Source of the DNA: a virus
Length of the DNA stretch: 44,506 nt
Virus record (IMG/VR): IMGVR_UViG_3300040801_003302
Coordinates: 1-44,506 of that record
Reading direction: 5' to 3' (one strand)
The position numbers were made by a program, and so were the translations under genes. Positions within the stretch are counted from its first letter, which is position 1. The number at the start of each line of letters is the position of its first letter. Of the stretch, positions 1-44,506 are shown piece after piece. The notes under the pieces were generated by a model. That model was not told the DNA's origin. It was given only the letters and a program-made list of their open reading frames with translations, and searched no databases.

Positions 1-699
1 AGCGGCACCGGCTCGTCCTATGCTGTTGGCAACCACTATGGCATTTCATGGCTAAGAGCTGCACATCCTCAACGTGATGTTCGTGTAGGTGAAGGGCTAT
101 ATGGCTTTGTTAACGGAACCCAATATTTCGCTTTTGGTACTACCGGTGCACTAATAGAGGGGAATATTTATTTCCCAGACAACCCTAGCCCTTCGCCGGG
201 CGGCGGCCCCGCTTGGTTATCTGCAAGCGGACAACTGCTTGCAATCCGCCCGCCCGCTTACATGCAGATTGTGTCAAACAGTGGTTCTATTTCGCTTGCT
301 AATACGCTAGTTACATTGCAATTAACGACTAGTAGCGGCGCGGATACAATTAACAGAAATTCTTCGCAATTAGCTACAGTCTCTGGGGGAGTTATTACTT
401 TTGCACAGAGCGGTATTTACAAGATCACTATTCAAGTTCAGACGGTAAACAGCAACCGCACAGAACTTATTATCCAAATGCAAGAAGATGTCGGGAGTGG
501 ATTTGTAAATGTACCTAGAGGTTATGCTTCTGATTATGTTTCGCGTGACACCGATCAAAATACTGGCGGATGTACGTTGACTATTCTTCGTCAGTACGAA
601 GCAACCGAAAAGATCCGTTTTAATCTTTTGGGGGATTCGGACGGCACTTGCACCCTAGATAGTACTTGCACCCATGTGATACTGGAGCAACTTGGGTAA
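1..699 (+). CDS. Tail-fibre-like virion protein, C-terminal part (5' end outside window)
   Basis: An open frame runs from the first base of the window to the TAA at 697-699, so the N-terminus is missing. The visible 232 residues are rich in Gly, Ser, Thr and Asn. A low-complexity Pro/Gly hinge lies around residues 60-70. It is followed by a beta-rich domain of about 145 residues with alternating hydrophobic strands, similar in character to the compact C1q/TNF-like tips that end some phage fibres and spore-surface proteins. That fold is inferred from composition and strand pattern, not from a recognised motif. The ATG at 262 lies inside the frame and is probably not the true start. Its position just before the lysis genes suits a late virion gene. 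Receptor binding is possible but unproven. Confidence 0.6.
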   Translation, partial: SGTGSSYAVGNHYGISWLRAAHPQRDVRVGEGLYGFVNGTQYFAFGTTGALIEGNIYFPDNPSPSPGGGPAWLSASGQLLAIRPPAYMQIVSNSGSISLANTLVTLQLTTSSGADTINRNSSQLATVSGGVITFAQSGIYKITIQVQTVNSNRTELIIQMQEDVGSGFVNVPRGYASDYVSRDTDQNTGGCTLTILRQYEATEKIRFNLLGDSDGTCTLDSTCTHVILEQLG

Positions 700-774
700 A
701 TGAATTTTGCAACGCTCTACAAAACGTAAAGAAGAGACAGATTCTTACAGTAGGTTAACCAAAGGAGAAAGACC

Positions 775-906
775 ATGATTGACGAAGTGAAAGAAGACGT
801 GAAAAAGGGTTGGGCACGGCTGAAGGAACTCTGGTTCGGACTGCCCGGCGATGCCAAACTGATCGCTGGAGTCGGGTTCGGCGTCATCATCGGACTTATG
901 CTGTGA
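775..906 (+). CDS. Small membrane protein (43 aa), unknown function
   Basis: A 43-codon frame starts at ATG 775 behind a good ribosome binding site (AAAGGAG, about 9 bases upstream). The first half is charged and amphipathic with two Trp residues. The last ~17 residues are hydrophobic and glycine-rich and could form one membrane span. The stop TGA overlaps the GTG start of the next frame (GTGA at 903-906). This resembles short phage proteins with an N-terminal helix and a C-terminal anchor. A lysis role is conceivable, because the lysozyme and holin follow within 3 kb, but nothing shows it directly. Confidence 0.6.
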   Translation: MIDEVKEDVKKGWARLKELWFGLPGDAKLIAGVGFGVIIGLML

Positions 907-1070
907 TCGGGCGCTTCCACTACGCAATGGGGGAGGGGTACTTCTTTGAGGCTGGTGACGTGACGATTCCGGTCACGATGCCGGAAGGAACCGACATCGA
1001 GGACGTGCCCCTGGAAACTCTGCTTGAAGTCGAACTCGACGGGGAAAAGGTGCTCTCGTGGAGCGAATAA
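903..1070 (+). CDS. Small acidic hypothetical protein (55 aa)
   Basis: The start is taken as GTG 903, which overlaps the stop of the preceding small membrane protein in a GTGA junction. A longer in-frame ATG at 810 would overlap that gene heavily. The product is strongly acidic, lacks Cys and membrane segments, and has a Val-Thr-rich middle suggesting a small beta structure. Its end overlaps the GTG start of the metallopeptidase at 1058 by 13 bases, so the three genes look translationally coupled. I do not recognise the family. Confidence 0.55.
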   Translation: MIGRFHYAMGEGYFFEAGDVTIPVTMPEGTDIEDVPLETLLEVELDGEKVLSWSE

Positions 1071-2695
1071 GGATCGCTTTCTTTGGTCGCCGGGTCAGTG
1101 CCAACTGGTCCCACAAGCACGGGCTTCAGGTTGCCAACTTCGTGAGGCAGATCGGCCTCGGCAAAATTGACATCGAAACGTTCGGTGTCGCCATGCCCGA
1201 GGAGTTCCGGTCGTGCAAAACCAACGCGCCGCACTACGGCGTAGAGTTCATGAAAAAGACGTGGGAGATGCTTCCGGAGCGCCCGGACTTGCTGCCTGTT
1301 GATGAGGAGGGCAAGCCCATTCCAATTCCTGAATGGGCCACACCGACGCACTGGTATATGCTGGGCGGCTGGCATCAAGGTCAGTGCGGGCAGGCAAACT
1401 TCGGAGGAAACCTTGGCAGGACGAACACCGATATGGGGTGCGGGATCACCACTACCGCACATGAGATGGGTCACATGCGCCCGTTCCGACTGCGTCATTC
1501 CAACGCCCGAGACGCGGACGGCACGCTGAAAGAATACAAAGACCGCTCAGGCAAAATGGGCAGCAGCGCGCCTATGAGCCAGCACATGCCGCACATGCTT
1601 GCGTGCGGTCTTCTCGATACTGACGAAGGCACCACGGTCAGAAAGAATTGCCGACTGACCTTAGTGCCGTGGGAGGTGCCTAAGCGGTCTCGTTATGACG
1701 AAGAATACGCGTTTGCCCGGATTACGGACGCGCCATACAACTTTGGCTTGCGCGGCTGGGCCTACGTCAGCGTCCGCAAGATGCGTGGCTATCCTTGGGC
1801 CTACCCGCAGTCTGAGCCGAGCGTTTTCCTTCATGTTGGGAATCAGGTTGAGACTTGGCTGGTGGACAGAATCACGCTGGGCGAAACATCCACCGTGTTC
1901 CCCGGCGTTCGTGTGAAGTACCTGGCCCAGAACGGAGACTCGACTGATGTTGAAATCACGTTCGATGCAGACAATACGCCGGTGAAAGACATGACTGTCA
2001 TGTCACAAGGATTCCCGCCGGAGCCGGGCGTGTTGCCGCCCAGCGGGATCTACGGCGACCCTCACACGCTGGGACAGGGAGTGGACCTTCAGTCCAGTGA
2101 AAAAGGCACCGCCCTGTTCTGGTATACCTTCGATGACGAGGCGTACCGACAATGGTACGTGGCTCAGTTTGAGCCGGGCAGTACGGAGTCGGACCTCTAT
2201 ACGGTAGAGGGAGCCAACTTCTCTGACCCGACAGCGGGGGAGCGCGTAAAGATCGGCACCGTGCGATTCACCGAACACCAAGGGCAAGTGCACTTGGATT
2301 TCGACACGAGCGTTCACGGTCGCGGGTCCATCCCCATGGAAGCCGTGCCGGGGGTGAAAGGCCACCCTGCTGGTGCCTATTACAACCCCGCCCGTAATGG
2401 CGAAGGTTTCACCTTGCGGTTCATCGGAGACCGAGTAGTGGGTTACTGGTATACCTACGAACCGACGGTGAAAAAAGGAACGTGGTTCTACCTTGATGGA
2501 GAGAAGGCGGAGAAGGCCACATTCGATGTGAAGATGTATCGCGCCCGAGCGCCGTTCAATGCTCACAATGTCGGAGAGCCGTTCCTGTTTTACGAGGGAA
2601 CTGCTACCCTGTCGCCTGTAGACCCCGATGCGTTTGAGTTTAGAGTTCCGAAAGGGGACTACGCAATTTCTACCACGATCAAAAAAATCATCTGA
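1058..2695 (+). CDS. Putative zinc metallopeptidase with two C-terminal beta repeats
   Basis: A 545-residue protein starting with GTG 1058. Around residues 135-147 it carries HEMGH followed eight residues later by another His (H-E-M-G-H-x7-H). This is the HExxH zinc site of metallopeptidases with a possible third His ligand, though the spacing is not the classic HExxHxxGxxH. Residues ~328-368 and ~438-480 hold two copies of a Gly/Trp/Tyr-rich repeat (pattern G-x-Y-x-[DN]-P...G-x-G...WYT[YF]), a module seen in many bacterial surface and secreted proteins. It lies directly upstream of the lysozyme, whose ATG overlaps its TGA. A virion-associated or lysis-associated protease acting on the host envelope is the likely role; the substrate is unknown. 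The gene ends with a run of seven A that could support frameshifting. Confidence 0.55.
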   Translation: MERIRIAFFGRRVSANWSHKHGLQVANFVRQIGLGKIDIETFGVAMPEEFRSCKTNAPHYGVEFMKKTWEMLPERPDLLPVDEEGKPIPIPEWATPTHWYMLGGWHQGQCGQANFGGNLGRTNTDMGCGITTTAHEMGHMRPFRLRHSNARDADGTLKEYKDRSGKMGSSAPMSQHMPHMLACGLLDTDEGTTVRKNCRLTLVPWEVPKRSRYDEEYAFARITDAPYNFGLRGWAYVSVRKMRGYPWAYPQSEPSVFLHVGNQVETWLVDRITLGETSTVFPGVRVKYLAQNGDSTDVEITFDADNTPVKDMTVMSQGFPPEPGVLPPSGIYGDPHTLGQGVDLQSSEKGTALFWYTFDDEAYRQWYVAQFEPGSTESDLYTVEGANFSDPTAGERVKIGTVRFTEHQGQVHLDFDTSVHGRGSIPMEAVPGVKGHPAGAYYNPARNGEGFTLRFIGDRVVGYWYTYEPTVKKGTWFYLDGEKAEKATFDVKMYRARAPFNAHNVGEPFLFYEGTATLSPVDPDAFEFRVPKGDYAISTTIKKII

Positions 2696-3138
2696 TGAAT
2701 TTCCTGGCACTTGAACGCCGAGTCAAAGAAGACGAAGGCTTCCGTCCAATTGCCTACTTAGACACGGTAGGTGTATGGACGATTGGCTACGGCCAAACTT
2801 TCTGGTCGGACGGGAGTCCTATTTCTGCTGGCGATGAAATTACAGAGGATGCCGCGCTGCAATTTCTCCGTGCCCAGTTATGGAAATGTGCGACAGACTG
2901 CCAGCGAGACTACGTTTCCTTTGAAGCGCACGACCACGTACGTCAGGAAGTACTGGTCAACATGCGGTACAATTTAGGCCGAGCTGGACTGGCAGGATTC
3001 AAGAAAATGAATGCTGCTGTCGAGAAGTTTGATTACCCTCGGTGGGCGGATGAGATGGAGGACTCACGGTGGTTTCGACAAGTCACTGCGCGCGCCAAAC
3101 GACTCCAGCAAATGGTACGAACGGGGGAACGGTTTTAA
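2695..3138 (+). CDS. Endolysin: T4-type lysozyme (GH24 muramidase)
   Basis: A 147-residue protein matching the phage T4 lysozyme family in length and motif. Glu14 in EDEGFR, Asp23 in YLDT and Thr29 in WTIGYG form the expected catalytic E-D-T triad. It hydrolyses the beta-1,4 bond between N-acetylmuramic acid and N-acetylglucosamine in peptidoglycan at lysis. No signal peptide or signal-anchor is visible, so it should need a holin to reach the cell wall; a holin candidate is two genes downstream. The ATG at 2695 overlaps the TGA of the metallopeptidase gene (TGATG), which implies coupled translation. Confidence 0.9.
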   Translation: MNFLALERRVKEDEGFRPIAYLDTVGVWTIGYGQTFWSDGSPISAGDEITEDAALQFLRAQLWKCATDCQRDYVSFEAHDHVRQEVLVNMRYNLGRAGLAGFKKMNAAVEKFDYPRWADEMEDSRWFRQVTARAKRLQQMVRTGERF

Positions 3139-3146
3139 AACGCAAA

Positions 3147-3160
3147 ACAGGGGTCGCTGT
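3147..3160 (+). repeat. 14-base repeated translation leader, copy 1
   Basis: ACAGGGGTCGCTGT precedes the GTG start at 3162 and recurs exactly at 3951-3964, directly before the ATG at 3965. Both copies are preceded by an A-rich stretch. The GGGG-containing part would serve as the ribosome binding site, and the copies support these two start choices. Confidence 0.7.
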
Positions 3161-3161
3161 T

Positions 3162-3464
3162 GTGTCGGATTTTGAACTTTGGCAAATTATCATTGGCGTA
3201 GGGACAGTCATTATAACCATTGGCCTATCTGTTTTTGGCAAGGGTTTTACTGCGTGGGCCAACCAATTAAAAGACATCACCACAACAGTTGATTCAAGAC
3301 TGGAAGCGATTGCAAACGACTACAAAAACCAAGCAGAAAAAGCGGAGCGGGCTACAAAAGAATTACGCGATGAATTTCATAACCTGGCGATTTCCATGGA
3401 ACGTCGGGTTTCTCGTCTCGAAGTGCAAGATCGACATAAAGCACTACACGAGGACAAACTATGA
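3162..3464 (+). CDS. Membrane-anchored coiled-coil protein of the lysis cassette
   Basis: The start is taken as GTG 3162. A purine-rich ribosome site (CAGGGG) lies upstream within a 14-base sequence repeated before the gene at 3965. A longer frame from 3069 would run inside the lysozyme gene. The 100-residue product has one hydrophobic segment at about residues 5-27, then a charged helical stretch with heptad-like spacing to the C-terminus. One N-terminal membrane span plus a coiled coil is the layout of inner-membrane spanins (Rz-like), and it also fits some small holins or holin regulators. I see no embedded lipoprotein partner gene. The 3' end overlaps the next gene by 4 bases (ATGA). Confidence 0.6.
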   Translation: MSDFELWQIIIGVGTVIITIGLSVFGKGFTAWANQLKDITTTVDSRLEAIANDYKNQAEKAERATKELRDEFHNLAISMERRVSRLEVQDRHKALHEDKL

Positions 3465-3934
3465 GTCTGTTCAGAGATCTTGCATCTGGTGTTGTTGGTG
3501 GCCTGCTCAACAAAGTCGCTCCCGAAGTAGGTGGCTACTTCCGTGAAAAACAGCAGCTGCGCCACGCCATTGAAATAGAAAGGCTGCGCGGCAAAGAACG
3601 TTGGGAAATCCGCAAGACGGAACGCGCTGATCGCTCTGAAGGCCGTGACCACGAGTGGGAACTGGCTTCCCTCGCTGCACACAACAAAACATGGAAAGAC
3701 GAGTGGGTGCTGATTGTACTCAGCATTCCCGCCGTCCTTGCTTTCACTCCTTACGATCACATTGTTGCTAATGGATTTGTTGCTCTCCAAGAAACTCCTT
3801 ATTGGTACCAGGCTATCCTGGCTTCAGTGTTTCTTGCCGTCTACGGCATTCGCTGGATGCGACAAAGGTCAAACGAAAAAGATCTGATGACTAAATTCCA
3901 CGAAATGGAATTGGCAAGAACAAAACGGGGATGA
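3461..3934 (+). CDS. Probable holin (phage holin of the 3TM / GTA-release type)
   Basis: A 157-residue protein with an amphipathic N-terminus (about 1-30), a long charged helix (31-80), and two clear hydrophobic segments at ~82-97 and ~116-133, followed by a charged C-terminal tail. This order, with Trp-Lys-Asp-Glu-Trp just before the first span and Pro-Tyr-Trp-Tyr before the second, resembles the holin family known as holin of 3TMs for gene-transfer release. Holins make holes in the inner membrane and release the endolysin. Its place directly after the lysozyme and the coiled-coil membrane protein supports the call. It starts at ATG 3461 within an ATGA overlap. Confidence 0.7.
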   Translation: MSLFRDLASGVVGGLLNKVAPEVGGYFREKQQLRHAIEIERLRGKERWEIRKTERADRSEGRDHEWELASLAAHNKTWKDEWVLIVLSIPAVLAFTPYDHIVANGFVALQETPYWYQAILASVFLAVYGIRWMRQRSNEKDLMTKFHEMELARTKRG

Positions 3935-3950
3935 CTCTTTCTCAAAAAAT

Positions 3951-3964
3951 ACAGGGGTCGCTGT
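3951..3964 (+). repeat. 14-base repeated translation leader, copy 2
   Basis: An exact copy of the sequence at 3147-3160, abutting the ATG of the metallophosphoesterase gene. It covers half of the short gap after the holin gene. Confidence 0.7.
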
Positions 3965-5158
3965 ATGACAGAGTACGAGTACGAGGGGTTAAAACAATTC
4001 TGCGTTACCCCCAAACAACGTGAAAAGCTAGACGCAGTTTACAAACACGGCTCGCAACGTGCGGCCGCTACTGCGTTAGGCGTTTCAAAAACTACCGTTC
4101 AAGAGGCCATGGCGTCTATCCGACGCCGTGCAGCATACAAAGGGTTTGCGCCTGAGATTGGCATGGATCACCCCCAAGCCGAAGGCTGGGGACTCAACGC
4201 AACAACGGGTCTTTACAAGTTTGATAATACAACTGGCGAACGACATAAAATCCTGGAGTGGGTAAAGGCTAGCCCAGAGAAAGAACAGAACATACAACTC
4301 ATTCGGGACTACGTTGCGACACTTATGGAAGACGTGCCAGCCCGAACCAAAATTGCACCCCCTGTTCCAACACCAATTGACACTATCCTCCCGGCCTTTG
4401 TACTTGGCGATCCGCATTGCGGCATGTACGCCTGGGCCGATGAAGCAGGTGACGACTACAACCTGGACATCTGGTCTCGTCAGCATCGAGCTGCAATTCA
4501 CCAGTTGATCGACCAAGCACCCGTGTCGCAAGAGTGCATCATCGTCAATCTTGGCGATTTCTTTCATGCCAAAAACAACGACAATCGAACCCAAAGCGGG
4601 CATGCGCTCGATGTCGATACGCGCTACTCCAAAGTCTTCCGCGAAGGCTGCGCGACGTTTGAATACATGATCGACGAAGCACTCCGAAAGTACATGCACG
4701 TAACGGCGTACGTCACCGAAGGGAATCACGACAAAGAAAGCGCGTTTGCGTTGGCCGAAGTCCTTCGAGCCTACTACCGAAACGAAGACCGGGTAACAAT
4801 CAAAGGAGGTACGGCGCCTCGCGAGTACCACGAGTTTGGCGTCAATTTTATTGGCATCACTCACGGTCACACGGCCAAACCAGCAACTCTCCCCGCAGTC
4901 ATGGCTGCTGAGCAACCAGAAGCCTGGGGTCGCACTAAGACCCGCCGCTGGTTTGTCGGACACTTTCACCACCAGGACCGCAAAGAGTACCCCGGCTGCA
5001 TAGTCGAGATTTTTCCGACCCTGGCTGGCAAAGACGCGTGGCACAACGAGATGGGGTACTCGTCTGAGCGTGCAATGACTTGCGTCATCTTCAATCGTCA
5101 CACGGGAGAAAAAGGACGGATACTCATCAGCATTGATGACTTGCCAGACAAAGAATGA
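3965..5158 (+). CDS. Metallophosphoesterase with N-terminal helix-turn-helix
   Basis: A 397-residue protein. The C-terminal two thirds hold the calcineurin-like metallophosphoesterase motif set in order: GDPHCG (~147), GDFFH (~196), GNHD (~252), HGH (~300) and GHFHH (~332). These place the Asp, Asn and His ligands for two metal ions, so it should hydrolyse a phosphomonoester or phosphodiester; DNA, RNA or nucleotides are all possible substrates. Residues ~14-55 form a helix-turn-helix-like segment (AAATALGVSKTTVQEAM), suggesting DNA binding. Similar HTH-phosphoesterase proteins occur among late genes of phages. The gene follows the lysis cassette and ends just before a terminator-rich gap, so it is probably the last gene of that transcription unit. 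Confidence 0.85.
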   Translation: MTEYEYEGLKQFCVTPKQREKLDAVYKHGSQRAAATALGVSKTTVQEAMASIRRRAAYKGFAPEIGMDHPQAEGWGLNATTGLYKFDNTTGERHKILEWVKASPEKEQNIQLIRDYVATLMEDVPARTKIAPPVPTPIDTILPAFVLGDPHCGMYAWADEAGDDYNLDIWSRQHRAAIHQLIDQAPVSQECIIVNLGDFFHAKNNDNRTQSGHALDVDTRYSKVFREGCATFEYMIDEALRKYMHVTAYVTEGNHDKESAFALAEVLRAYYRNEDRVTIKGGTAPREYHEFGVNFIGITHGHTAKPATLPAVMAAEQPEAWGRTKTRRWFVGHFHHQDRKEYPGCIVEIFPTLAGKDAWHNEMGYSSERAMTCVIFNRHTGEKGRILISIDDLPDKE

Positions 5159-5174
5159 ATTGCTACATTGGAAT

Positions 5175-5213
5175 CTCGTCGAAGAGGTCCCTTTCCCTTA
5201 GCTCCTCGACGAG
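5175..5213 (+). other. Stable hairpin in the intergenic region after the phosphoesterase gene
   Basis: CTCGTCGA at 5175-5182 pairs perfectly with TCGACGAG at 5206-5213, with further partial pairing inside. No clear T-run follows, so it may be an mRNA 3'-end stabiliser or part of a small RNA rather than a terminator. Confidence 0.5.
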
Positions 5214-5231
5214 TACACTCGGTCTTGTCTT

Positions 5232-5261
5232 AGCCCCGATCTTTATCGGGGCTTCTTTTTT
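5232..5261 (+). terminator. Intrinsic terminator
   Basis: A perfect 9-bp stem AGCCCCGAT / ATCGGGGCT with a 4-base loop, followed by TTCTTTTTT. It would end transcripts of the lysis-phosphoesterase unit. Confidence 0.85.
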
Positions 5262-5308
5262 GAGTAAACTATCCCTGGCTGTGCGGGTGGGGGCACACGT
5301 GTAGCCAC

Positions 5309-5345
5309 GCCGCCAGCCCTCCGCTCCGGGGTTGGCGGCTTTTTT
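5309..5345 (+). terminator. Second intrinsic terminator
   Basis: The stem GCCGCCA / TGGCGGC continues inward with GCCC against GGGT (one G-T pair) and has a 7- to 9-base loop. Six T follow. It stands 50 bases after the first terminator and just before the structural genes, giving a tandem terminator. An 8-bp palindrome ACACGTGT (5295-5302) lies between the two. Confidence 0.8.
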
Positions 5346-5362
5346 CTGCTAGACTTGAGGTT

Positions 5363-5398
5363 ATGACTAAAGCACTTTTGATGACAGATACCAGCTAA
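5363..5398 (+). CDS. Possible 11-codon leader peptide coupled to the next gene
   Basis: ATG 5363 lies 2-3 bases after a TTGAGG sequence and opens an 11-codon frame (MTKALLMTDTS) whose TAA overlaps the ATG of the next gene in a TAATG junction. The structural gene at 5398 has no good ribosome site of its own, so translation may depend on ribosomes finishing this short frame. Whether the peptide itself matters is unknown. The frame is short enough to be chance. Confidence 0.4.
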   Translation: MTKALLMTDTS

Positions 5399-6651
5399 TG
5401 CCCCGCAAAGAAAACATTGGAATGTATCCGAAAGGGATGGATACGAGATCCGACGAAACGTCGTTGATCAACGGCACGGCGCGCGAAATTCGTAACTACG
5501 ATGTTGACCGCGACGGCAACCTTGAACGCCGCCGCCCGATCCGACAACTTCTAGCCGGGTCTGACTACCATAGTCTCCACTCTGCCAAGCACGGTGCGCT
5601 GTACGGCTGCATTAAAAATGAACTCGGCCGCTTCGACATTTTGAACAAAACGTTCACTCCTCTGGCTACCATGCCAGACGCATTCCGCACAGATTTTGTC
5701 GACTTCCGCAACGAGACCCTGGTTTTTAATCCGAGTTTCGCCGTACGCATCCTTCCGCAACGCAACGAAATCCGTACAGTCGGGGTGCCTGTTATTGACA
5801 CCGGTATCGGCATGTTTACTGTGACTTCAACCGGAGGGCTACGCGAAGGAGATTATTCCGTCGCTCTTAGCATCGTTGACGACCTGGGTGAAGAATCTGC
5901 ACTCAGCCCTGAATACAAACTCTCCGTGCCGGAGGGTGGCGGCATCACAGTCATCGGGTTGCCCCTTCGTCCTTTGGATACGCTCCGCATATACTGCACG
6001 ACTCGCAATGGTGAGGAGCTATACGAAGTCTACGAAGGGGAGATGACTGTGGTGTCCGTTTCCATCGACCAAGCGATGGTAAACAACCCCGGCCGCCAGG
6101 CAGAAACAATGGACATGGAACCGCTGCCGCCAGGCCAGTTTGTTACGGCGCAGAACTCTCGCGTGTTTGTTGCTGCCAATGATCGCCTTTACTACTCAGA
6201 ACCTTTCCGCCCGCACCTGACAAAAACTTTCCACAACTTCATTAAGTTCAACGGAATTATCCGGATGCTAAAAGCGACTGATGAAGGCCTCTATGTGGGC
6301 GATGACGACGGAGTTCACTTCCTTACTGGGCGAAACCCTGAAGACTTTCAAACTGAAATTGTCAGTTCTTACTCACCTGTGTACGGCACTGCCGTAAGTG
6401 TTTCCAGCGACGAGTTTGGAGACCGAACTGAAGAAAGCGTTTCTGTTGTCTGGCTTACAACAATTGGCTATCTTGCTGGGTCTGAATCAGGTACAGTATT
6501 CGAGTTGCATCCGGGGCAACTCGATCTCCCCGCATATACGCGGGGGTTTTCCTGCTTCCACAGCCACAATGGCCGGAAGCAGATTATTACCCCGGTTGCG
6601 TCGAGTAGCTGGCTAGGCACTGGTACCGCACTCGATTCCAACATCCACTGA
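5398..6651 (+). CDS. Virion structural protein, beta-propeller-like (tail/stabilisation type)
   Basis: A 417-residue protein. The N-terminus contains a P-K-G-M-D-T-R pattern, often seen at the start of phage proteins that survey a table of values, followed by repeated short beta strands. A segment around residues 265-275 (RLYYSEPFRP) resembles a signature of phage tail or stabilisation proteins with propeller-like folds. A fibronectin-like segment may occupy ~140-180 (DYSVALSIVDDLGEESALSP). There are no catalytic motifs. It opens the plus-strand structural block after the tandem terminators. The exact virion location cannot be told. Confidence 0.55.
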   Translation: MPRKENIGMYPKGMDTRSDETSLINGTAREIRNYDVDRDGNLERRRPIRQLLAGSDYHSLHSAKHGALYGCIKNELGRFDILNKTFTPLATMPDAFRTDFVDFRNETLVFNPSFAVRILPQRNEIRTVGVPVIDTGIGMFTVTSTGGLREGDYSVALSIVDDLGEESALSPEYKLSVPEGGGITVIGLPLRPLDTLRIYCTTRNGEELYEVYEGEMTVVSVSIDQAMVNNPGRQAETMDMEPLPPGQFVTAQNSRVFVAANDRLYYSEPFRPHLTKTFHNFIKFNGIIRMLKATDEGLYVGDDDGVHFLTGRNPEDFQTEIVSSYSPVYGTAVSVSSDEFGDRTEESVSVVWLTTIGYLAGSESGTVFELHPGQLDLPAYTRGFSCFHSHNGRKQIITPVASSSWLGTGTALDSNIH

Positions 6652-6669
6652 TCCAGTAAAGGAACGAAC

Positions 6670-7242
6670 ATGATCAAACACGCGAAAGAGTTTCTGCGCT
6701 ACCTGCGCAATCATCAGTACGAAAAGACTGGTGCCGGGATTCTGTTTCCCCGCGCCCAGGTCCTGGCTTCCGGAGTCTTCACCGACTTCATCAACGGCGA
6801 GAAAGTAGGCGAGTCTCGCAACCTGGCTGTTGACGAAGGGCTGGTCTACTACTTGAACGTCGGTCTTGCCGGTGGCGCTCAGCTTACGAGCTGGTACGTC
6901 GCGTTGTTTAACGGCGCCGCAACGCCGCAGGCAAACTGGACCGCTGCCAACTTCGCCGCCAACGCGACGGAAATCACCACCGGTTACAGCGAAGCTACCC
7001 GGCCCTTGTGGGATCCGGATGCTGTCGACACTGGTAACACGTCAATCGAGAACGCTGCCACCCCGGCGTCGTTCACCATTGTCGGCAGCCTGGCGATTGA
7101 AGGCGCAGCTCTTCTGTCCAGCAACGTGAAAGGCGGCACGGCCGGTACGCTCCTGTCAGCGACCCGCTACGCTTCCACGCGAAACCTGAACGACGGCGAC
7201 ACCTACAACAGCCAGTACCGGGTCGATTTCAACGCGGTTTAA
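6670..7242 (+). CDS. Virion structural protein (190 aa)
   Basis: It starts at ATG 6670 behind AAAGGAACG. The product has a basic N-terminus, then a Gly/Ala/Thr/Asn-rich beta-type body with few charged residues and no Cys. This composition is typical of phage tail or head decoration proteins. It lies between the propeller-like protein and the 1058-residue protein, with only a 3-base gap before the next start. No enzymatic motif is seen. Confidence 0.5.
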   Translation: MIKHAKEFLRYLRNHQYEKTGAGILFPRAQVLASGVFTDFINGEKVGESRNLAVDEGLVYYLNVGLAGGAQLTSWYVALFNGAATPQANWTAANFAANATEITTGYSEATRPLWDPDAVDTGNTSIENAATPASFTIVGSLAIEGAALLSSNVKGGTAGTLLSATRYASTRNLNDGDTYNSQYRVDFNAV

Positions 7243-7245
7243 CTT

Positions 7246-10200
7246 GTGCCTGTCAAGCCCCCGTACATTCGGTACTACGGGGACCAGGCAGAAGGTCCGA
7301 AGTATCTGCGTCGAGCTGAAAGCGAACTCTACCGCACGGTAGAGTTCGCTAATCAGTCAGGGTCTACTGTCTTTGCCCGTCGAGCGGTTATCAGTACTGA
7401 GCCGCTTGTTATCGTGCGCACGCGTATCCACGCTGACTTCCAAGCGGTCGAGATCCAAGTTGGTCCGCTTGGGCCGCTAACTCAAGACGAACCAATCCCC
7501 GAACTGCGCGAACGGGAACGTTTACTTCCCCGCACGGCCGAGCCGTATTACAGTGGGTTTACCTATCGCTCGGCTATTCTTGATAACGGCTCTACCACGC
7601 TGAACTTCGGCGACACGTCCGGGTGGGAGCTGAATACTTTTTGCCCGACGACTGAATGTTCCGAATCATTTGGAGACTTGGCCCAGGTTTACCAGCCAAT
7701 CAAACGCCTTGCGACAAGCCCTTTCAGTCAGGTGTGGGCACCGAAGTACGGTGGAAACGGATCACCGATTGCCACAAACGATCCAGACGATTATCGGTTT
7801 GATGTGCTGGGCCGGGGCGGATTTACCGCTTCTGACCACAACTCGTGCAAGCCGTGTCTCTATACCGGCAAAATGGCAGAAGTCGTTTCTTTGCTGCTCG
7901 GATACGGGCGGTGGAACTATGAAGACTTCAACGTCCAGGATCCGACGTATCTCGCAAAGCTCCAAGACGAAGGAATGCGCATTGAGTACAACTCAAAGTT
8001 CGTGCGCTGCCATGGGGTCATTGTTTCGACAGAAGGCAATCTGTGGATCGTTGAAATCAGTCAACTACTGGGTGTGATTGCCTGGCGTATGACGTACCTC
8101 GACATCCCGTCTTTTCCGCTACCGAGCTACTACAACTACCCGATCGAATCTTTTGGCGGATACCCCGACGGGTATTGTGTGCCGTACAACGAGATAGAAG
8201 TAGACGCGCTGATTGCGTCTGGCCAAGTGATTCAGCTGATGTCTGCCGCTGATTACACGAGCCAGTTTTACAACGGAGCCAACAGCTACAACAGTTACCT
8301 CGGTTGGGCGTTTAATCCCGACGGAACTGAAGCTCGTATAACCTGCATGCGCAACAAAGACGATGCAGGATTTACAGGCATTCGCCACCACGAATATTGG
8401 CGGATGGACCTTTCAATCAACGATTCGAACCCGCTCAGCCCGACTGGATCTGCGTCGCTTACTGAACTGCAGAGCCACCCACTTTTCTTTGCCGTGCGAG
8501 AAAACGCTGCTGTGGCTGGGGAATACGAACTCAACGGAACGAATACAGGTACGATAGAATTTTTTGCGGCGTCCAACGGCGATATTAGCAACGCAATGCA
8601 AATTCAAGGTCGCCCAGGTTCTGGCCTGATTACCACTGCCGAAGCTAACTACATCCGTTCTACTTACACTTCTGGCGTCTCGTCTGCCGTTGTTTGGGTT
8701 GCGTGGATTGAAGACCACTGGGAAGAAGTCACTTACCGTCTTGTTGACGATGGAAACGGTGGGCTTGGTGGGCTGTTTTATAACTTGAGCGACTTTCCAG
8801 TGTATCCCACCGACCCGTCGTTTGCGGGGCAAGTTACCTGGAATCCGCCGACAAATCCGCCGTATCGAATTCTCCAAGAGTTTTATCCAGGGATCCCAAA
8901 AGGACAAGTGTATATCCCGGGCAATGGCTGGGGCCTGGCATTGACTGCGTTTGTGCAGCCGGTTTCAACTACCTGGACTCCAAGCTATGTGGGGCTTGCG
9001 GGAGTCCCGGATCAATTCAAACCCGGCGTGGCTAACAACATCATTTTTAACAACGAAATCAACAGCGATTACATTTGGAATAACCCACTAAATTCAGGGG
9101 TTTTTGATCCCAATGGATACACTTCGCTTATTCCAATTTGGGCAGATTTTTCGTTTACCGCCACAACGACTGGTGTACTTGGTGTAAGAGCAGTCACCTG
9201 GGAGTCGCAGTCAGTAGATAACGCTATTCGAGAAACAACCGTGTTTGTTGCGGCGCCTGATAATCGCTCGGCTATTTTTGGATTCAAGATTTTTGCCGAC
9301 GGCCGCGACATTCAACAGCGAGATGTGTCTCATACAATGGCTATTAATACGGATGTAGGCTATGAAGTTGCTACCAGCCAAGCATGGTCTGGCCAGACCC
9401 TACTCGACTCTGACGTACAGTATGTTTTCAATCATCCGTACCCGCAAGGTCAAAACCCGACTCGCAATTTTCCTGCAATTACCAACTCGGGGTTTATTCC
9501 CAAAGCTTCGTATGTAGGAATCAATCCGCCGGACTCTTCCGGTCCGTTTCCAACCGGTCGCGACTTTACCGACAACACCAATTTCTGGGAAGACAGCGGA
9601 TCGCCCAATTTCGACTTACTTCCTGGTTTGTCTCGAAAATCAGTTACGTACCTCAACGTAGACGGTCCGCCTGGTGGCTGGGGACCCCCTACAGCGGGTG
9701 ACATTGATACCCAAGGATTTACTCCCAAAGATTTTATTGAACAAGGCGGGTTTACTTACAACGTCAACGTGGGACCAGTTTCCACAACGGAAGAATATCT
9801 CCGCAACGCCAGCACGATTTCTATTGGCGCAGTAATGGGTGTAGACGGGAGTGCTGTTACCTCTAATTGGAATCCATCGCCTTGGGCACTTGAAGGTTTG
9901 GTCTCTCTCTCAGGGGGGCTAACAGGCACTACGTACGTTGCGCCTACAACGTTGACTCCGACTTCAACCATGTACGGCGACAGCTTTAGCGAGATACGCA
10001 CTGCATACGAAGGCGACATTCCTGGCTACCCAAACATCACAGTCGATGGCGTGCTGATTGGTCACCGCCTTCCCGGAGGACCGGTGTTGAACGTTTTCTC
10101 GCTGACTAACTCCGGGATCAGTCTGGTCAACAACTTCATTCACTGGTGCTGGATGTCTGCGTTCGGAGGCAATTCCATTTGGAATACCAGCATCCCTAAA

Positions 10201-10422
10201 CGCGGACAAGGGTTCCCGTTTCACACAGCGCAAGTGGCTATGTGGGGGCAGCGTGGCGCGTTGATCAGTAACTTCGACGAGACGTACCTTGTAACAACGA
10301 GCAACAACAACGAAACTCATTCGTGGGGAGTTGAGCGTGTTGGAACAACGGCTCCGCTTCCTGGTGAAGCGGACTCTCGGGTGAACCGCCTTCTGACCTT
10401 CATAGGGTACAATGACGTGTAA
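7246..10422 (+). CDS. Large virion protein (1058 aa), unknown
   Basis: It starts at GTG 7246, three bases after the previous stop, and its stop overlaps the next ATG (TAATG). The protein is rich in Asn, Pro, Tyr, Trp, Gly and Ser, with long stretches lacking Lys, which suggests an extended beta structure such as a tail spike, fibre or tail tube component. A small cysteine cluster occurs early (C-x5-C near 125, then C-x2-C near 203) and may bind metal or form a disulfide. There is no collagen-like repeat, chaperone domain or hydrolase motif that I can name. Its position suggests an adhesion or baseplate-like role. Confidence 0.55.
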   Translation: MPVKPPYIRYYGDQAEGPKYLRRAESELYRTVEFANQSGSTVFARRAVISTEPLVIVRTRIHADFQAVEIQVGPLGPLTQDEPIPELRERERLLPRTAEPYYSGFTYRSAILDNGSTTLNFGDTSGWELNTFCPTTECSESFGDLAQVYQPIKRLATSPFSQVWAPKYGGNGSPIATNDPDDYRFDVLGRGGFTASDHNSCKPCLYTGKMAEVVSLLLGYGRWNYEDFNVQDPTYLAKLQDEGMRIEYNSKFVRCHGVIVSTEGNLWIVEISQLLGVIAWRMTYLDIPSFPLPSYYNYPIESFGGYPDGYCVPYNEIEVDALIASGQVIQLMSAADYTSQFYNGANSYNSYLGWAFNPDGTEARITCMRNKDDAGFTGIRHHEYWRMDLSINDSNPLSPTGSASLTELQSHPLFFAVRENAAVAGEYELNGTNTGTIEFFAASNGDISNAMQIQGRPGSGLITTAEANYIRSTYTSGVSSAVVWVAWIEDHWEEVTYRLVDDGNGGLGGLFYNLSDFPVYPTDPSFAGQVTWNPPTNPPYRILQEFYPGIPKGQVYIPGNGWGLALTAFVQPVSTTWTPSYVGLAGVPDQFKPGVANNIIFNNEINSDYIWNNPLNSGVFDPNGYTSLIPIWADFSFTATTTGVLGVRAVTWESQSVDNAIRETTVFVAAPDNRSAIFGFKIFADGRDIQQRDVSHTMAINTDVGYEVATSQAWSGQTLLDSDVQYVFNHPYPQGQNPTRNFPAITNSGFIPKASYVGINPPDSSGPFPTGRDFTDNTNFWEDSGSPNFDLLPGLSRKSVTYLNVDGPPGGWGPPTAGDIDTQGFTPKDFIEQGGFTYNVNVGPVSTTEEYLRNASTISIGAVMGVDGSAVTSNWNPSPWALEGLVSLSGGLTGTTYVAPTTLTPTSTMYGDSFSEIRTAYEGDIPGYPNITVDGVLIGHRLPGGPVLNVFSLTNSGISLVNNFIHWCWMSAFGGNSIWNTSIPKRGQGFPFHTAQVAMWGQRGALISNFDETYLVTTSNNNETHSWGVERVGTTAPLPGEADSRVNRLLTFIGYNDV

Positions 10423-11546
10423 TGGCTACCGTACTTGGCATAGATTCTGACTTCATCTTCGTTGGGGACGCAACGTCCGGGTCCGACGGGGACAATGTCG
10501 TCGATACGATTTCCGTCAGCGACGCCGCCCAGGACAACATAGAAACTCCAGTTGTTGAACAAATCAACGTCGGAAGCGTCGTTACCGACAGCGGCAATTG
10601 GCTTGATGTCACTATTGCCGTCGTACGCGTTGCCGATTGGGTCAACGATCAAGATGCGTTTGAGCAAGTTGTCGACACCATCGAAGTAGTTGACGTCGTT
10701 ACCGACACGCAGGTTGACCTTGTTGTTGAAAACATCGCAGTCACCGAACTTGGTGACTTGGCTGTAGTACAAACAGAGGCTGTAATCGAGTCTGTACTTG
10801 TTGCAGAAAGAATCTTCGACAGTCGCTTTGAACTCGTTGTTGATCTTATCAATGTTGCAGATAACTCGACCGGAACTGGAATTGTTACTGAACAAACGGT
10901 CGAGCAAGTCGAAGTTGCAGGCATTATTGCTGAGCTGCTTGATGACAACGTAGACATTGTTGTAGACACGTTTGTAGTTACAGATTTTGCTTTCACTGGC
11001 CCAGGTGTAACGTCAGACGTTACAGCCGACGTGATCCTGGTTCGCGACAGACTGTATTCCCGTAACTTTGACGCCTTGGCCCTCCTTGTGAACACGGAGA
11101 CTGGGGCGCCAGCGTTGTTTGACAACTTCGACTTCACGTCAATCGTAGAGCACCAGGGCAACCTGATCGCTACGTCTGCCGAAGGGCTGTTCGTTATTCA
11201 GAACGACGCAAACGACGTGGACTACGGCAACCGCAAGATCAACTGCAAGCTGCAGACTGGCTTTGAAGACTTTGGAACTGATCAGCGTAAGCGAATCAGA
11301 GACTTGTACATGGGTTATACTGGTGGCCTACATGAACTGACGGTCGAAACTTACAACGGCCCGTCAGAGGTATACTCGTACGAGATGCGAGAACGTGAGG
11401 CAGATGCCCCCCGCAATAACCGGATTCGTACCGGCCGTGGCCTCAACAGTCGCTTTTGGCGATTTACCATTCGCAATTGCGGTGGTGGGAAGTCACAGAT
11501 TTTCGACATGAAAGCAAACGTCGACGTGTCGAAGCGGAGGTTGTAA
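10422..11546 (+). CDS. Virion protein with ~10 acidic beta repeats and a globular C-terminal domain
   Basis: A 374-residue protein starting at ATG 10422 within a TAATG overlap. Residues ~20-210 hold about ten degenerate repeats of 18-21 residues with the core VVDTI-x-V-x-D, highly acidic and rich in Val, Ile and Thr with almost no Lys. The C-terminal ~150 residues form a different domain with basic patches (QRKRIRDLYMGY, NNRIRTGRGLNSRFWRF), resembling C-terminal segments of phage tail-associated proteins. The repeats suggest a beta-solenoid or stacked-strand rod joined to a binding head. The neighbours are all structural genes. Confidence 0.55.
   Translation: MATVLGIDSDFIFVGDATSGSDGDNVVDTISVSDAAQDNIETPVVEQINVGSVVTDSGNWLDVTIAVVRVADWVNDQDAFEQVVDTIEVVDVVTDTQVDLVVENIAVTELGDLAVVQTEAVIESVLVAERIFDSRFELVVDLINVADNSTGTGIVTEQTVEQVEVAGIIAELLDDNVDIVVDTFVVTDFAFTGPGVTSDVTADVILVRDRLYSRNFDALALLVNTETGAPALFDNFDFTSIVEHQGNLIATSAEGLFVIQNDANDVDYGNRKINCKLQTGFEDFGTDQRKRIRDLYMGYTGGLHELTVETYNGPSEVYSYEMREREADAPRNNRIRTGRGLNSRFWRFTIRNCGGGKSQIFDMKANVDVSKRRL
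10480..11060 (+). repeat. Coding tandem repeats, ~19-aa acidic VVDTI-type units
   Basis: About ten in-frame units, aligned on VVDTI, VVEQI, VTIAV, VVDTI, VVENI, VIESV, VVDLI, TVEQV, VVDTF and VTADV. Unit length is 18-21 codons. The DNA copies have diverged, so the repeats are old or selected at protein level. Confidence 0.7.
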
Positions 11547-13595
11547 ATGACACTCATCGGTAACACGCCAGGCGGGACTGTTGGTTCTGGCACTTCAACC
11601 AACCCGTTTGAAAACGCTGCGCAGTACACGCAGGAAGTCCAAACGTTTGTTGAATCTCAGATCGGCGCAATTAGCGACATCCTCAGCACGTATCTAAGCC
11701 AGGCTTCGAGTGCTATCAACGGGCTGGGCAACTACACCATCGTACTCCCAGACGTTGGAGTCGAGCCGCCTGAGCTGGATTTCAGTTTTGGATTCGATCC
11801 TACTGTGCCCACCGTCCCGACGCCTGACTTTGGTCGTGTCACGCCGTGGGACGTCGGCTCGCGTCCGTCGTACTCTGGTCCGTCTAGCATCTCTGTTCCC
11901 GGCATCCCGGCGTTTAACCCGTCAATCACAACTATCGCTGTACCCCCGGCACCTGCTCCGGCTATAATCTCGCCGCCGGGACCTGCACCAACGGTTACTG
12001 TTCCAGACTTTCCTGACGTGCCGACGCTTGCGTTGCCAAACAAGCCGACGCTGATCAACGTCACGATTCCCGCAGCCCCGACGATCACAATCCCTGCGTT
12101 TGATCCGGAGTTGCCCGACTTCCAGCTTCCGGCGGCTCCCAACGCTGGCCTGGAATGGACGGAAGAAGATTATGAACCGACGGTGCTTAACAGCGTCATC
12201 GACCAAATTGAAACCTTTTTCGCGGGTGGGACGGGGATTCGCCCGGATGTTCAGGACCAAATCTTTAACCAGGCGGCGGATCGCGAAGATCGTGTCGCGA
12301 ATGTAGCGCTGCGCGAAGCCGAAACGGAGGTCGCCTCTCGGGGCTACCGCGAACTGCCGGGCGTGCTGCTCAAGCGGATGGACGCGATTCGCAGCGAGCG
12401 CGACCGGAACAAGTCCGCGCTCAACCGCGAACTGCTTATCAAAGTCATGGACTCCGAACTGGAGAACCTGCGCTTTGCAGTGACTGCTGGCATCCAAGCC
12501 GAAGACCTGCTGGTCCGCATCTTTCTTGCTGCGCAGGATCGACTGTTCCTGGCCGCAAGACTTACGGTCGAATTTGGTATTAATTTGTACCAGGCTCAAG
12601 TTGCTGCATACACTGCAGCACTCGAAGGTGTTCGGACGCAGGCTGAAGTCTACCGGGCCACCATTGAAGGTCGAATCGCCCAGGTCCAAGTATACGAGAG
12701 TCAAGTCCAGGCGGCGCTCGCCACAGCTCAAGTCAACGAGTCTCTCGTGCGGGCGTACGTAGCTGAAGTTGAAAGTCTGCAAACACTGATCAATCTTTAT
12801 GAAGCAGAACTTCGTGCAGTGCAGACTCGCGTGGAAATTGACGCTGTCCGCGTCCGAGCTTTTGGAGAAGAGGTCGACGCCTACGCCGCACAAGTTGCCG
12901 CTGACAAAACCCGTTTTGACGCTTACGAGTCTCGCATTCGAGGCGAACTAGGAAAAGCCAGTATCCTCGAATCCGAAGCACGAGCGTATGCCGCTGAAGT
13001 AGGCGGCATTTCTTCCGGCACGACGGCCCAAGCCCGCGCCTTTGAAGCCAACATTGGACGGTATCAGGCTGACATTCAGGCCTATGTTGGTGAAGCCAAC
13101 GCCCGCGCCGCTCGGTCCAACGCCGAAGCACAGGGCATTCAGGGCAACGCATCTGCGTACACGGCCGCAAGCTCGCGGTTTAATGCGCTGGTTGGACTCC
13201 AAGAAGCCCTAGGGCGGATTGAAGTTGCAGCCTGGGAAGCCGGGAACCGCCAGCAGATCGAAGCCTACCGTGCTCGCATTGCAGAGTCTGAAGTCAACTT
13301 GCGGCGAATCATCGAAGAAGCACGTCTCGGACTCCAAGCCCTGGACTCCGCAGGCCGGCTCTCAACGACTGTTGCGGGCGGTGCCATGGCAGCAATCAAC
13401 GTAGGTGCTACAATCTCTGGTAACGGTTCTACATCTGCGTCGGGCAACGTCAGCGAAAGCTACAGCAACTCGTCCAGCGCATCGGTGTCGAGTTCATCAA
13501 ACAGCGAGTGCTCCATCACGCAGATTGCGACGGAGACTCGAAACGCGGACGAAGGCTTTATCGGCCCGCCGTGGGGATCATGTGGAGAACCTTAA
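11547..13595 (+). CDS. Virion protein with proline-rich N-terminus and long coiled coil (682 aa)
   Basis: Three parts are visible. Residues ~65-210 are extremely rich in Pro, Val, Thr and Ile with a P-x-x-P texture and look like an extended rod. Residues ~215-600 are helical and Ala/Glu/Gln/Arg-rich with heptad-like spacing and repeated Y-x-A-x-V/I-E segments, which suggests a long coiled coil. Residues ~620-655 are Ser/Gly/Asn-rich and flexible, followed by a short tail with two Cys. The layout suits a trimeric fibre, needle or tail shaft protein. It starts one base after the previous stop, and its stop overlaps the next ATG (TAATG). Confidence 0.6.
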   Translation: MTLIGNTPGGTVGSGTSTNPFENAAQYTQEVQTFVESQIGAISDILSTYLSQASSAINGLGNYTIVLPDVGVEPPELDFSFGFDPTVPTVPTPDFGRVTPWDVGSRPSYSGPSSISVPGIPAFNPSITTIAVPPAPAPAIISPPGPAPTVTVPDFPDVPTLALPNKPTLINVTIPAAPTITIPAFDPELPDFQLPAAPNAGLEWTEEDYEPTVLNSVIDQIETFFAGGTGIRPDVQDQIFNQAADREDRVANVALREAETEVASRGYRELPGVLLKRMDAIRSERDRNKSALNRELLIKVMDSELENLRFAVTAGIQAEDLLVRIFLAAQDRLFLAARLTVEFGINLYQAQVAAYTAALEGVRTQAEVYRATIEGRIAQVQVYESQVQAALATAQVNESLVRAYVAEVESLQTLINLYEAELRAVQTRVEIDAVRVRAFGEEVDAYAAQVAADKTRFDAYESRIRGELGKASILESEARAYAAEVGGISSGTTAQARAFEANIGRYQADIQAYVGEANARAARSNAEAQGIQGNASAYTAASSRFNALVGLQEALGRIEVAAWEAGNRQQIEAYRARIAESEVNLRRIIEEARLGLQALDSAGRLSTTVAGGAMAAINVGATISGNGSTSASGNVSESYSNSSSASVSSSSNSECSITQIATETRNADEGFIGPPWGSCGEP

Positions 13596-15844
13596 TGGCT
13601 ACGCAGCGTGAAGAACTGGAACGGCTTGCACGCGAACGCCTTCGTCGGGAGGCTGCTGAACGCAAAGCAATTGAAGCAGAAGCTCAACGCCGTGTAGACG
13701 CGGCTCGCGCCAACACTGGTGGTGGTGGTGAAAACCTCGGACAAAAAAGAACTCAGAGGGCCCCCGCAAAAACGCCACCGGGCACCAAAGATGCTCCGCA
13801 GTCTACTCTGCGCGATCGCGCGGGTAAGACGCTCCGGACCGCAGGTGAAAAAGCAGCAGCGGCTACAAAAACTGGTGGCCAGACTTTGCGTCAAGGAGCA
13901 GGTAATTTAGCTCGTGGCACCGTAGACTTTGCACGTCGAAACGCTGGGCGAGTAGCACGAGGCGTAGGCGCTATTGCGGCTCCAGTCATGGCAGCAGACG
14001 CTGTAAATTCTGGTGTGCAAGAAATTCGCAGAGAAGTAAGCGACCAAGAAGCAGGCAATGTTGATTTGCCGGGGATTGGCCCGGTTACTGCGCCTGGTAC
14101 CAGTGACGCGTCTATTACCCAACGGTTAGGCGCAGGCTATCTCGATACTGACTTCACCAACCTGGCGTTGCGCGGAATCAATGCTTTGACTCCAAGAGGA
14201 ATTCCCGACAGCGTCCTTGCCGCTCAAGCAGAAACTCCATTGACAGACGAGTACTTGGAGCGGCTCGACGCCTCAAATCAGACTCTGGCTCGTGGCACGC
14301 GTGCCGCTGGTGTTCCGCTTGGCGAGCGTTCTCCCGTCGTGCAAGAGCTGATGGCTCTGCGCTCCGACCTGGGAAACGCAGGCGTGAACGCGAATACTCC
14401 GACCGAAGCGCTTCGTCGCAACGTCAGAGAATCGCTGCAGTCACGTGGCGCCGGGAGCCAGAACTTGACCAACACCGCCTTGAACATTCCTGGGATGAAC
14501 CCTGGAGTCGTTCAGGAAATTGGACTTCGCGAAGACCGAGGTATGGCGCCACTGCTCGTTACTGACGAAGCAGGTAACGTTAGCGCAGACAACACGCGTC
14601 TCGATGGAAACGACATGAATCGAGCAGACATTTTGGCCAAGTCCAGCGGAGGGACAACGCCCGAATCTCTCCAGCTGTATTACGGCACGATGGAGGATGG
14701 CTCCATCGGTTTTTCTGATATGCCCCAAGAAGGGTTCCAGGCTTACACGCCGGGCGACGTGCGGTTCCGTTCTGCTGGTGATCGTCGCGCACGCGAACAA
14801 CTCTTGGGTGAAACACCACAATTTGGGGAGGAAGCCCTGCGGTTCACCCGCGACAGCAACCGTCGGATGCTGGAAGCAACCGCCAACGTCGCCCCGGATC
14901 GGCTTGGTGCCGCCCGGGAGTTCGCAAGAGAAAGCCAAGTTGAACTGGGTGACGCAATGCGCCGCTCTGGTGCTGGTCTGCTGGCTGGCAACGCAGCGCC
15001 GGATTTACGTGCAGAGCAACCTCAACTGATTACTCCGGAAGACATCTTTTCTGCCCCGACGCCCGAAGGTCGCCAGGCTGCAATGCTGCGTTATGAGCAG
15101 CAGCAACGCAGCCTTGCTGCCGAAGAGCTTCGTATGCGAGAAGCTGAAATTCCAGCAATGATTGATCCGGGCGGGCACCTTGAGCGTAGTCTTAGTGGTA
15201 ACCCAGAAATGCGCCGCGTCTACGGGCAACTGGCTGACGCCGCTCGCGACACGCTTCGTGAAGAGGTCTACACTGAATTTGGACTGGATGCGCAAGGGAG
15301 TGCCCGTCTTGATCTGAACGCTGGTTTCCAGCAACCCGATGCACGGGCAGCTCAACAAGGCCGCCAGCAGTTCGACAACATCCTGAACGCTGCAGCCTTT
15401 GGCGACCCGGCGCGGGGCGCACGTCTGCAAGCAATTGCTCAACGTTCAGGTCTGTATGAAGTTCTTCCGCAACTGAACGAACAGCAACGGGCCAATGTCG
15501 TCACCAATATGAGCGTAGTAGATGGGCTATCGCGTGCACTAAATGCACCGCAGTTGCTGGAGTTTGCCATGGCTGGAGACGTCAACGGTGCTTTCAGCGC
15601 CATTGAAAGACTGGTGGAAGCCGGTACCATTGAAATCCGAAACCCGAGCCTCTGGGAAGATCTATTCAAAGGCCCAGTCGACTTTGACAACAGTCCGTTC
15701 AGCGACCCCGACGTACTCGATTATACGATTGTCGAGTTGAGCGAAACCGGAAAAGATGTCACATTGCGTCAACTGATGAGTATGTCCCCTGGGCTGACTG
15801 AATCAGATATGCAGTCAGTCGGAATGTTCGGCCGGAGCCAATGA
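13595..15844 (+). CDS. Internal-virion-type protein (749 aa)
   Basis: The start is taken as ATG 13595, in a TAATG overlap with the preceding gene; the in-frame ATG at 13508 would overlap it by 88 bases. The N-terminal ~45 residues are a charged, Arg/Glu-rich coiled coil. Residues ~100-140 form an Ala/Gly-rich amphipathic or membrane-active stretch (VARGVGAIAAPVMAADAV). The rest is Gln/Arg/Ala-rich and helical without known motifs. Proteins of this kind, placed just before a giant virion protein, are typically ejected with the DNA in podoviruses (compare T7 gp15/gp16 by position only). The stop overlaps the next ATG (ATGA). Confidence 0.55.
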   Translation: MATQREELERLARERLRREAAERKAIEAEAQRRVDAARANTGGGGENLGQKRTQRAPAKTPPGTKDAPQSTLRDRAGKTLRTAGEKAAAATKTGGQTLRQGAGNLARGTVDFARRNAGRVARGVGAIAAPVMAADAVNSGVQEIRREVSDQEAGNVDLPGIGPVTAPGTSDASITQRLGAGYLDTDFTNLALRGINALTPRGIPDSVLAAQAETPLTDEYLERLDASNQTLARGTRAAGVPLGERSPVVQELMALRSDLGNAGVNANTPTEALRRNVRESLQSRGAGSQNLTNTALNIPGMNPGVVQEIGLREDRGMAPLLVTDEAGNVSADNTRLDGNDMNRADILAKSSGGTTPESLQLYYGTMEDGSIGFSDMPQEGFQAYTPGDVRFRSAGDRRAREQLLGETPQFGEEALRFTRDSNRRMLEATANVAPDRLGAAREFARESQVELGDAMRRSGAGLLAGNAAPDLRAEQPQLITPEDIFSAPTPEGRQAAMLRYEQQQRSLAAEELRMREAEIPAMIDPGGHLERSLSGNPEMRRVYGQLADAARDTLREEVYTEFGLDAQGSARLDLNAGFQQPDARAAQQGRQQFDNILNAAAFGDPARGARLQAIAQRSGLYEVLPQLNEQQRANVVTNMSVVDGLSRALNAPQLLEFAMAGDVNGAFSAIERLVEAGTIEIRNPSLWEDLFKGPVDFDNSPFSDPDVLDYTIVELSETGKDVTLRQLMSMSPGLTESDMQSVGMFGRSQ

Positions 15845-18800
15845 GCAGACCAGAAAACCTTGAGCGCAGAGAAGACCTTGAACAACCTACACTTCGCCGC
15901 CCGGCACAGCAGCCTGAGCAGCGAGTTCAACAGTCTGAGCCTGTAACTCCTCAGCGGGAACTCCCCGCTAAGGATCGTGCACTTCCGCCTGAAGTCCCGC
16001 CGCAGCAGTCCCAAGACGGGCTGTTTGACGCTATTACTGCTGGCTACCGCAGCACCCGAGCCTCGACGGAAGCGTCAAAGCTCTGGTCGCAGGCGCGGCA
16101 AGCAGAGTTGCGGGGTGACATAAACACATCGCAACGACTGAAAAATCAAGCTATGGTCCGGATGCGCGACGCTGAACGCCTGCGCGCGTCTACGAGCAGC
16201 ATCGCAGAAGTAGACTCTCTCGGTGGCGTAATCAGTTACGCTGGAAGTCTTATCGGGAGTTCGGCCGAATCTGTAGCACAAAGCACGATTGGTGGTGCAG
16301 CTGGTTCCCTGGCAGCCGGAGCAGTTACGAATCTGACTCCGCTCGGTCGACTAAAGAAACTCTCCTCAGCAATCCAAACCGCCGGTGGCTTTGCCGGGGC
16401 GATCGCGCCCCAGGCCGAAGCCGTCAAAGGCGGGATTGCTATGGCTCAAGATCTTGATCCAGTGATTGGAGCACGTCCAGTTGAAGAGAGAGAACGTGCA
16501 GCAGATCTGACAGCTGCAGGTTCTCTAGCTCTTGAGGGTCTAGTTCCAGCGGCAGTGGGTGGCCGAGTTGCAAATCGTATTCGTGCTCGTCGTGCACAAC
16601 TTCAAGGACGCCCGCTGCCCGCAGGCCGGGTAAGTCAGGCTGGTCGGTTAGGTCTGGACAGCCTAGAGGAAGGTCTGACTGAATTGGGTCAAACCAACCT
16701 TGAACAATTTGCGCTGAGTCTTCAGAACGACGAGTTGCCACGGTTTGCTGGCCTCACTGAGAACATTGATGCTTTCTTGGGCGGCGTAGCTGGAGGAGCC
16801 ATTGGCAACGTCCAGGGACGAGTCATGTCTGGCATTGTGGACGCAGCTTCAAACCAGATCAACCGCTTGGACGACGGCGACCGCTGGACCGAAATGCGGC
16901 AGCTGGATGAAGCTGCTGGACGCGGTGAAATCAGTGCACCACTCAACCATTTCCTGGGTGTCGGTATCCCGAAGTTGCCTGGAAGCCGTGGGCTCTTCAT
17001 GCTCGTCAACTCGAAGTCAAAGCTGAGTCGCCTGCCGGACATTATCGAGTCCAACGGAGGCGACGCCGAACTCGTTCGAACGTTGCGTACTCTGCAACAG
17101 GACACAAACCTGGAGAACGTAACCGAGTCCATGCAGGCGTTTCAGGAACGCGATGACATTTCTGATCGCACTCGTCAGACGGCATTTAAGCTGGTCGATC
17201 TCATGGAGAGTTTCATGGGTGCGCAACTGCTGGCGCAAAACCCAGGGAACTACGACCTCCTGAAAGACGAGAGCACGGAAATCCGCAAGACGTTCAACAA
17301 GCACATGAAACGTGCTCAGCGATTGATGCGCGACCCCCAACTGCTCGGCAGTGTGGGCGCTGACACCATCAACAACCTGCTGGAACAGATTACGCGCGGT
17401 GCCGAAGTCACAAAGAATCCGGAGCAAGCGAAGGTCTATGAAACCCACCAGGAAGAGATTACTCGCGAAGCTGCCGAGGGAGCCGCGCTAGCTGGCGAAA
17501 CCGTATCTGATCCGGCGGATGTGGAAGCGGATATTGCCCGCAACGTGTTCGAAGGGCAAAGCGTTCAAATCTACGACGACGCATCTTCTATTGAGGACGC
17601 CATCAGTCCCCCCGATCTTTTGAACCAATTTACGCCGGTCACTTACAGCAAAACTCCGGGGATCAAAAACCAGAACCAGATCATCCCGTTCATGCCTGGC
17701 ACGCTTGAAGAACGGGTGATGCTGAAAAAGATCCTGCCGGAAGACCCGAACATGCGTCTTTATGGTGAGTACGTTACTAACGACGACGGGACAAGCGAGT
17801 TTCGCAGCAATGCTTTCGGCACGCTCGATCCGTCGCCTCGCGACGTCAGCAGTGTCCGCTACGAGAACTGGTTCGACTACGCTTACGAGCGAGCGAAGCA
17901 AAATGGTTTCCGTGGGACTCGCGAGCAGGCAGCTGACCTCGAAGCAGCTCGACTCCTGGAGCACTACGAGGAACGTACGCGCAGCAACAATCAGTCCCCG
18001 GGTCCCAATCGTGATGCAACTGTTGCGCACCACGAAGAGATGATTGCGAAACTCCGGTCTGCACTCAACTCAGGCGACGCAAACGGGACTATTAAGTTGC
18101 TGAACACGTTCCGGGTACCACTGATCCGGAAACAGATGTACGAAGACGCCGGTGCACAAAAAGGTGAGTTCTACTCAGATGCGCAACTGTCAGCACTGCA
18201 GCGACCGCTCCAGGGAGTATTCAACCGGACTAATGAGCAACGAGCAGAAAGCCGTCGGAATGGTATTCCTGTCCTTTTTCGCCGTTCAAGAGCAGAGATA
18301 TCTGACTTTGAACGAAAGAACGACACTGATGGTGGCGAATTTTACGTTGCCTGGCTTTCCCGTAGCGAGATGGCACGAATGGAAGGTCGCCGTGCACCAG
18401 AGTACGAAGGTGATCTCCAAGGCGAAGGACAGCAAAAGAAAGAGCGTCCTATCCAAGAGCGGATCAGCTCTGCAATGGGCCGCATTCTAAACCGACCAGA
18501 TGTTGTTGGCATTGCTGCTGTTGACCCGCAGACTGGCGAACTCATGCGTGAGAAGCTGGAAGACGGGCGGCTGACCAACACGCCGCTAGTCCAGGCTGAA
18601 GACGGGAGCTTCGTACCCGTCAACGCTGAGAACTTCGACAAGATGCGGACGACGAAACTGGCGCCTCGCATCAACTTTGATTTCGGCAATTACTCATCTG
18701 GTCCCGACGGACGGCGCATTGGCTCCGGTCCGTACAGCTCCGACGCTGCCAAAGCCGACTACTACCGTGAGCAAGAACTGCTGGTGCAGGAACAGCAAGC

Positions 18801-21800
18801 CCGGTACCGGGCGCTTCGTAACGAGGCACAGAACTACCTCCGCAAAGAGTTGAATGCGATCGAAGGCCGGTACGGCGAAGTTTCGGATAAAGTCCTAGGT
18901 ACAATCGACCTGATAGCTGAAGGGCAACTCAGTGAGAATTACCAGGCGCGAACTGAACTCTTGTCGGAACTTACTGAAAAAATGTATCAGGAGTACGACA
19001 AGAAAAAGTTTAACTCCGTGTACCAACTGCTAGAGGCGGATAACAACAGCGCCTTTGCAGAAGAGATCACGATGCTTTCGGACATTGCAAATGCAGTGTC
19101 CAACACGCAGCGGTGGCTGCAAGCAGCACTTGCTGCTCAAACTCCAGAAGAGCACAGCATCGTCGAAACGATGGATGGACGGCTGACTGGCGACACGCGC
19201 AAGATCATGAAATACGTGATTCGCGAGTTTGCATCAGACGGCTATGCAGTTCGGGAAATGATCCGCACGCTGGACCAACAAATTCGCGAAATTCGTACGG
19301 AAGAACGTACGTACCTTGAACGCTCGGAAGCAGGTGAGGCGGCAAGTGGCACCGAAGTCCGCTTTGACTTCAGCTCCCTGGAGCAGAAAGCAAACCGAAG
19401 ACGCGCGAGTGCTGTGCGCCGGATCGAGAAGCGCCTGAGGAAGCGCGTCAAAGATTCCAAGGCTCGCAAAGAACTCGCTGAAGAAGTCGTGGCTGCTGCC
19501 CAGCGCATGGCAACAGATGAAGCTACGCTTGACTACAACTTTTGGAAAGAGAACAGCGAGGAAGCAGAACAGGAACTGTTCAAAGACCTCAACCTAGTCA
19601 AAATGATTCGTAGCCATCAGCAACAAGCGATGGACGCGAAGGTAGTGCAAAAGATCGAAGCCATTGGCGTCGAGTTCTCGCAGCTTCAAGACATCGTCGG
19701 ACAAGAGCTTGCAAAAGAGCGGCTTGCGGCCAGTATCTCGCAAAACGACAGTCTCAGCGGCCTGGACAGCGATGCAGCCAAGACTGTACGCGCACTGTCA
19801 GGCCGCGAAGCTGCTGCTACGCAAACTGTGGGACAACTGCAGCAACGTTTTGACGAATTGCGTGAAGCCATTACAGAACGCGGCAAAGCTGTCCTCCAAA
19901 TGGAGCAGGAGATCCAGGACACTATCAGTGACCTGTTTCCCGACGGTATACCCGCAGATGCGACTCCTGCCCTGGCCAGGCCAGCGCAAGAACGCGAGAC
20001 TGACGCCGAACTGGTTTACGAGATGCAGCGACTCCAAAAGCAACTCGACCAAGCAGCTGAGGAACTCGACGACATTCGCTTTCTAAAAGACAAGCTCCTA
20101 AAAGAGCGGCACGAAGTGAAACGTCGTGCAGTGTCCGGGATTCCTCGCAACAAAGACGTCATCAATCTTCAAAAAACGGTGGCAAGTCTGACAACAAATG
20201 CCGAGATAAGCGACGCTGTGCGGGCGCTGGATGGCGAAACTCTTCTTGAACGACAGCTGCCCAAAGTTGAGATTGTTCGGCCAACTAGAGACGAACCTAG
20301 CGCGGCTGTAAAAGCAATGCAGAAGGTGCGAGAGTACGGCCGGAAGATGGCTGCTGTCATGCGCGAAGAAGAGTCAGGGCCAGTCCTTGATGTGATTCGC
20401 CGCGCTGGTGCACTCGTTACTGATCGTACCAATGGTATCAACGTAAAATTCCAGAATCTCGACCCGCAGGACTCGGTAGTCTTTCTACTGGACAGCATGC
20501 CTGCGGAGAACAGCGCCCTCTATCGTCAGATGGAAGCAGCAAAAAACGCTGGACTGACTATCGTGCTGGCGAAGGATTCCCAGATCAATAAGGATCGGCA
20601 AGCCAAGTCTGCTTTCGTAACTTTCATGCAACGCAAAGGCTACTCAAACGTAGCTTCACATGAACAAGTCTGGGTGCCCAACGATAACCATCCAGCTTTG
20701 TCGCATGAACGCTATGCAGATTTTCGCCGTCGTCTTCAGGAAATGCAGTTTCAACAGGGGCAATTCCGCGAGGCTCTTACCAAACGGAAAATTCTCGACG
20801 CAGACAACCTGTATGTGCAGGCGCTCCGGTGGCGATTTGCTGCAGCAACCAACCAGACTCCGTTTCTGAACGACAGCGGGAAGCGGTCGTTCAATTTGAG
20901 TTCTGCTGACAAAAAACTAAAAGAAGAACGCGGGATCGAACTTGAGTGGTTCGACCAGGACGGATTTACTCCCCGTGTTCGCGTGACTTTCACGCCCGCC
21001 GGGCGCGCTCGGCGTGCTGAGCTGCTGGGCGACCCCCTCAGCAAGAAAGAAAAGAAGGCGAAAAAAGGAAGAAAGAAAAAAGAAGGTAAAAAGAAGGCTG
21101 AGTCGATCGGAGAACAGCAGGACAAGGTCGAAAAGAACGCGCAAGAGCACTACCGACAGTCAGCCATCAACACGGTGAAGCAAACCGATGCATTCCTGAA
21201 GGCCGCAATGGGGAGTCTGGGTGACCCGGCGTCGCCAGATAACCTCAAACTGCTTACGGAGTTCTTCGAAAGCTGGGGAGTCTACACGCCAGCTGAACGA
21301 CGTGCGCGGGCAGATTTGAACCGCGCTCTGTTGCGCAACAAGCGCGTGCTTGCACAAATCCGCGCGCTTACAGAGCAGGGTGACGGCGAAGGCGGAATCC
21401 TGGGCCTGTCAAAAGAGCAGGTACAGGAAATCAACCAAAACGAAAATGCATTCCTGGCATACGCCTACCAGCTCTGGTCGATTGGTGCGATCCGCGTAAC
21501 GCCAGAGACGAACAACATCTTCAAAGAAATCCTCCGTAAGTTCCTGGGATTGTTGAACATTACAATGTCTTCGGAGTTCGTGAACACAATGTTCACTAAC
21601 ATGAGCCAGGGACAGATCCTGAATCGCAAAGACATTCCGGCATTCTACAAGCGTTCCCAAACTGGGACCGATGAGTACGTCGCTAGCATGGGCAAGCTGC
21701 TCCGCGAACTGACAAAACGTTCGGTGCTGACCAGCGCACAAGTGATTGCTCGGCTTGACCCCGAACTGAGCGAGCGTTTTGCCAAACCGGAGTACGCCAC

Positions 21801-23580
21801 TGGGACGGTAAAAAACCGGGACTTTCTCAATAAGCGGCAGCGTCAGAGTGACTTCTGGATGAACCGGTTTCAGACCAAAGTCGCGGAAAAGTTCACTGAA
21901 GAACAGCTGCAAGAAGGCTGGGAAGACTTCAGAGTCAACGGTCCCAACGCACAAACTGCTGCTGGCAAACAGCTCATGCGGTTTGCAGACAGCTTCTATC
22001 GCTACATGGACAGTCGCGGCACGCGCCTTCGGATTCGGAAGAAAGACGGAAAGTCCGTCACTGTGACCCCGAACGCGATCAAGTGGCGTGCACCAGCCGC
22101 GTGGGACGCAAAATACATCCGAGAAAACCGCGATGAGTTCTTCAACCTACTGACAAAGAACGGCTTGAGCCAAGACGAGGCTACGTCGTTTATCGACTCC
22201 ATCAACTGGGCAAACGGCCAGGTGTCGTTCCTCGACTCCAAGTGGGATAAGGAGGCCTGGGCGTTCACCAGAGATGACTCTCGCCCTGGCACTGGCACGC
22301 TGAGTAACTACAGCCAAATCATCAACGGCGCCAACTCACCGGAGTTTGCCAAGTTCCTGCACGACGACGTCCAGTTTGCCTTTGGACGCATGATTCAGCA
22401 AGGCGTGCACAAAGCAGAGTTTTCTCAAGTCTTCGGGTGGAACGGTCGCGAAATTGAAAAAGCGCGGCTGCTTCTCGAAGCCAAAGGCATGAGCGAACCA
22501 GAACTTGCGTACTTCGACCGCAGTGTGGACGCGCTGCTTGGAAATCTGACTTACAACATGAACCCTCGGCTCCGGCAGTGGGTCGGAAACGTAGTCTCGA
22601 TCCAGAACATGTCGATCTTGCCGTTGATCATTTTTTCCTCGATCCCTGAGATCTGGGGTAGCTCCCTGGCAAGCGGCGAACTCAAGACTGCCTACGGATC
22701 CCTGAAGTCCGGTGCCGCTGAGATTATGAACTCCTTCTCCAAAGAGAAAGACGGAACAGAAAAGATGGCGCGGCTCATGGGCGTTATCAGCGACGACGTG
22801 ATGAACAACCGCATCTCGGACACTTACAACGAGATGATGATGGGCACGTCAATGAAAAAGCTGAATCAGTCATTCTTTAGATTGACTGGAATTGAACAAT
22901 GGACGAAGGGACTTCGCATTGCAGCGATGCATGCGGGCATTGACTACATTGTTACTCACAAAGACGACGCAAAAAAACTCGCGCCACTTAACATCACTCC
23001 AGAAGATGTTAAGTTCCGCAACGGCGAACTCATTATTCGCTACGGAGATCCTGATGACCCAATGGTGCACGCAATCACGACGTTTGTTGACCAAAGCGTC
23101 TTGCGTCCTCAGTCGCAGCACCGCCCGGCCTGGGGTAGCGATCCTCGTTTTCTCCTGGTCTGGCACTTGAAGCAGTTCACTTGGGCTTTCCACAACGTCT
23201 TTACGAAGAGAGTGTGGGACTCTGCGTTTTCACGCGACGCTGGGGAGAGAGTCAATTGGGCAGTCATCGCGGCGTACGCAATGATGGTCCCGACTATCAT
23301 GATCTCCGATCTAATTAAAAACACGATACTCCCAACGTCACAAGCCTACGATGCTGCATCGTTGGGAGATCACGTCGTAACTGGTGTAACTCGCTCGGGG
23401 ATCCTGGGGCTGGGTTCACTCGCTGCAGACGAGTACGCGTCGGTAGCGCAATATCACGATCACATTGGGGCGAGTTTCCTCGGCCCAACGTACAACCACA
23501 TGCAGGAGTTTCTGACCGGAAACGAACTGAAAGGAATCGCCCGGTTAACGCCGGGGTGGGTAATATGGAACCGCTTCTGA
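15841..23580 (+). CDS. Giant internal virion / ejection protein (2579 aa)
   Basis: The largest gene of the window, starting in an ATGA overlap. The N-terminus is Pro/Gln-rich. Residues ~115-210 and ~305-330 are Gly/Ala-rich amphipathic segments that could enter membranes. Long coiled-coil stretches lie around 1050-1500. A Rossmann-like segment at ~1537-1600 (beta SVVFLLDS, helix, beta TIVLAKD) may be a small nucleotide-binding fold. A lysine-rich patch occupies ~1735-1755. Near the C-terminus, hydrophobic segments at ~2254-2275 and ~2472-2495 flank the block WHLKQFTWAFHNVF, reminiscent of the C-terminal part of large phage ejection proteins. I see no polymerase or lytic transglycosylase motif. 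It probably crosses the host envelope with the DNA. Confidence 0.6.
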   Translation: MSRPENLERREDLEQPTLRRPAQQPEQRVQQSEPVTPQRELPAKDRALPPEVPPQQSQDGLFDAITAGYRSTRASTEASKLWSQARQAELRGDINTSQRLKNQAMVRMRDAERLRASTSSIAEVDSLGGVISYAGSLIGSSAESVAQSTIGGAAGSLAAGAVTNLTPLGRLKKLSSAIQTAGGFAGAIAPQAEAVKGGIAMAQDLDPVIGARPVEERERAADLTAAGSLALEGLVPAAVGGRVANRIRARRAQLQGRPLPAGRVSQAGRLGLDSLEEGLTELGQTNLEQFALSLQNDELPRFAGLTENIDAFLGGVAGGAIGNVQGRVMSGIVDAASNQINRLDDGDRWTEMRQLDEAAGRGEISAPLNHFLGVGIPKLPGSRGLFMLVNSKSKLSRLPDIIESNGGDAELVRTLRTLQQDTNLENVTESMQAFQERDDISDRTRQTAFKLVDLMESFMGAQLLAQNPGNYDLLKDESTEIRKTFNKHMKRAQRLMRDPQLLGSVGADTINNLLEQITRGAEVTKNPEQAKVYETHQEEITREAAEGAALAGETVSDPADVEADIARNVFEGQSVQIYDDASSIEDAISPPDLLNQFTPVTYSKTPGIKNQNQIIPFMPGTLEERVMLKKILPEDPNMRLYGEYVTNDDGTSEFRSNAFGTLDPSPRDVSSVRYENWFDYAYERAKQNGFRGTREQAADLEAARLLEHYEERTRSNNQSPGPNRDATVAHHEEMIAKLRSALNSGDANGTIKLLNTFRVPLIRKQMYEDAGAQKGEFYSDAQLSALQRPLQGVFNRTNEQRAESRRNGIPVLFRRSRAEISDFERKNDTDGGEFYVAWLSRSEMARMEGRRAPEYEGDLQGEGQQKKERPIQERISSAMGRILNRPDVVGIAAVDPQTGELMREKLEDGRLTNTPLVQAEDGSFVPVNAENFDKMRTTKLAPRINFDFGNYSSGPDGRRIGSGPYSSDAAKADYYREQELLVQEQQARYRALRNEAQNYLRKELNAIEGRYGEVSDKVLGTIDLIAEGQLSENYQARTELLSELTEKMYQEYDKKKFNSVYQLLEADNNSAFAEEITMLSDIANAVSNTQRWLQAALAAQTPEEHSIVETMDGRLTGDTRKIMKYVIREFASDGYAVREMIRTLDQQIREIRTEERTYLERSEAGEAASGTEVRFDFSSLEQKANRRRASAVRRIEKRLRKRVKDSKARKELAEEVVAAAQRMATDEATLDYNFWKENSEEAEQELFKDLNLVKMIRSHQQQAMDAKVVQKIEAIGVEFSQLQDIVGQELAKERLAASISQNDSLSGLDSDAAKTVRALSGREAAATQTVGQLQQRFDELREAITERGKAVLQMEQEIQDTISDLFPDGIPADATPALARPAQERETDAELVYEMQRLQKQLDQAAEELDDIRFLKDKLLKERHEVKRRAVSGIPRNKDVINLQKTVASLTTNAEISDAVRALDGETLLERQLPKVEIVRPTRDEPSAAVKAMQKVREYGRKMAAVMREEESGPVLDVIRRAGALVTDRTNGINVKFQNLDPQDSVVFLLDSMPAENSALYRQMEAAKNAGLTIVLAKDSQINKDRQAKSAFVTFMQRKGYSNVASHEQVWVPNDNHPALSHERYADFRRRLQEMQFQQGQFREALTKRKILDADNLYVQALRWRFAAATNQTPFLNDSGKRSFNLSSADKKLKEERGIELEWFDQDGFTPRVRVTFTPAGRARRAELLGDPLSKKEKKAKKGRKKKEGKKKAESIGEQQDKVEKNAQEHYRQSAINTVKQTDAFLKAAMGSLGDPASPDNLKLLTEFFESWGVYTPAERRARADLNRALLRNKRVLAQIRALTEQGDGEGGILGLSKEQVQEINQNENAFLAYAYQLWSIGAIRVTPETNNIFKEILRKFLGLLNITMSSEFVNTMFTNMSQGQILNRKDIPAFYKRSQTGTDEYVASMGKLLRELTKRSVLTSAQVIARLDPELSERFAKPEYATGTVKNRDFLNKRQRQSDFWMNRFQTKVAEKFTEEQLQEGWEDFRVNGPNAQTAAGKQLMRFADSFYRYMDSRGTRLRIRKKDGKSVTVTPNAIKWRAPAAWDAKYIRENRDEFFNLLTKNGLSQDEATSFIDSINWANGQVSFLDSKWDKEAWAFTRDDSRPGTGTLSNYSQIINGANSPEFAKFLHDDVQFAFGRMIQQGVHKAEFSQVFGWNGREIEKARLLLEAKGMSEPELAYFDRSVDALLGNLTYNMNPRLRQWVGNVVSIQNMSILPLIIFSSIPEIWGSSLASGELKTAYGSLKSGAAEIMNSFSKEKDGTEKMARLMGVISDDVMNNRISDTYNEMMMGTSMKKLNQSFFRLTGIEQWTKGLRIAAMHAGIDYIVTHKDDAKKLAPLNITPEDVKFRNGELIIRYGDPDDPMVHAITTFVDQSVLRPQSQHRPAWGSDPRFLLVWHLKQFTWAFHNVFTKRVWDSAFSRDAGERVNWAVIAAYAMMVPTIMISDLIKNTILPTSQAYDAASLGDHVVTGVTRSGILGLGSLAADEYASVAQYHDHIGASFLGPTYNHMQEFLTGNELKGIARLTPGWVIWNRF

Positions 23581-24801
23581 GTTTGGAAGCTTCATGAGGT
23601 CAGCATGAACGTACGGAACTTGGTTGTTCTGGTGCCATTCGCTCGGGAAGCTCTCCCAGACGCGCGTGGCTTCGAAATGTCCTTTGAATTCGGGAATATA
23701 CTTTTTCTGATCCGGATCGCAGTAGTACCGGAACGACAGTCGGTTCCAGAAACTGACGTGGGTTGGGTCACAGAAAGCTCCGAGGCCGTTCGTGCTTGGC
23801 GTAGACGAGATGAGGAAGCCGCCTGGGGCCAGGACGCGCCAGAGTTCGTTGAACAATGGTATGACGTGATCTGGCCCGATATGTTCAAGGAAATCGACGG
23901 CGCGGATGACACCGCAGGACTCGTCCTCCAATGGAAGACCAGTCCGAACGTCACAGCGAAAGTCCACATCGCCCGTGACGTCGAGAGTCTTGTATCCCTT
24001 CGGGGCGTTATGTGCACCTCCGAGATCCAGCTTCATTAAACCACGACGTTCCGTTTCTTCTTCGACCAGTTGATAGAAATACTTGTTACCAACTTGCTGT
24101 TGAGCAACTTGAATCTCAGCATTTCGAAGAAGATAAGTGTTTTTTCCGTCAGGCCGTAGCCGGTAGAAATAAAGAGGGTCAGGAACGCGAACAAACCGTG
24201 CTCCTCCAAGGTACGTACGGCAAAGCAAGTCGTGATCGTCGCAGATTTCCATCGTACGATCATGTCCTCCAATATGCTCGTAAAAATCTCGCCGCCAACA
24301 CCGGACGTGATTTGGTGCGTAAAAAATTTGGTAAAGCGTTCGAGCGGAGACGTTGGGCGCTTCCAACGCCGTGTAAACACTTCCATTGAGTTCGTACTTG
24401 TATGTGTTCCAGCCGTCGTAAGTCTGACAACGGCCGTCGTCGTAAAAGTTCACAAAGTCGCTGTAGAGAAACTCAGGTTTACTGTGTTTGTCGATCCACT
24501 CTGACAGCATTTCCAGTGCATGCGGGACCAGGCAGTCGTCGTGATCGAGTTCCACGAGATATTCGCCTGAGCAATAGCTGGTGGCTTCCCGTTTTAACGC
24601 TCCAATGTTTCCCTGGGACTCCGCTACTCGCACAATTATGCGCTTGTCCTCTTTCAAAAAAGAAGGACCGTGGTTCACGGCATTACCGTTTAACAGAACT
24701 ACCCATTCCCAGTCTTTGTTTACTTGATCACAAAGAGACTTGTACGTCGCAGGCAAATGACGAACGTCGTGAGTCGGGGTAAAAATAGAAAATTGAGGCA
24801 T
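23545..24801 (-). CDS. Fusion of family 2 glycosyltransferase and SAM-dependent methyltransferase
   Basis: A 418-residue protein on the minus strand, starting at ATG 24801 behind GGAG. Residues 1-~225 form a GT-A family 2 glycosyltransferase: an FTPTHDV nucleotide-binding strand near the start, then LDHDD at 85-89 as the metal/sugar-nucleotide site, and a later E-x-CDDHDLLCR acceptor segment. Residues ~255-400 form a class I methyltransferase-like domain with LDLGGAHNAPKGYKTLD as motif I and AVDFLEHI...LWRVLAPGG as the later motifs. Motif I has GGAH where LGCG is common. It may decorate a virion protein, a sugar or modified DNA. Its 3' end overlaps the giant virion gene by 36 bases on the other strand. 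Confidence 0.8.
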   Translation of the reverse strand: MPQFSIFTPTHDVRHLPATYKSLCDQVNKDWEWVVLLNGNAVNHGPSFLKEDKRIIVRVAESQGNIGALKREATSYCSGEYLVELDHDDCLVPHALEMLSEWIDKHSKPEFLYSDFVNFYDDGRCQTYDGWNTYKYELNGSVYTALEAPNVSARTLYQIFYAPNHVRCWRRDFYEHIGGHDRTMEICDDHDLLCRTYLGGARFVRVPDPLYFYRLRPDGKNTYLLRNAEIQVAQQQVGNKYFYQLVEEETERRGLMKLDLGGAHNAPKGYKTLDVTGDVDFRCDVRTGLPLEDESCGVIRAVDFLEHIGPDHVIPLFNELWRVLAPGGFLISSTPSTNGLGAFCDPTHVSFWNRLSFRYYCDPDQKKYIPEFKGHFEATRVWESFPSEWHQNNQVPYVHADLMKLPNSEAVPYYPPRR

Positions 24802-24810
24802 AGGTGCTCC

Positions 24811-24849
24811 AAAAAATAAGCCGGGTTGCTTTCGCTACCGACGCCCGGC
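24811..24849 (-). terminator. Intrinsic terminator upstream of the glycosyltransferase gene
   Basis: Read on the minus strand, GCCGGG (from 24849) pairs with CCCGGC (to 24820), with extra pairing around a GAAA tetraloop, followed by TTATTTTTT. It sits between the gene ending at 24865 and the glycosyltransferase start. It would end or attenuate the long minus-strand operon before the glycosyltransferase-methyltransferase gene. Confidence 0.75.
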
Positions 24850-24864
24850 GCGCCGCCCACTCAC

Positions 24865-25203
24865 TTAACGTTTTTGGAATGCGCGTTGTCGACTCAAGAC
24901 TTTGACCGAAACGAGCGGGGAATTTTCTTCTTTCAAGATCCGCGTCAAAGTAGTCTTGAGGCTCGCCATTTTCACTTTCTCATGTCCTGCTTTTTGAAGC
25001 AGTAGGAACATGTCGGTATAAGTGAAAATGTCGCCTGAGTTCAATTCGTTTGCGATGTAATCTCGCACGACTTGATTCAGTGCAAAGCCTACGGGTTTTG
25101 AGTTTTCTTTTAGATCGGCCATAGCTTCACTTCCGAGGAAGCTTTTTATGTCCGAGTCGGTGAAATTTGTTAGAACGGTGTGGCCGAAACTGTGATCTGC
25201 CAT
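24865..25203 (-). CDS. Hypothetical protein (112 aa)
   Basis: The start is placed at ATG 25203 (MADHSFGHT). A longer frame from a TTG at 25266 is possible but has no ribosome site. The product is a soluble helical protein with mixed charge, ending in a basic tail (RQRAFQKR). The C-terminal half (FTYTDMFLLL...KMASLKTTLTRILKEE) could be a winged-helix-like fold, so DNA binding is a guess. No ribosome site precedes ATG 25203, so it may be translated by coupling from an upstream frame. It is the last gene before the minus-strand terminator. Confidence 0.55.
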   Translation of the reverse strand: MADHSFGHTVLTNFTDSDIKSFLGSEAMADLKENSKPVGFALNQVVRDYIANELNSGDIFTYTDMFLLLQKAGHEKVKMASLKTTLTRILKEENSPLVSVKVLSRQRAFQKR

Positions 25204-25336
25204 AACGGTTACGAGGCGTGTCGCTCCAGTCAACTGTGATGCGAAACAGACTAACAATGGTCGCAACGGCAGTCAATATCCGGTAACCAGCTCCAACAAA
25301 AGTAGTTGTTCTATAAAGGATGTGTATCCAATTCAT
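25127..25336 (-). CDS. Possible small membrane protein overlapping its neighbours (69 aa)
   Basis: ATG 25336 stands 6 bases after GGAGACATAG, a better ribosome site than either neighbour has. The frame covers the otherwise empty 107 bases between the nuclease and the 112-residue protein, and then overlaps the latter by 77 bases. The first half is hydrophobic (FVGAGYRILTAVATIVSLF), the second half basic. It could be a real gene that couples translation to the downstream start, or a chance frame. Confidence 0.35.
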   Translation of the reverse strand: MNWIHILYRTTTFVGAGYRILTAVATIVSLFRITVDWSDTPRNRYGRSQFRPHRSNKFHRLGHKKLPRK

Positions 25337-25745
25337 CTATGTCTCCACGTAAATAATCGACAAGTCGCTGCGCAACTTCTTTGCGTGGAAGAACTCTGTT
25401 TTCAATTTCAGCGAGTGGGATAAGTCGATCAAATTCTTGGGGACGAATAAAAAATCCGCCTTGGGGAAACCCGCAGCAAACAATTACACGTCGGCCTTCA
25501 GAATGACGTTCCAGCAGCCACCGTTTCTGGAGAGGAGACAGAGACGGTGACGTGCTGGACGTCAATTTTATTGATTTTAAGAGGCGAGAGTATTTGTACT
25601 CACACCACAGATCACGGGGTGACGCCGAATAATAAACGTCAGGAGTCCCGCTCCTGTAAATGTTGTGAGTCTTCTCGAAGTGAATCCTCGTCGATTTCAG
25701 GTGGTTGTGAACCGACTGGATGAATCTGTTCTCCGGTTGACTCAT
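25311..25745 (-). CDS. VRR-NUC-type PD-(D/E)XK endonuclease
   Basis: A 144-residue protein. Residues ~33-52 carry the nuclease core: SGTPDVYYS with the Asp, followed about ten residues later by LWCEYKYS with the E-x-K pair. An upstream Glu in the first helix (ENRF) completes the pattern of VRR-NUC and Holliday-junction-resolvase-like enzymes. It should cut branched or structured DNA during replication or recombination. It sits after the ssDNA-binding candidate and DNA polymerase in the same operon. The start at ATG 25745 includes the conserved-looking ENRF helix. Family membership is inferred from the motif spacing. Confidence 0.75.
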   Translation of the reverse strand: MSQPENRFIQSVHNHLKSTRIHFEKTHNIYRSGTPDVYYSASPRDLWCEYKYSRLLKSIKLTSSTSPSLSPLQKRWLLERHSEGRRVIVCCGFPQGGFFIRPQEFDRLIPLAEIENRVLPRKEVAQRLVDYLRGDIDELDTHPL

Positions 25746-25794
25746 CTTGTTCTTGCCACTTAAGAATCAACGAGTCGTCAGGCTTATTCGCCAT
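25639..25794 (-). CDS. Possible small acidic protein (51 aa), overlapping frame
   Basis: ATG 25794 overlaps the TAA of the preceding gene (ATGGCGAATAA), the kind of junction common in this operon. The frame then overlaps the nuclease gene by 107 bases. The product is acidic, Gln/Glu/Asp/Ser-rich and probably disordered. It fills the 38-base gap between the two genes and could couple their translation, but the long overlap makes it uncertain. Confidence 0.3.
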   Translation of the reverse strand: MANKPDDSLILKWQEQDESTGEQIHPVGSQPPEIDEDSLREDSQHLQERDS

Positions 25795-26464
25795 CGGACT
25801 CGTAATTCGGCTCGCGACCAATGATCTTGCGAGCTTCTTCCATGCGAGCGATTGCCGTGGCAACCATTTCGTCAGGGAGTTTCTCGACAAACTCAAAGCG
25901 CGGTGCTGCCCAGTCACACTTTTTGGCTTGGGTGATTTTGGTGGCAACAAACGCGTTGGTCAGTCCATGGTCGTCACGCAGATCGCGAAGGTAGTTCTCG
26001 TACTCTTTGATCGACGTGGGTGGTACAGACAAAGTCCAGATCGGGTGGTCTGCAATAAGGCCAGGATCAGCCGGAAGTACGGCCAGAAGCCGCGAATTAC
26101 GGCAAGCCTTGCCTTTGCCATTCGGAGCTGAACCAAACTCGTTCATGGGGCACACAGAGCATGCCTGGGCCTGAGGTTCCGGTGCCGTTTCGATTGGCGC
26201 CAGCTGGTCAAAAATTTCGCCATGTGCGAAACAATCCGGTGGACTGATGCTGCTCGGATTGTACGGCTTAGAGTAATAGGCGTGGACAATTTCGTGGGCA
26301 ACAACGACCACGGTGATTGACTTGCCTTCTTTGCCGTCAGGAGCTTCGATACCAGTAGGCCCGACTTTGATACGAATGCCCCCAGAAGGCTGCATTGTTT
26401 TGTCGAGCGTGCTGAGTTGCTGCTTAAGAAAGTCAGCAGGTGATACTAGGGCTTGTTCAGTCAT
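25784..26464 (-). CDS. Probable single-stranded DNA-binding protein
   Basis: A 226-residue protein. The central part has a Cys-containing block, PPDCFAHG then C-x2-C-x3-EFGSAPNGKGKAC, which fits a zinc-stabilised loop. Phage proteins with this PPDC...CxxC...GKGKxC pattern are widely found beside DNA polymerases and are thought to be OB-fold ssDNA-binding proteins. The C-terminus is acidic (YESDGE), as in many SSBs that recruit partners. It lies between the conserved 127-residue protein and the nuclease, one gene from DNA polymerase. The function is inferred from pattern and context. The ATG at 26464 overlaps the preceding stop (ATGA). Confidence 0.6.
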   Translation of the reverse strand: MTEQALVSPADFLKQQLSTLDKTMQPSGGIRIKVGPTGIEAPDGKEGKSITVVVVAHEIVHAYYSKPYNPSSISPPDCFAHGEIFDQLAPIETAPEPQAQACSVCPMNEFGSAPNGKGKACRNSRLLAVLPADPGLIADHPIWTLSVPPTSIKEYENYLRDLRDDHGLTNAFVATKITQAKKCDWAAPRFEFVEKLPDEMVATAIARMEEARKIIGREPNYESDGE

Positions 26465-26844
26465 CGAGATGCCTTTGTAAGTGAGAGTTTCTGTTTGGTG
26501 AACTGGGTAGTCCCAGGCACACCGCCATGCAGTTCCAAAGCTTCCGTGTACGCCGGGATAGAAACTCGACGTTGCAGCAGGTGGTAAAACTTGTGCTCGT
26601 GCAGGAAGTTGTAGAACTCATCCCAGTCTTCCACTTGTGGAACGATGGTGGACTTGCGGGATACTGTTGCGACGTTGCCGGATGCCTTGTTCAAGCCAGT
26701 GGCATTCAGAGTGGCGAGAATACGCGTTTCCGCGTCTTGTTCCTTCTTTCGCATATCTTCGAGTTGCTTTTGAAGTTTCAGTCGCTTTTCCCTCAGCGCA
26801 TACAGATCGTCAATGTTAGCGCCAAAGTCTTGTTGCTCGGTCAT
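26461..26844 (-). CDS. Conserved phage protein of unknown function (127 aa)
   Basis: It starts at ATG 26844 with AGGAG nine bases upstream; a longer frame to 26967 would run into the polymerase gene. The N-terminal ~45 residues form a charged coiled coil. The C-terminal part (VEDWDEFYNFLHEHKFYHLLQRRVS) resembles a small domain often found in phage operons next to SSB and replication genes, for which I know no function. It may be an accessory factor of replication or recombination, such as a Gam- or mediator-like protein; this is speculation. Confidence 0.6.
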   Translation of the reverse strand: MTEQQDFGANIDDLYALREKRLKLQKQLEDMRKKEQDAETRILATLNATGLNKASGNVATVSRKSTIVPQVEDWDEFYNFLHEHKFYHLLQRRVSIPAYTEALELHGGVPGTTQFTKQKLSLTKASR

Positions 26845-26875
26845 TATACTACTCCTGTTATAAATGTTAAAGATG

Positions 26876-28714
26876 TTATTTAGCGTCTCCGTATGAATCG
26901 GCAATGGCGCCTTTAACATCAAGTGGAAGATCAGGTGCCCACGACGGCGGCGTACGCATGACTTCACACATGTAATCCAAGCAGTCTTGTGCTTGGCTGT
27001 TGTGAGCCACGCATATGATTTCGTCGTGCGCCATGCCTGCTACCTTGTAGCGTTCGGAGATCTTAAGAATATGTTCGGCAATTACGCAACGTGCCAACGC
27101 TTGAATGATGTTCTCGGTAAACCGGCCACCATAAATGCGAGTTGGGTTGCCTTTGTGCGTGTATGTCAACTGAGGACGCTCGTTGCCCCAATCGTCTTCT
27201 TCTATTTCGTAGCGCAACTCTGGGTAATACAGCGCATTACCAGAAGGCAATTTGACGTAACCTTTGCCAAAGGTCAGGCATTTGTAAGTGAACTCTTCTC
27301 CGTCATCCATGGAAAGCATTTTGATGAGGTAGTTCTGGAGTCGATCCCAGAGCCGGACGATCGGAAAGTTTTTCATCCGGTACTTTTCTACCATTTCAGC
27401 TGCCTGGTGTTCAGTGATGCCCAGTTCAGGTTTAGAAGTTTGGAACATGAGCAGCAGCTTTTTCCAACCAATGCCAAAGCCAGCAGAAAGAATCAGCACT
27501 TTGCCGATAAATCGCTCGGAGTAGTCGATTTCATCAAACGGTTTGTCAAAAATCTCAGTAGCCATGTCTTTGTAGACATCGCCGTCGGGATTGGCAAACT
27601 CGGCAAGCAATTTCAAGTGCTCGGCCAGCCATGCAGTCAGTCGAGCTTCAATCTGACCCAGGTCAGCCACAACCACTTTGTGATGCGGCGGTGCAATGAT
27701 TGCTTCGCGAATTGGGCCTTTAGTGAAGTTTTGTGCGTTGAGCTTGTCAGTACCAGACCAGCGCAGTGTGTGGGCGCCAGCGTGTTTGAGCGGTATTGGA
27801 AAGTCACCGCCGCTGGCGTTGTACACCGCAAGCATTCGCTTAGCACGGTTGAGATCAATGCTCGACATGACTTCAAGTCGGGCTTTGATCAGATCGCGCA
27901 CGCGTTTGTTTGGATGCCGCGTGAGTGCGACTACTTCGGGCAGATTCCGTTGGAACGTTGGAATTAGTTCGTCGGGATTTGATGGAGATGGTTTTTTCGG
28001 GACTTCGATTCCCAGATTTTCAAGAATTGTCGTCATTTGTTGCGTACTCCGCAACACGCGTAGTTCGACCCCGGCTTCCTTAATTAACTGTTGTCGGGTC
28101 TCCAGTTTGTCATCAATGAGTGCCTGAAGTTTGTCTGGATTGAGCTGCAGCGTAGGCTGAGTCATCATGCGAGTCGTGACGTCCATCAGTTTGAGTTCAT
28201 CGGCACTGATTGCACGTTTCATGCGGGTATAAATTTGCCGCGTCAGTTTGACGTCCATCTTGCAGTATTCACCAAGAGCGTCGATGGCGGTGTCTGATAA
28301 TTGATCAAAACGTTTGTCTTTGACGTTGATGAGAGCGGTTACGACTTTCTCTTCGAGGCCGAAGAACGCTGCACAAGCTTTGAGAGAATGGTATTTGAGA
28401 AACGGCATAACCACGCGTGCCATGCTTGCGGTGTCGTAGTACGCCTGGGGATACAACCCAAATCTGAACGCCAGAATACTGCCGTCAAAATTCAAGTTGT
28501 GTCCAATCAGAGCGACGTTTGACCAGTCAATTGCTTGAAGTGCAGCCGCAGCTTGTTCAGGCCCTGGGTGCCAAATCGGATCGTTGTCGCCTATTGCAAT
28601 GCCGACGCCTTGAATTTCAAACAGGTCAGAATAGATGTATTCAGTAGTCGTCATGTTCGACAACGAATACTCGTGGCCCCAGTGAGTTTCAAAGTCTAGG
28701 GTCACTTCAATCAT
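26876..28714 (-). CDS. DNA polymerase, family A, with 3'-5' exonuclease domain
   Basis: A 612-residue replicative polymerase. The exonuclease motifs are Exo I TLDFET (D7/E9), Exo II GHNLNFDG (~71-78) and Exo III YCKMDVKLT (~155). The polymerase motifs are motif A VVADLGQIEARL (~350), motif B with Lys in RFIGKVLILSAGFGIG (~405), and motif C AHDE (~565). It lacks the 5'-3' exonuclease domain, as is usual in phage enzymes of this size. It synthesises DNA with proofreading, working with the primase-helicase and SSB of the same operon. ATG 28714 overlaps the helicase stop (ATGA). Next to motif A, the residue two after Asp is Gly, part of the usual small-residue stretch. Confidence 0.95.
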   Translation of the reverse strand: MIEVTLDFETHWGHEYSLSNMTTTEYIYSDLFEIQGVGIAIGDNDPIWHPGPEQAAAALQAIDWSNVALIGHNLNFDGSILAFRFGLYPQAYYDTASMARVVMPFLKYHSLKACAAFFGLEEKVVTALINVKDKRFDQLSDTAIDALGEYCKMDVKLTRQIYTRMKRAISADELKLMDVTTRMMTQPTLQLNPDKLQALIDDKLETRQQLIKEAGVELRVLRSTQQMTTILENLGIEVPKKPSPSNPDELIPTFQRNLPEVVALTRHPNKRVRDLIKARLEVMSSIDLNRAKRMLAVYNASGGDFPIPLKHAGAHTLRWSGTDKLNAQNFTKGPIREAIIAPPHHKVVVADLGQIEARLTAWLAEHLKLLAEFANPDGDVYKDMATEIFDKPFDEIDYSERFIGKVLILSAGFGIGWKKLLLMFQTSKPELGITEHQAAEMVEKYRMKNFPIVRLWDRLQNYLIKMLSMDDGEEFTYKCLTFGKGYVKLPSGNALYYPELRYEIEEDDWGNERPQLTYTHKGNPTRIYGGRFTENIIQALARCVIAEHILKISERYKVAGMAHDEIICVAHNSQAQDCLDYMCEVMRTPPSWAPDLPLDVKGAIADSYGDAK

Positions 28715-30075
28715 GTCATGTCACTCAGCACGTCAAGTACTCCTTGTTGAGTAGCGTCTTTTTCTGTAAGGCGTTTAAGCACGCGGTCTTCCACTGTGTC
28801 TTCAGCCATGACAATAATCGTTTCCGTTTGTTTGTCTTGGCCTTTGCGGTGGATACGACGGTTGCCTTGCAAAAAGTGCTCCAGGTTGTAAGTAAGACTT
28901 GCCCAAATTGTCGCGGTCGCTTTAGTGAGAGTCAGACCGTGAGCAGCGGCAGCCGGGTGTGCAAGTAAAACACGATATTTTCCAGATTGGAAATCTTTTA
29001 CGGCGCGCGCTCGTTTGTCGTCAGACGTCTCACCGTCGATGATGACGTAGCTGAGTTTGTCTTTTTTGAATTGTTTGGCGAGTGCATCTCTTTGGTGTTT
29101 CCACTGAAAAAAGCAGACAGAGTGTTGTCGATCTTCTACCAGTTGTGACACCAGTTCAGCGCGTTGCGAGTCGATATTCACGACGTCACCCATCTCGTCG
29201 TACGTACTCCCGCTGCAAGCTTGCAGCAACTTGTTAAGTAGCGTTGCAGCGTTGACGCCAATGACGAATTTGTCGTCAATCTGCGCAATGGCATTGGACT
29301 TGAGCGTTTTGTAAATGCCAGCAGACTTTGAGTTGAGCTGATAACGCTGCACGTTTACAAAGTTAGGCGGAAGATCCAGCAGACTGAAGTCATGGCGGAT
29401 TGAAATCGGAGACAACAACGCACCGACTGCTTCTTTGGCGCCAGGTTTAGCAATCCATTTTTTGGCGTGTGGATGGCTGCCGACTTGTTGGGCGTTACAC
29501 ACTTGGTTGCGGAACTGATAAAAGCTACCGCCGAGAGTTTGGCCTTGGTCAATCACAGCAACTTGTGCCCAGATGTCTTCGAGACTGTTGGGCAGTGGGG
29601 TGCCTGTCATTCCATAGCGGTACTGGAAGTAGTAGCTGATTGTCATGAGGGCTTTGGTGCGTTTGGCGTTAGGGTTTTTGAACGTCGACAACTCATCAAT
29701 GATGAGAGTGTCGAAGCGGTCAAAAAATGTGCTGTCTTGTTTGACAAGCCAAGTGGTTGCGTCGGTGTTGGTGATGTAAACATTAGCATCAACTTGAAAA
29801 CCTTCTTCGCGCTTAGGAGCTTTGCAAACAGATGTGCGCAGGTGGCTTTGCCATTTAGCGACTTCCACTGCCCAGGTGGAGTAAAGAAGTGACTTAGGTG
29901 CGATTACCAGGGCAGCTTTGTGCGACGGAAGATTTGCCCACCGGTCTGCAAGGGCGTCGATTTGACTTCGAGTTTTACCGGTACCTGGATCACTGAAGTC
30001 AATGAAGACTTCGTTTTTCAAAAGCTGCTGATAAGTCTTTTCTTGATGATTCATTCGAGGAGGAAGTTGTGTCAT
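28711..30075 (-). CDS. SNF2-type SF2 helicase/translocase
   Basis: A 454-residue protein with the SF2 motifs in order: Walker A DPGTGKT (~29-35), DExx as IDELSTFKN (~126-134), motif III MTGTP (~157), and motif VI QGNRRIHRKGQ (~395-405), the last typical of SNF2 proteins. It uses ATP to move along double-stranded DNA and may remodel forks, displace proteins or restart replication. Compact phage SNF2-like helicases commonly neighbour DNA polymerase. Its ends overlap both neighbours by 4 bases (ATGA), which implies a fixed ratio with the zinc-ribbon protein and the polymerase. ATG 30075 or the Met at residue 8 could be the start; the former fits the overlap. Confidence 0.9.
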   Translation of the reverse strand: MTQLPPRMNHQEKTYQQLLKNEVFIDFSDPGTGKTRSQIDALADRWANLPSHKAALVIAPKSLLYSTWAVEVAKWQSHLRTSVCKAPKREEGFQVDANVYITNTDATTWLVKQDSTFFDRFDTLIIDELSTFKNPNAKRTKALMTISYYFQYRYGMTGTPLPNSLEDIWAQVAVIDQGQTLGGSFYQFRNQVCNAQQVGSHPHAKKWIAKPGAKEAVGALLSPISIRHDFSLLDLPPNFVNVQRYQLNSKSAGIYKTLKSNAIAQIDDKFVIGVNAATLLNKLLQACSGSTYDEMGDVVNIDSQRAELVSQLVEDRQHSVCFFQWKHQRDALAKQFKKDKLSYVIIDGETSDDKRARAVKDFQSGKYRVLLAHPAAAAHGLTLTKATATIWASLTYNLEHFLQGNRRIHRKGQDKQTETIIVMAEDTVEDRVLKRLTEKDATQQGVLDVLSDMT

Positions 30076-30263
30076 CCAAACGCACTCCGAAGCATTTGAT
30101 TAAAACGTCGATTTTGTGCCCATTCATCCACGTCGCGTTGGTTGACACGAGCGTCGGGTCGCTTATCGCGATAGCGAACGTACCGGCACTTGTTGCACAC
30201 GTCCCTACGTTTTGGAATGCGGACTTGGTTTTCAGGCTTGCCACAATCAGCGCACTTTTTCAT
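30072..30263 (-). CDS. Small zinc-ribbon protein (63 aa)
   Basis: It starts at ATG 30263, six to ten bases after GAGGG; a longer frame to 30287 would overlap the previous gene further. It has two Cys pairs, C-x2-C at residues 4-7 and C-x2-C about 16 residues later, a four-Cys zinc ribbon, followed by a basic, Arg-rich helix. This could bind nucleic acid or act as an adaptor for the SNF2 helicase, whose start overlaps this gene's stop (ATGA). Confidence 0.7.
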   Translation of the reverse strand: MKKCADCGKPENQVRIPKRRDVCNKCRYVRYRDKRPDARVNQRDVDEWAQNRRFNQMLRSAFG

Positions 30264-30387
30264 TGGATCCCTCATTATCATGTTCATCGTGGCTTTGAGG
30301 CTTATGTTCGAGTTGAACTAATCCGAGCATCAGACCGGTGCCAAAACCAACCATGAAGCCGATTCCGTAAATTACGTACTCATCCAT
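30247..30387 (-). CDS. Small membrane protein (46 aa)
   Basis: ATG 30387 overlaps the TGA of the preceding gene (TGATG). Residues ~4-26 (YVIYGIGFMVGFGTGLMLGL) form one Gly-rich membrane span, and the C-terminal half is charged with several His, Asp and Glu. The 3' end overlaps the zinc-ribbon start by 17 bases. No function is known. Confidence 0.6.
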   Translation of the reverse strand: MDEYVIYGIGFMVGFGTGLMLGLVQLEHKPQSHDEHDNEGSNEKVR

Positions 30388-30629
30388 CACATGACTCCAA
30401 GGTAGAGCGCAGTTTCTGCAGCAAGATCGTTGGGAAATTCCAGATCGCCGGTCTCACCAACCACCGTGTCTTCGTGGACGAGGAAGACTTGGTACTTACG
30501 ACGTTCACCTTTCTGGAACACACCGTTACGACTGGCTTCGTGTTTGGCTTTTGCGAAGACGGTGTTTTTGCACCAGTACTGATTGGTGATCACGAGGAAG
30601 GTGAGACCGACGGTTTCTGGAGTATTCAT
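30387..30629 (-). CDS. Hypothetical protein (80 aa)
   Basis: A small soluble protein from ATG 30629, with weak ribosome-site support. The central region is basic (EASRNGVFQKGERRKYQVFLVHED), and the C-terminus is acidic then hydrophobic. It shares a TGATG junction with the next small membrane gene. I do not recognise the family. Confidence 0.5.
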   Translation of the reverse strand: MNTPETVGLTFLVITNQYWCKNTVFAKAKHEASRNGVFQKGERRKYQVFLVHEDTVVGETGDLEFPNDLAAETALYLGVM

Positions 30630-30666
30630 CGTTCGTGTCCATTGAGAATGAGTTTGAAAAGGCTTT

Positions 30667-31434
30667 TTAGGGTTTTTCTTTCGCTAAATACAGGTCGGAC
30701 GGGCATACTCCTGTCCCCGCGTTTGATCCAAAGTTGCACCATTTACAAGAAAATGGCGATGGAGTGGCACGAAACTCAATTTCGTTCGTGATGTTGTGTC
30801 CGAAACCGTTAAATAGCTTCATGAAATTGAGACCAAAAGAACGTTTGTACGTCGTTCGAGTGATCTCTTTGGCGTCGCAGTACCAGAACTCGACTGTGAT
30901 TTCTTGCAGCTCGGGGTACATGAGAAACGCACAAAGTTGATACAGCTGAGCTTGAGTTTGATGCGAGATTTCGTTGCCGCGTTTGCGGCCGGTCTTGAGG
31001 TCAACAAGCAATGCTTCAGTGCCGCCTGGACGAATAATTAGCAAGTCGACTTTAAGTCGCAACCAGGCGTCAGAAGATCCCCACGCAGTCTTTTGCCAAT
31101 CGACGTCAAAAGCCCATTCTTCTTCCATTTCGACATGGTAGATGTCGCCTTCATACATCTCGCGAGCGATGTTGTAGTGCGTAGCAAACGGTTCGAGTTC
31201 GTCAACGAGTTCGCATTTGCCACGGATGAAATCTTCTCCAGCTTCGTGAACTCGCACACCGCGCACCAGGGGATGTTCGTCTTTCCCTGGTGGCGGGTCG
31301 AGCGGTGGCTTCGGTTGCTTTTCGACTTTTTCGTAGTAAACCTTGCGAGGGCAAGAAGTGAAGTTTTTATATGTCGAAAAAGACCAGCTGGTTACCGGTC
31401 CTAATTGGTGTTTATCCACGCATGTTCTCCCCAT
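30667..31434 (-). CDS. Cas4/RecB-like PD-(D/E)XK exonuclease with Cys cluster
   Basis: A 255-residue protein. Features in order: a Cys in TSCPRK (~28), H-x-x-GE (~63-67), LKVDLL (~128), the catalytic LLVDLKTGR (~143-151), the QAQLYQL helix (~163), and three Cys in CKWCNFG...GVC (~230-244). One N-terminal Cys plus three C-terminal Cys around a RecB-type nuclease core is the Cas4/AddB arrangement that holds an iron-sulfur cluster. Such phage enzymes resect DNA ends for recombination. The start may be ATG 31434 or, with better SD spacing after GGGGAG, GTG 31419; both overlap the upstream VWA gene. Confidence 0.8.
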   Translation of the reverse strand: MGRTCVDKHQLGPVTSWSFSTYKNFTSCPRKVYYEKVEKQPKPPLDPPPGKDEHPLVRGVRVHEAGEDFIRGKCELVDELEPFATHYNIAREMYEGDIYHVEMEEEWAFDVDWQKTAWGSSDAWLRLKVDLLIIRPGGTEALLVDLKTGRKRGNEISHQTQAQLYQLCAFLMYPELQEITVEFWYCDAKEITRTTYKRSFGLNFMKLFNGFGHNITNEIEFRATPSPFSCKWCNFGSNAGTGVCPSDLYLAKEKP

Positions 31435-32540
31435 GGCATTGTAAGATCGTCATTGTCGACAATGATCCAGAGAACCGGATAGTCAGGCTGATCTTGCGGA
31501 CAGGGGCCTTCGCCGTCTGTCAGCATGATGACAGCTGACGGAGGATCATCGAACTCTTGGTCGATATATTCAAAGACGGGAATGAAATCCGTACCGCCTC
31601 GTCCCAAAATTGGTACGTCTTCGGGAAACTCGTCCTCAGTCTCGTACACTGCTACCGGTTTCTTAACGTTAGTGTCGTGTTGCATCAGTGTAACTGAGTT
31701 GGGTTTGATAATCGAGGTTATGTAAGCAACTTGGTTGATTACCATCGAGACCATGTCGTTGCTCATAGATCCGGAAACGTCGATTGCGCAAACGAAATCG
31801 CCGGTGAATTTAGGAACCGGAGTGGGTAGGTGAATACCCATGCTGAGGTAACGCTTGTTGGGACGAGTCCAAGTTTTCTTGCCAAGACCAGGAACGTCCA
31901 TGAAGTTGTAGAGCACGTCTTCCCAGGGGAGTTTGGGTTCCAGAATTGCTTTGAACAGTTGCTCCAGTTTGCCGGGCATGTTGCCAGCTTTCTTGCTTTC
32001 CTGGGCTGCGTGAGCAACGGCTGCTTTCCATTCTTGTTCGTTGAACACGTCATCAGCAGCAGACGTGCCTTCTTCTGGTTCGCCAAGCTCACCACAGAAC
32101 GTTCCTTCGGGAGAAGGCGTTCCACCTTGAGGTTGTTCGTCTTTGAGTATGGCGTAGACTTCTTCCGCTGTAACGTCAGAAAAACGATCGTCGATCAACG
32201 CGCCGTCAGGTAGTTGAACTTGCGGAATGTCCAAAATGATGTCGTTAATGGCGTAGTCGGTGGCTTGTCCCCAAAGATTTCGATCGCGACCACCATGACG
32301 ACTTGGTGAACAGTGCAGCATTGCACAGTGCAAGACTTCGTGAATGATTACGCCGGCAATCTCATAGACGTTTAAGTTTTTTACAAAGTCAGGGTTGTAA
32401 TAAATGACTTTGCCGTTGGTTTGCGCAGTGGGAATATCTTTTTTGGGGTAGATGCCCACACGTGGAACCAAGCTGGCAAAGAACGGATTGGAAAACATGA
32501 TGTGGGTTACCGCTTTGGTAACCAATTCTTCAGGTGACAT
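31401..32540 (-). CDS. VWA-like metallopeptidase (DUF2201-type)
   Basis: The start is placed at ATG 32540 (MSPEEL), behind GGAG at 7 bases; a longer frame to 32588 would overlap the upstream gene more. Of 379 residues, the N-terminal part has HEVLH at 67-71, an HExxH zinc site, with further His and Cys close by. The C-terminal third is a von Willebrand A domain with the MIDAS motif DVSGSM (~250-255) and later Thr and Asp (TDF, TDGEG). This pairing is the DUF2201 architecture, usually encoded beside a MoxR AAA+ ATPase, as here at 34259-35323. The pair is expected to assemble or remodel a target complex; the target is unknown. Confidence 0.85.
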   Translation of the reverse strand: MSPEELVTKAVTHIMFSNPFFASLVPRVGIYPKKDIPTAQTNGKVIYYNPDFVKNLNVYEIAGVIIHEVLHCAMLHCSPSRHGGRDRNLWGQATDYAINDIILDIPQVQLPDGALIDDRFSDVTAEEVYAILKDEQPQGGTPSPEGTFCGELGEPEEGTSAADDVFNEQEWKAAVAHAAQESKKAGNMPGKLEQLFKAILEPKLPWEDVLYNFMDVPGLGKKTWTRPNKRYLSMGIHLPTPVPKFTGDFVCAIDVSGSMSNDMVSMVINQVAYITSIIKPNSVTLMQHDTNVKKPVAVYETEDEFPEDVPILGRGGTDFIPVFEYIDQEFDDPPSAVIMLTDGEGPCPQDQPDYPVLWIIVDNDDLTMPWGEHAWINTN

Positions 32541-33363
32541 TTTGAAGCTCCGCGTTTGCTTTGTTGACGACGATCCGTCCTTCGTCAACAGCGAGTGGGT
32601 TGAACTTGGGCTTGCTTTCCGGATCGTACTCGGCCACTACTACTTTGTAGATGGGCGTAATAATGGGGCGAAGTTTCGCTGGCAAAGTCTCGTCGAGAAA
32701 AAGATCTTCGAGGTTATCGTAAAACCATCGAAACTGTTCCACAGTAGTCTCGCGAATCTTTGGTGAGTCGTGGAGAAAGTTGGCTGCGAGTTTTTCCACA
32801 AGTGTCCGGATCTGGCCAACCATATGTTGGTTCTGCGCATTGGTGCGCTCCTTGTTTTTTTGGTCGAACTCATTTTTTGCAGCTTCAGAGATGACGTCTA
32901 GTCGGAAGTCTTCACTTTTGCCTACAGGAATGAGATCGACGGTCATATGAAACCCAGCGCGAATTTCTTCTTCATTGGGAAAGTCTAAAGCGCGAAAGAG
33001 TCCGGCCTGGGTTCTGGCGAAGTCAGCTTTCATTTGCGGAAGTACTTCGCAAAGTCGATCGACTTCTTTGTTCATCTTTTCCTGGATAGACTGAAACGCA
33101 CGTCGGTACGGCAGGATCAAATTGGCAGGAAGAATGCGAATGCCGCCGTCGTACCAAGGCGCTGCCATGCGGTAATGAATCGAACGCATTTCACGCTGAA
33201 GTTTCTGAATGGCTCTGAGCTGTTCAGTTGGCAGACGCTTGCGCAGATAGCGCCCCGACTTGGTCGAGGCGCTAAACTGCGTGGCGACAGCTTGACTGGC
33301 AGCGTTGTCGGTACGCTCGTTGGTGAGCGAACCGATAGTGAGATTGACCAGTACAGCTTTCAT
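32530..33363 (-). CDS. Unknown partner in the MoxR-VWA block (277 aa)
   Basis: It starts at ATG 33363 with AAGGAG eight bases upstream. The protein is helical and charged. An S-x-S-x-x-x-SGRYLRKRL segment near residue 35 and a long helical stretch at 50-120 (AIQKLQREMRS...SIQEKMNKEVDRL) are the main landmarks. The shape is reminiscent of DUF3150-type proteins that accompany AAA ATPases and VWA proteins, but I cannot confirm this by eye. Its 3' end overlaps the VWA gene by 11 bases. Confidence 0.6.
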   Translation of the reverse strand: MKAVLVNLTIGSLTNERTDNAASQAVATQFSASTKSGRYLRKRLPTEQLRAIQKLQREMRSIHYRMAAPWYDGGIRILPANLILPYRRAFQSIQEKMNKEVDRLCEVLPQMKADFARTQAGLFRALDFPNEEEIRAGFHMTVDLIPVGKSEDFRLDVISEAAKNEFDQKNKERTNAQNQHMVGQIRTLVEKLAANFLHDSPKIRETTVEQFRWFYDNLEDLFLDETLPAKLRPIITPIYKVVVAEYDPESKPKFNPLAVDEGRIVVNKANAELQNVT

Positions 33364-33373
33364 TGTATGCTCC

Positions 33374-34249
33374 TTACTTGAGTTTCGCCTTGGCTGTAGC
33401 TGCAAGGATGTCGGAATCCGGCAGCATGTCGGCGTCGATGGTTTGAGATTTGCGGCTGGTGTTTTTGTGGAATCGTTCTAGCGTTTCGTCGCTGCAGTAT
33501 TCCAAAACTCCAGGAAAAATCTTCGCCATGCCGTTGAGTGAAGCACAATTTTTCCAGAGCTTGTCGAGGACATAGTCTTCGACTTTAGCCATGCGGCGAG
33601 CAGAACGCTGGAATTTGTCACGAACAGTAGCCAGGCCTTCGATCTTCATTGCCAACTCGTTGAGGCCTCGTTCATGGAGGTTTTCGACTGATATAGCTCC
33701 GGTGAAATCTTGGCGAGAGCGGTTGGCAGCGCCATACGAGTACAAGAATCTGTTGAGCGGGATGTAACCGTGATCAAAGCAATTCCCATCTTCGCTAATC
33801 ACGTCGAGTGAAAAACCAAGGAATGCAGTAACAGTGTTGTGCTCGTAACCAATGGCAAAGTAAACGCCTTTGTGTCGAATCTGAGCAAACATCTGATTGG
33901 TGTTAAGATTTGGAATTTCGATTGATTTCGTGAAATCGAAGTCACGGTCCAGGTATTCCCGGTTCATCTCGCCTTTGTCGCTCGATGAAAAAACACCGAT
34001 AGTGCCGCGTTTGAACTCTTCTTTGCAGGCGATAAAGTTGTGAGTATCTGCAGCTTGCAAGTCCTTAAATGCTTGCAGCAGATCCGTTTCGATAAACATT
34101 CCGTTCTCGAATGCAGTGTGTGCAAAAAGCTCAACAGTTCTTTCGAAGTTGTTATTGTCAACTTCGCGAACAATGTCAGAATCAACAAAGCTTTGAATGT
34201 TGCGCTTAATTTCGCCTTTAAGCGTTTCGGTCTTACGTACGAGAGCCAT
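33374..34249 (-). CDS. Unknown partner in the MoxR-VWA block (291 aa)
   Basis: It starts at ATG 34249 behind a very strong ribosome site (AAGGAGGAG), which suggests high expression. The protein is mixed alpha/beta, acidic at the N-terminus, with a Lys-rich C-terminus (ATAKAKLK). There are no catalytic motifs, membrane segments or zinc sites that I recognise. It lies between the MoxR-like ATPase and the 277-residue protein, with 10-base spacings on both sides. This suggests it is part of the same functional complex. Confidence 0.55.
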   Translation of the reverse strand: MALVRKTETLKGEIKRNIQSFVDSDIVREVDNNNFERTVELFAHTAFENGMFIETDLLQAFKDLQAADTHNFIACKEEFKRGTIGVFSSSDKGEMNREYLDRDFDFTKSIEIPNLNTNQMFAQIRHKGVYFAIGYEHNTVTAFLGFSLDVISEDGNCFDHGYIPLNRFLYSYGAANRSRQDFTGAISVENLHERGLNELAMKIEGLATVRDKFQRSARRMAKVEDYVLDKLWKNCASLNGMAKIFPGVLEYCSDETLERFHKNTSRKSQTIDADMLPDSDILAATAKAKLK

Positions 34250-34258
34250 AACTCCTCC

Positions 34259-35323
34259 TTAAAAAAGTAGTTTGCTGTTTTTGGTTGCCCACTCAGCAAA
34301 TTTGGGGTGATCGCTGACGTCATCGTGATTGCGAATGACGTCAGTCACGAATGCGCCCTGCATTTCCTTCGGCATCTTTTCCATGATTTCCATGGCAGTG
34401 TCGAAGTTGTTGTAGTCAGTGCGCTGTGCGATTGCTGCGGTCAGGGCATAACGAGTCTGCATCTCAGCCGGAACTTTGAAATCGCTTGGGTCTTGAAACA
34501 GCTTGTCTAGATCCGGCAGCTTGTCGTAGTACTGGATAAAACCCTGGAGTTTGGTCGCGGCGTGCAAACCAACGGAACCAGCGATCAGGGGAAAACATTC
34601 CTGGAATCTGTTGGTACCGAAATCGTTGAGAACGTCGGAAGCCATCTCCCAGGTACGCGTGGTGTGAAAAGCGTACGCGTTTTTGATGTACTGACGAGCC
34701 TCTTCGCTGTTTTCCTGGAAAGCGTGCAGCATTTCAGGTGCCCAGCGAACAAAACCGATGATAGCCGGGTGGAAACCGTTGGCTGAAGCATATGCGGCGA
34801 AGTCGTTTGTTTCCGTGCGCAAGTGCAGATGAATGAATCGGTTTTTGAGTGCCGATGCCATCTGATTGACCAGGGCCATATCAGTTCGATAGTTGCCCGC
34901 TGCGCATACAGTCCAGTTGTCGGGCAACTCGTACTCACCGAGCTTGCGGTCAAGGACAAGTTGATACGAAGCAGCCTGAACGTCGGTATCGGAGTTGGGC
35001 AGTTCGTCGAGAAACAAGACGCCGTCAGGATCGCCTTCGCGTGGCATGATGCTGGGCGGAATCCAGTCGACGCGCGGATTGTCGACAGTACCGTCGGGCA
35101 GTCGTGGCAAGCCACGAAGATCGACGGAATCGTACTGAGTGAGGCGGCAGTCGACCAGTTTGAGGCCTAAGCGGTCGCAGATCTGGCGCATGGTAAATGA
35201 CTTCGCGGTACTGGGTGACCCGTGAAGCATGAAAGCACGTTTGCGGCGGATGCAGTACTCGATATGAGGTACCGCCTCCGTCGGTGTGCACTCGACGTAA
35301 AGTGCGTTGGCTTGAATATCCAT
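34259..35323 (-). CDS. MoxR-like AAA+ ATPase (AAA_5 type)
   Basis: A 354-residue protein with Walker A GSPSTAKS at 35-42, where the usual GKS/T is AKS, a known MoxR-subset variant. The Walker B is VLFLDELPNSD at ~103-113, and a sensor region AAGNYRTD (~150) is followed by an NRF arginine-type segment (ALKNRFIHLHL). MoxR proteins are ATP-driven chaperones that work with VWA partners, and the VWA-metallopeptidase is two genes away. ATG 35323 lies behind GAGGAAGAC and follows the primase-helicase stop directly. An additional role for its C-terminal helical part cannot be told. Confidence 0.85.
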   Translation of the reverse strand: MDIQANALYVECTPTEAVPHIEYCIRRKRAFMLHGSPSTAKSFTMRQICDRLGLKLVDCRLTQYDSVDLRGLPRLPDGTVDNPRVDWIPPSIMPREGDPDGVLFLDELPNSDTDVQAASYQLVLDRKLGEYELPDNWTVCAAGNYRTDMALVNQMASALKNRFIHLHLRTETNDFAAYASANGFHPAIIGFVRWAPEMLHAFQENSEEARQYIKNAYAFHTTRTWEMASDVLNDFGTNRFQECFPLIAGSVGLHAATKLQGFIQYYDKLPDLDKLFQDPSDFKVPAEMQTRYALTAAIAQRTDYNNFDTAMEIMEKMPKEMQGAFVTDVIRNHDDVSDHPKFAEWATKNSKLLF

Positions 35324-37756
35324 TCAGTCTTCCTCGTCAGAGAGTGGAAAATAAATGCCGTACACGGTCTTACCGCGTGTTGGGCATTGGTGGTTAGCAA
35401 ACTCCATGCCTTGAGGAGACAGGAGCTTGACAAGCTGAGTTGCATTACGTGGTGGATTACCAGTTACGCAAGTCAGCAATGCACTGAGCTGAGTTGGACT
35501 GATTACATAGTCCTTTCCCGGCTTGATGTACTTCTCGTAGTGCTGCATGAACTCGTTAGCCATGAGCACCATGCTTGTCTTGGCCCCACTACCAGTTGTC
35601 ATTGCAAACTGTGTGGCGCCTTGTTCTTGTATTTGTGCGTGAATGCGACTGAGCATTTCAGTATCACCGTTGGAAATCTCCTGAAGCAACAGCGCACTTG
35701 TCGACTGGCTGTCGCGTGCAAGTTTTTCTTTAGGAGGGTTGTTCAACGGACTTGATACCTCTTCAAATTTAACTTTGCGTTGCAGCAGGTACTGGAGAAA
35801 TTCTGGGAGTCCCGCTTGTATGCCTGTGATCAACTGGGAAATCTTTTCTTTGCCACCCAACGCCGCTACTAGGGTTTGCTCTTGTCTCGGCGCAACGTTG
35901 TACCGGCGATCAGTGCGGCTGAGTCGCACTGGTACTGCTTTGTTAGAGCAAAAGATGAAATTGCAGTAAGTGCGCACTTTGCCGTGAGCTTTGTGGAAGT
36001 TGCGGCCGGTGACAAAGCGATCAGTGATCCAGTGTTTGAGTCTGGCTTCGTCAGACGCATTCATTTCGTTAGCGTCGGATTCGTCGACGACTACGATGAG
36101 CTTGTTTACGATCGGATCAGTGAACTTTTCTTGCAGCGTTTTGTTAGTCGTTGGACTCACGTTGTCGTTATGAAAAAGCGGTTGCAAGATAAATTCTTGT
36201 AGCAGACCTTTTCCAGTGCCTTCCACGCCATGGAAGATCCAAGCTGTTTCAGTCTTGTCGCGTTTTTGCACGATGTACGCGAGCCACGCCAGAAACTTGT
36301 CGTACTCCAAATCAGTTAGACCTTTAGGGTTGTTGGTCAGATGACGGAGCAGCGTTTCAATAGCAACTGGTACTTTGGGTTTGTCGTGCGATGTGGGTTT
36401 GATGTCTGTCGGTTCGTACGTGTTCACAACACGCTTGCCAACATCAATATGCGCTGCCAACTTGGGATTCGGATCCCAAATGATGTTGAAGTGCGGCAAC
36501 TGCTTGGCATTTTTCACGTTGGCAGGATTGTCTTTGAGCCATTGATTAATCAGGTTGTCAGGCAACGGGTCTGACAATTCCAGGCGCTTGAGTGGCAGCA
36601 CGCCGTTTTCATCCATTCGTTCAACGTTGGATCGAAAATCAATTCGAACCCAGTAGCATTTCATAGTTTTGGGATAGCGAAATGCAAACGCTACGTGCTC
36701 AGCCAAATCGTTTTGCGAAGTTGGTACTGGTTCTTCGACGTCGGGTTCCGAGTAATGTTGCTGGTAATACTCGGGTACGATTTTGTCTAGCGGATAGAGG
36801 GGTTCGTCTTTGAAGTTGTACAGCACATCGTGCTTGTCTTTGATGTAGTAGTAGCCCCAGGAATCTCCGCCGTTGAGATTTAACCGAACAAAATTCCCGT
36901 CTTCTTTGCGCCCAGTGACTTCAGCCGGTTGCGGCTTTTTGCACATGGGCTGAGAGAAGTAATTGACGTCGCGGCGTGAAAGACCAGCTTTGCCACGAAG
37001 CTTGTTAAAAATGTTGACTTTCTCTCGGTCGACTTCGTAACGCGCCATGGCGTCTTCAATCGACTGGATTGAAAGCGCGTCATTTGCTTTCTGAATGAAT
37101 TGCAGTCTTGGGTCGTCGTCTCCTTCGTGCGGGTCGCGAACTCCCGGCCCAAACTGCGGGGGCGCAATAAAGATCATCCGAGAGTTTTGGCCCAGCACTG
37201 GATCGAGTGGCCAGTGTAAAGAATTCATGCTGTTAGTCAGCGTGATTTTGTCTCTGAGTTTGCTGGCTACATTGAGGCCTGTAAGCCAAGTCTGAAGAGC
37301 GCTCGGTTCGATGGGCTCTTCCAGTCGGAAAAACAGATGCGCTCGCAACGATGTATCACCGTGCATGCGACTGGAAGACGAATACTGAAGAACGTAACTG
37401 GTGTCTTCCATACCAGGTACAAATTGAGTTAACTCGGTAACGATAGTGTTGTGGGTAAATCCCTCAACTCCGTCAAAGTCTAGACAAACCCATTGGGGGC
37501 AGTGGGTTTTATCGTGACGGCCATGACGTGACTCCGCTACGAGCGGTTGTTCAAATGCGCCAGTGAACATGCAATATCCGGGTAAATTCGAGTACTTGTC
37601 AATGGCGTTGTACAGATCAAGCGTCGACGCTATGGGAACTGCGACGCTAGACAGTTGACGGGGGTGTGGAGTTGGTACAACCGAGTCTTGATTGAATGTT
37701 TTCCCCAGGTGCAGGCCATTCGTTGACCTGAGGAACGTAATTTCATTTGGGGGCAC
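35324..37756 (-). CDS. Primase-helicase: AEP-type primase fused to SF3 helicase
   Basis: An 810-residue protein starting at GTG 37756 behind AAGGAT. The N-terminal region has an archaeo-eukaryotic primase-like core with VCLDFDG (Asp93/Asp95), followed by SSSSRMHG and HWPLDPVLGQNSRMIF blocks. The C-terminal part is a superfamily 3 (D5/DUF5906-like) helicase with Walker A GVEGTGKG (~512), Walker B LIVVVDESDAN (~555), motif C in NFIFCSNK and an arginine finger in RTDRRYNV. It would prime and unwind DNA at the origin and fork, together with the family A polymerase encoded downstream. The N-terminal primase call is weaker than the helicase call. Confidence 0.9.
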   Translation of the reverse strand: MPPNEITFLRSTNGLHLGKTFNQDSVVPTPHPRQLSSVAVPIASTLDLYNAIDKYSNLPGYCMFTGAFEQPLVAESRHGRHDKTHCPQWVCLDFDGVEGFTHNTIVTELTQFVPGMEDTSYVLQYSSSSRMHGDTSLRAHLFFRLEEPIEPSALQTWLTGLNVASKLRDKITLTNSMNSLHWPLDPVLGQNSRMIFIAPPQFGPGVRDPHEGDDDPRLQFIQKANDALSIQSIEDAMARYEVDREKVNIFNKLRGKAGLSRRDVNYFSQPMCKKPQPAEVTGRKEDGNFVRLNLNGGDSWGYYYIKDKHDVLYNFKDEPLYPLDKIVPEYYQQHYSEPDVEEPVPTSQNDLAEHVAFAFRYPKTMKCYWVRIDFRSNVERMDENGVLPLKRLELSDPLPDNLINQWLKDNPANVKNAKQLPHFNIIWDPNPKLAAHIDVGKRVVNTYEPTDIKPTSHDKPKVPVAIETLLRHLTNNPKGLTDLEYDKFLAWLAYIVQKRDKTETAWIFHGVEGTGKGLLQEFILQPLFHNDNVSPTTNKTLQEKFTDPIVNKLIVVVDESDANEMNASDEARLKHWITDRFVTGRNFHKAHGKVRTYCNFIFCSNKAVPVRLSRTDRRYNVAPRQEQTLVAALGGKEKISQLITGIQAGLPEFLQYLLQRKVKFEEVSSPLNNPPKEKLARDSQSTSALLLQEISNGDTEMLSRIHAQIQEQGATQFAMTTGSGAKTSMVLMANEFMQHYEKYIKPGKDYVISPTQLSALLTCVTGNPPRNATQLVKLLSPQGMEFANHQCPTRGKTVYGIYFPLSDEED

Positions 37757-37822
37757 GGTTTTATCCTTAGCATTTCATGAGCGGGGGTACCAATCTACTG
37801 ATTTGCTTTTAGCACTGCAAGC

Positions 37823-37844
37823 ACAGCGGAAGTACAGCTGAAGT
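37823..37844. repeat. Short tandem repeat, 2 x 11 bases, in the gap before the primase gene
   Basis: ACAGCGGAAGT is followed by ACAGCTGAAGT. It lies in the 137-base gap between 37757 and 37893, which also holds a GTGCAA-AC-TTGCAC palindrome (37859-37872) with a short T-run after it on the minus strand. The gap could carry a weak terminator or regulatory site; I see no gene in it. Confidence 0.45.
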
Positions 37845-37893
37845 AAAAAGCAGCCACGGTGCAAGTTTGCACTGTAACTGCGCTGGTACTTGC

Positions 37894-38307
37894 TTACACG
37901 ACCGGTTCAGAATCGGGCTTTGCTGGAGGCGAGCCAGCAGCATGCACAGTCGGACTTTGTCCCAGGAGATCCGGAATGATGGTGTTCCACAGATGCGCCA
38001 TAGCCAGGGACAAACGAGTTTCAATCGGCGTGCTAGTGTCGCCAAGACTGACTTCGTTGAGCAAGTTGCCGTCAGGGTCGCATGGCAGCGTCGGCGTGAT
38101 TGCCATGCCGTAGGCAGACAGGTCGTCCATCGAAGGGTTGACGTTGTCAGGCGTGCGACGTACGAACGTGATCAGAAAACTGGCAGCGGCATCGTCACCA
38201 GGGCCGTCGTGTTCGTTCGACATATCGTAAACCGTGTTGAGATACTCACGAATGGCGTCGGAGACTTTTTCTTCGGCTTGCTGAACTTTCATGATTTTTT
38301 CGGACAC
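37894..38307 (-). CDS. Hypothetical protein (137 aa)
   Basis: The start is placed at GTG 38307, nine bases after GAGGA; the longer frame to 38367 lacks such support. The product is acidic with a helical N-terminus (KVQQAEEKVSDAIREYL), a middle with several Asp/Asn, and a Pro/Ala-rich tail. It is the gene just upstream of the primase-helicase. No family is recognised. Confidence 0.6.
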   Translation of the reverse strand: MSEKIMKVQQAEEKVSDAIREYLNTVYDMSNEHDGPGDDAAASFLITFVRRTPDNVNPSMDDLSAYGMAITPTLPCDPDGNLLNEVSLGDTSTPIETRLSLAMAHLWNTIIPDLLGQSPTVHAAGSPPAKPDSEPVV

Positions 38308-38419
38308 GTTGTTTTTCCTCGTAATTTTGAATGAGTAATCGAGCATTAAACTCTTCAAGCTGCTCATTTGTCAGCGAGTCGAGTATGAGTTTACGTGCTT
38401 TGTACATTTCAGGAGTCAT
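38246..38419 (-). CDS. Small basic protein (57 aa)
   Basis: ATG 38419 lies eight bases after GGAG, just downstream of the tRNA gene. The product starts with a helical segment (EMYKARKLILDSLTNEQLEEF) and ends in an Arg/Lys/Ser-rich tail suited to nucleic acid binding. It overlaps the next gene by 62 bases, which lowers confidence in one of the two. A longer version of the frame runs back through the tRNA and is an artefact. Confidence 0.45.
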   Translation of the reverse strand: MTPEMYKARKLILDSLTNEQLEEFNARLLIQNYEEKQRVRKNHESSASRRKSLRRHS

Positions 38420-38440
38420 AAATGTCTCCACGTTAAAAAC

Positions 38441-38517
38441 TGGCGGGGGAGGTCGGATTCGAACCGACGACATTCAGGGTCAACACCTGCTGTTCTACCA
38501 AACTGAACTACTCCCCA
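38441..38517 (-). tRNA. tRNA-Gln-like gene, anticodon UUG
   Basis: Read on the minus strand from 38517, it folds into a cloverleaf of 77 bases including an encoded CCA. Acceptor is UGGGGAG / CUCCCCC with discriminator G; D arm is GUUC/GAAC with loop AGUUUGGUA; anticodon arm is GCAGG-UGUUGAC-CCUGA; T arm is GUCGG-UUCGAAU-CCGAC. Bases 34-36 read UUG, which decodes CAA (Gln). The U1, G73 and weak 1-72 pair are glutamine tRNA identity features. Odd points: base 33 is G rather than the near-universal U, the 27-43 pair is G-A, and 1-72 is U-C. The first bases contain the stop codon of the gene upstream. Confidence 0.8.
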
Positions 38518-39065
38518 TCTTCGAACTTGGGCAACAGGTCGTTGCCTTCGGGATATTCGCTTCCGAAGTAATACAAAAACATCGCGTTGCACATCATGTG
38601 TGCCCAGTGAGGTTGACCGGATTCAGGGTCGTTGTATTCGCCTTTGTCGATCGCGACAAGGTGGCGCATGTACGACGAGACACAGGTGCTCCATGATTGG
38701 CCTTTGGCCCAATTCCAGGAAGCGTATTTTTCTTGGCCGTATTCCAGAACACGAATGGTTCCTTCGATTACATCGTAAAACCCTTCGATGGTACACGCGT
38801 CTCCTACTGAGAACTCCATGGTTTTGACCAAGAGGTCTTTGAGTTGTTTATGGCTTTGGGTTCTCTGCAAATTACCCACGACGTGGTACAAGTGTTCAAC
38901 ACGCCACGAGCGGTTCACACCAACAGCAAACTCACGGCGCAGTAATTCCAATTGGTCACCCAGGAATAATGCGTAATTGGGTTTGCCACCATTGGCGCGT
39001 GCAGCAGATCCTTTTTTGTTGGAGTCAAGATCACCAACAGCCATTTTTAAGCGTTTTTCATTCAC
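38508..39065 (-). CDS. DUF5664 / MazG-like nucleotide pyrophosphohydrolase (dATP/dGTP diphosphohydrolase family)
   Basis: A 185-residue protein starting at GTG 39065, behind GGGAG, in a GTGA overlap. The C-terminal region KYASWNWAKGQSWSTCVSS, then RHLVAIDKGEYNDPESGQPH and AHMMCNAMFL, matches the phage DUF5664 family, annotated as dATP/dGTP diphosphohydrolase N-terminal domain and related to MazG. Such enzymes cut the beta-gamma or alpha-beta phosphate bonds of purine nucleotides and shape the dNTP pool; in 2-aminoadenine phages a relative (MazZ) serves base substitution. No PurZ or DatZ gene is seen in this window. The TAG stop lies inside the 5' part of the tRNA. Confidence 0.7.
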   Translation of the reverse strand: MNEKRLKMAVGDLDSNKKGSAARANGGKPNYALFLGDQLELLRREFAVGVNRSWRVEHLYHVVGNLQRTQSHKQLKDLLVKTMEFSVGDACTIEGFYDVIEGTIRVLEYGQEKYASWNWAKGQSWSTCVSSYMRHLVAIDKGEYNDPESGQPHWAHMMCNAMFLYYFGSEYPEGNDLLPKFEDGE

Positions 39066-39268
39066 GAGTTTCTCCCGTAACGTTTTATGTCGCGTTCAAT
39101 TGCCTTGAGCGTGTGCTCAGGGATTTTTGGAGACGAGGCGCAAGTAAGTTCGTGACCTGTCTCGTCGTTGCGAAGAATCAAGTGCCCAGCCCGACCACGC
39201 TGCTTTTTTCTCACTCGGTACCCGTAGGGTCGTACTCGTTTCGTTAATCTTTTAACCCATTTCCTCAT
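39062..39268 (-). CDS. Small basic RNA-binding-like protein (HicA-like fold possible)
   Basis: A 68-residue, very basic protein in ATGA and GTGA overlaps on both sides. The pattern of a short helix, RPYGYRVRKKQRGRAGHLIL strands, a polar loop and a last helix (PEHTLKAIERDIKRYG) is similar to the dsRBD-like fold of HicA/YcfA mRNA interferases. A His lies in the strand where HicA places its catalytic His (GHLIL). No HicB antitoxin is next to it, so a solitary phage version or plain RNA-binding protein is more likely. Confidence 0.5.
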   Translation of the reverse strand: MRKWVKRLTKRVRPYGYRVRKKQRGRAGHLILRNDETGHELTCASSPKIPEHTLKAIERDIKRYGRNS

Positions 39269-39567
39269 GTTACTCTCGCTATGCTGTTGTCACGGTCTCG
39301 TTCTACAGTTCGAAGTAGAATAAGAGATGTTATCAGAGCTTCATGATCTTCGACTTTGAACATTTCCAGCACGTTGTTGGTTGAGTTTTCTATTTCAATT
39401 CGTTCGAGCCAAATGCGAAAGGCTTCTGGAGCATTTTTGAGTGTTTTGTGGAGTCTGTTGTAGACTTTAAGAGCTTCGGTCTTTGTTGTAAAAAGCTGGG
39501 GCGCTTGTTTGATGAGTCCACAGTGTTCCCAATATTCAACGTAATGCATTACTCGATAAAAGATCAT
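39265..39567 (-). CDS. Hypothetical protein (100 aa)
   Basis: The start is placed at ATG 39567, eight bases after GGAAG; the longer frame reaches 39600. It is a soluble, helical protein with many Tyr, His and Arg residues. It ends in an ATGA overlap with the HicA-like gene. No motif is recognised. Confidence 0.55.
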   Translation of the reverse strand: MIFYRVMHYVEYWEHCGLIKQAPQLFTTKTEALKVYNRLHKTLKNAPEAFRIWLERIEIENSTNNVLEMFKVEDHEALITSLILLRTVERDRDNSIARVT

Positions 39568-39596
39568 TGCGAATCTTCCGTTTGAAAGTTGGGATC

Positions 39597-39746
39597 TCAA
39601 AACACAAACAGCATGGCTGCAATACCGAAAATAGTTACGGCACTAATCGCGGCGAGACCAATCATGATGGTTAAGAAACGTCGCTGGCGTTTGTACCTTT
39701 CGGGTCGCCACCATTCCTCGTTGTACTTTTTCTCGTAGTTAATCAT
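39597..39746 (-). CDS. Small membrane protein (49 aa)
   Basis: ATG 39746 lies after AAGGACGAG. Residues 1-24 are charged with two Trp, and ~25-49 form one membrane span (FLTIMIGLAAISAVTIFGIA). Its first bases overlap the end of the upstream gene. Function unknown. Confidence 0.6.
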   Translation of the reverse strand: MINYEKKYNEEWWRPERYKRQRRFLTIMIGLAAISAVTIFGIAAMLFVF

Positions 39747-39999
39747 TGTCTCGTCCTTTGTCGTAAGCAATCCACGCCATTGACAGAACGCGATTGGCAC
39801 GTTCCCAGTTTTTGAGATTCCAGCCAGCACAAAACGCCCAGCCTATTGAACCGAGCGCAGACCAGTAATTCCAGCCAGTGCGTAGTCCAAGTAGCATGTA
39901 GCCACTGAACAGCATGCACATGACAACCAGGATCATCGCCGTGCGTCGTTCTTTGCGAAGAGTCTGCGTGTTAGAAGTTGTTTCGATGACGATAGGCAT
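39739..39999 (-). CDS. Membrane protein (86 aa), two predicted spans
   Basis: ATG 39999 overlaps the TAA of the preceding gene (TAATG). Two hydrophobic segments are seen at ~22-40 (MILVVMCMLFSGYMLLGL) and ~44-60 (YWSALGSIGWAFCAGW), with a charged C-terminus. It is the second of several tiny membrane genes in this region. No homolog comes to mind. Confidence 0.55.
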   Translation of the reverse strand: MPIVIETTSNTQTLRKERRTAMILVVMCMLFSGYMLLGLRTGWNYWSALGSIGWAFCAGWNLKNWERANRVLSMAWIAYDKGRDND

Positions 40000-40166
40000 T
40001 ACGCTGTCTCGGAAGTCTTCCAGGAACTCCGAAATCCTTGAGCTGCAGCCTTGAATGACTGACTGATCTTGCGAGCGTTGGTCGTCGTGCTCTCTTTTGC
40101 GTTACGTGCTTGACGCTTCAGGGCTTTGATGGGTTGCGGCTTGGTGAACTCGATCGTGACTTTCAT
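39999..40166 (-). CDS. Small very basic protein (55 aa)
   Basis: ATG 40166 follows AAAGAGGTGC. The product is Lys/Arg/Ser/Thr/Ala/Gln-rich (PIKALKRQARNAKESTTT), probably helical or disordered, and could bind nucleic acid. Its TAA overlaps the next ATG, and its own ATG overlaps the preceding stop, so it is embedded in a coupled string. Confidence 0.6.
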   Translation of the reverse strand: MKVTIEFTKPQPIKALKRQARNAKESTTTNARKISQSFKAAAQGFRSSWKTSETA

Positions 40167-40477
40167 GATTGCACCTCTTTGTGAAGGTAGTTGTAAACAC
40201 CAGGATGGTAGACATACCCGCGTTCGCGCGAGTGGTACTCGGTGTACCCGATCAAGTGCCTACCTAGAGTTGTTGCCATGGCCATTGAAAGCCCGGCAAC
40301 TGTGGCTGACATGCCACCAGTAAACGTCGATCCGCCGTGCAGCATGAATGCGAGTACTGATGCAGCAAGGTCGAGTTTGATTGGGTGGCTCAACAGCCAG
40401 CAAAGCGTTGTGCGTTTTAACTTAAGCGCGATAGCCAGGAAGCTGAAAAAGATAAGTGCGCCTGCTTCGATAATCAC
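40163..40477 (-). CDS. Multi-span membrane protein (104 aa)
   Basis: The start is GTG 40477, 12 bases after GGAGAAAG, within a junction duplicated at 40697-40740. Hydrophobic segments are at ~3-19, ~34-48 and ~55-70, followed by a His/Tyr/Arg-rich soluble tail. The Gly/Ser-rich second half (HGGSTFTGGMSATVAGLSMA) recalls small holin-like or transport proteins, but the gene lies in the early arm far from the lysis genes. Function unknown. Confidence 0.6.
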   Translation of the reverse strand: MIIEAGALIFFSFLAIALKLKRTTLCWLLSHPIKLDLAASVLAFMLHGGSTFTGGMSATVAGLSMAMATTLGRHLIGYTEYHSRERGYVYHPGVYNYLHKEVQS

Positions 40478-40527
40478 GGTTTCTTTCTCCGTTGGTTTTG
40501 AGCAAGTGCTTTGAGGGGTTCACTCAT
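40474..40527 (-). CDS. 17-codon mini-frame inside a duplicated junction
   Basis: ATG 40527 overlaps the TGA of the preceding gene, and its TGA overlaps the GTG of the next. The 14 residues of its C-terminal end (PLKALAQNQRRKKP) nearly equal the last residues of the 110-residue protein ending at 40697. It is most likely a relic of a tandem duplication that carried a gene end plus the ribosome site. It may still couple translation. Confidence 0.4.
   Translation of the reverse strand: MSEPLKALAQNQRRKKP
40478..40517 (-). repeat. 40-base direct repeat, copy A (gene end plus ribosome site)
   Basis: 37 of 40 bases match 40701-40740. Each copy encodes the end LKALAQ(N/D)QRRKKP and contains GGAGAAAGAAACC leading to the next start codon (GTG here, ATG in the other copy). 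Confidence 0.85.
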
Positions 40528-40700
40528 CGTTGTTCCCACTCTGCTTCAGATAGTGCTGTGCGCAGCTCACGTATGGCTTCGTCCATTTCATCTGAAATAT
40601 GGCCAGGGTCTAGCTCGTAGATGTAGTCTTCAAAATATTCCATGAGCTGAGCCATACGTAGGCTGGTCATGTCTTTTACGGTGATGTTGAGATCACTCAT
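40524..40700 (-). CDS. Small acidic protein (58 aa)
   Basis: ATG 40700 overlaps the TGA of the upstream gene (ATGA) and follows GGAGAAAG in repeat copy B. The product is acidic and helical (AQLMEYFEDYIYELD...DEAIRELRTAL) and could be a small dimeric helical bundle. It lies between the two 40-base repeats. No family is recognised. Confidence 0.6.
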   Translation of the reverse strand: MSDLNITVKDMTSLRMAQLMEYFEDYIYELDPGHISDEMDEAIRELRTALSEAEWEQR

Positions 40701-41029
40701 GGTTTCTTTCTCCGCTGGTCTTGAGCGAGTGCTTTGAGGGTTCTACCTTTTAGTTCCCCAAGACATTTCTTGCAAAACAGTTCGTCACCTGCTTCATCAA
40801 ACCCGGAAGCATGTTTGAGAAAAAAGCGGTACTGCTGCTTGGATTTGATGGCAAAAGTGACATGCGCTCCTTTCCATGCTTCTGCGCAAGTTGCATTTAA
40901 ATGAAGCGAAGATACGACCGCGTTTTTGACTGCGTCGTTAAATGTTACTAACGAGTTCTTACCTCCCCAGTAACTAGAGGTAAAGCGAAAGCGTACGTAA
41001 ACATGCGGAAAGTCGTATCTTTGGGCCAT
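40697..41029 (-). CDS. Hypothetical protein (110 aa) with a C-x2-C pair
   Basis: It starts at ATG 41029 behind AAAGGAG; the longer frame to 41089 lies in a probable promoter region. It is a basic beta-rich protein with one C-x2-C (LFCKKCLGEL) near the C-terminus and another Cys mid-protein, so partial zinc binding is possible. The tail LKALAQDQRRKKP is duplicated downstream. It is the first gene after the inverted-repeat region at 41040-41150. Confidence 0.6.
   Translation of the reverse strand: MAQRYDFPHVYVRFRFTSSYWGGKNSLVTFNDAVKNAVVSSLHLNATCAEAWKGAHVTFAIKSKQQYRFFLKHASGFDEAGDELFCKKCLGELKGRTLKALAQDQRRKKP
40701..40740 (-). repeat. 40-base direct repeat, copy B
   Basis: The partner of the copy at 40478-40517. 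It forms the end of the 110-residue gene and the ribosome site of the 58-residue gene. The 58-residue gene lies between the copies, so one duplication or insertion event created the arrangement. Confidence 0.85.
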
Positions 41030-41039
41030 TAGATTCTCC

Positions 41040-41150
41040 TTTAAAATCAAGCATCTCGAATGTTTATTATATAAAAATCCAAGATACACACATTAAGTTG
41101 TGTGTTAAGTAGATTAATGTACGTTTTGTTTCGAGATGATTGATTTTAAA
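41040..41150. repeat. 21-bp inverted repeat enclosing a second hairpin
   Basis: The arm 41040-41060 (TTTAAAATCAAGCATCTCGAA) pairs with 41130-41150, with one mismatch. Between them, ACACACA (41086-41092) pairs with TGTGTGT (41099-41105) around TTAAGT, which itself recurs at 41105-41110. The 140-base gap is AT-rich and holds no gene. It may be a promoter-operator, RNA processing site or replication-related cruciform. Confidence 0.75.
41066..41071 (-). promoter_or_regulatory. Candidate -10 element (TATAAT) for the gene at 41029
   Basis: On the minus strand the sequence TATAAT matches the sigma-70 -10 consensus exactly, about 37 bases upstream of the ATG at 41029. No convincing -35 hexamer lies 16-18 bases upstream, so this is weak support only. 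Confidence 0.3.
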
Positions 41151-41171
41151 AGGGTTTATTTACGTGATTAG

Positions 41172-41414
41172 TTACACAGCACGAAGAAACATAGCTACTA
41201 TTGCTTGCTCTGTTGTAGGGTGCAGTTCAGACGAGCGGACTCTACGTGCAAGGCGCCGGTACTGGACAGAAGTGTGATTCATCGTACTGAAGTCTTCGAG
41301 GCGATCTAGCGTTCTAGCAAAATGAGTTGCAAGATCCTCCATATCCTGAGGATCACCAGTTTCACTCACTCGCTGTACGCGGTCTTGAAAGTTCGATGTT
41401 GTTGTTGCTCTCAT
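41172..41414 (-). CDS. Hypothetical protein (80 aa)
   Basis: It starts at ATG 41414 behind GAGCAGCTCA and overlaps the preceding gene by 53 bases. It is an Arg-rich soluble helical protein (RLARRVRSSELHPTTEQAI). It is the last gene before the inverted-repeat gap. No family is recognised. Confidence 0.5.
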   Translation of the reverse strand: MRATTTSNFQDRVQRVSETGDPQDMEDLATHFARTLDRLEDFSTMNHTSVQYRRLARRVRSSELHPTTEQAIVAMFLRAV

Positions 41415-41685
41415 TGAGCTGCTCCTTGAATTTGTAATGAGGCTGCATCAGATACGCCGAGGTTAGTTTGAAAAAAAGGGTCTTTCGGCATTCTTCGCAT
41501 TCGATTTTGCGGAGTCGTTTACGCGCAAGGCGCCTGGCAGCCTGAGTTTCAAGGTGAATCGTTACGTCGTGGACACGATTTGGGTGCGGCAAAAATGACG
41601 GTGCTTGGCAGCCTTGAAAGTGCCATTCAACGTTTGCCAAGTCCTGCCAGTGCCATCGCTTTTGAAATACGATTTCGCGTTTCAT
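41362..41685 (-). CDS. Hypothetical basic protein (107 aa) with C-x2-C
   Basis: The start at ATG 41685 is chosen because it overlaps the stop of the 31-residue frame upstream (ATGA); in-frame ATGs at 41700 and 41709 are alternatives. The protein is basic, with RRLARKRLRKIECEECRKTLFF suggesting a zinc knuckle or half-ribbon (C-x2-C). Its composition resembles the 110-residue protein at 40697-41029 (beta-rich first half, C-x2-C near the end), so the two may be distant paralogs. Confidence 0.55.
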   Translation of the reverse strand: MKREIVFQKRWHWQDLANVEWHFQGCQAPSFLPHPNRVHDVTIHLETQAARRLARKRLRKIECEECRKTLFFKLTSAYLMQPHYKFKEQLNESNNNIELSRPRTASE

Positions 41686-41777
41686 GAGTATTTGCGCCAT
41701 AGCAGCCAACTGATCGCCGCCACATAGGGCAACGCCAGCAGTACGTAGCTGAGGGGTTCAAAACGGTCGCGTCTCAT
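41682..41777 (-). CDS. Tiny membrane protein (31 aa)
   Basis: ATG 41777 overlaps the preceding TGA and its own TGA overlaps the next ATG. The product has a short charged start and one hydrophobic span (YVLLALPYVAAISWLLW) followed by Arg-Lys. Too small to assign, but the perfect stop-start joins on both sides support it. Confidence 0.5.
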   Translation of the reverse strand: MRRDRFEPLSYVLLALPYVAAISWLLWRKYS

Positions 41778-42172
41778 GATTCTTCGGCAAGCTTCTGCGC
41801 TTCGTACGCTTGGCGGATGGGATCGTTGTCGTAAAGTTCTTGAGCGATCGGCTCAATGCGGTTGCGAAACTCGAGAACAAAATCGCGAAGTTCTTCGGTG
41901 ACTGGTGCGGTGTCGTCGTTGCCATCAGCCAGGATTTCAACTTGATCAGCAAGCCAGTTGCCGTGTTGTTCGCGGGCACGTTCAGTCAGTTCACTGACCT
42001 TGTGCGGAATTCGATACACAAATGCGGTGAATTGGATGACAGCAGCGGCCGCGTCTTCGCAGACTTTGCGTACCATTTTCAGTTTGGCGCGACGTTGTGC
42101 AGCAGGATCTGGGCTAAGCACGTCAGCGAGAGTGCTCAGCAGGGCTTTGAGTTTTTCAGCGTCTTCGGACAT
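41774..42172 (-). CDS. Hypothetical helical protein (132 aa)
   Basis: It starts at ATG 42172 behind CAGGAGC. The product is almost wholly helical and acidic, with segments such as ALLSTLADVLSPDPAAQRR and ERAREQHGNWLADQVEIL. There are no Cys pairs, membrane spans or catalytic motifs. It may be a scaffold or regulatory protein. Confidence 0.6.
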   Translation of the reverse strand: MSEDAEKLKALLSTLADVLSPDPAAQRRAKLKMVRKVCEDAAAAVIQFTAFVYRIPHKVSELTERAREQHGNWLADQVEILADGNDDTAPVTEELRDFVLEFRNRIEPIAQELYDNDPIRQAYEAQKLAEES

Positions 42173-42189
42173 GAGTTTTGCTCCTGTAA

Positions 42190-42459
42190 TTACCCGGTGC
42201 CGTGGGCACCGAGTGTTTTTGATGTGTCGTCTGATGTGTCGTTTTCCGTATCAAGCTGGTAAGCAGCCTGTTCAATGACCACGACGGGGACTACTGAGAG
42301 TTCCTGGGCACGTCGAAGTCCTTCTTCGCTTGTGGGAGCTGACGCTACCCATGAGTTTTTGAAGCACTCTGCTTCCATGCGGGTAGCAGAAATTGAAGTC
42401 GGGCTGATACCATTCAGGCCTTTGACGCCCCAGAGGTGCACCAATTTGCTGTTAGACAT
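42190..42459 (-). CDS. Hypothetical protein (89 aa)
   Basis: The start is placed at ATG 42459, behind GGAAG; a longer frame to 42531 lies in the previous gene. The N-terminus (SKLVHLWGVKGLNGISPTS) looks ordered, and the C-terminus is acidic and Thr/Asp-rich. Function unknown. Confidence 0.5.
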   Translation of the reverse strand: MSNSKLVHLWGVKGLNGISPTSISATRMEAECFKNSWVASAPTSEEGLRRAQELSVVPVVVIEQAAYQLDTENDTSDDTSKTLGAHGTG

Positions 42460-42619
42460 TTTGATCTTCCATTTCGTCTTCGTATTCCTGGAGAGTGTCA
42501 CCGACGTAGTCTTCGAGTTCACGAAGACCATCGACAGTCTCGTACCAGGGCCTGGGTACTCTGAGCCAGTTTTCGATTGACTCAGTGATTTGTTCCATTG
42601 TTACGTCTTCTGTGTTCAT
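42452..42619 (-). CDS. Small acidic protein (55 aa)
   Basis: ATG 42619 overlaps the TGA of the upstream gene (ATGA), and the end overlaps the next start by 8 bases. It is very acidic, with more than a third Asp and Glu, and helical (LRELEDYVGDTLQEYEDEMED). It could mimic DNA or bind basic proteins, but this is only suggested by charge. Confidence 0.55.
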   Translation of the reverse strand: MNTEDVTMEQITESIENWLRVPRPWYETVDGLRELEDYVGDTLQEYEDEMEDQNV

Positions 42620-42834
42620 GTGATTTGTACCTGTTCGATGATTTCAGCGGCTCCGACTTCGCGAAGGTTATCGAGACATTCGTTGAGATTCTCGAAGTCT
42701 TCAGAAGAGTTACATAGCATGCGAAACTCGACTACGACCCCTAGGCCGGTACCCATTGGAAGTTTTGCTTCAATGAGTTCGTTGTAAAAGTTATCGACGT
42801 CCAAAGTGCGGATCGTGCTTTTTCGTGCGGTCAT
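42616..42834 (-). CDS. Hypothetical protein (72 aa)
   Basis: A small alpha/beta protein in ATGA overlaps at both ends. The middle (GTGLGVVVEFRMLCNSSEDFENLNECL) suggests a compact ferredoxin-like or swapped-hairpin fold. No motif is recognised. Confidence 0.55.
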   Translation of the reverse strand: MTARKSTIRTLDVDNFYNELIEAKLPMGTGLGVVVEFRMLCNSSEDFENLNECLDNLREVGAAEIIEQVQIT

Positions 42835-43769
42835 TTCAGGTGGTCCTCCCAGGTGTAATCCACCGTGTACTTCGATTGAATGTATCTCCAGTATTGATTC
42901 AGGAAATCAATTTGGTAATCCGCGAACGTCGCTACTGGGGAATCCTCGGGCAATGTGGCCCAGATGTACCCTTTTGTTTTTGGCGGACAGCGCATCTTGG
43001 CTAATCCGTAGTTACACATGATGCGGCCGTTGTAGTTCGCGTACTGTTGTTCGTAGGCCTTCAGGTCATAGAACGACGCAAACCACAAAGCTTGAATTGC
43101 AGTACGAGTTTGGCCAATGGGGACATCAAACGAAACTGTTCCGTCTCCGTGGTACGTACGAACACACTGATTCATGACGCCCGTCAAAGGAAGAGGTTGA
43201 GTCGTTTCTAACTTCTCCAGTATGTTGAGGATCGCGTAGCCAAGTGAGCCGTAAAGATCTTTGTGTCCTAGGTGGAGGTGCCAGGGATTGAAGCAGTTCT
43301 GATTACCACAGGCCGTGGTTTTGGGTAGCTTCATAAAGTGCTCGCGGATTGCAATCATCGTGGCTGGGTGTGCTGAGCGGCCTGCTACTGGGTAAACCCT
43401 GCGAGCGTAGTCGTCGATTTCATCCTGGCTTTTGTTGTGGACAAACGATCCGTTGGTAAACACGTGCCCTGCGTGCCATTCGGGTACTACCATCATTACA
43501 GCAGCACGCATCATTCTGCCTACCCTGTACGGGCCAAAGCGACTTGAGCGTCTACGCAAATGTGCTACTGAGTCTTTGATGCTGGAATGAAGCCAGCACG
43601 GCCCACGCCAAGGCTGTTTATGGGCAAGGGCATTCGTTTGGAGATCGTCATCAGCCAGTCGACATTCAGATAACAGTTTTACATAGGTATGAGGAAACTG
43701 TAGTTGTTTCTGCGACCGTTCAGTTTGCGTTGGGTGGACGGCTGATGGTGGTAGTTCGAATGGGAACAT
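42831..43769 (-). CDS. Putative DNA-binding protein with a degenerate HNH-like zinc loop (312 aa)
   Basis: It starts at ATG 43769, the first gene after the repeat-rich intergenic region. Around residues 155-175 it has ACGNQNCFNPWHLHLG, very like the C-x4-C-x-NP-x-HL loop of HNH endonucleases. The catalytic His normally just before the first Cys appears to be Ala or Thr, so nuclease activity is doubtful. The first 110 residues are Arg/His-rich, and the rest has many aromatic residues. As the promoter-proximal gene it could be a regulator or origin-binding protein; this is inference. An ATG-TAA start-stop pair lies between the ribosome site AAAGGAAAC and the ATG. Confidence 0.5.
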   Translation of the reverse strand: MFPFELPPSAVHPTQTERSQKQLQFPHTYVKLLSECRLADDDLQTNALAHKQPWRGPCWLHSSIKDSVAHLRRRSSRFGPYRVGRMMRAAVMMVVPEWHAGHVFTNGSFVHNKSQDEIDDYARRVYPVAGRSAHPATMIAIREHFMKLPKTTACGNQNCFNPWHLHLGHKDLYGSLGYAILNILEKLETTQPLPLTGVMNQCVRTYHGDGTVSFDVPIGQTRTAIQALWFASFYDLKAYEQQYANYNGRIMCNYGLAKMRCPPKTKGYIWATLPEDSPVATFADYQIDFLNQYWRYIQSKYTVDYTWEDHLK

Positions 43770-43801
43770 TTTTACATTGTTTCCTTTGCGTTGATGTTGC
43801 T

Positions 43802-44036
43802 GGGGGGTTGTTACGTTGAAACCTTGTAACCATGCGGCTTCTACTAGTTTATACCCTCTTTATTTTCTTTCTTATATAAACTACACAAGAAAGTAAAAAA
43901 GAAAAGAGTATATATAAAAGAGGGGGTATAGATTTTTTCACTTGGCGAGCAAAAACTTCTATTTTCGAAAGAATATGGCGGCACCAAAAATGGCTGCATC
44001 CCGCCATCCTAAAGGGTTTCAATGTAACGACCCCCC
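43802..44036. repeat. AT-rich region bounded by 22-bp inverted repeats
   Basis: 43802-43823 (GGGGGG-TTGTTACGTTGAAACC) is matched in inverted orientation by 44015-44036, with 20 of 22 bases alike. A second inverted pair lies inside: TATACCCTCTTT at 43850-43861 and AAAGAGGGGGTATA at 43917-43930. The centre is A/T-rich. A hairpin ATGGCGG/CCGCCAT (43975-43981/44001-44007) and the palindrome TTTCGAAA (43963-43970) lie to the right. The stretch 43770-44255 has no credible gene. It may be an origin, a bidirectional control region or a protein-binding array. Confidence 0.75.
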
Positions 44037-44040
44037 CTCT

Positions 44041-44075
44041 GTTATTTTTGTTAAATTTGTTAATTTTTGTTATTT
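44041..44075. repeat. Phased TTTGTTA repeats
   Basis: GTTA recurs at 44041, 44050, 44059 and 44069, and TTTGTTA at 44047, 44056 and 44066. The spacing is 9-10 bases, close to one helical turn. The tract is almost pure A/T with a single G per unit, as in DNA-unwinding elements or bent DNA next to origins. Confidence 0.5.
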
Positions 44076-44255
44076 AAACCTCTCTACTGGATTAAACACA
44101 GTACTACGTAACGTTTCTACTGGGTACAAGTTTGTTTATTTACATAATGGAGAAACGTTTTAATTATTAAAATTCAAAATCCGGGCAACATTTTCACTCT
44201 TAAGTCCTTGAAACTAAAAGACTTTTAAAACAATGGGAGAAGGGAGTTACGTAGG

Positions 44256-44292
44256 CAAAAAGAAAGGGCCATCGACATAACGTCGATGACCC
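44256..44292 (-). terminator. Intrinsic terminator of the rightmost gene
   Basis: On the minus strand, GGGTCATCGAC pairs with GTCGATGGCCC (one mismatch), with a GTTAT loop, followed by TTTCTTTTT. It lies 17 bases after the stop of the gene ending at 44309 and separates that gene from the repeat region. Confidence 0.85.
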
Positions 44293-44308
44293 TTCCTCAA
44301 GCCTTCTA

Positions 44309-44506
44309 TTAGTCGGCGTGACGCGCTTTCTCGTCGTTAAACAGCTTCAGGTCCGAAGCAGCGAGGAAAGCGTTGTTGCGCCAGTTCTCACTCATCTCAG
44401 TACCGACCTCGTACTGAGCGTAAAACTCGCGACATTTCGCGACGTCCTGCACGATCTTGCGCTCGACTGCTTCGAGGCACTTCACGTACGAGATCCGTGC
44501 TTCTTC
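44309..44506 (-). CDS. C-terminal part of an unknown protein (runs off the window edge)
   Basis: A continuous minus-strand frame from the window end to the TAA at 44311-44309 encodes 65 residues, followed directly by a second stop (TAG). It is helical and charged (LEAVERKIVQDVAKCREFYAQYE, then WRNNAFLAASDLKLFNDEKARHAD). The 5' end lies beyond the window. A strong terminator follows, so this gene ends its own transcription unit. No family can be named from this fragment. Confidence 0.7.
   Translation of the reverse strand, partial: EEARISYVKCLEAVERKIVQDVAKCREFYAQYEVGTEMSENWRNNAFLAASDLKLFNDEKARHAD

Follow-up and report, generated by a model that had tools for sequence, protein, structure and literature searches.

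A phage MoxR-VWA gene module with a distant DUF3150 relative as a candidate AAA+ remodelling machine of mobile elements

MoxR ATPases and VWA proteins are physical partners in the NorQD, CbbQO, CobST and RavA-ViaA systems. MoxR-VWA pairs are also widespread in phages, where the CobST genes of viruses are often taken for a vitamin-B12 gene set. In the Schitoviridae, the N4 gp24/gp25 pair consists of an ATPase and a vWFA protein without assigned function (PMC2784036). A related arrangement occurs in mobile resistance elements: in R997 (SXT/R391) the order is ssb, bet, exo, a CobS-like ATPase, a 255-aa protein, DUF3150, a 146-aa protein, a CobT-like VWA protein with HExxH, radC and a primase-helicase. 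In SXT, deleting bet, exo, s067, s068 or s070 lowers transfer up to 10-fold (PMC2791158), and the operon, with SetCD as its activator, has been presented as a recombination system independent of RecA (PMC4344509); the SXT gene numbers were matched to R997 genes by inference from gene order. On plasmid pCAR1, a true DUF3150 gene is likewise flanked by the genes of a CobS-like ATPase and a CobT-like VWA protein, and DUF3150 relatives are found in approximately 1,200 plasmid records, mostly conjugative. The family is named in no paper of the literature we searched.

Here, we examined a viral DNA stretch of 44,506 nucleotides (hereafter the window), in which a sequence-only reading had placed a MoxR-like ATPase, two proteins of 291 and 277 residues (here X and Y) and an HEVLH/VWA protein in a row between a primase-helicase and a Cas4-like nuclease. 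All of its coordinates were correct on re-check (Table 1), and its description of a phage MoxR/VWA module with two partners inside a replication block was borne out, the partners being real. The four genes and both neighbours are all on the minus strand. The primase-helicase lies directly upstream of MoxR and abuts it, gaps of 9 and 10 bases separate MoxR from X and X from Y, Y and the VWA gene overlap by 11 bases, and the nuclease gene comes after the VWA gene and overlaps its end. MoxR, X and Y each have a purine-rich ribosome-binding site upstream. The polymerase, primase and nucleases share the strand of the module, while the structural genes are on the opposite strand; the window polymerase is closest to those of KPP25-like phages. 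Hallmarks of the Schitoviridae, the family in which the N4 pair is found, are a virion-encapsulated RNA polymerase and N4-type core genes. The VWA protein would have 395 aa if started at an upstream TTG.

Table 1 Features of the module, its neighbours and one further protein in the window
Feature	Position	Strand	Assignment and remarks
Primase/helicase, DUF5906 (VapE-like)	35324-37756	-	DUF5906 1.7e-18; phrog_24712 3.1e-107; DNA primase PHROGs; neighbour
MoxR-like AAA+ ATPase, 354 aa	34259-35323	-	phrog_1297, N4 gp24 family; putative motor
X, 291 aa	33374-34249	-	Probable divergent Z-family member
Y, 277 aa (ATG 33363 to 32530)	32530-33363	-	Distant DUF3150 relative; proposed third component of the module
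VWA protein, 379 aa (from ATG 32540)	31401-32540	-	Zincin-like N-terminal domain and C-terminal VWA; phrog_1314, N4 gp25 family
PD-(D/E)XK (Cas4/RecB-like) nuclease	30667-31434	-	PDDEXK_1 9.4e-16; neighbour, outside the proposed machine
2579-aa protein	15841-23580		In the window

The window MoxR carries Walker A (GSPSTAKS), Walker B (VLFLDE) and sensor-1 (AAGN) motifs and matches phrog_1297 at 2.7e-90 in the PHROG search. Its Pfam matches to AAA_5 and bpMoxR are below the family cut-offs (bpMoxR: 15.5 bits, cut-off 27), and the closest PDB relatives of its profile are midasin AAA modules. The VWA protein matches DUF2201_N (5.5e-41) and DUF2201 (5.4e-24) in Pfam and phrog_1314 (1.3e-94) among PHROGs, with HEVLH(CAMLH) followed by DVSGSM...GRGGT...LTD, so that both the HExxH site and the MIDAS are intact. 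Among its relatives, HExxHxxxxH is kept in 101 of 103, a set for which the HEVLH pattern helped pick part of the members (22 of the 23 sequences chosen otherwise have it), and D-x-S/T-x-S in all 103. The PHROG label of phrog_1314, HNH endonuclease, is ill-fitting for a protein composed of DUF2201_N and VWA. Because both proteins belong to the N4 gp24/gp25 families, the pair alone is not new, which in this respect corrects the earlier reading of the module as the best candidate for an undescribed system. MoxR alone is matched in 821 of 50,697 phage records. In the MoxR and VWA trees, the window is a long branch closest to Y-bearing loci and outside the Z clade; because this placement has no starred support, we draw no ancestry for the window.

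We show that Y, previously unassigned, is a distant relative of DUF3150 (PF11348). Compared profile to profile with PF11348 members, Y aligned over its full length (97%, E = 1.1e-10, 244 columns), versus 0.5% for Z, an unrelated control. The AlphaFold model of Y (pLDDT 83) has a phage DUF3150 protein as its top structural match in BFVD (TM 0.76, E = 2e-13), and no PDB match at E ≤ 0.001. The Pfam model search with PF11348 gave no match to Y at E ≤ 1, hence none reaching the gathering cut-off, and likewise none in the genome of L104, itself a Y carrier; no enzyme family was found for Y in Pfam. Plain tblastn with Y reached phage MinM2 (2e-12) and a Simplicispira plasmid (3e-15), and a profile of Y relatives, which includes the window Y as one row, scored Y at 2e-71 against 0.12 for the next best window ORF.

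X has a weak similarity to, and is probably a divergent member of, a family, Z, whose gene directly follows MoxR in related podovirus-like contigs. Against the Z-family profile, X scored 25.0 bits (E = 5.8e-6 among 5719 ORFs; 1.5e-4 with a broader profile), compared with 8.8 bits for the best of 5000 shuffles; the hhalign value is 86%, over just 39 aligned C-terminal columns. Conserved positions of X comprise an N-terminal M-x-x-V-R and a C-terminal LNxxxKxxP..E.L.R...K..R. X matched no Pfam or PHROG family at 0.05 or better, neither the phage nor the plasmid collection gave a hit to it, and its AlphaFold model (pLDDT 52) was too low to use; the Z protein of contig L059 likewise had no match in the phage collection. 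The Z family overlaps phrog_1965, to which X itself has no direct match. Relationships of Y to X (hhalign 9%) and to Z (the control value above) were ruled out. In L011, L015, L059 and 19 other contigs, Z fills the slot of X, and most also have relatives of the window polymerase, primase and nuclease within the contig stretches examined, the primase/helicase homologues among them; they differ in that Z has 212-260 aa and is weakly like X. Y was absent from the four whole records of this kind that were searched. Neither middle protein matches an ordinary structural or replication family.

Y co-occurs constantly with MoxR and VWA. Searches with Y only returned 13 viral and two chromosomal loci, and all 15 (about 11 distinct) have this order on one strand. 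In a search of 399 genomes from the order to which L104 belongs, three gave strong Y matches, one being the L104 genome itself, and all three have MoxR-Y-VWA on one strand. When loci were chosen by VWA, Y was present in 22 of 80, between MoxR and VWA in 12 and beside the pair in 10. Searches of whole records found Y in 10/10 Y-type records and in no Z-type or no-partner record, including the complete phages EcP1 and G; the distribution of Z was the reverse, and Y and Z occurred together in three records of one lineage. In most phages, the pair is accompanied by neither, by Y or by Z, with both in the window and one other lineage. Since N4-type and many other phages have the pair without Y or Z, Y is not required by all MoxR-VWA pairs. 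The sequence-only reading had held that its proposal would fail if the middle proteins matched ordinary structural or replication families or if related phages carried them far from the pair; no such family was matched, and Y accompanied the pair in every locus found with Y, so that this test did not refute the proposal. Single-protein pattern scans of IMG/VR with X, Y or the polymerase returned nothing, and profile-based queries were needed. Phage trios neighbour DnaB/TOPRIM primase-helicases, SNF2, PD-(D/E)XK, RecT/ERF and SSB genes, and one locus (L093) has the VWA-nuclease-SNF2 order of the window.

Overall, we consider it probable that the products of all four genes work as a single AAA+ remodelling machine of a mobile element, with the element's own replication or recombination proteins as candidate targets. 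A MoxR hexamer would serve as motor, and its partner, the zincin-VWA protein with the MIDAS, would hold the client. Y would be a third core part and most likely act as an adaptor or a structural subunit; X would be a second, lineage-specific adaptor in the slot of Z. A single complex is proposed because the genes co-occur and MoxR and VWA proteins are known partners elsewhere; that Y belongs to one functional machine with the pair is very likely, and X is fairly likely to be part of it. The client would most plausibly be remodelled, loaded or removed. A replication or recombination protein is the leading candidate, because the machine constantly sits in such gene blocks, although we put this at somewhat under an even chance. 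Early genes often lie in replication blocks, and such a position may not identify the client. Of the roles suggested earlier, host takeover and anti-defence found no positive support, and the neighbouring genes indicate replication and recombination.

For Y and X, we infer the role of adaptors and not that of clients. The CobST and CbbQO pairs do act on dedicated clients encoded nearby. The NorQD pair likewise does so (PMC9976466, PMC13036017), and Y and X could be clients or effectors that a MoxR-VWA chaperone matures or activates before they act on DNA or the host, which fits a slot filled by differing families (Y, Z and the SXT 255-aa protein), as expected of lineage-specific clients. However, Y/DUF3150 accompanies the pair in phages, plasmids and ICEs alike although the neighbouring genes differ, Y has neither an enzyme family nor a solved fold, and many phages retain the pair without Y or Z; we thus regard this alternative as rather unlikely. 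A cobaltochelatase helper, in which the pair would be CobS/CobT and boost host vitamin B12 synthesis with host CobN, is highly improbable. Such a role of viral CobST has been suggested in tailed viruses, haloarchaeal ones among them, and in Roseobacter phages (PMC8651126, PMC11288001), and the SXT relatives show sub-threshold CobS/CobT similarity in NCBIfam, but the window MoxR and VWA have no NCBIfam match, CobS (TIGR01650) and CobT (TIGR01651) included, and MoxR matches the CobS-type phrog_249 weakly (0.012). CobN was found in neither the window record nor 19 related records, though it could be host-encoded, ribonucleotide reductase was found in no searched record except phage G, and this reading leaves the constant third gene and the replication and recombination neighbours unexplained.

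Conflict systems (defence, inter-phage or anti-defence) in which MoxR-vWA is joined by a third component (Kaur et al. 2020, PMC7159879) share the motor and MIDAS logic, and the weak bpMoxR match could be seen in that light. Yet the third component differs, DUF3150 not being among those named (VMAP, iSTAND and others) in the parts of that paper on which we draw; the Pfam search found no VMAP, iSTAND or beta-propeller domain in X, Y or VWA, PADLOC matched none of the four proteins, VWA and Y have no added effector domain, and the module sits in a phage replication operon rather than a variable island. No conflict-system marker was found here, and a conflict role is improbable. Similarly, the viral MoxR and VWA-MIDAS proteins p618/p892 of ATV, with a reported role in tail development (Scheele et al. 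2011, as cited in PMC7911831), set a precedent for a virion-assembly chaperone, which we consider very improbable here: the module lies on the polymerase strand opposite the structural genes, and plasmids and ICEs, elements that form no virions, carry the trio as well.

The occurrence of the three-gene set in phages, conjugative plasmids and mobile resistance elements alike suggests a shared mobile-DNA machine, rather than a B12 enzyme or a one-off. Tentatively, MoxR-DUF3150-VWA may be an unrecognised class of AAA+ machine for mobile-element replication and recombination, common to lytic phages, conjugative plasmids and SXT/R391 ICEs, with some viral CobS/CobT B12 annotations belonging to it; in the four-gene window form, adaptors from two families without mutual relationship, Y and Z, would then share one motor. 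With a constant third gene, what was a loosely defined chaperone pair becomes a concrete candidate complex whose class of client can be tested, and the roles of N4 gp24/gp25 and the SXT core genes become directly testable by deletion and pull-down.

Compared with described systems, the window MoxR and zincin-VWA proteins are homologous to N4 gp24/gp25 (approximately 30% identity) and likewise lie beside replication genes; the EcP1 pair is adjacent, with Y and Z both absent from its complete genome in a whole-genome search, whereas two genes intervene in the window. The trios of Burkholderiales and Rhodovastum plasmids and of cyanophage MinM2 have the identical order, with all three proteins, including MoxR, homologous to those of the window, but no X/Z protein, the X slot holding other genes or none. 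SXT/R391 and pCAR1 share gene order, domain plan and DUF3150 in the Y slot, and SXT also has the extra 255-aa protein in the X slot, beside ssb-bet-exo; that protein was ruled out as an X or Z relative (hhalign 0.3% and 0.2%), and a by-eye resemblance to a WGR domain was dropped, as Pfam finds none. In both elements, the ATPase and VWA proteins are of the CobS/CobT-like branch and only distantly like those of the window. The hhalign value for the SXT ATPase and the window MoxR is 92% over 112 columns, a distant relationship, and no significant profile match was obtained for the VWA protein of SXT (2%); the likeness to SXT therefore rests on architecture, order and DUF3150. From NorQD, CbbQO, CobST and RavA-ViaA the window differs in its third component and in carrying no cofactor-insertion marker, while sharing the logic of a motor and a MIDAS partner with a third component or client.

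The four reading frames of the sequence-only reading were confirmed exactly. The minus strand encodes, one after another, primase-helicase, MoxR, X, Y, VWA and PD-(D/E)XK nuclease, with spacings of 0, 9, 10 and -11 bases from the primase-helicase through the VWA gene. In the MoxR protein, Walker A reads GSPSTAKS and Walker B VLFLDE, both intact, as is sensor 1; the VWA protein joins a DUF2201_N metallopeptidase-like domain with HEVLHCAMLH to a DUF2201 VWA domain whose MIDAS is intact. Since HExxHxxxxH is kept in 101 of 103 VWA relatives, a set picked in part by the HEVLH pattern but in which 22 of the 23 members picked otherwise have the motif too, the metal site is, on sequence conservation, under constraint; D-x-S/T-x-S occurs in all 103, and one plasmid homologue (L007) has lost the HE. 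Elsewhere in the window, the PF18909 protein is worth checking as a candidate for nucleotide-pool or modified-base functions.

Coordinates of the module, its neighbours and features observed at compared loci
Feature	Record or locus	Position	Strand	Remarks
MoxR	window	34259-35323	minus	354 aa
X	window	33374-34249	minus	291 aa
Y	window	32530-33363	minus	277 aa
VWA	window	31401-32540	minus	379 aa
Primase-helicase	window	35324-37756	minus	
Cas4-like PD-(D/E)XK nuclease	window	30667-31434	minus	
tRNA-Gln gene	window	38441-38517	minus	anticodon ttg
Protein with dATP/dGTP diphosphohydrolase N-terminal domain	window	38508-39065		PF18909, 2.2e-22
DNA repair exonuclease	window	3965-5158	plus	phrog_704, 4.3e-95; among presumed virion genes
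Y gene, one in-frame TAG in profile match	L057 (record G683, 165-kb virus)	10351-11226		
Y gene as two adjacent reading frames	L086	6511-7485		unsplit in near-copies L085, L089
SXT/R391 255-aa protein	L115 (R997)	6126-6893		slot that X has in the window
Z paralogue downstream of VWA	L026	5587-6432		
Z paralogue downstream of VWA	L069	7372-8244		
Z paralogue downstream of VWA	L015	9408-10298		

Phage MoxR-VWA pairs are already known. PHROG assignment places the window MoxR in phrog_1297 and the VWA protein in phrog_1314, the families of N4 gp24 and gp25; the annotation of EcP1 notes a similarity to these two for its gp33 and gp34. A roseophage paper entered both N4 proteins as function unknown (PMC2784036), and orf66 and orf63 of Bacillus phage 0305phi8-36 were described as two subunits of a MoxR-type chaperonin (PMC2147016). 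A tblastn search with MoxR matched 821 phage records, none of which reached 60% identity; N4-like podoviruses stood out among them. In profile comparison, its best solved relatives were the AAA modules of midasin, a remodelling ATPase bearing a MIDAS domain. We noticed that phrog_1314 is labelled 'HNH endonuclease', as are RefSeq EcP1 gp34 and Bacillus phage G gene 576; its members are zincin-VWA proteins, and the label looks wrong.

Both middle proteins had been regarded as unassigned, which no longer holds for Y. The Pfam model of DUF3150 (PF11348) did not match Y. In a profile-profile comparison, 42 Y proteins plus the window Y matched five true PF11348 members at 97% probability (E=1.1e-10, 244 columns), against 0.5% for the unrelated Z family, which fills the X slot in related podovirus-like contigs. 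The best BFVD match of a Y AlphaFold model (pLDDT 83, from 35 sequences) was a phage DUF3150 protein (TM 0.76, E 2e-13), and none in the PDB was significant. Taken together, these profile and model comparisons indicate that Y is a distant DUF3150 relative, its predicted fold unmatched among solved structures.

tblastn with Y also reached a cyanophage MinM2 protein annotated as DUF3150 (2e-12), in a locus ordered MoxR, 90 aa, DUF3150, three small genes and VWA, as well as plasmids of Burkholderiales and Rhodovastum, where ATPase, Y and VWA genes follow in this order, mostly as immediate neighbours, and each match their window counterparts. A Y-alignment search, with MoxR and VWA kept out of the query, recovered 13 loci in IMG/VR and 2 in GTDB genomes; MoxR, Y and VWA lie in this order on one strand in 15 of 15, near-copies included (~11 distinct cases). 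Among 399 genomes of one order, all three strong Y matches fell in trios, one in a genome already found. Y is present in 22 of 80 loci retrieved via VWA (between the pair in 12, beside it in 10), which is not a population frequency, the query having been built partly from Y-bearing loci. No Y was found in complete EcP1, in complete phage G or in those Z-type contigs that were searched whole. To the question of whether the middle genes stay with the pair elsewhere, the trios at all loci found through Y answer yes for Y, and gene order marks it as a conserved third component of the MoxR-VWA module. The idea of an undescribed system fails for the pair and may still hold for the trio and the four-gene form; in the open literature, we found no description of the trio and no paper naming DUF3150. 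The TAG in the L057 Y gene may mean that this phage is recoded or that the gene is broken.

Contigs sharing the window polymerase (~1e-100), primase (~1e-60) and nuclease carry Z, a gene of 212-260 aa, between MoxR and VWA. Against the Z profile, X reaches 25.0 bits (E=5.8e-6 in a set of 5719 ORFs), compared with 8.8 for the best of 5000 shuffles, -0.9 for reversed X and 6.2 for the next window ORF, and agrees with Z in N-terminal M-x-x-V-R and C-terminal helical segments. Because the evidence consists of two short conserved ends and a common gene slot, homology of X to Z is probable, not proven; the X AlphaFold model was too poor for use. Across 88 loci, 30 showed no partner, 33 Y only, 22 Z only and 3 both (L023, L025, L028); the window is an additional both-partner case, with an order unlike theirs. 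Z-type loci form a single group in the trees of MoxR and VWA (SH-aLRT 99 and 96), where the window sits on a long branch whose closest neighbours are loci with Y, a placement that lacks firm support. Most Z-type contigs have a Z paralogue (274-296 aa) downstream of VWA, and therefore two Z-family proteins around one pair.

MoxR proteins are AAA+ hexamers that remodel a client together with VWA proteins, as in NorQD (PMC9976466, PMC13036017). On the simplest reading, MoxR as motor, VWA as MIDAS partner and Y would form a three-part machine, with X as an added adaptor; Y and X may instead be clients. Primase-helicase, SNF2 helicase, PD-(D/E)XK nuclease, RecT/ERF annealing protein and SSB genes surround phage trios, and at one compared locus (L093) VWA, nuclease and SNF2 are ordered as in the window. 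Because of these genes, and the primase, nuclease, SNF2 and polymerase genes around the window module, our best, still tentative, guess is a replication or recombination protein as client.

Viral CobST have been read as vitamin B12 genes (PMC8651126, PMC11288001), a reading without support here: 20 records held no CobN, ribonucleotide reductase was absent from the searched records save phage G, and no CobS/CobT model matched. A defence system is disfavoured by PADLOC, which matched none of the four window proteins, and by the third components named in the consulted passages of Kaur et al. (PMC7159879), which are of other kinds. For a virion chaperone there is the precedent of ATV, as cited in PMC7911831, against which stand the occurrence of the trio on plasmids and ICEs and the position of the module genes apart from structural genes.

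True DUF3150 genes in chromosomal PF11348 matches are accompanied by an ATPase and/or zincin-like gene, these neighbours having been read partly by eye from adjacent frames. R997, of the SXT/R391 family, has the order ssb, bet, exo, ATPase, 255 aa, DUF3150, 146 aa, VWA, radC and primase-helicase, and pCAR1 has ATPase, DUF3150 and VWA; DUF3150 relatives occur in ~1,200 plasmid records, 993 of them typed conjugative. The R997 255-aa protein matched no Pfam or NCBIfam family. Transfer of SXT fell by as much as 10-fold when bet, exo, s067, s068 or s070 was deleted (PMC2791158), and the operon beginning at s089 was described as a SetCD-controlled, RecA-independent recombination system (PMC4344509); we infer from gene order how these gene numbers correspond to the R997 genes. 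With matches to AAA_5/CbbQ_C and CobT/VWA, the ATPase and VWA proteins of SXT are only distant relatives of the window MoxR and VWA, so that motors and partners from two branches are found in one and the same three-part plan.
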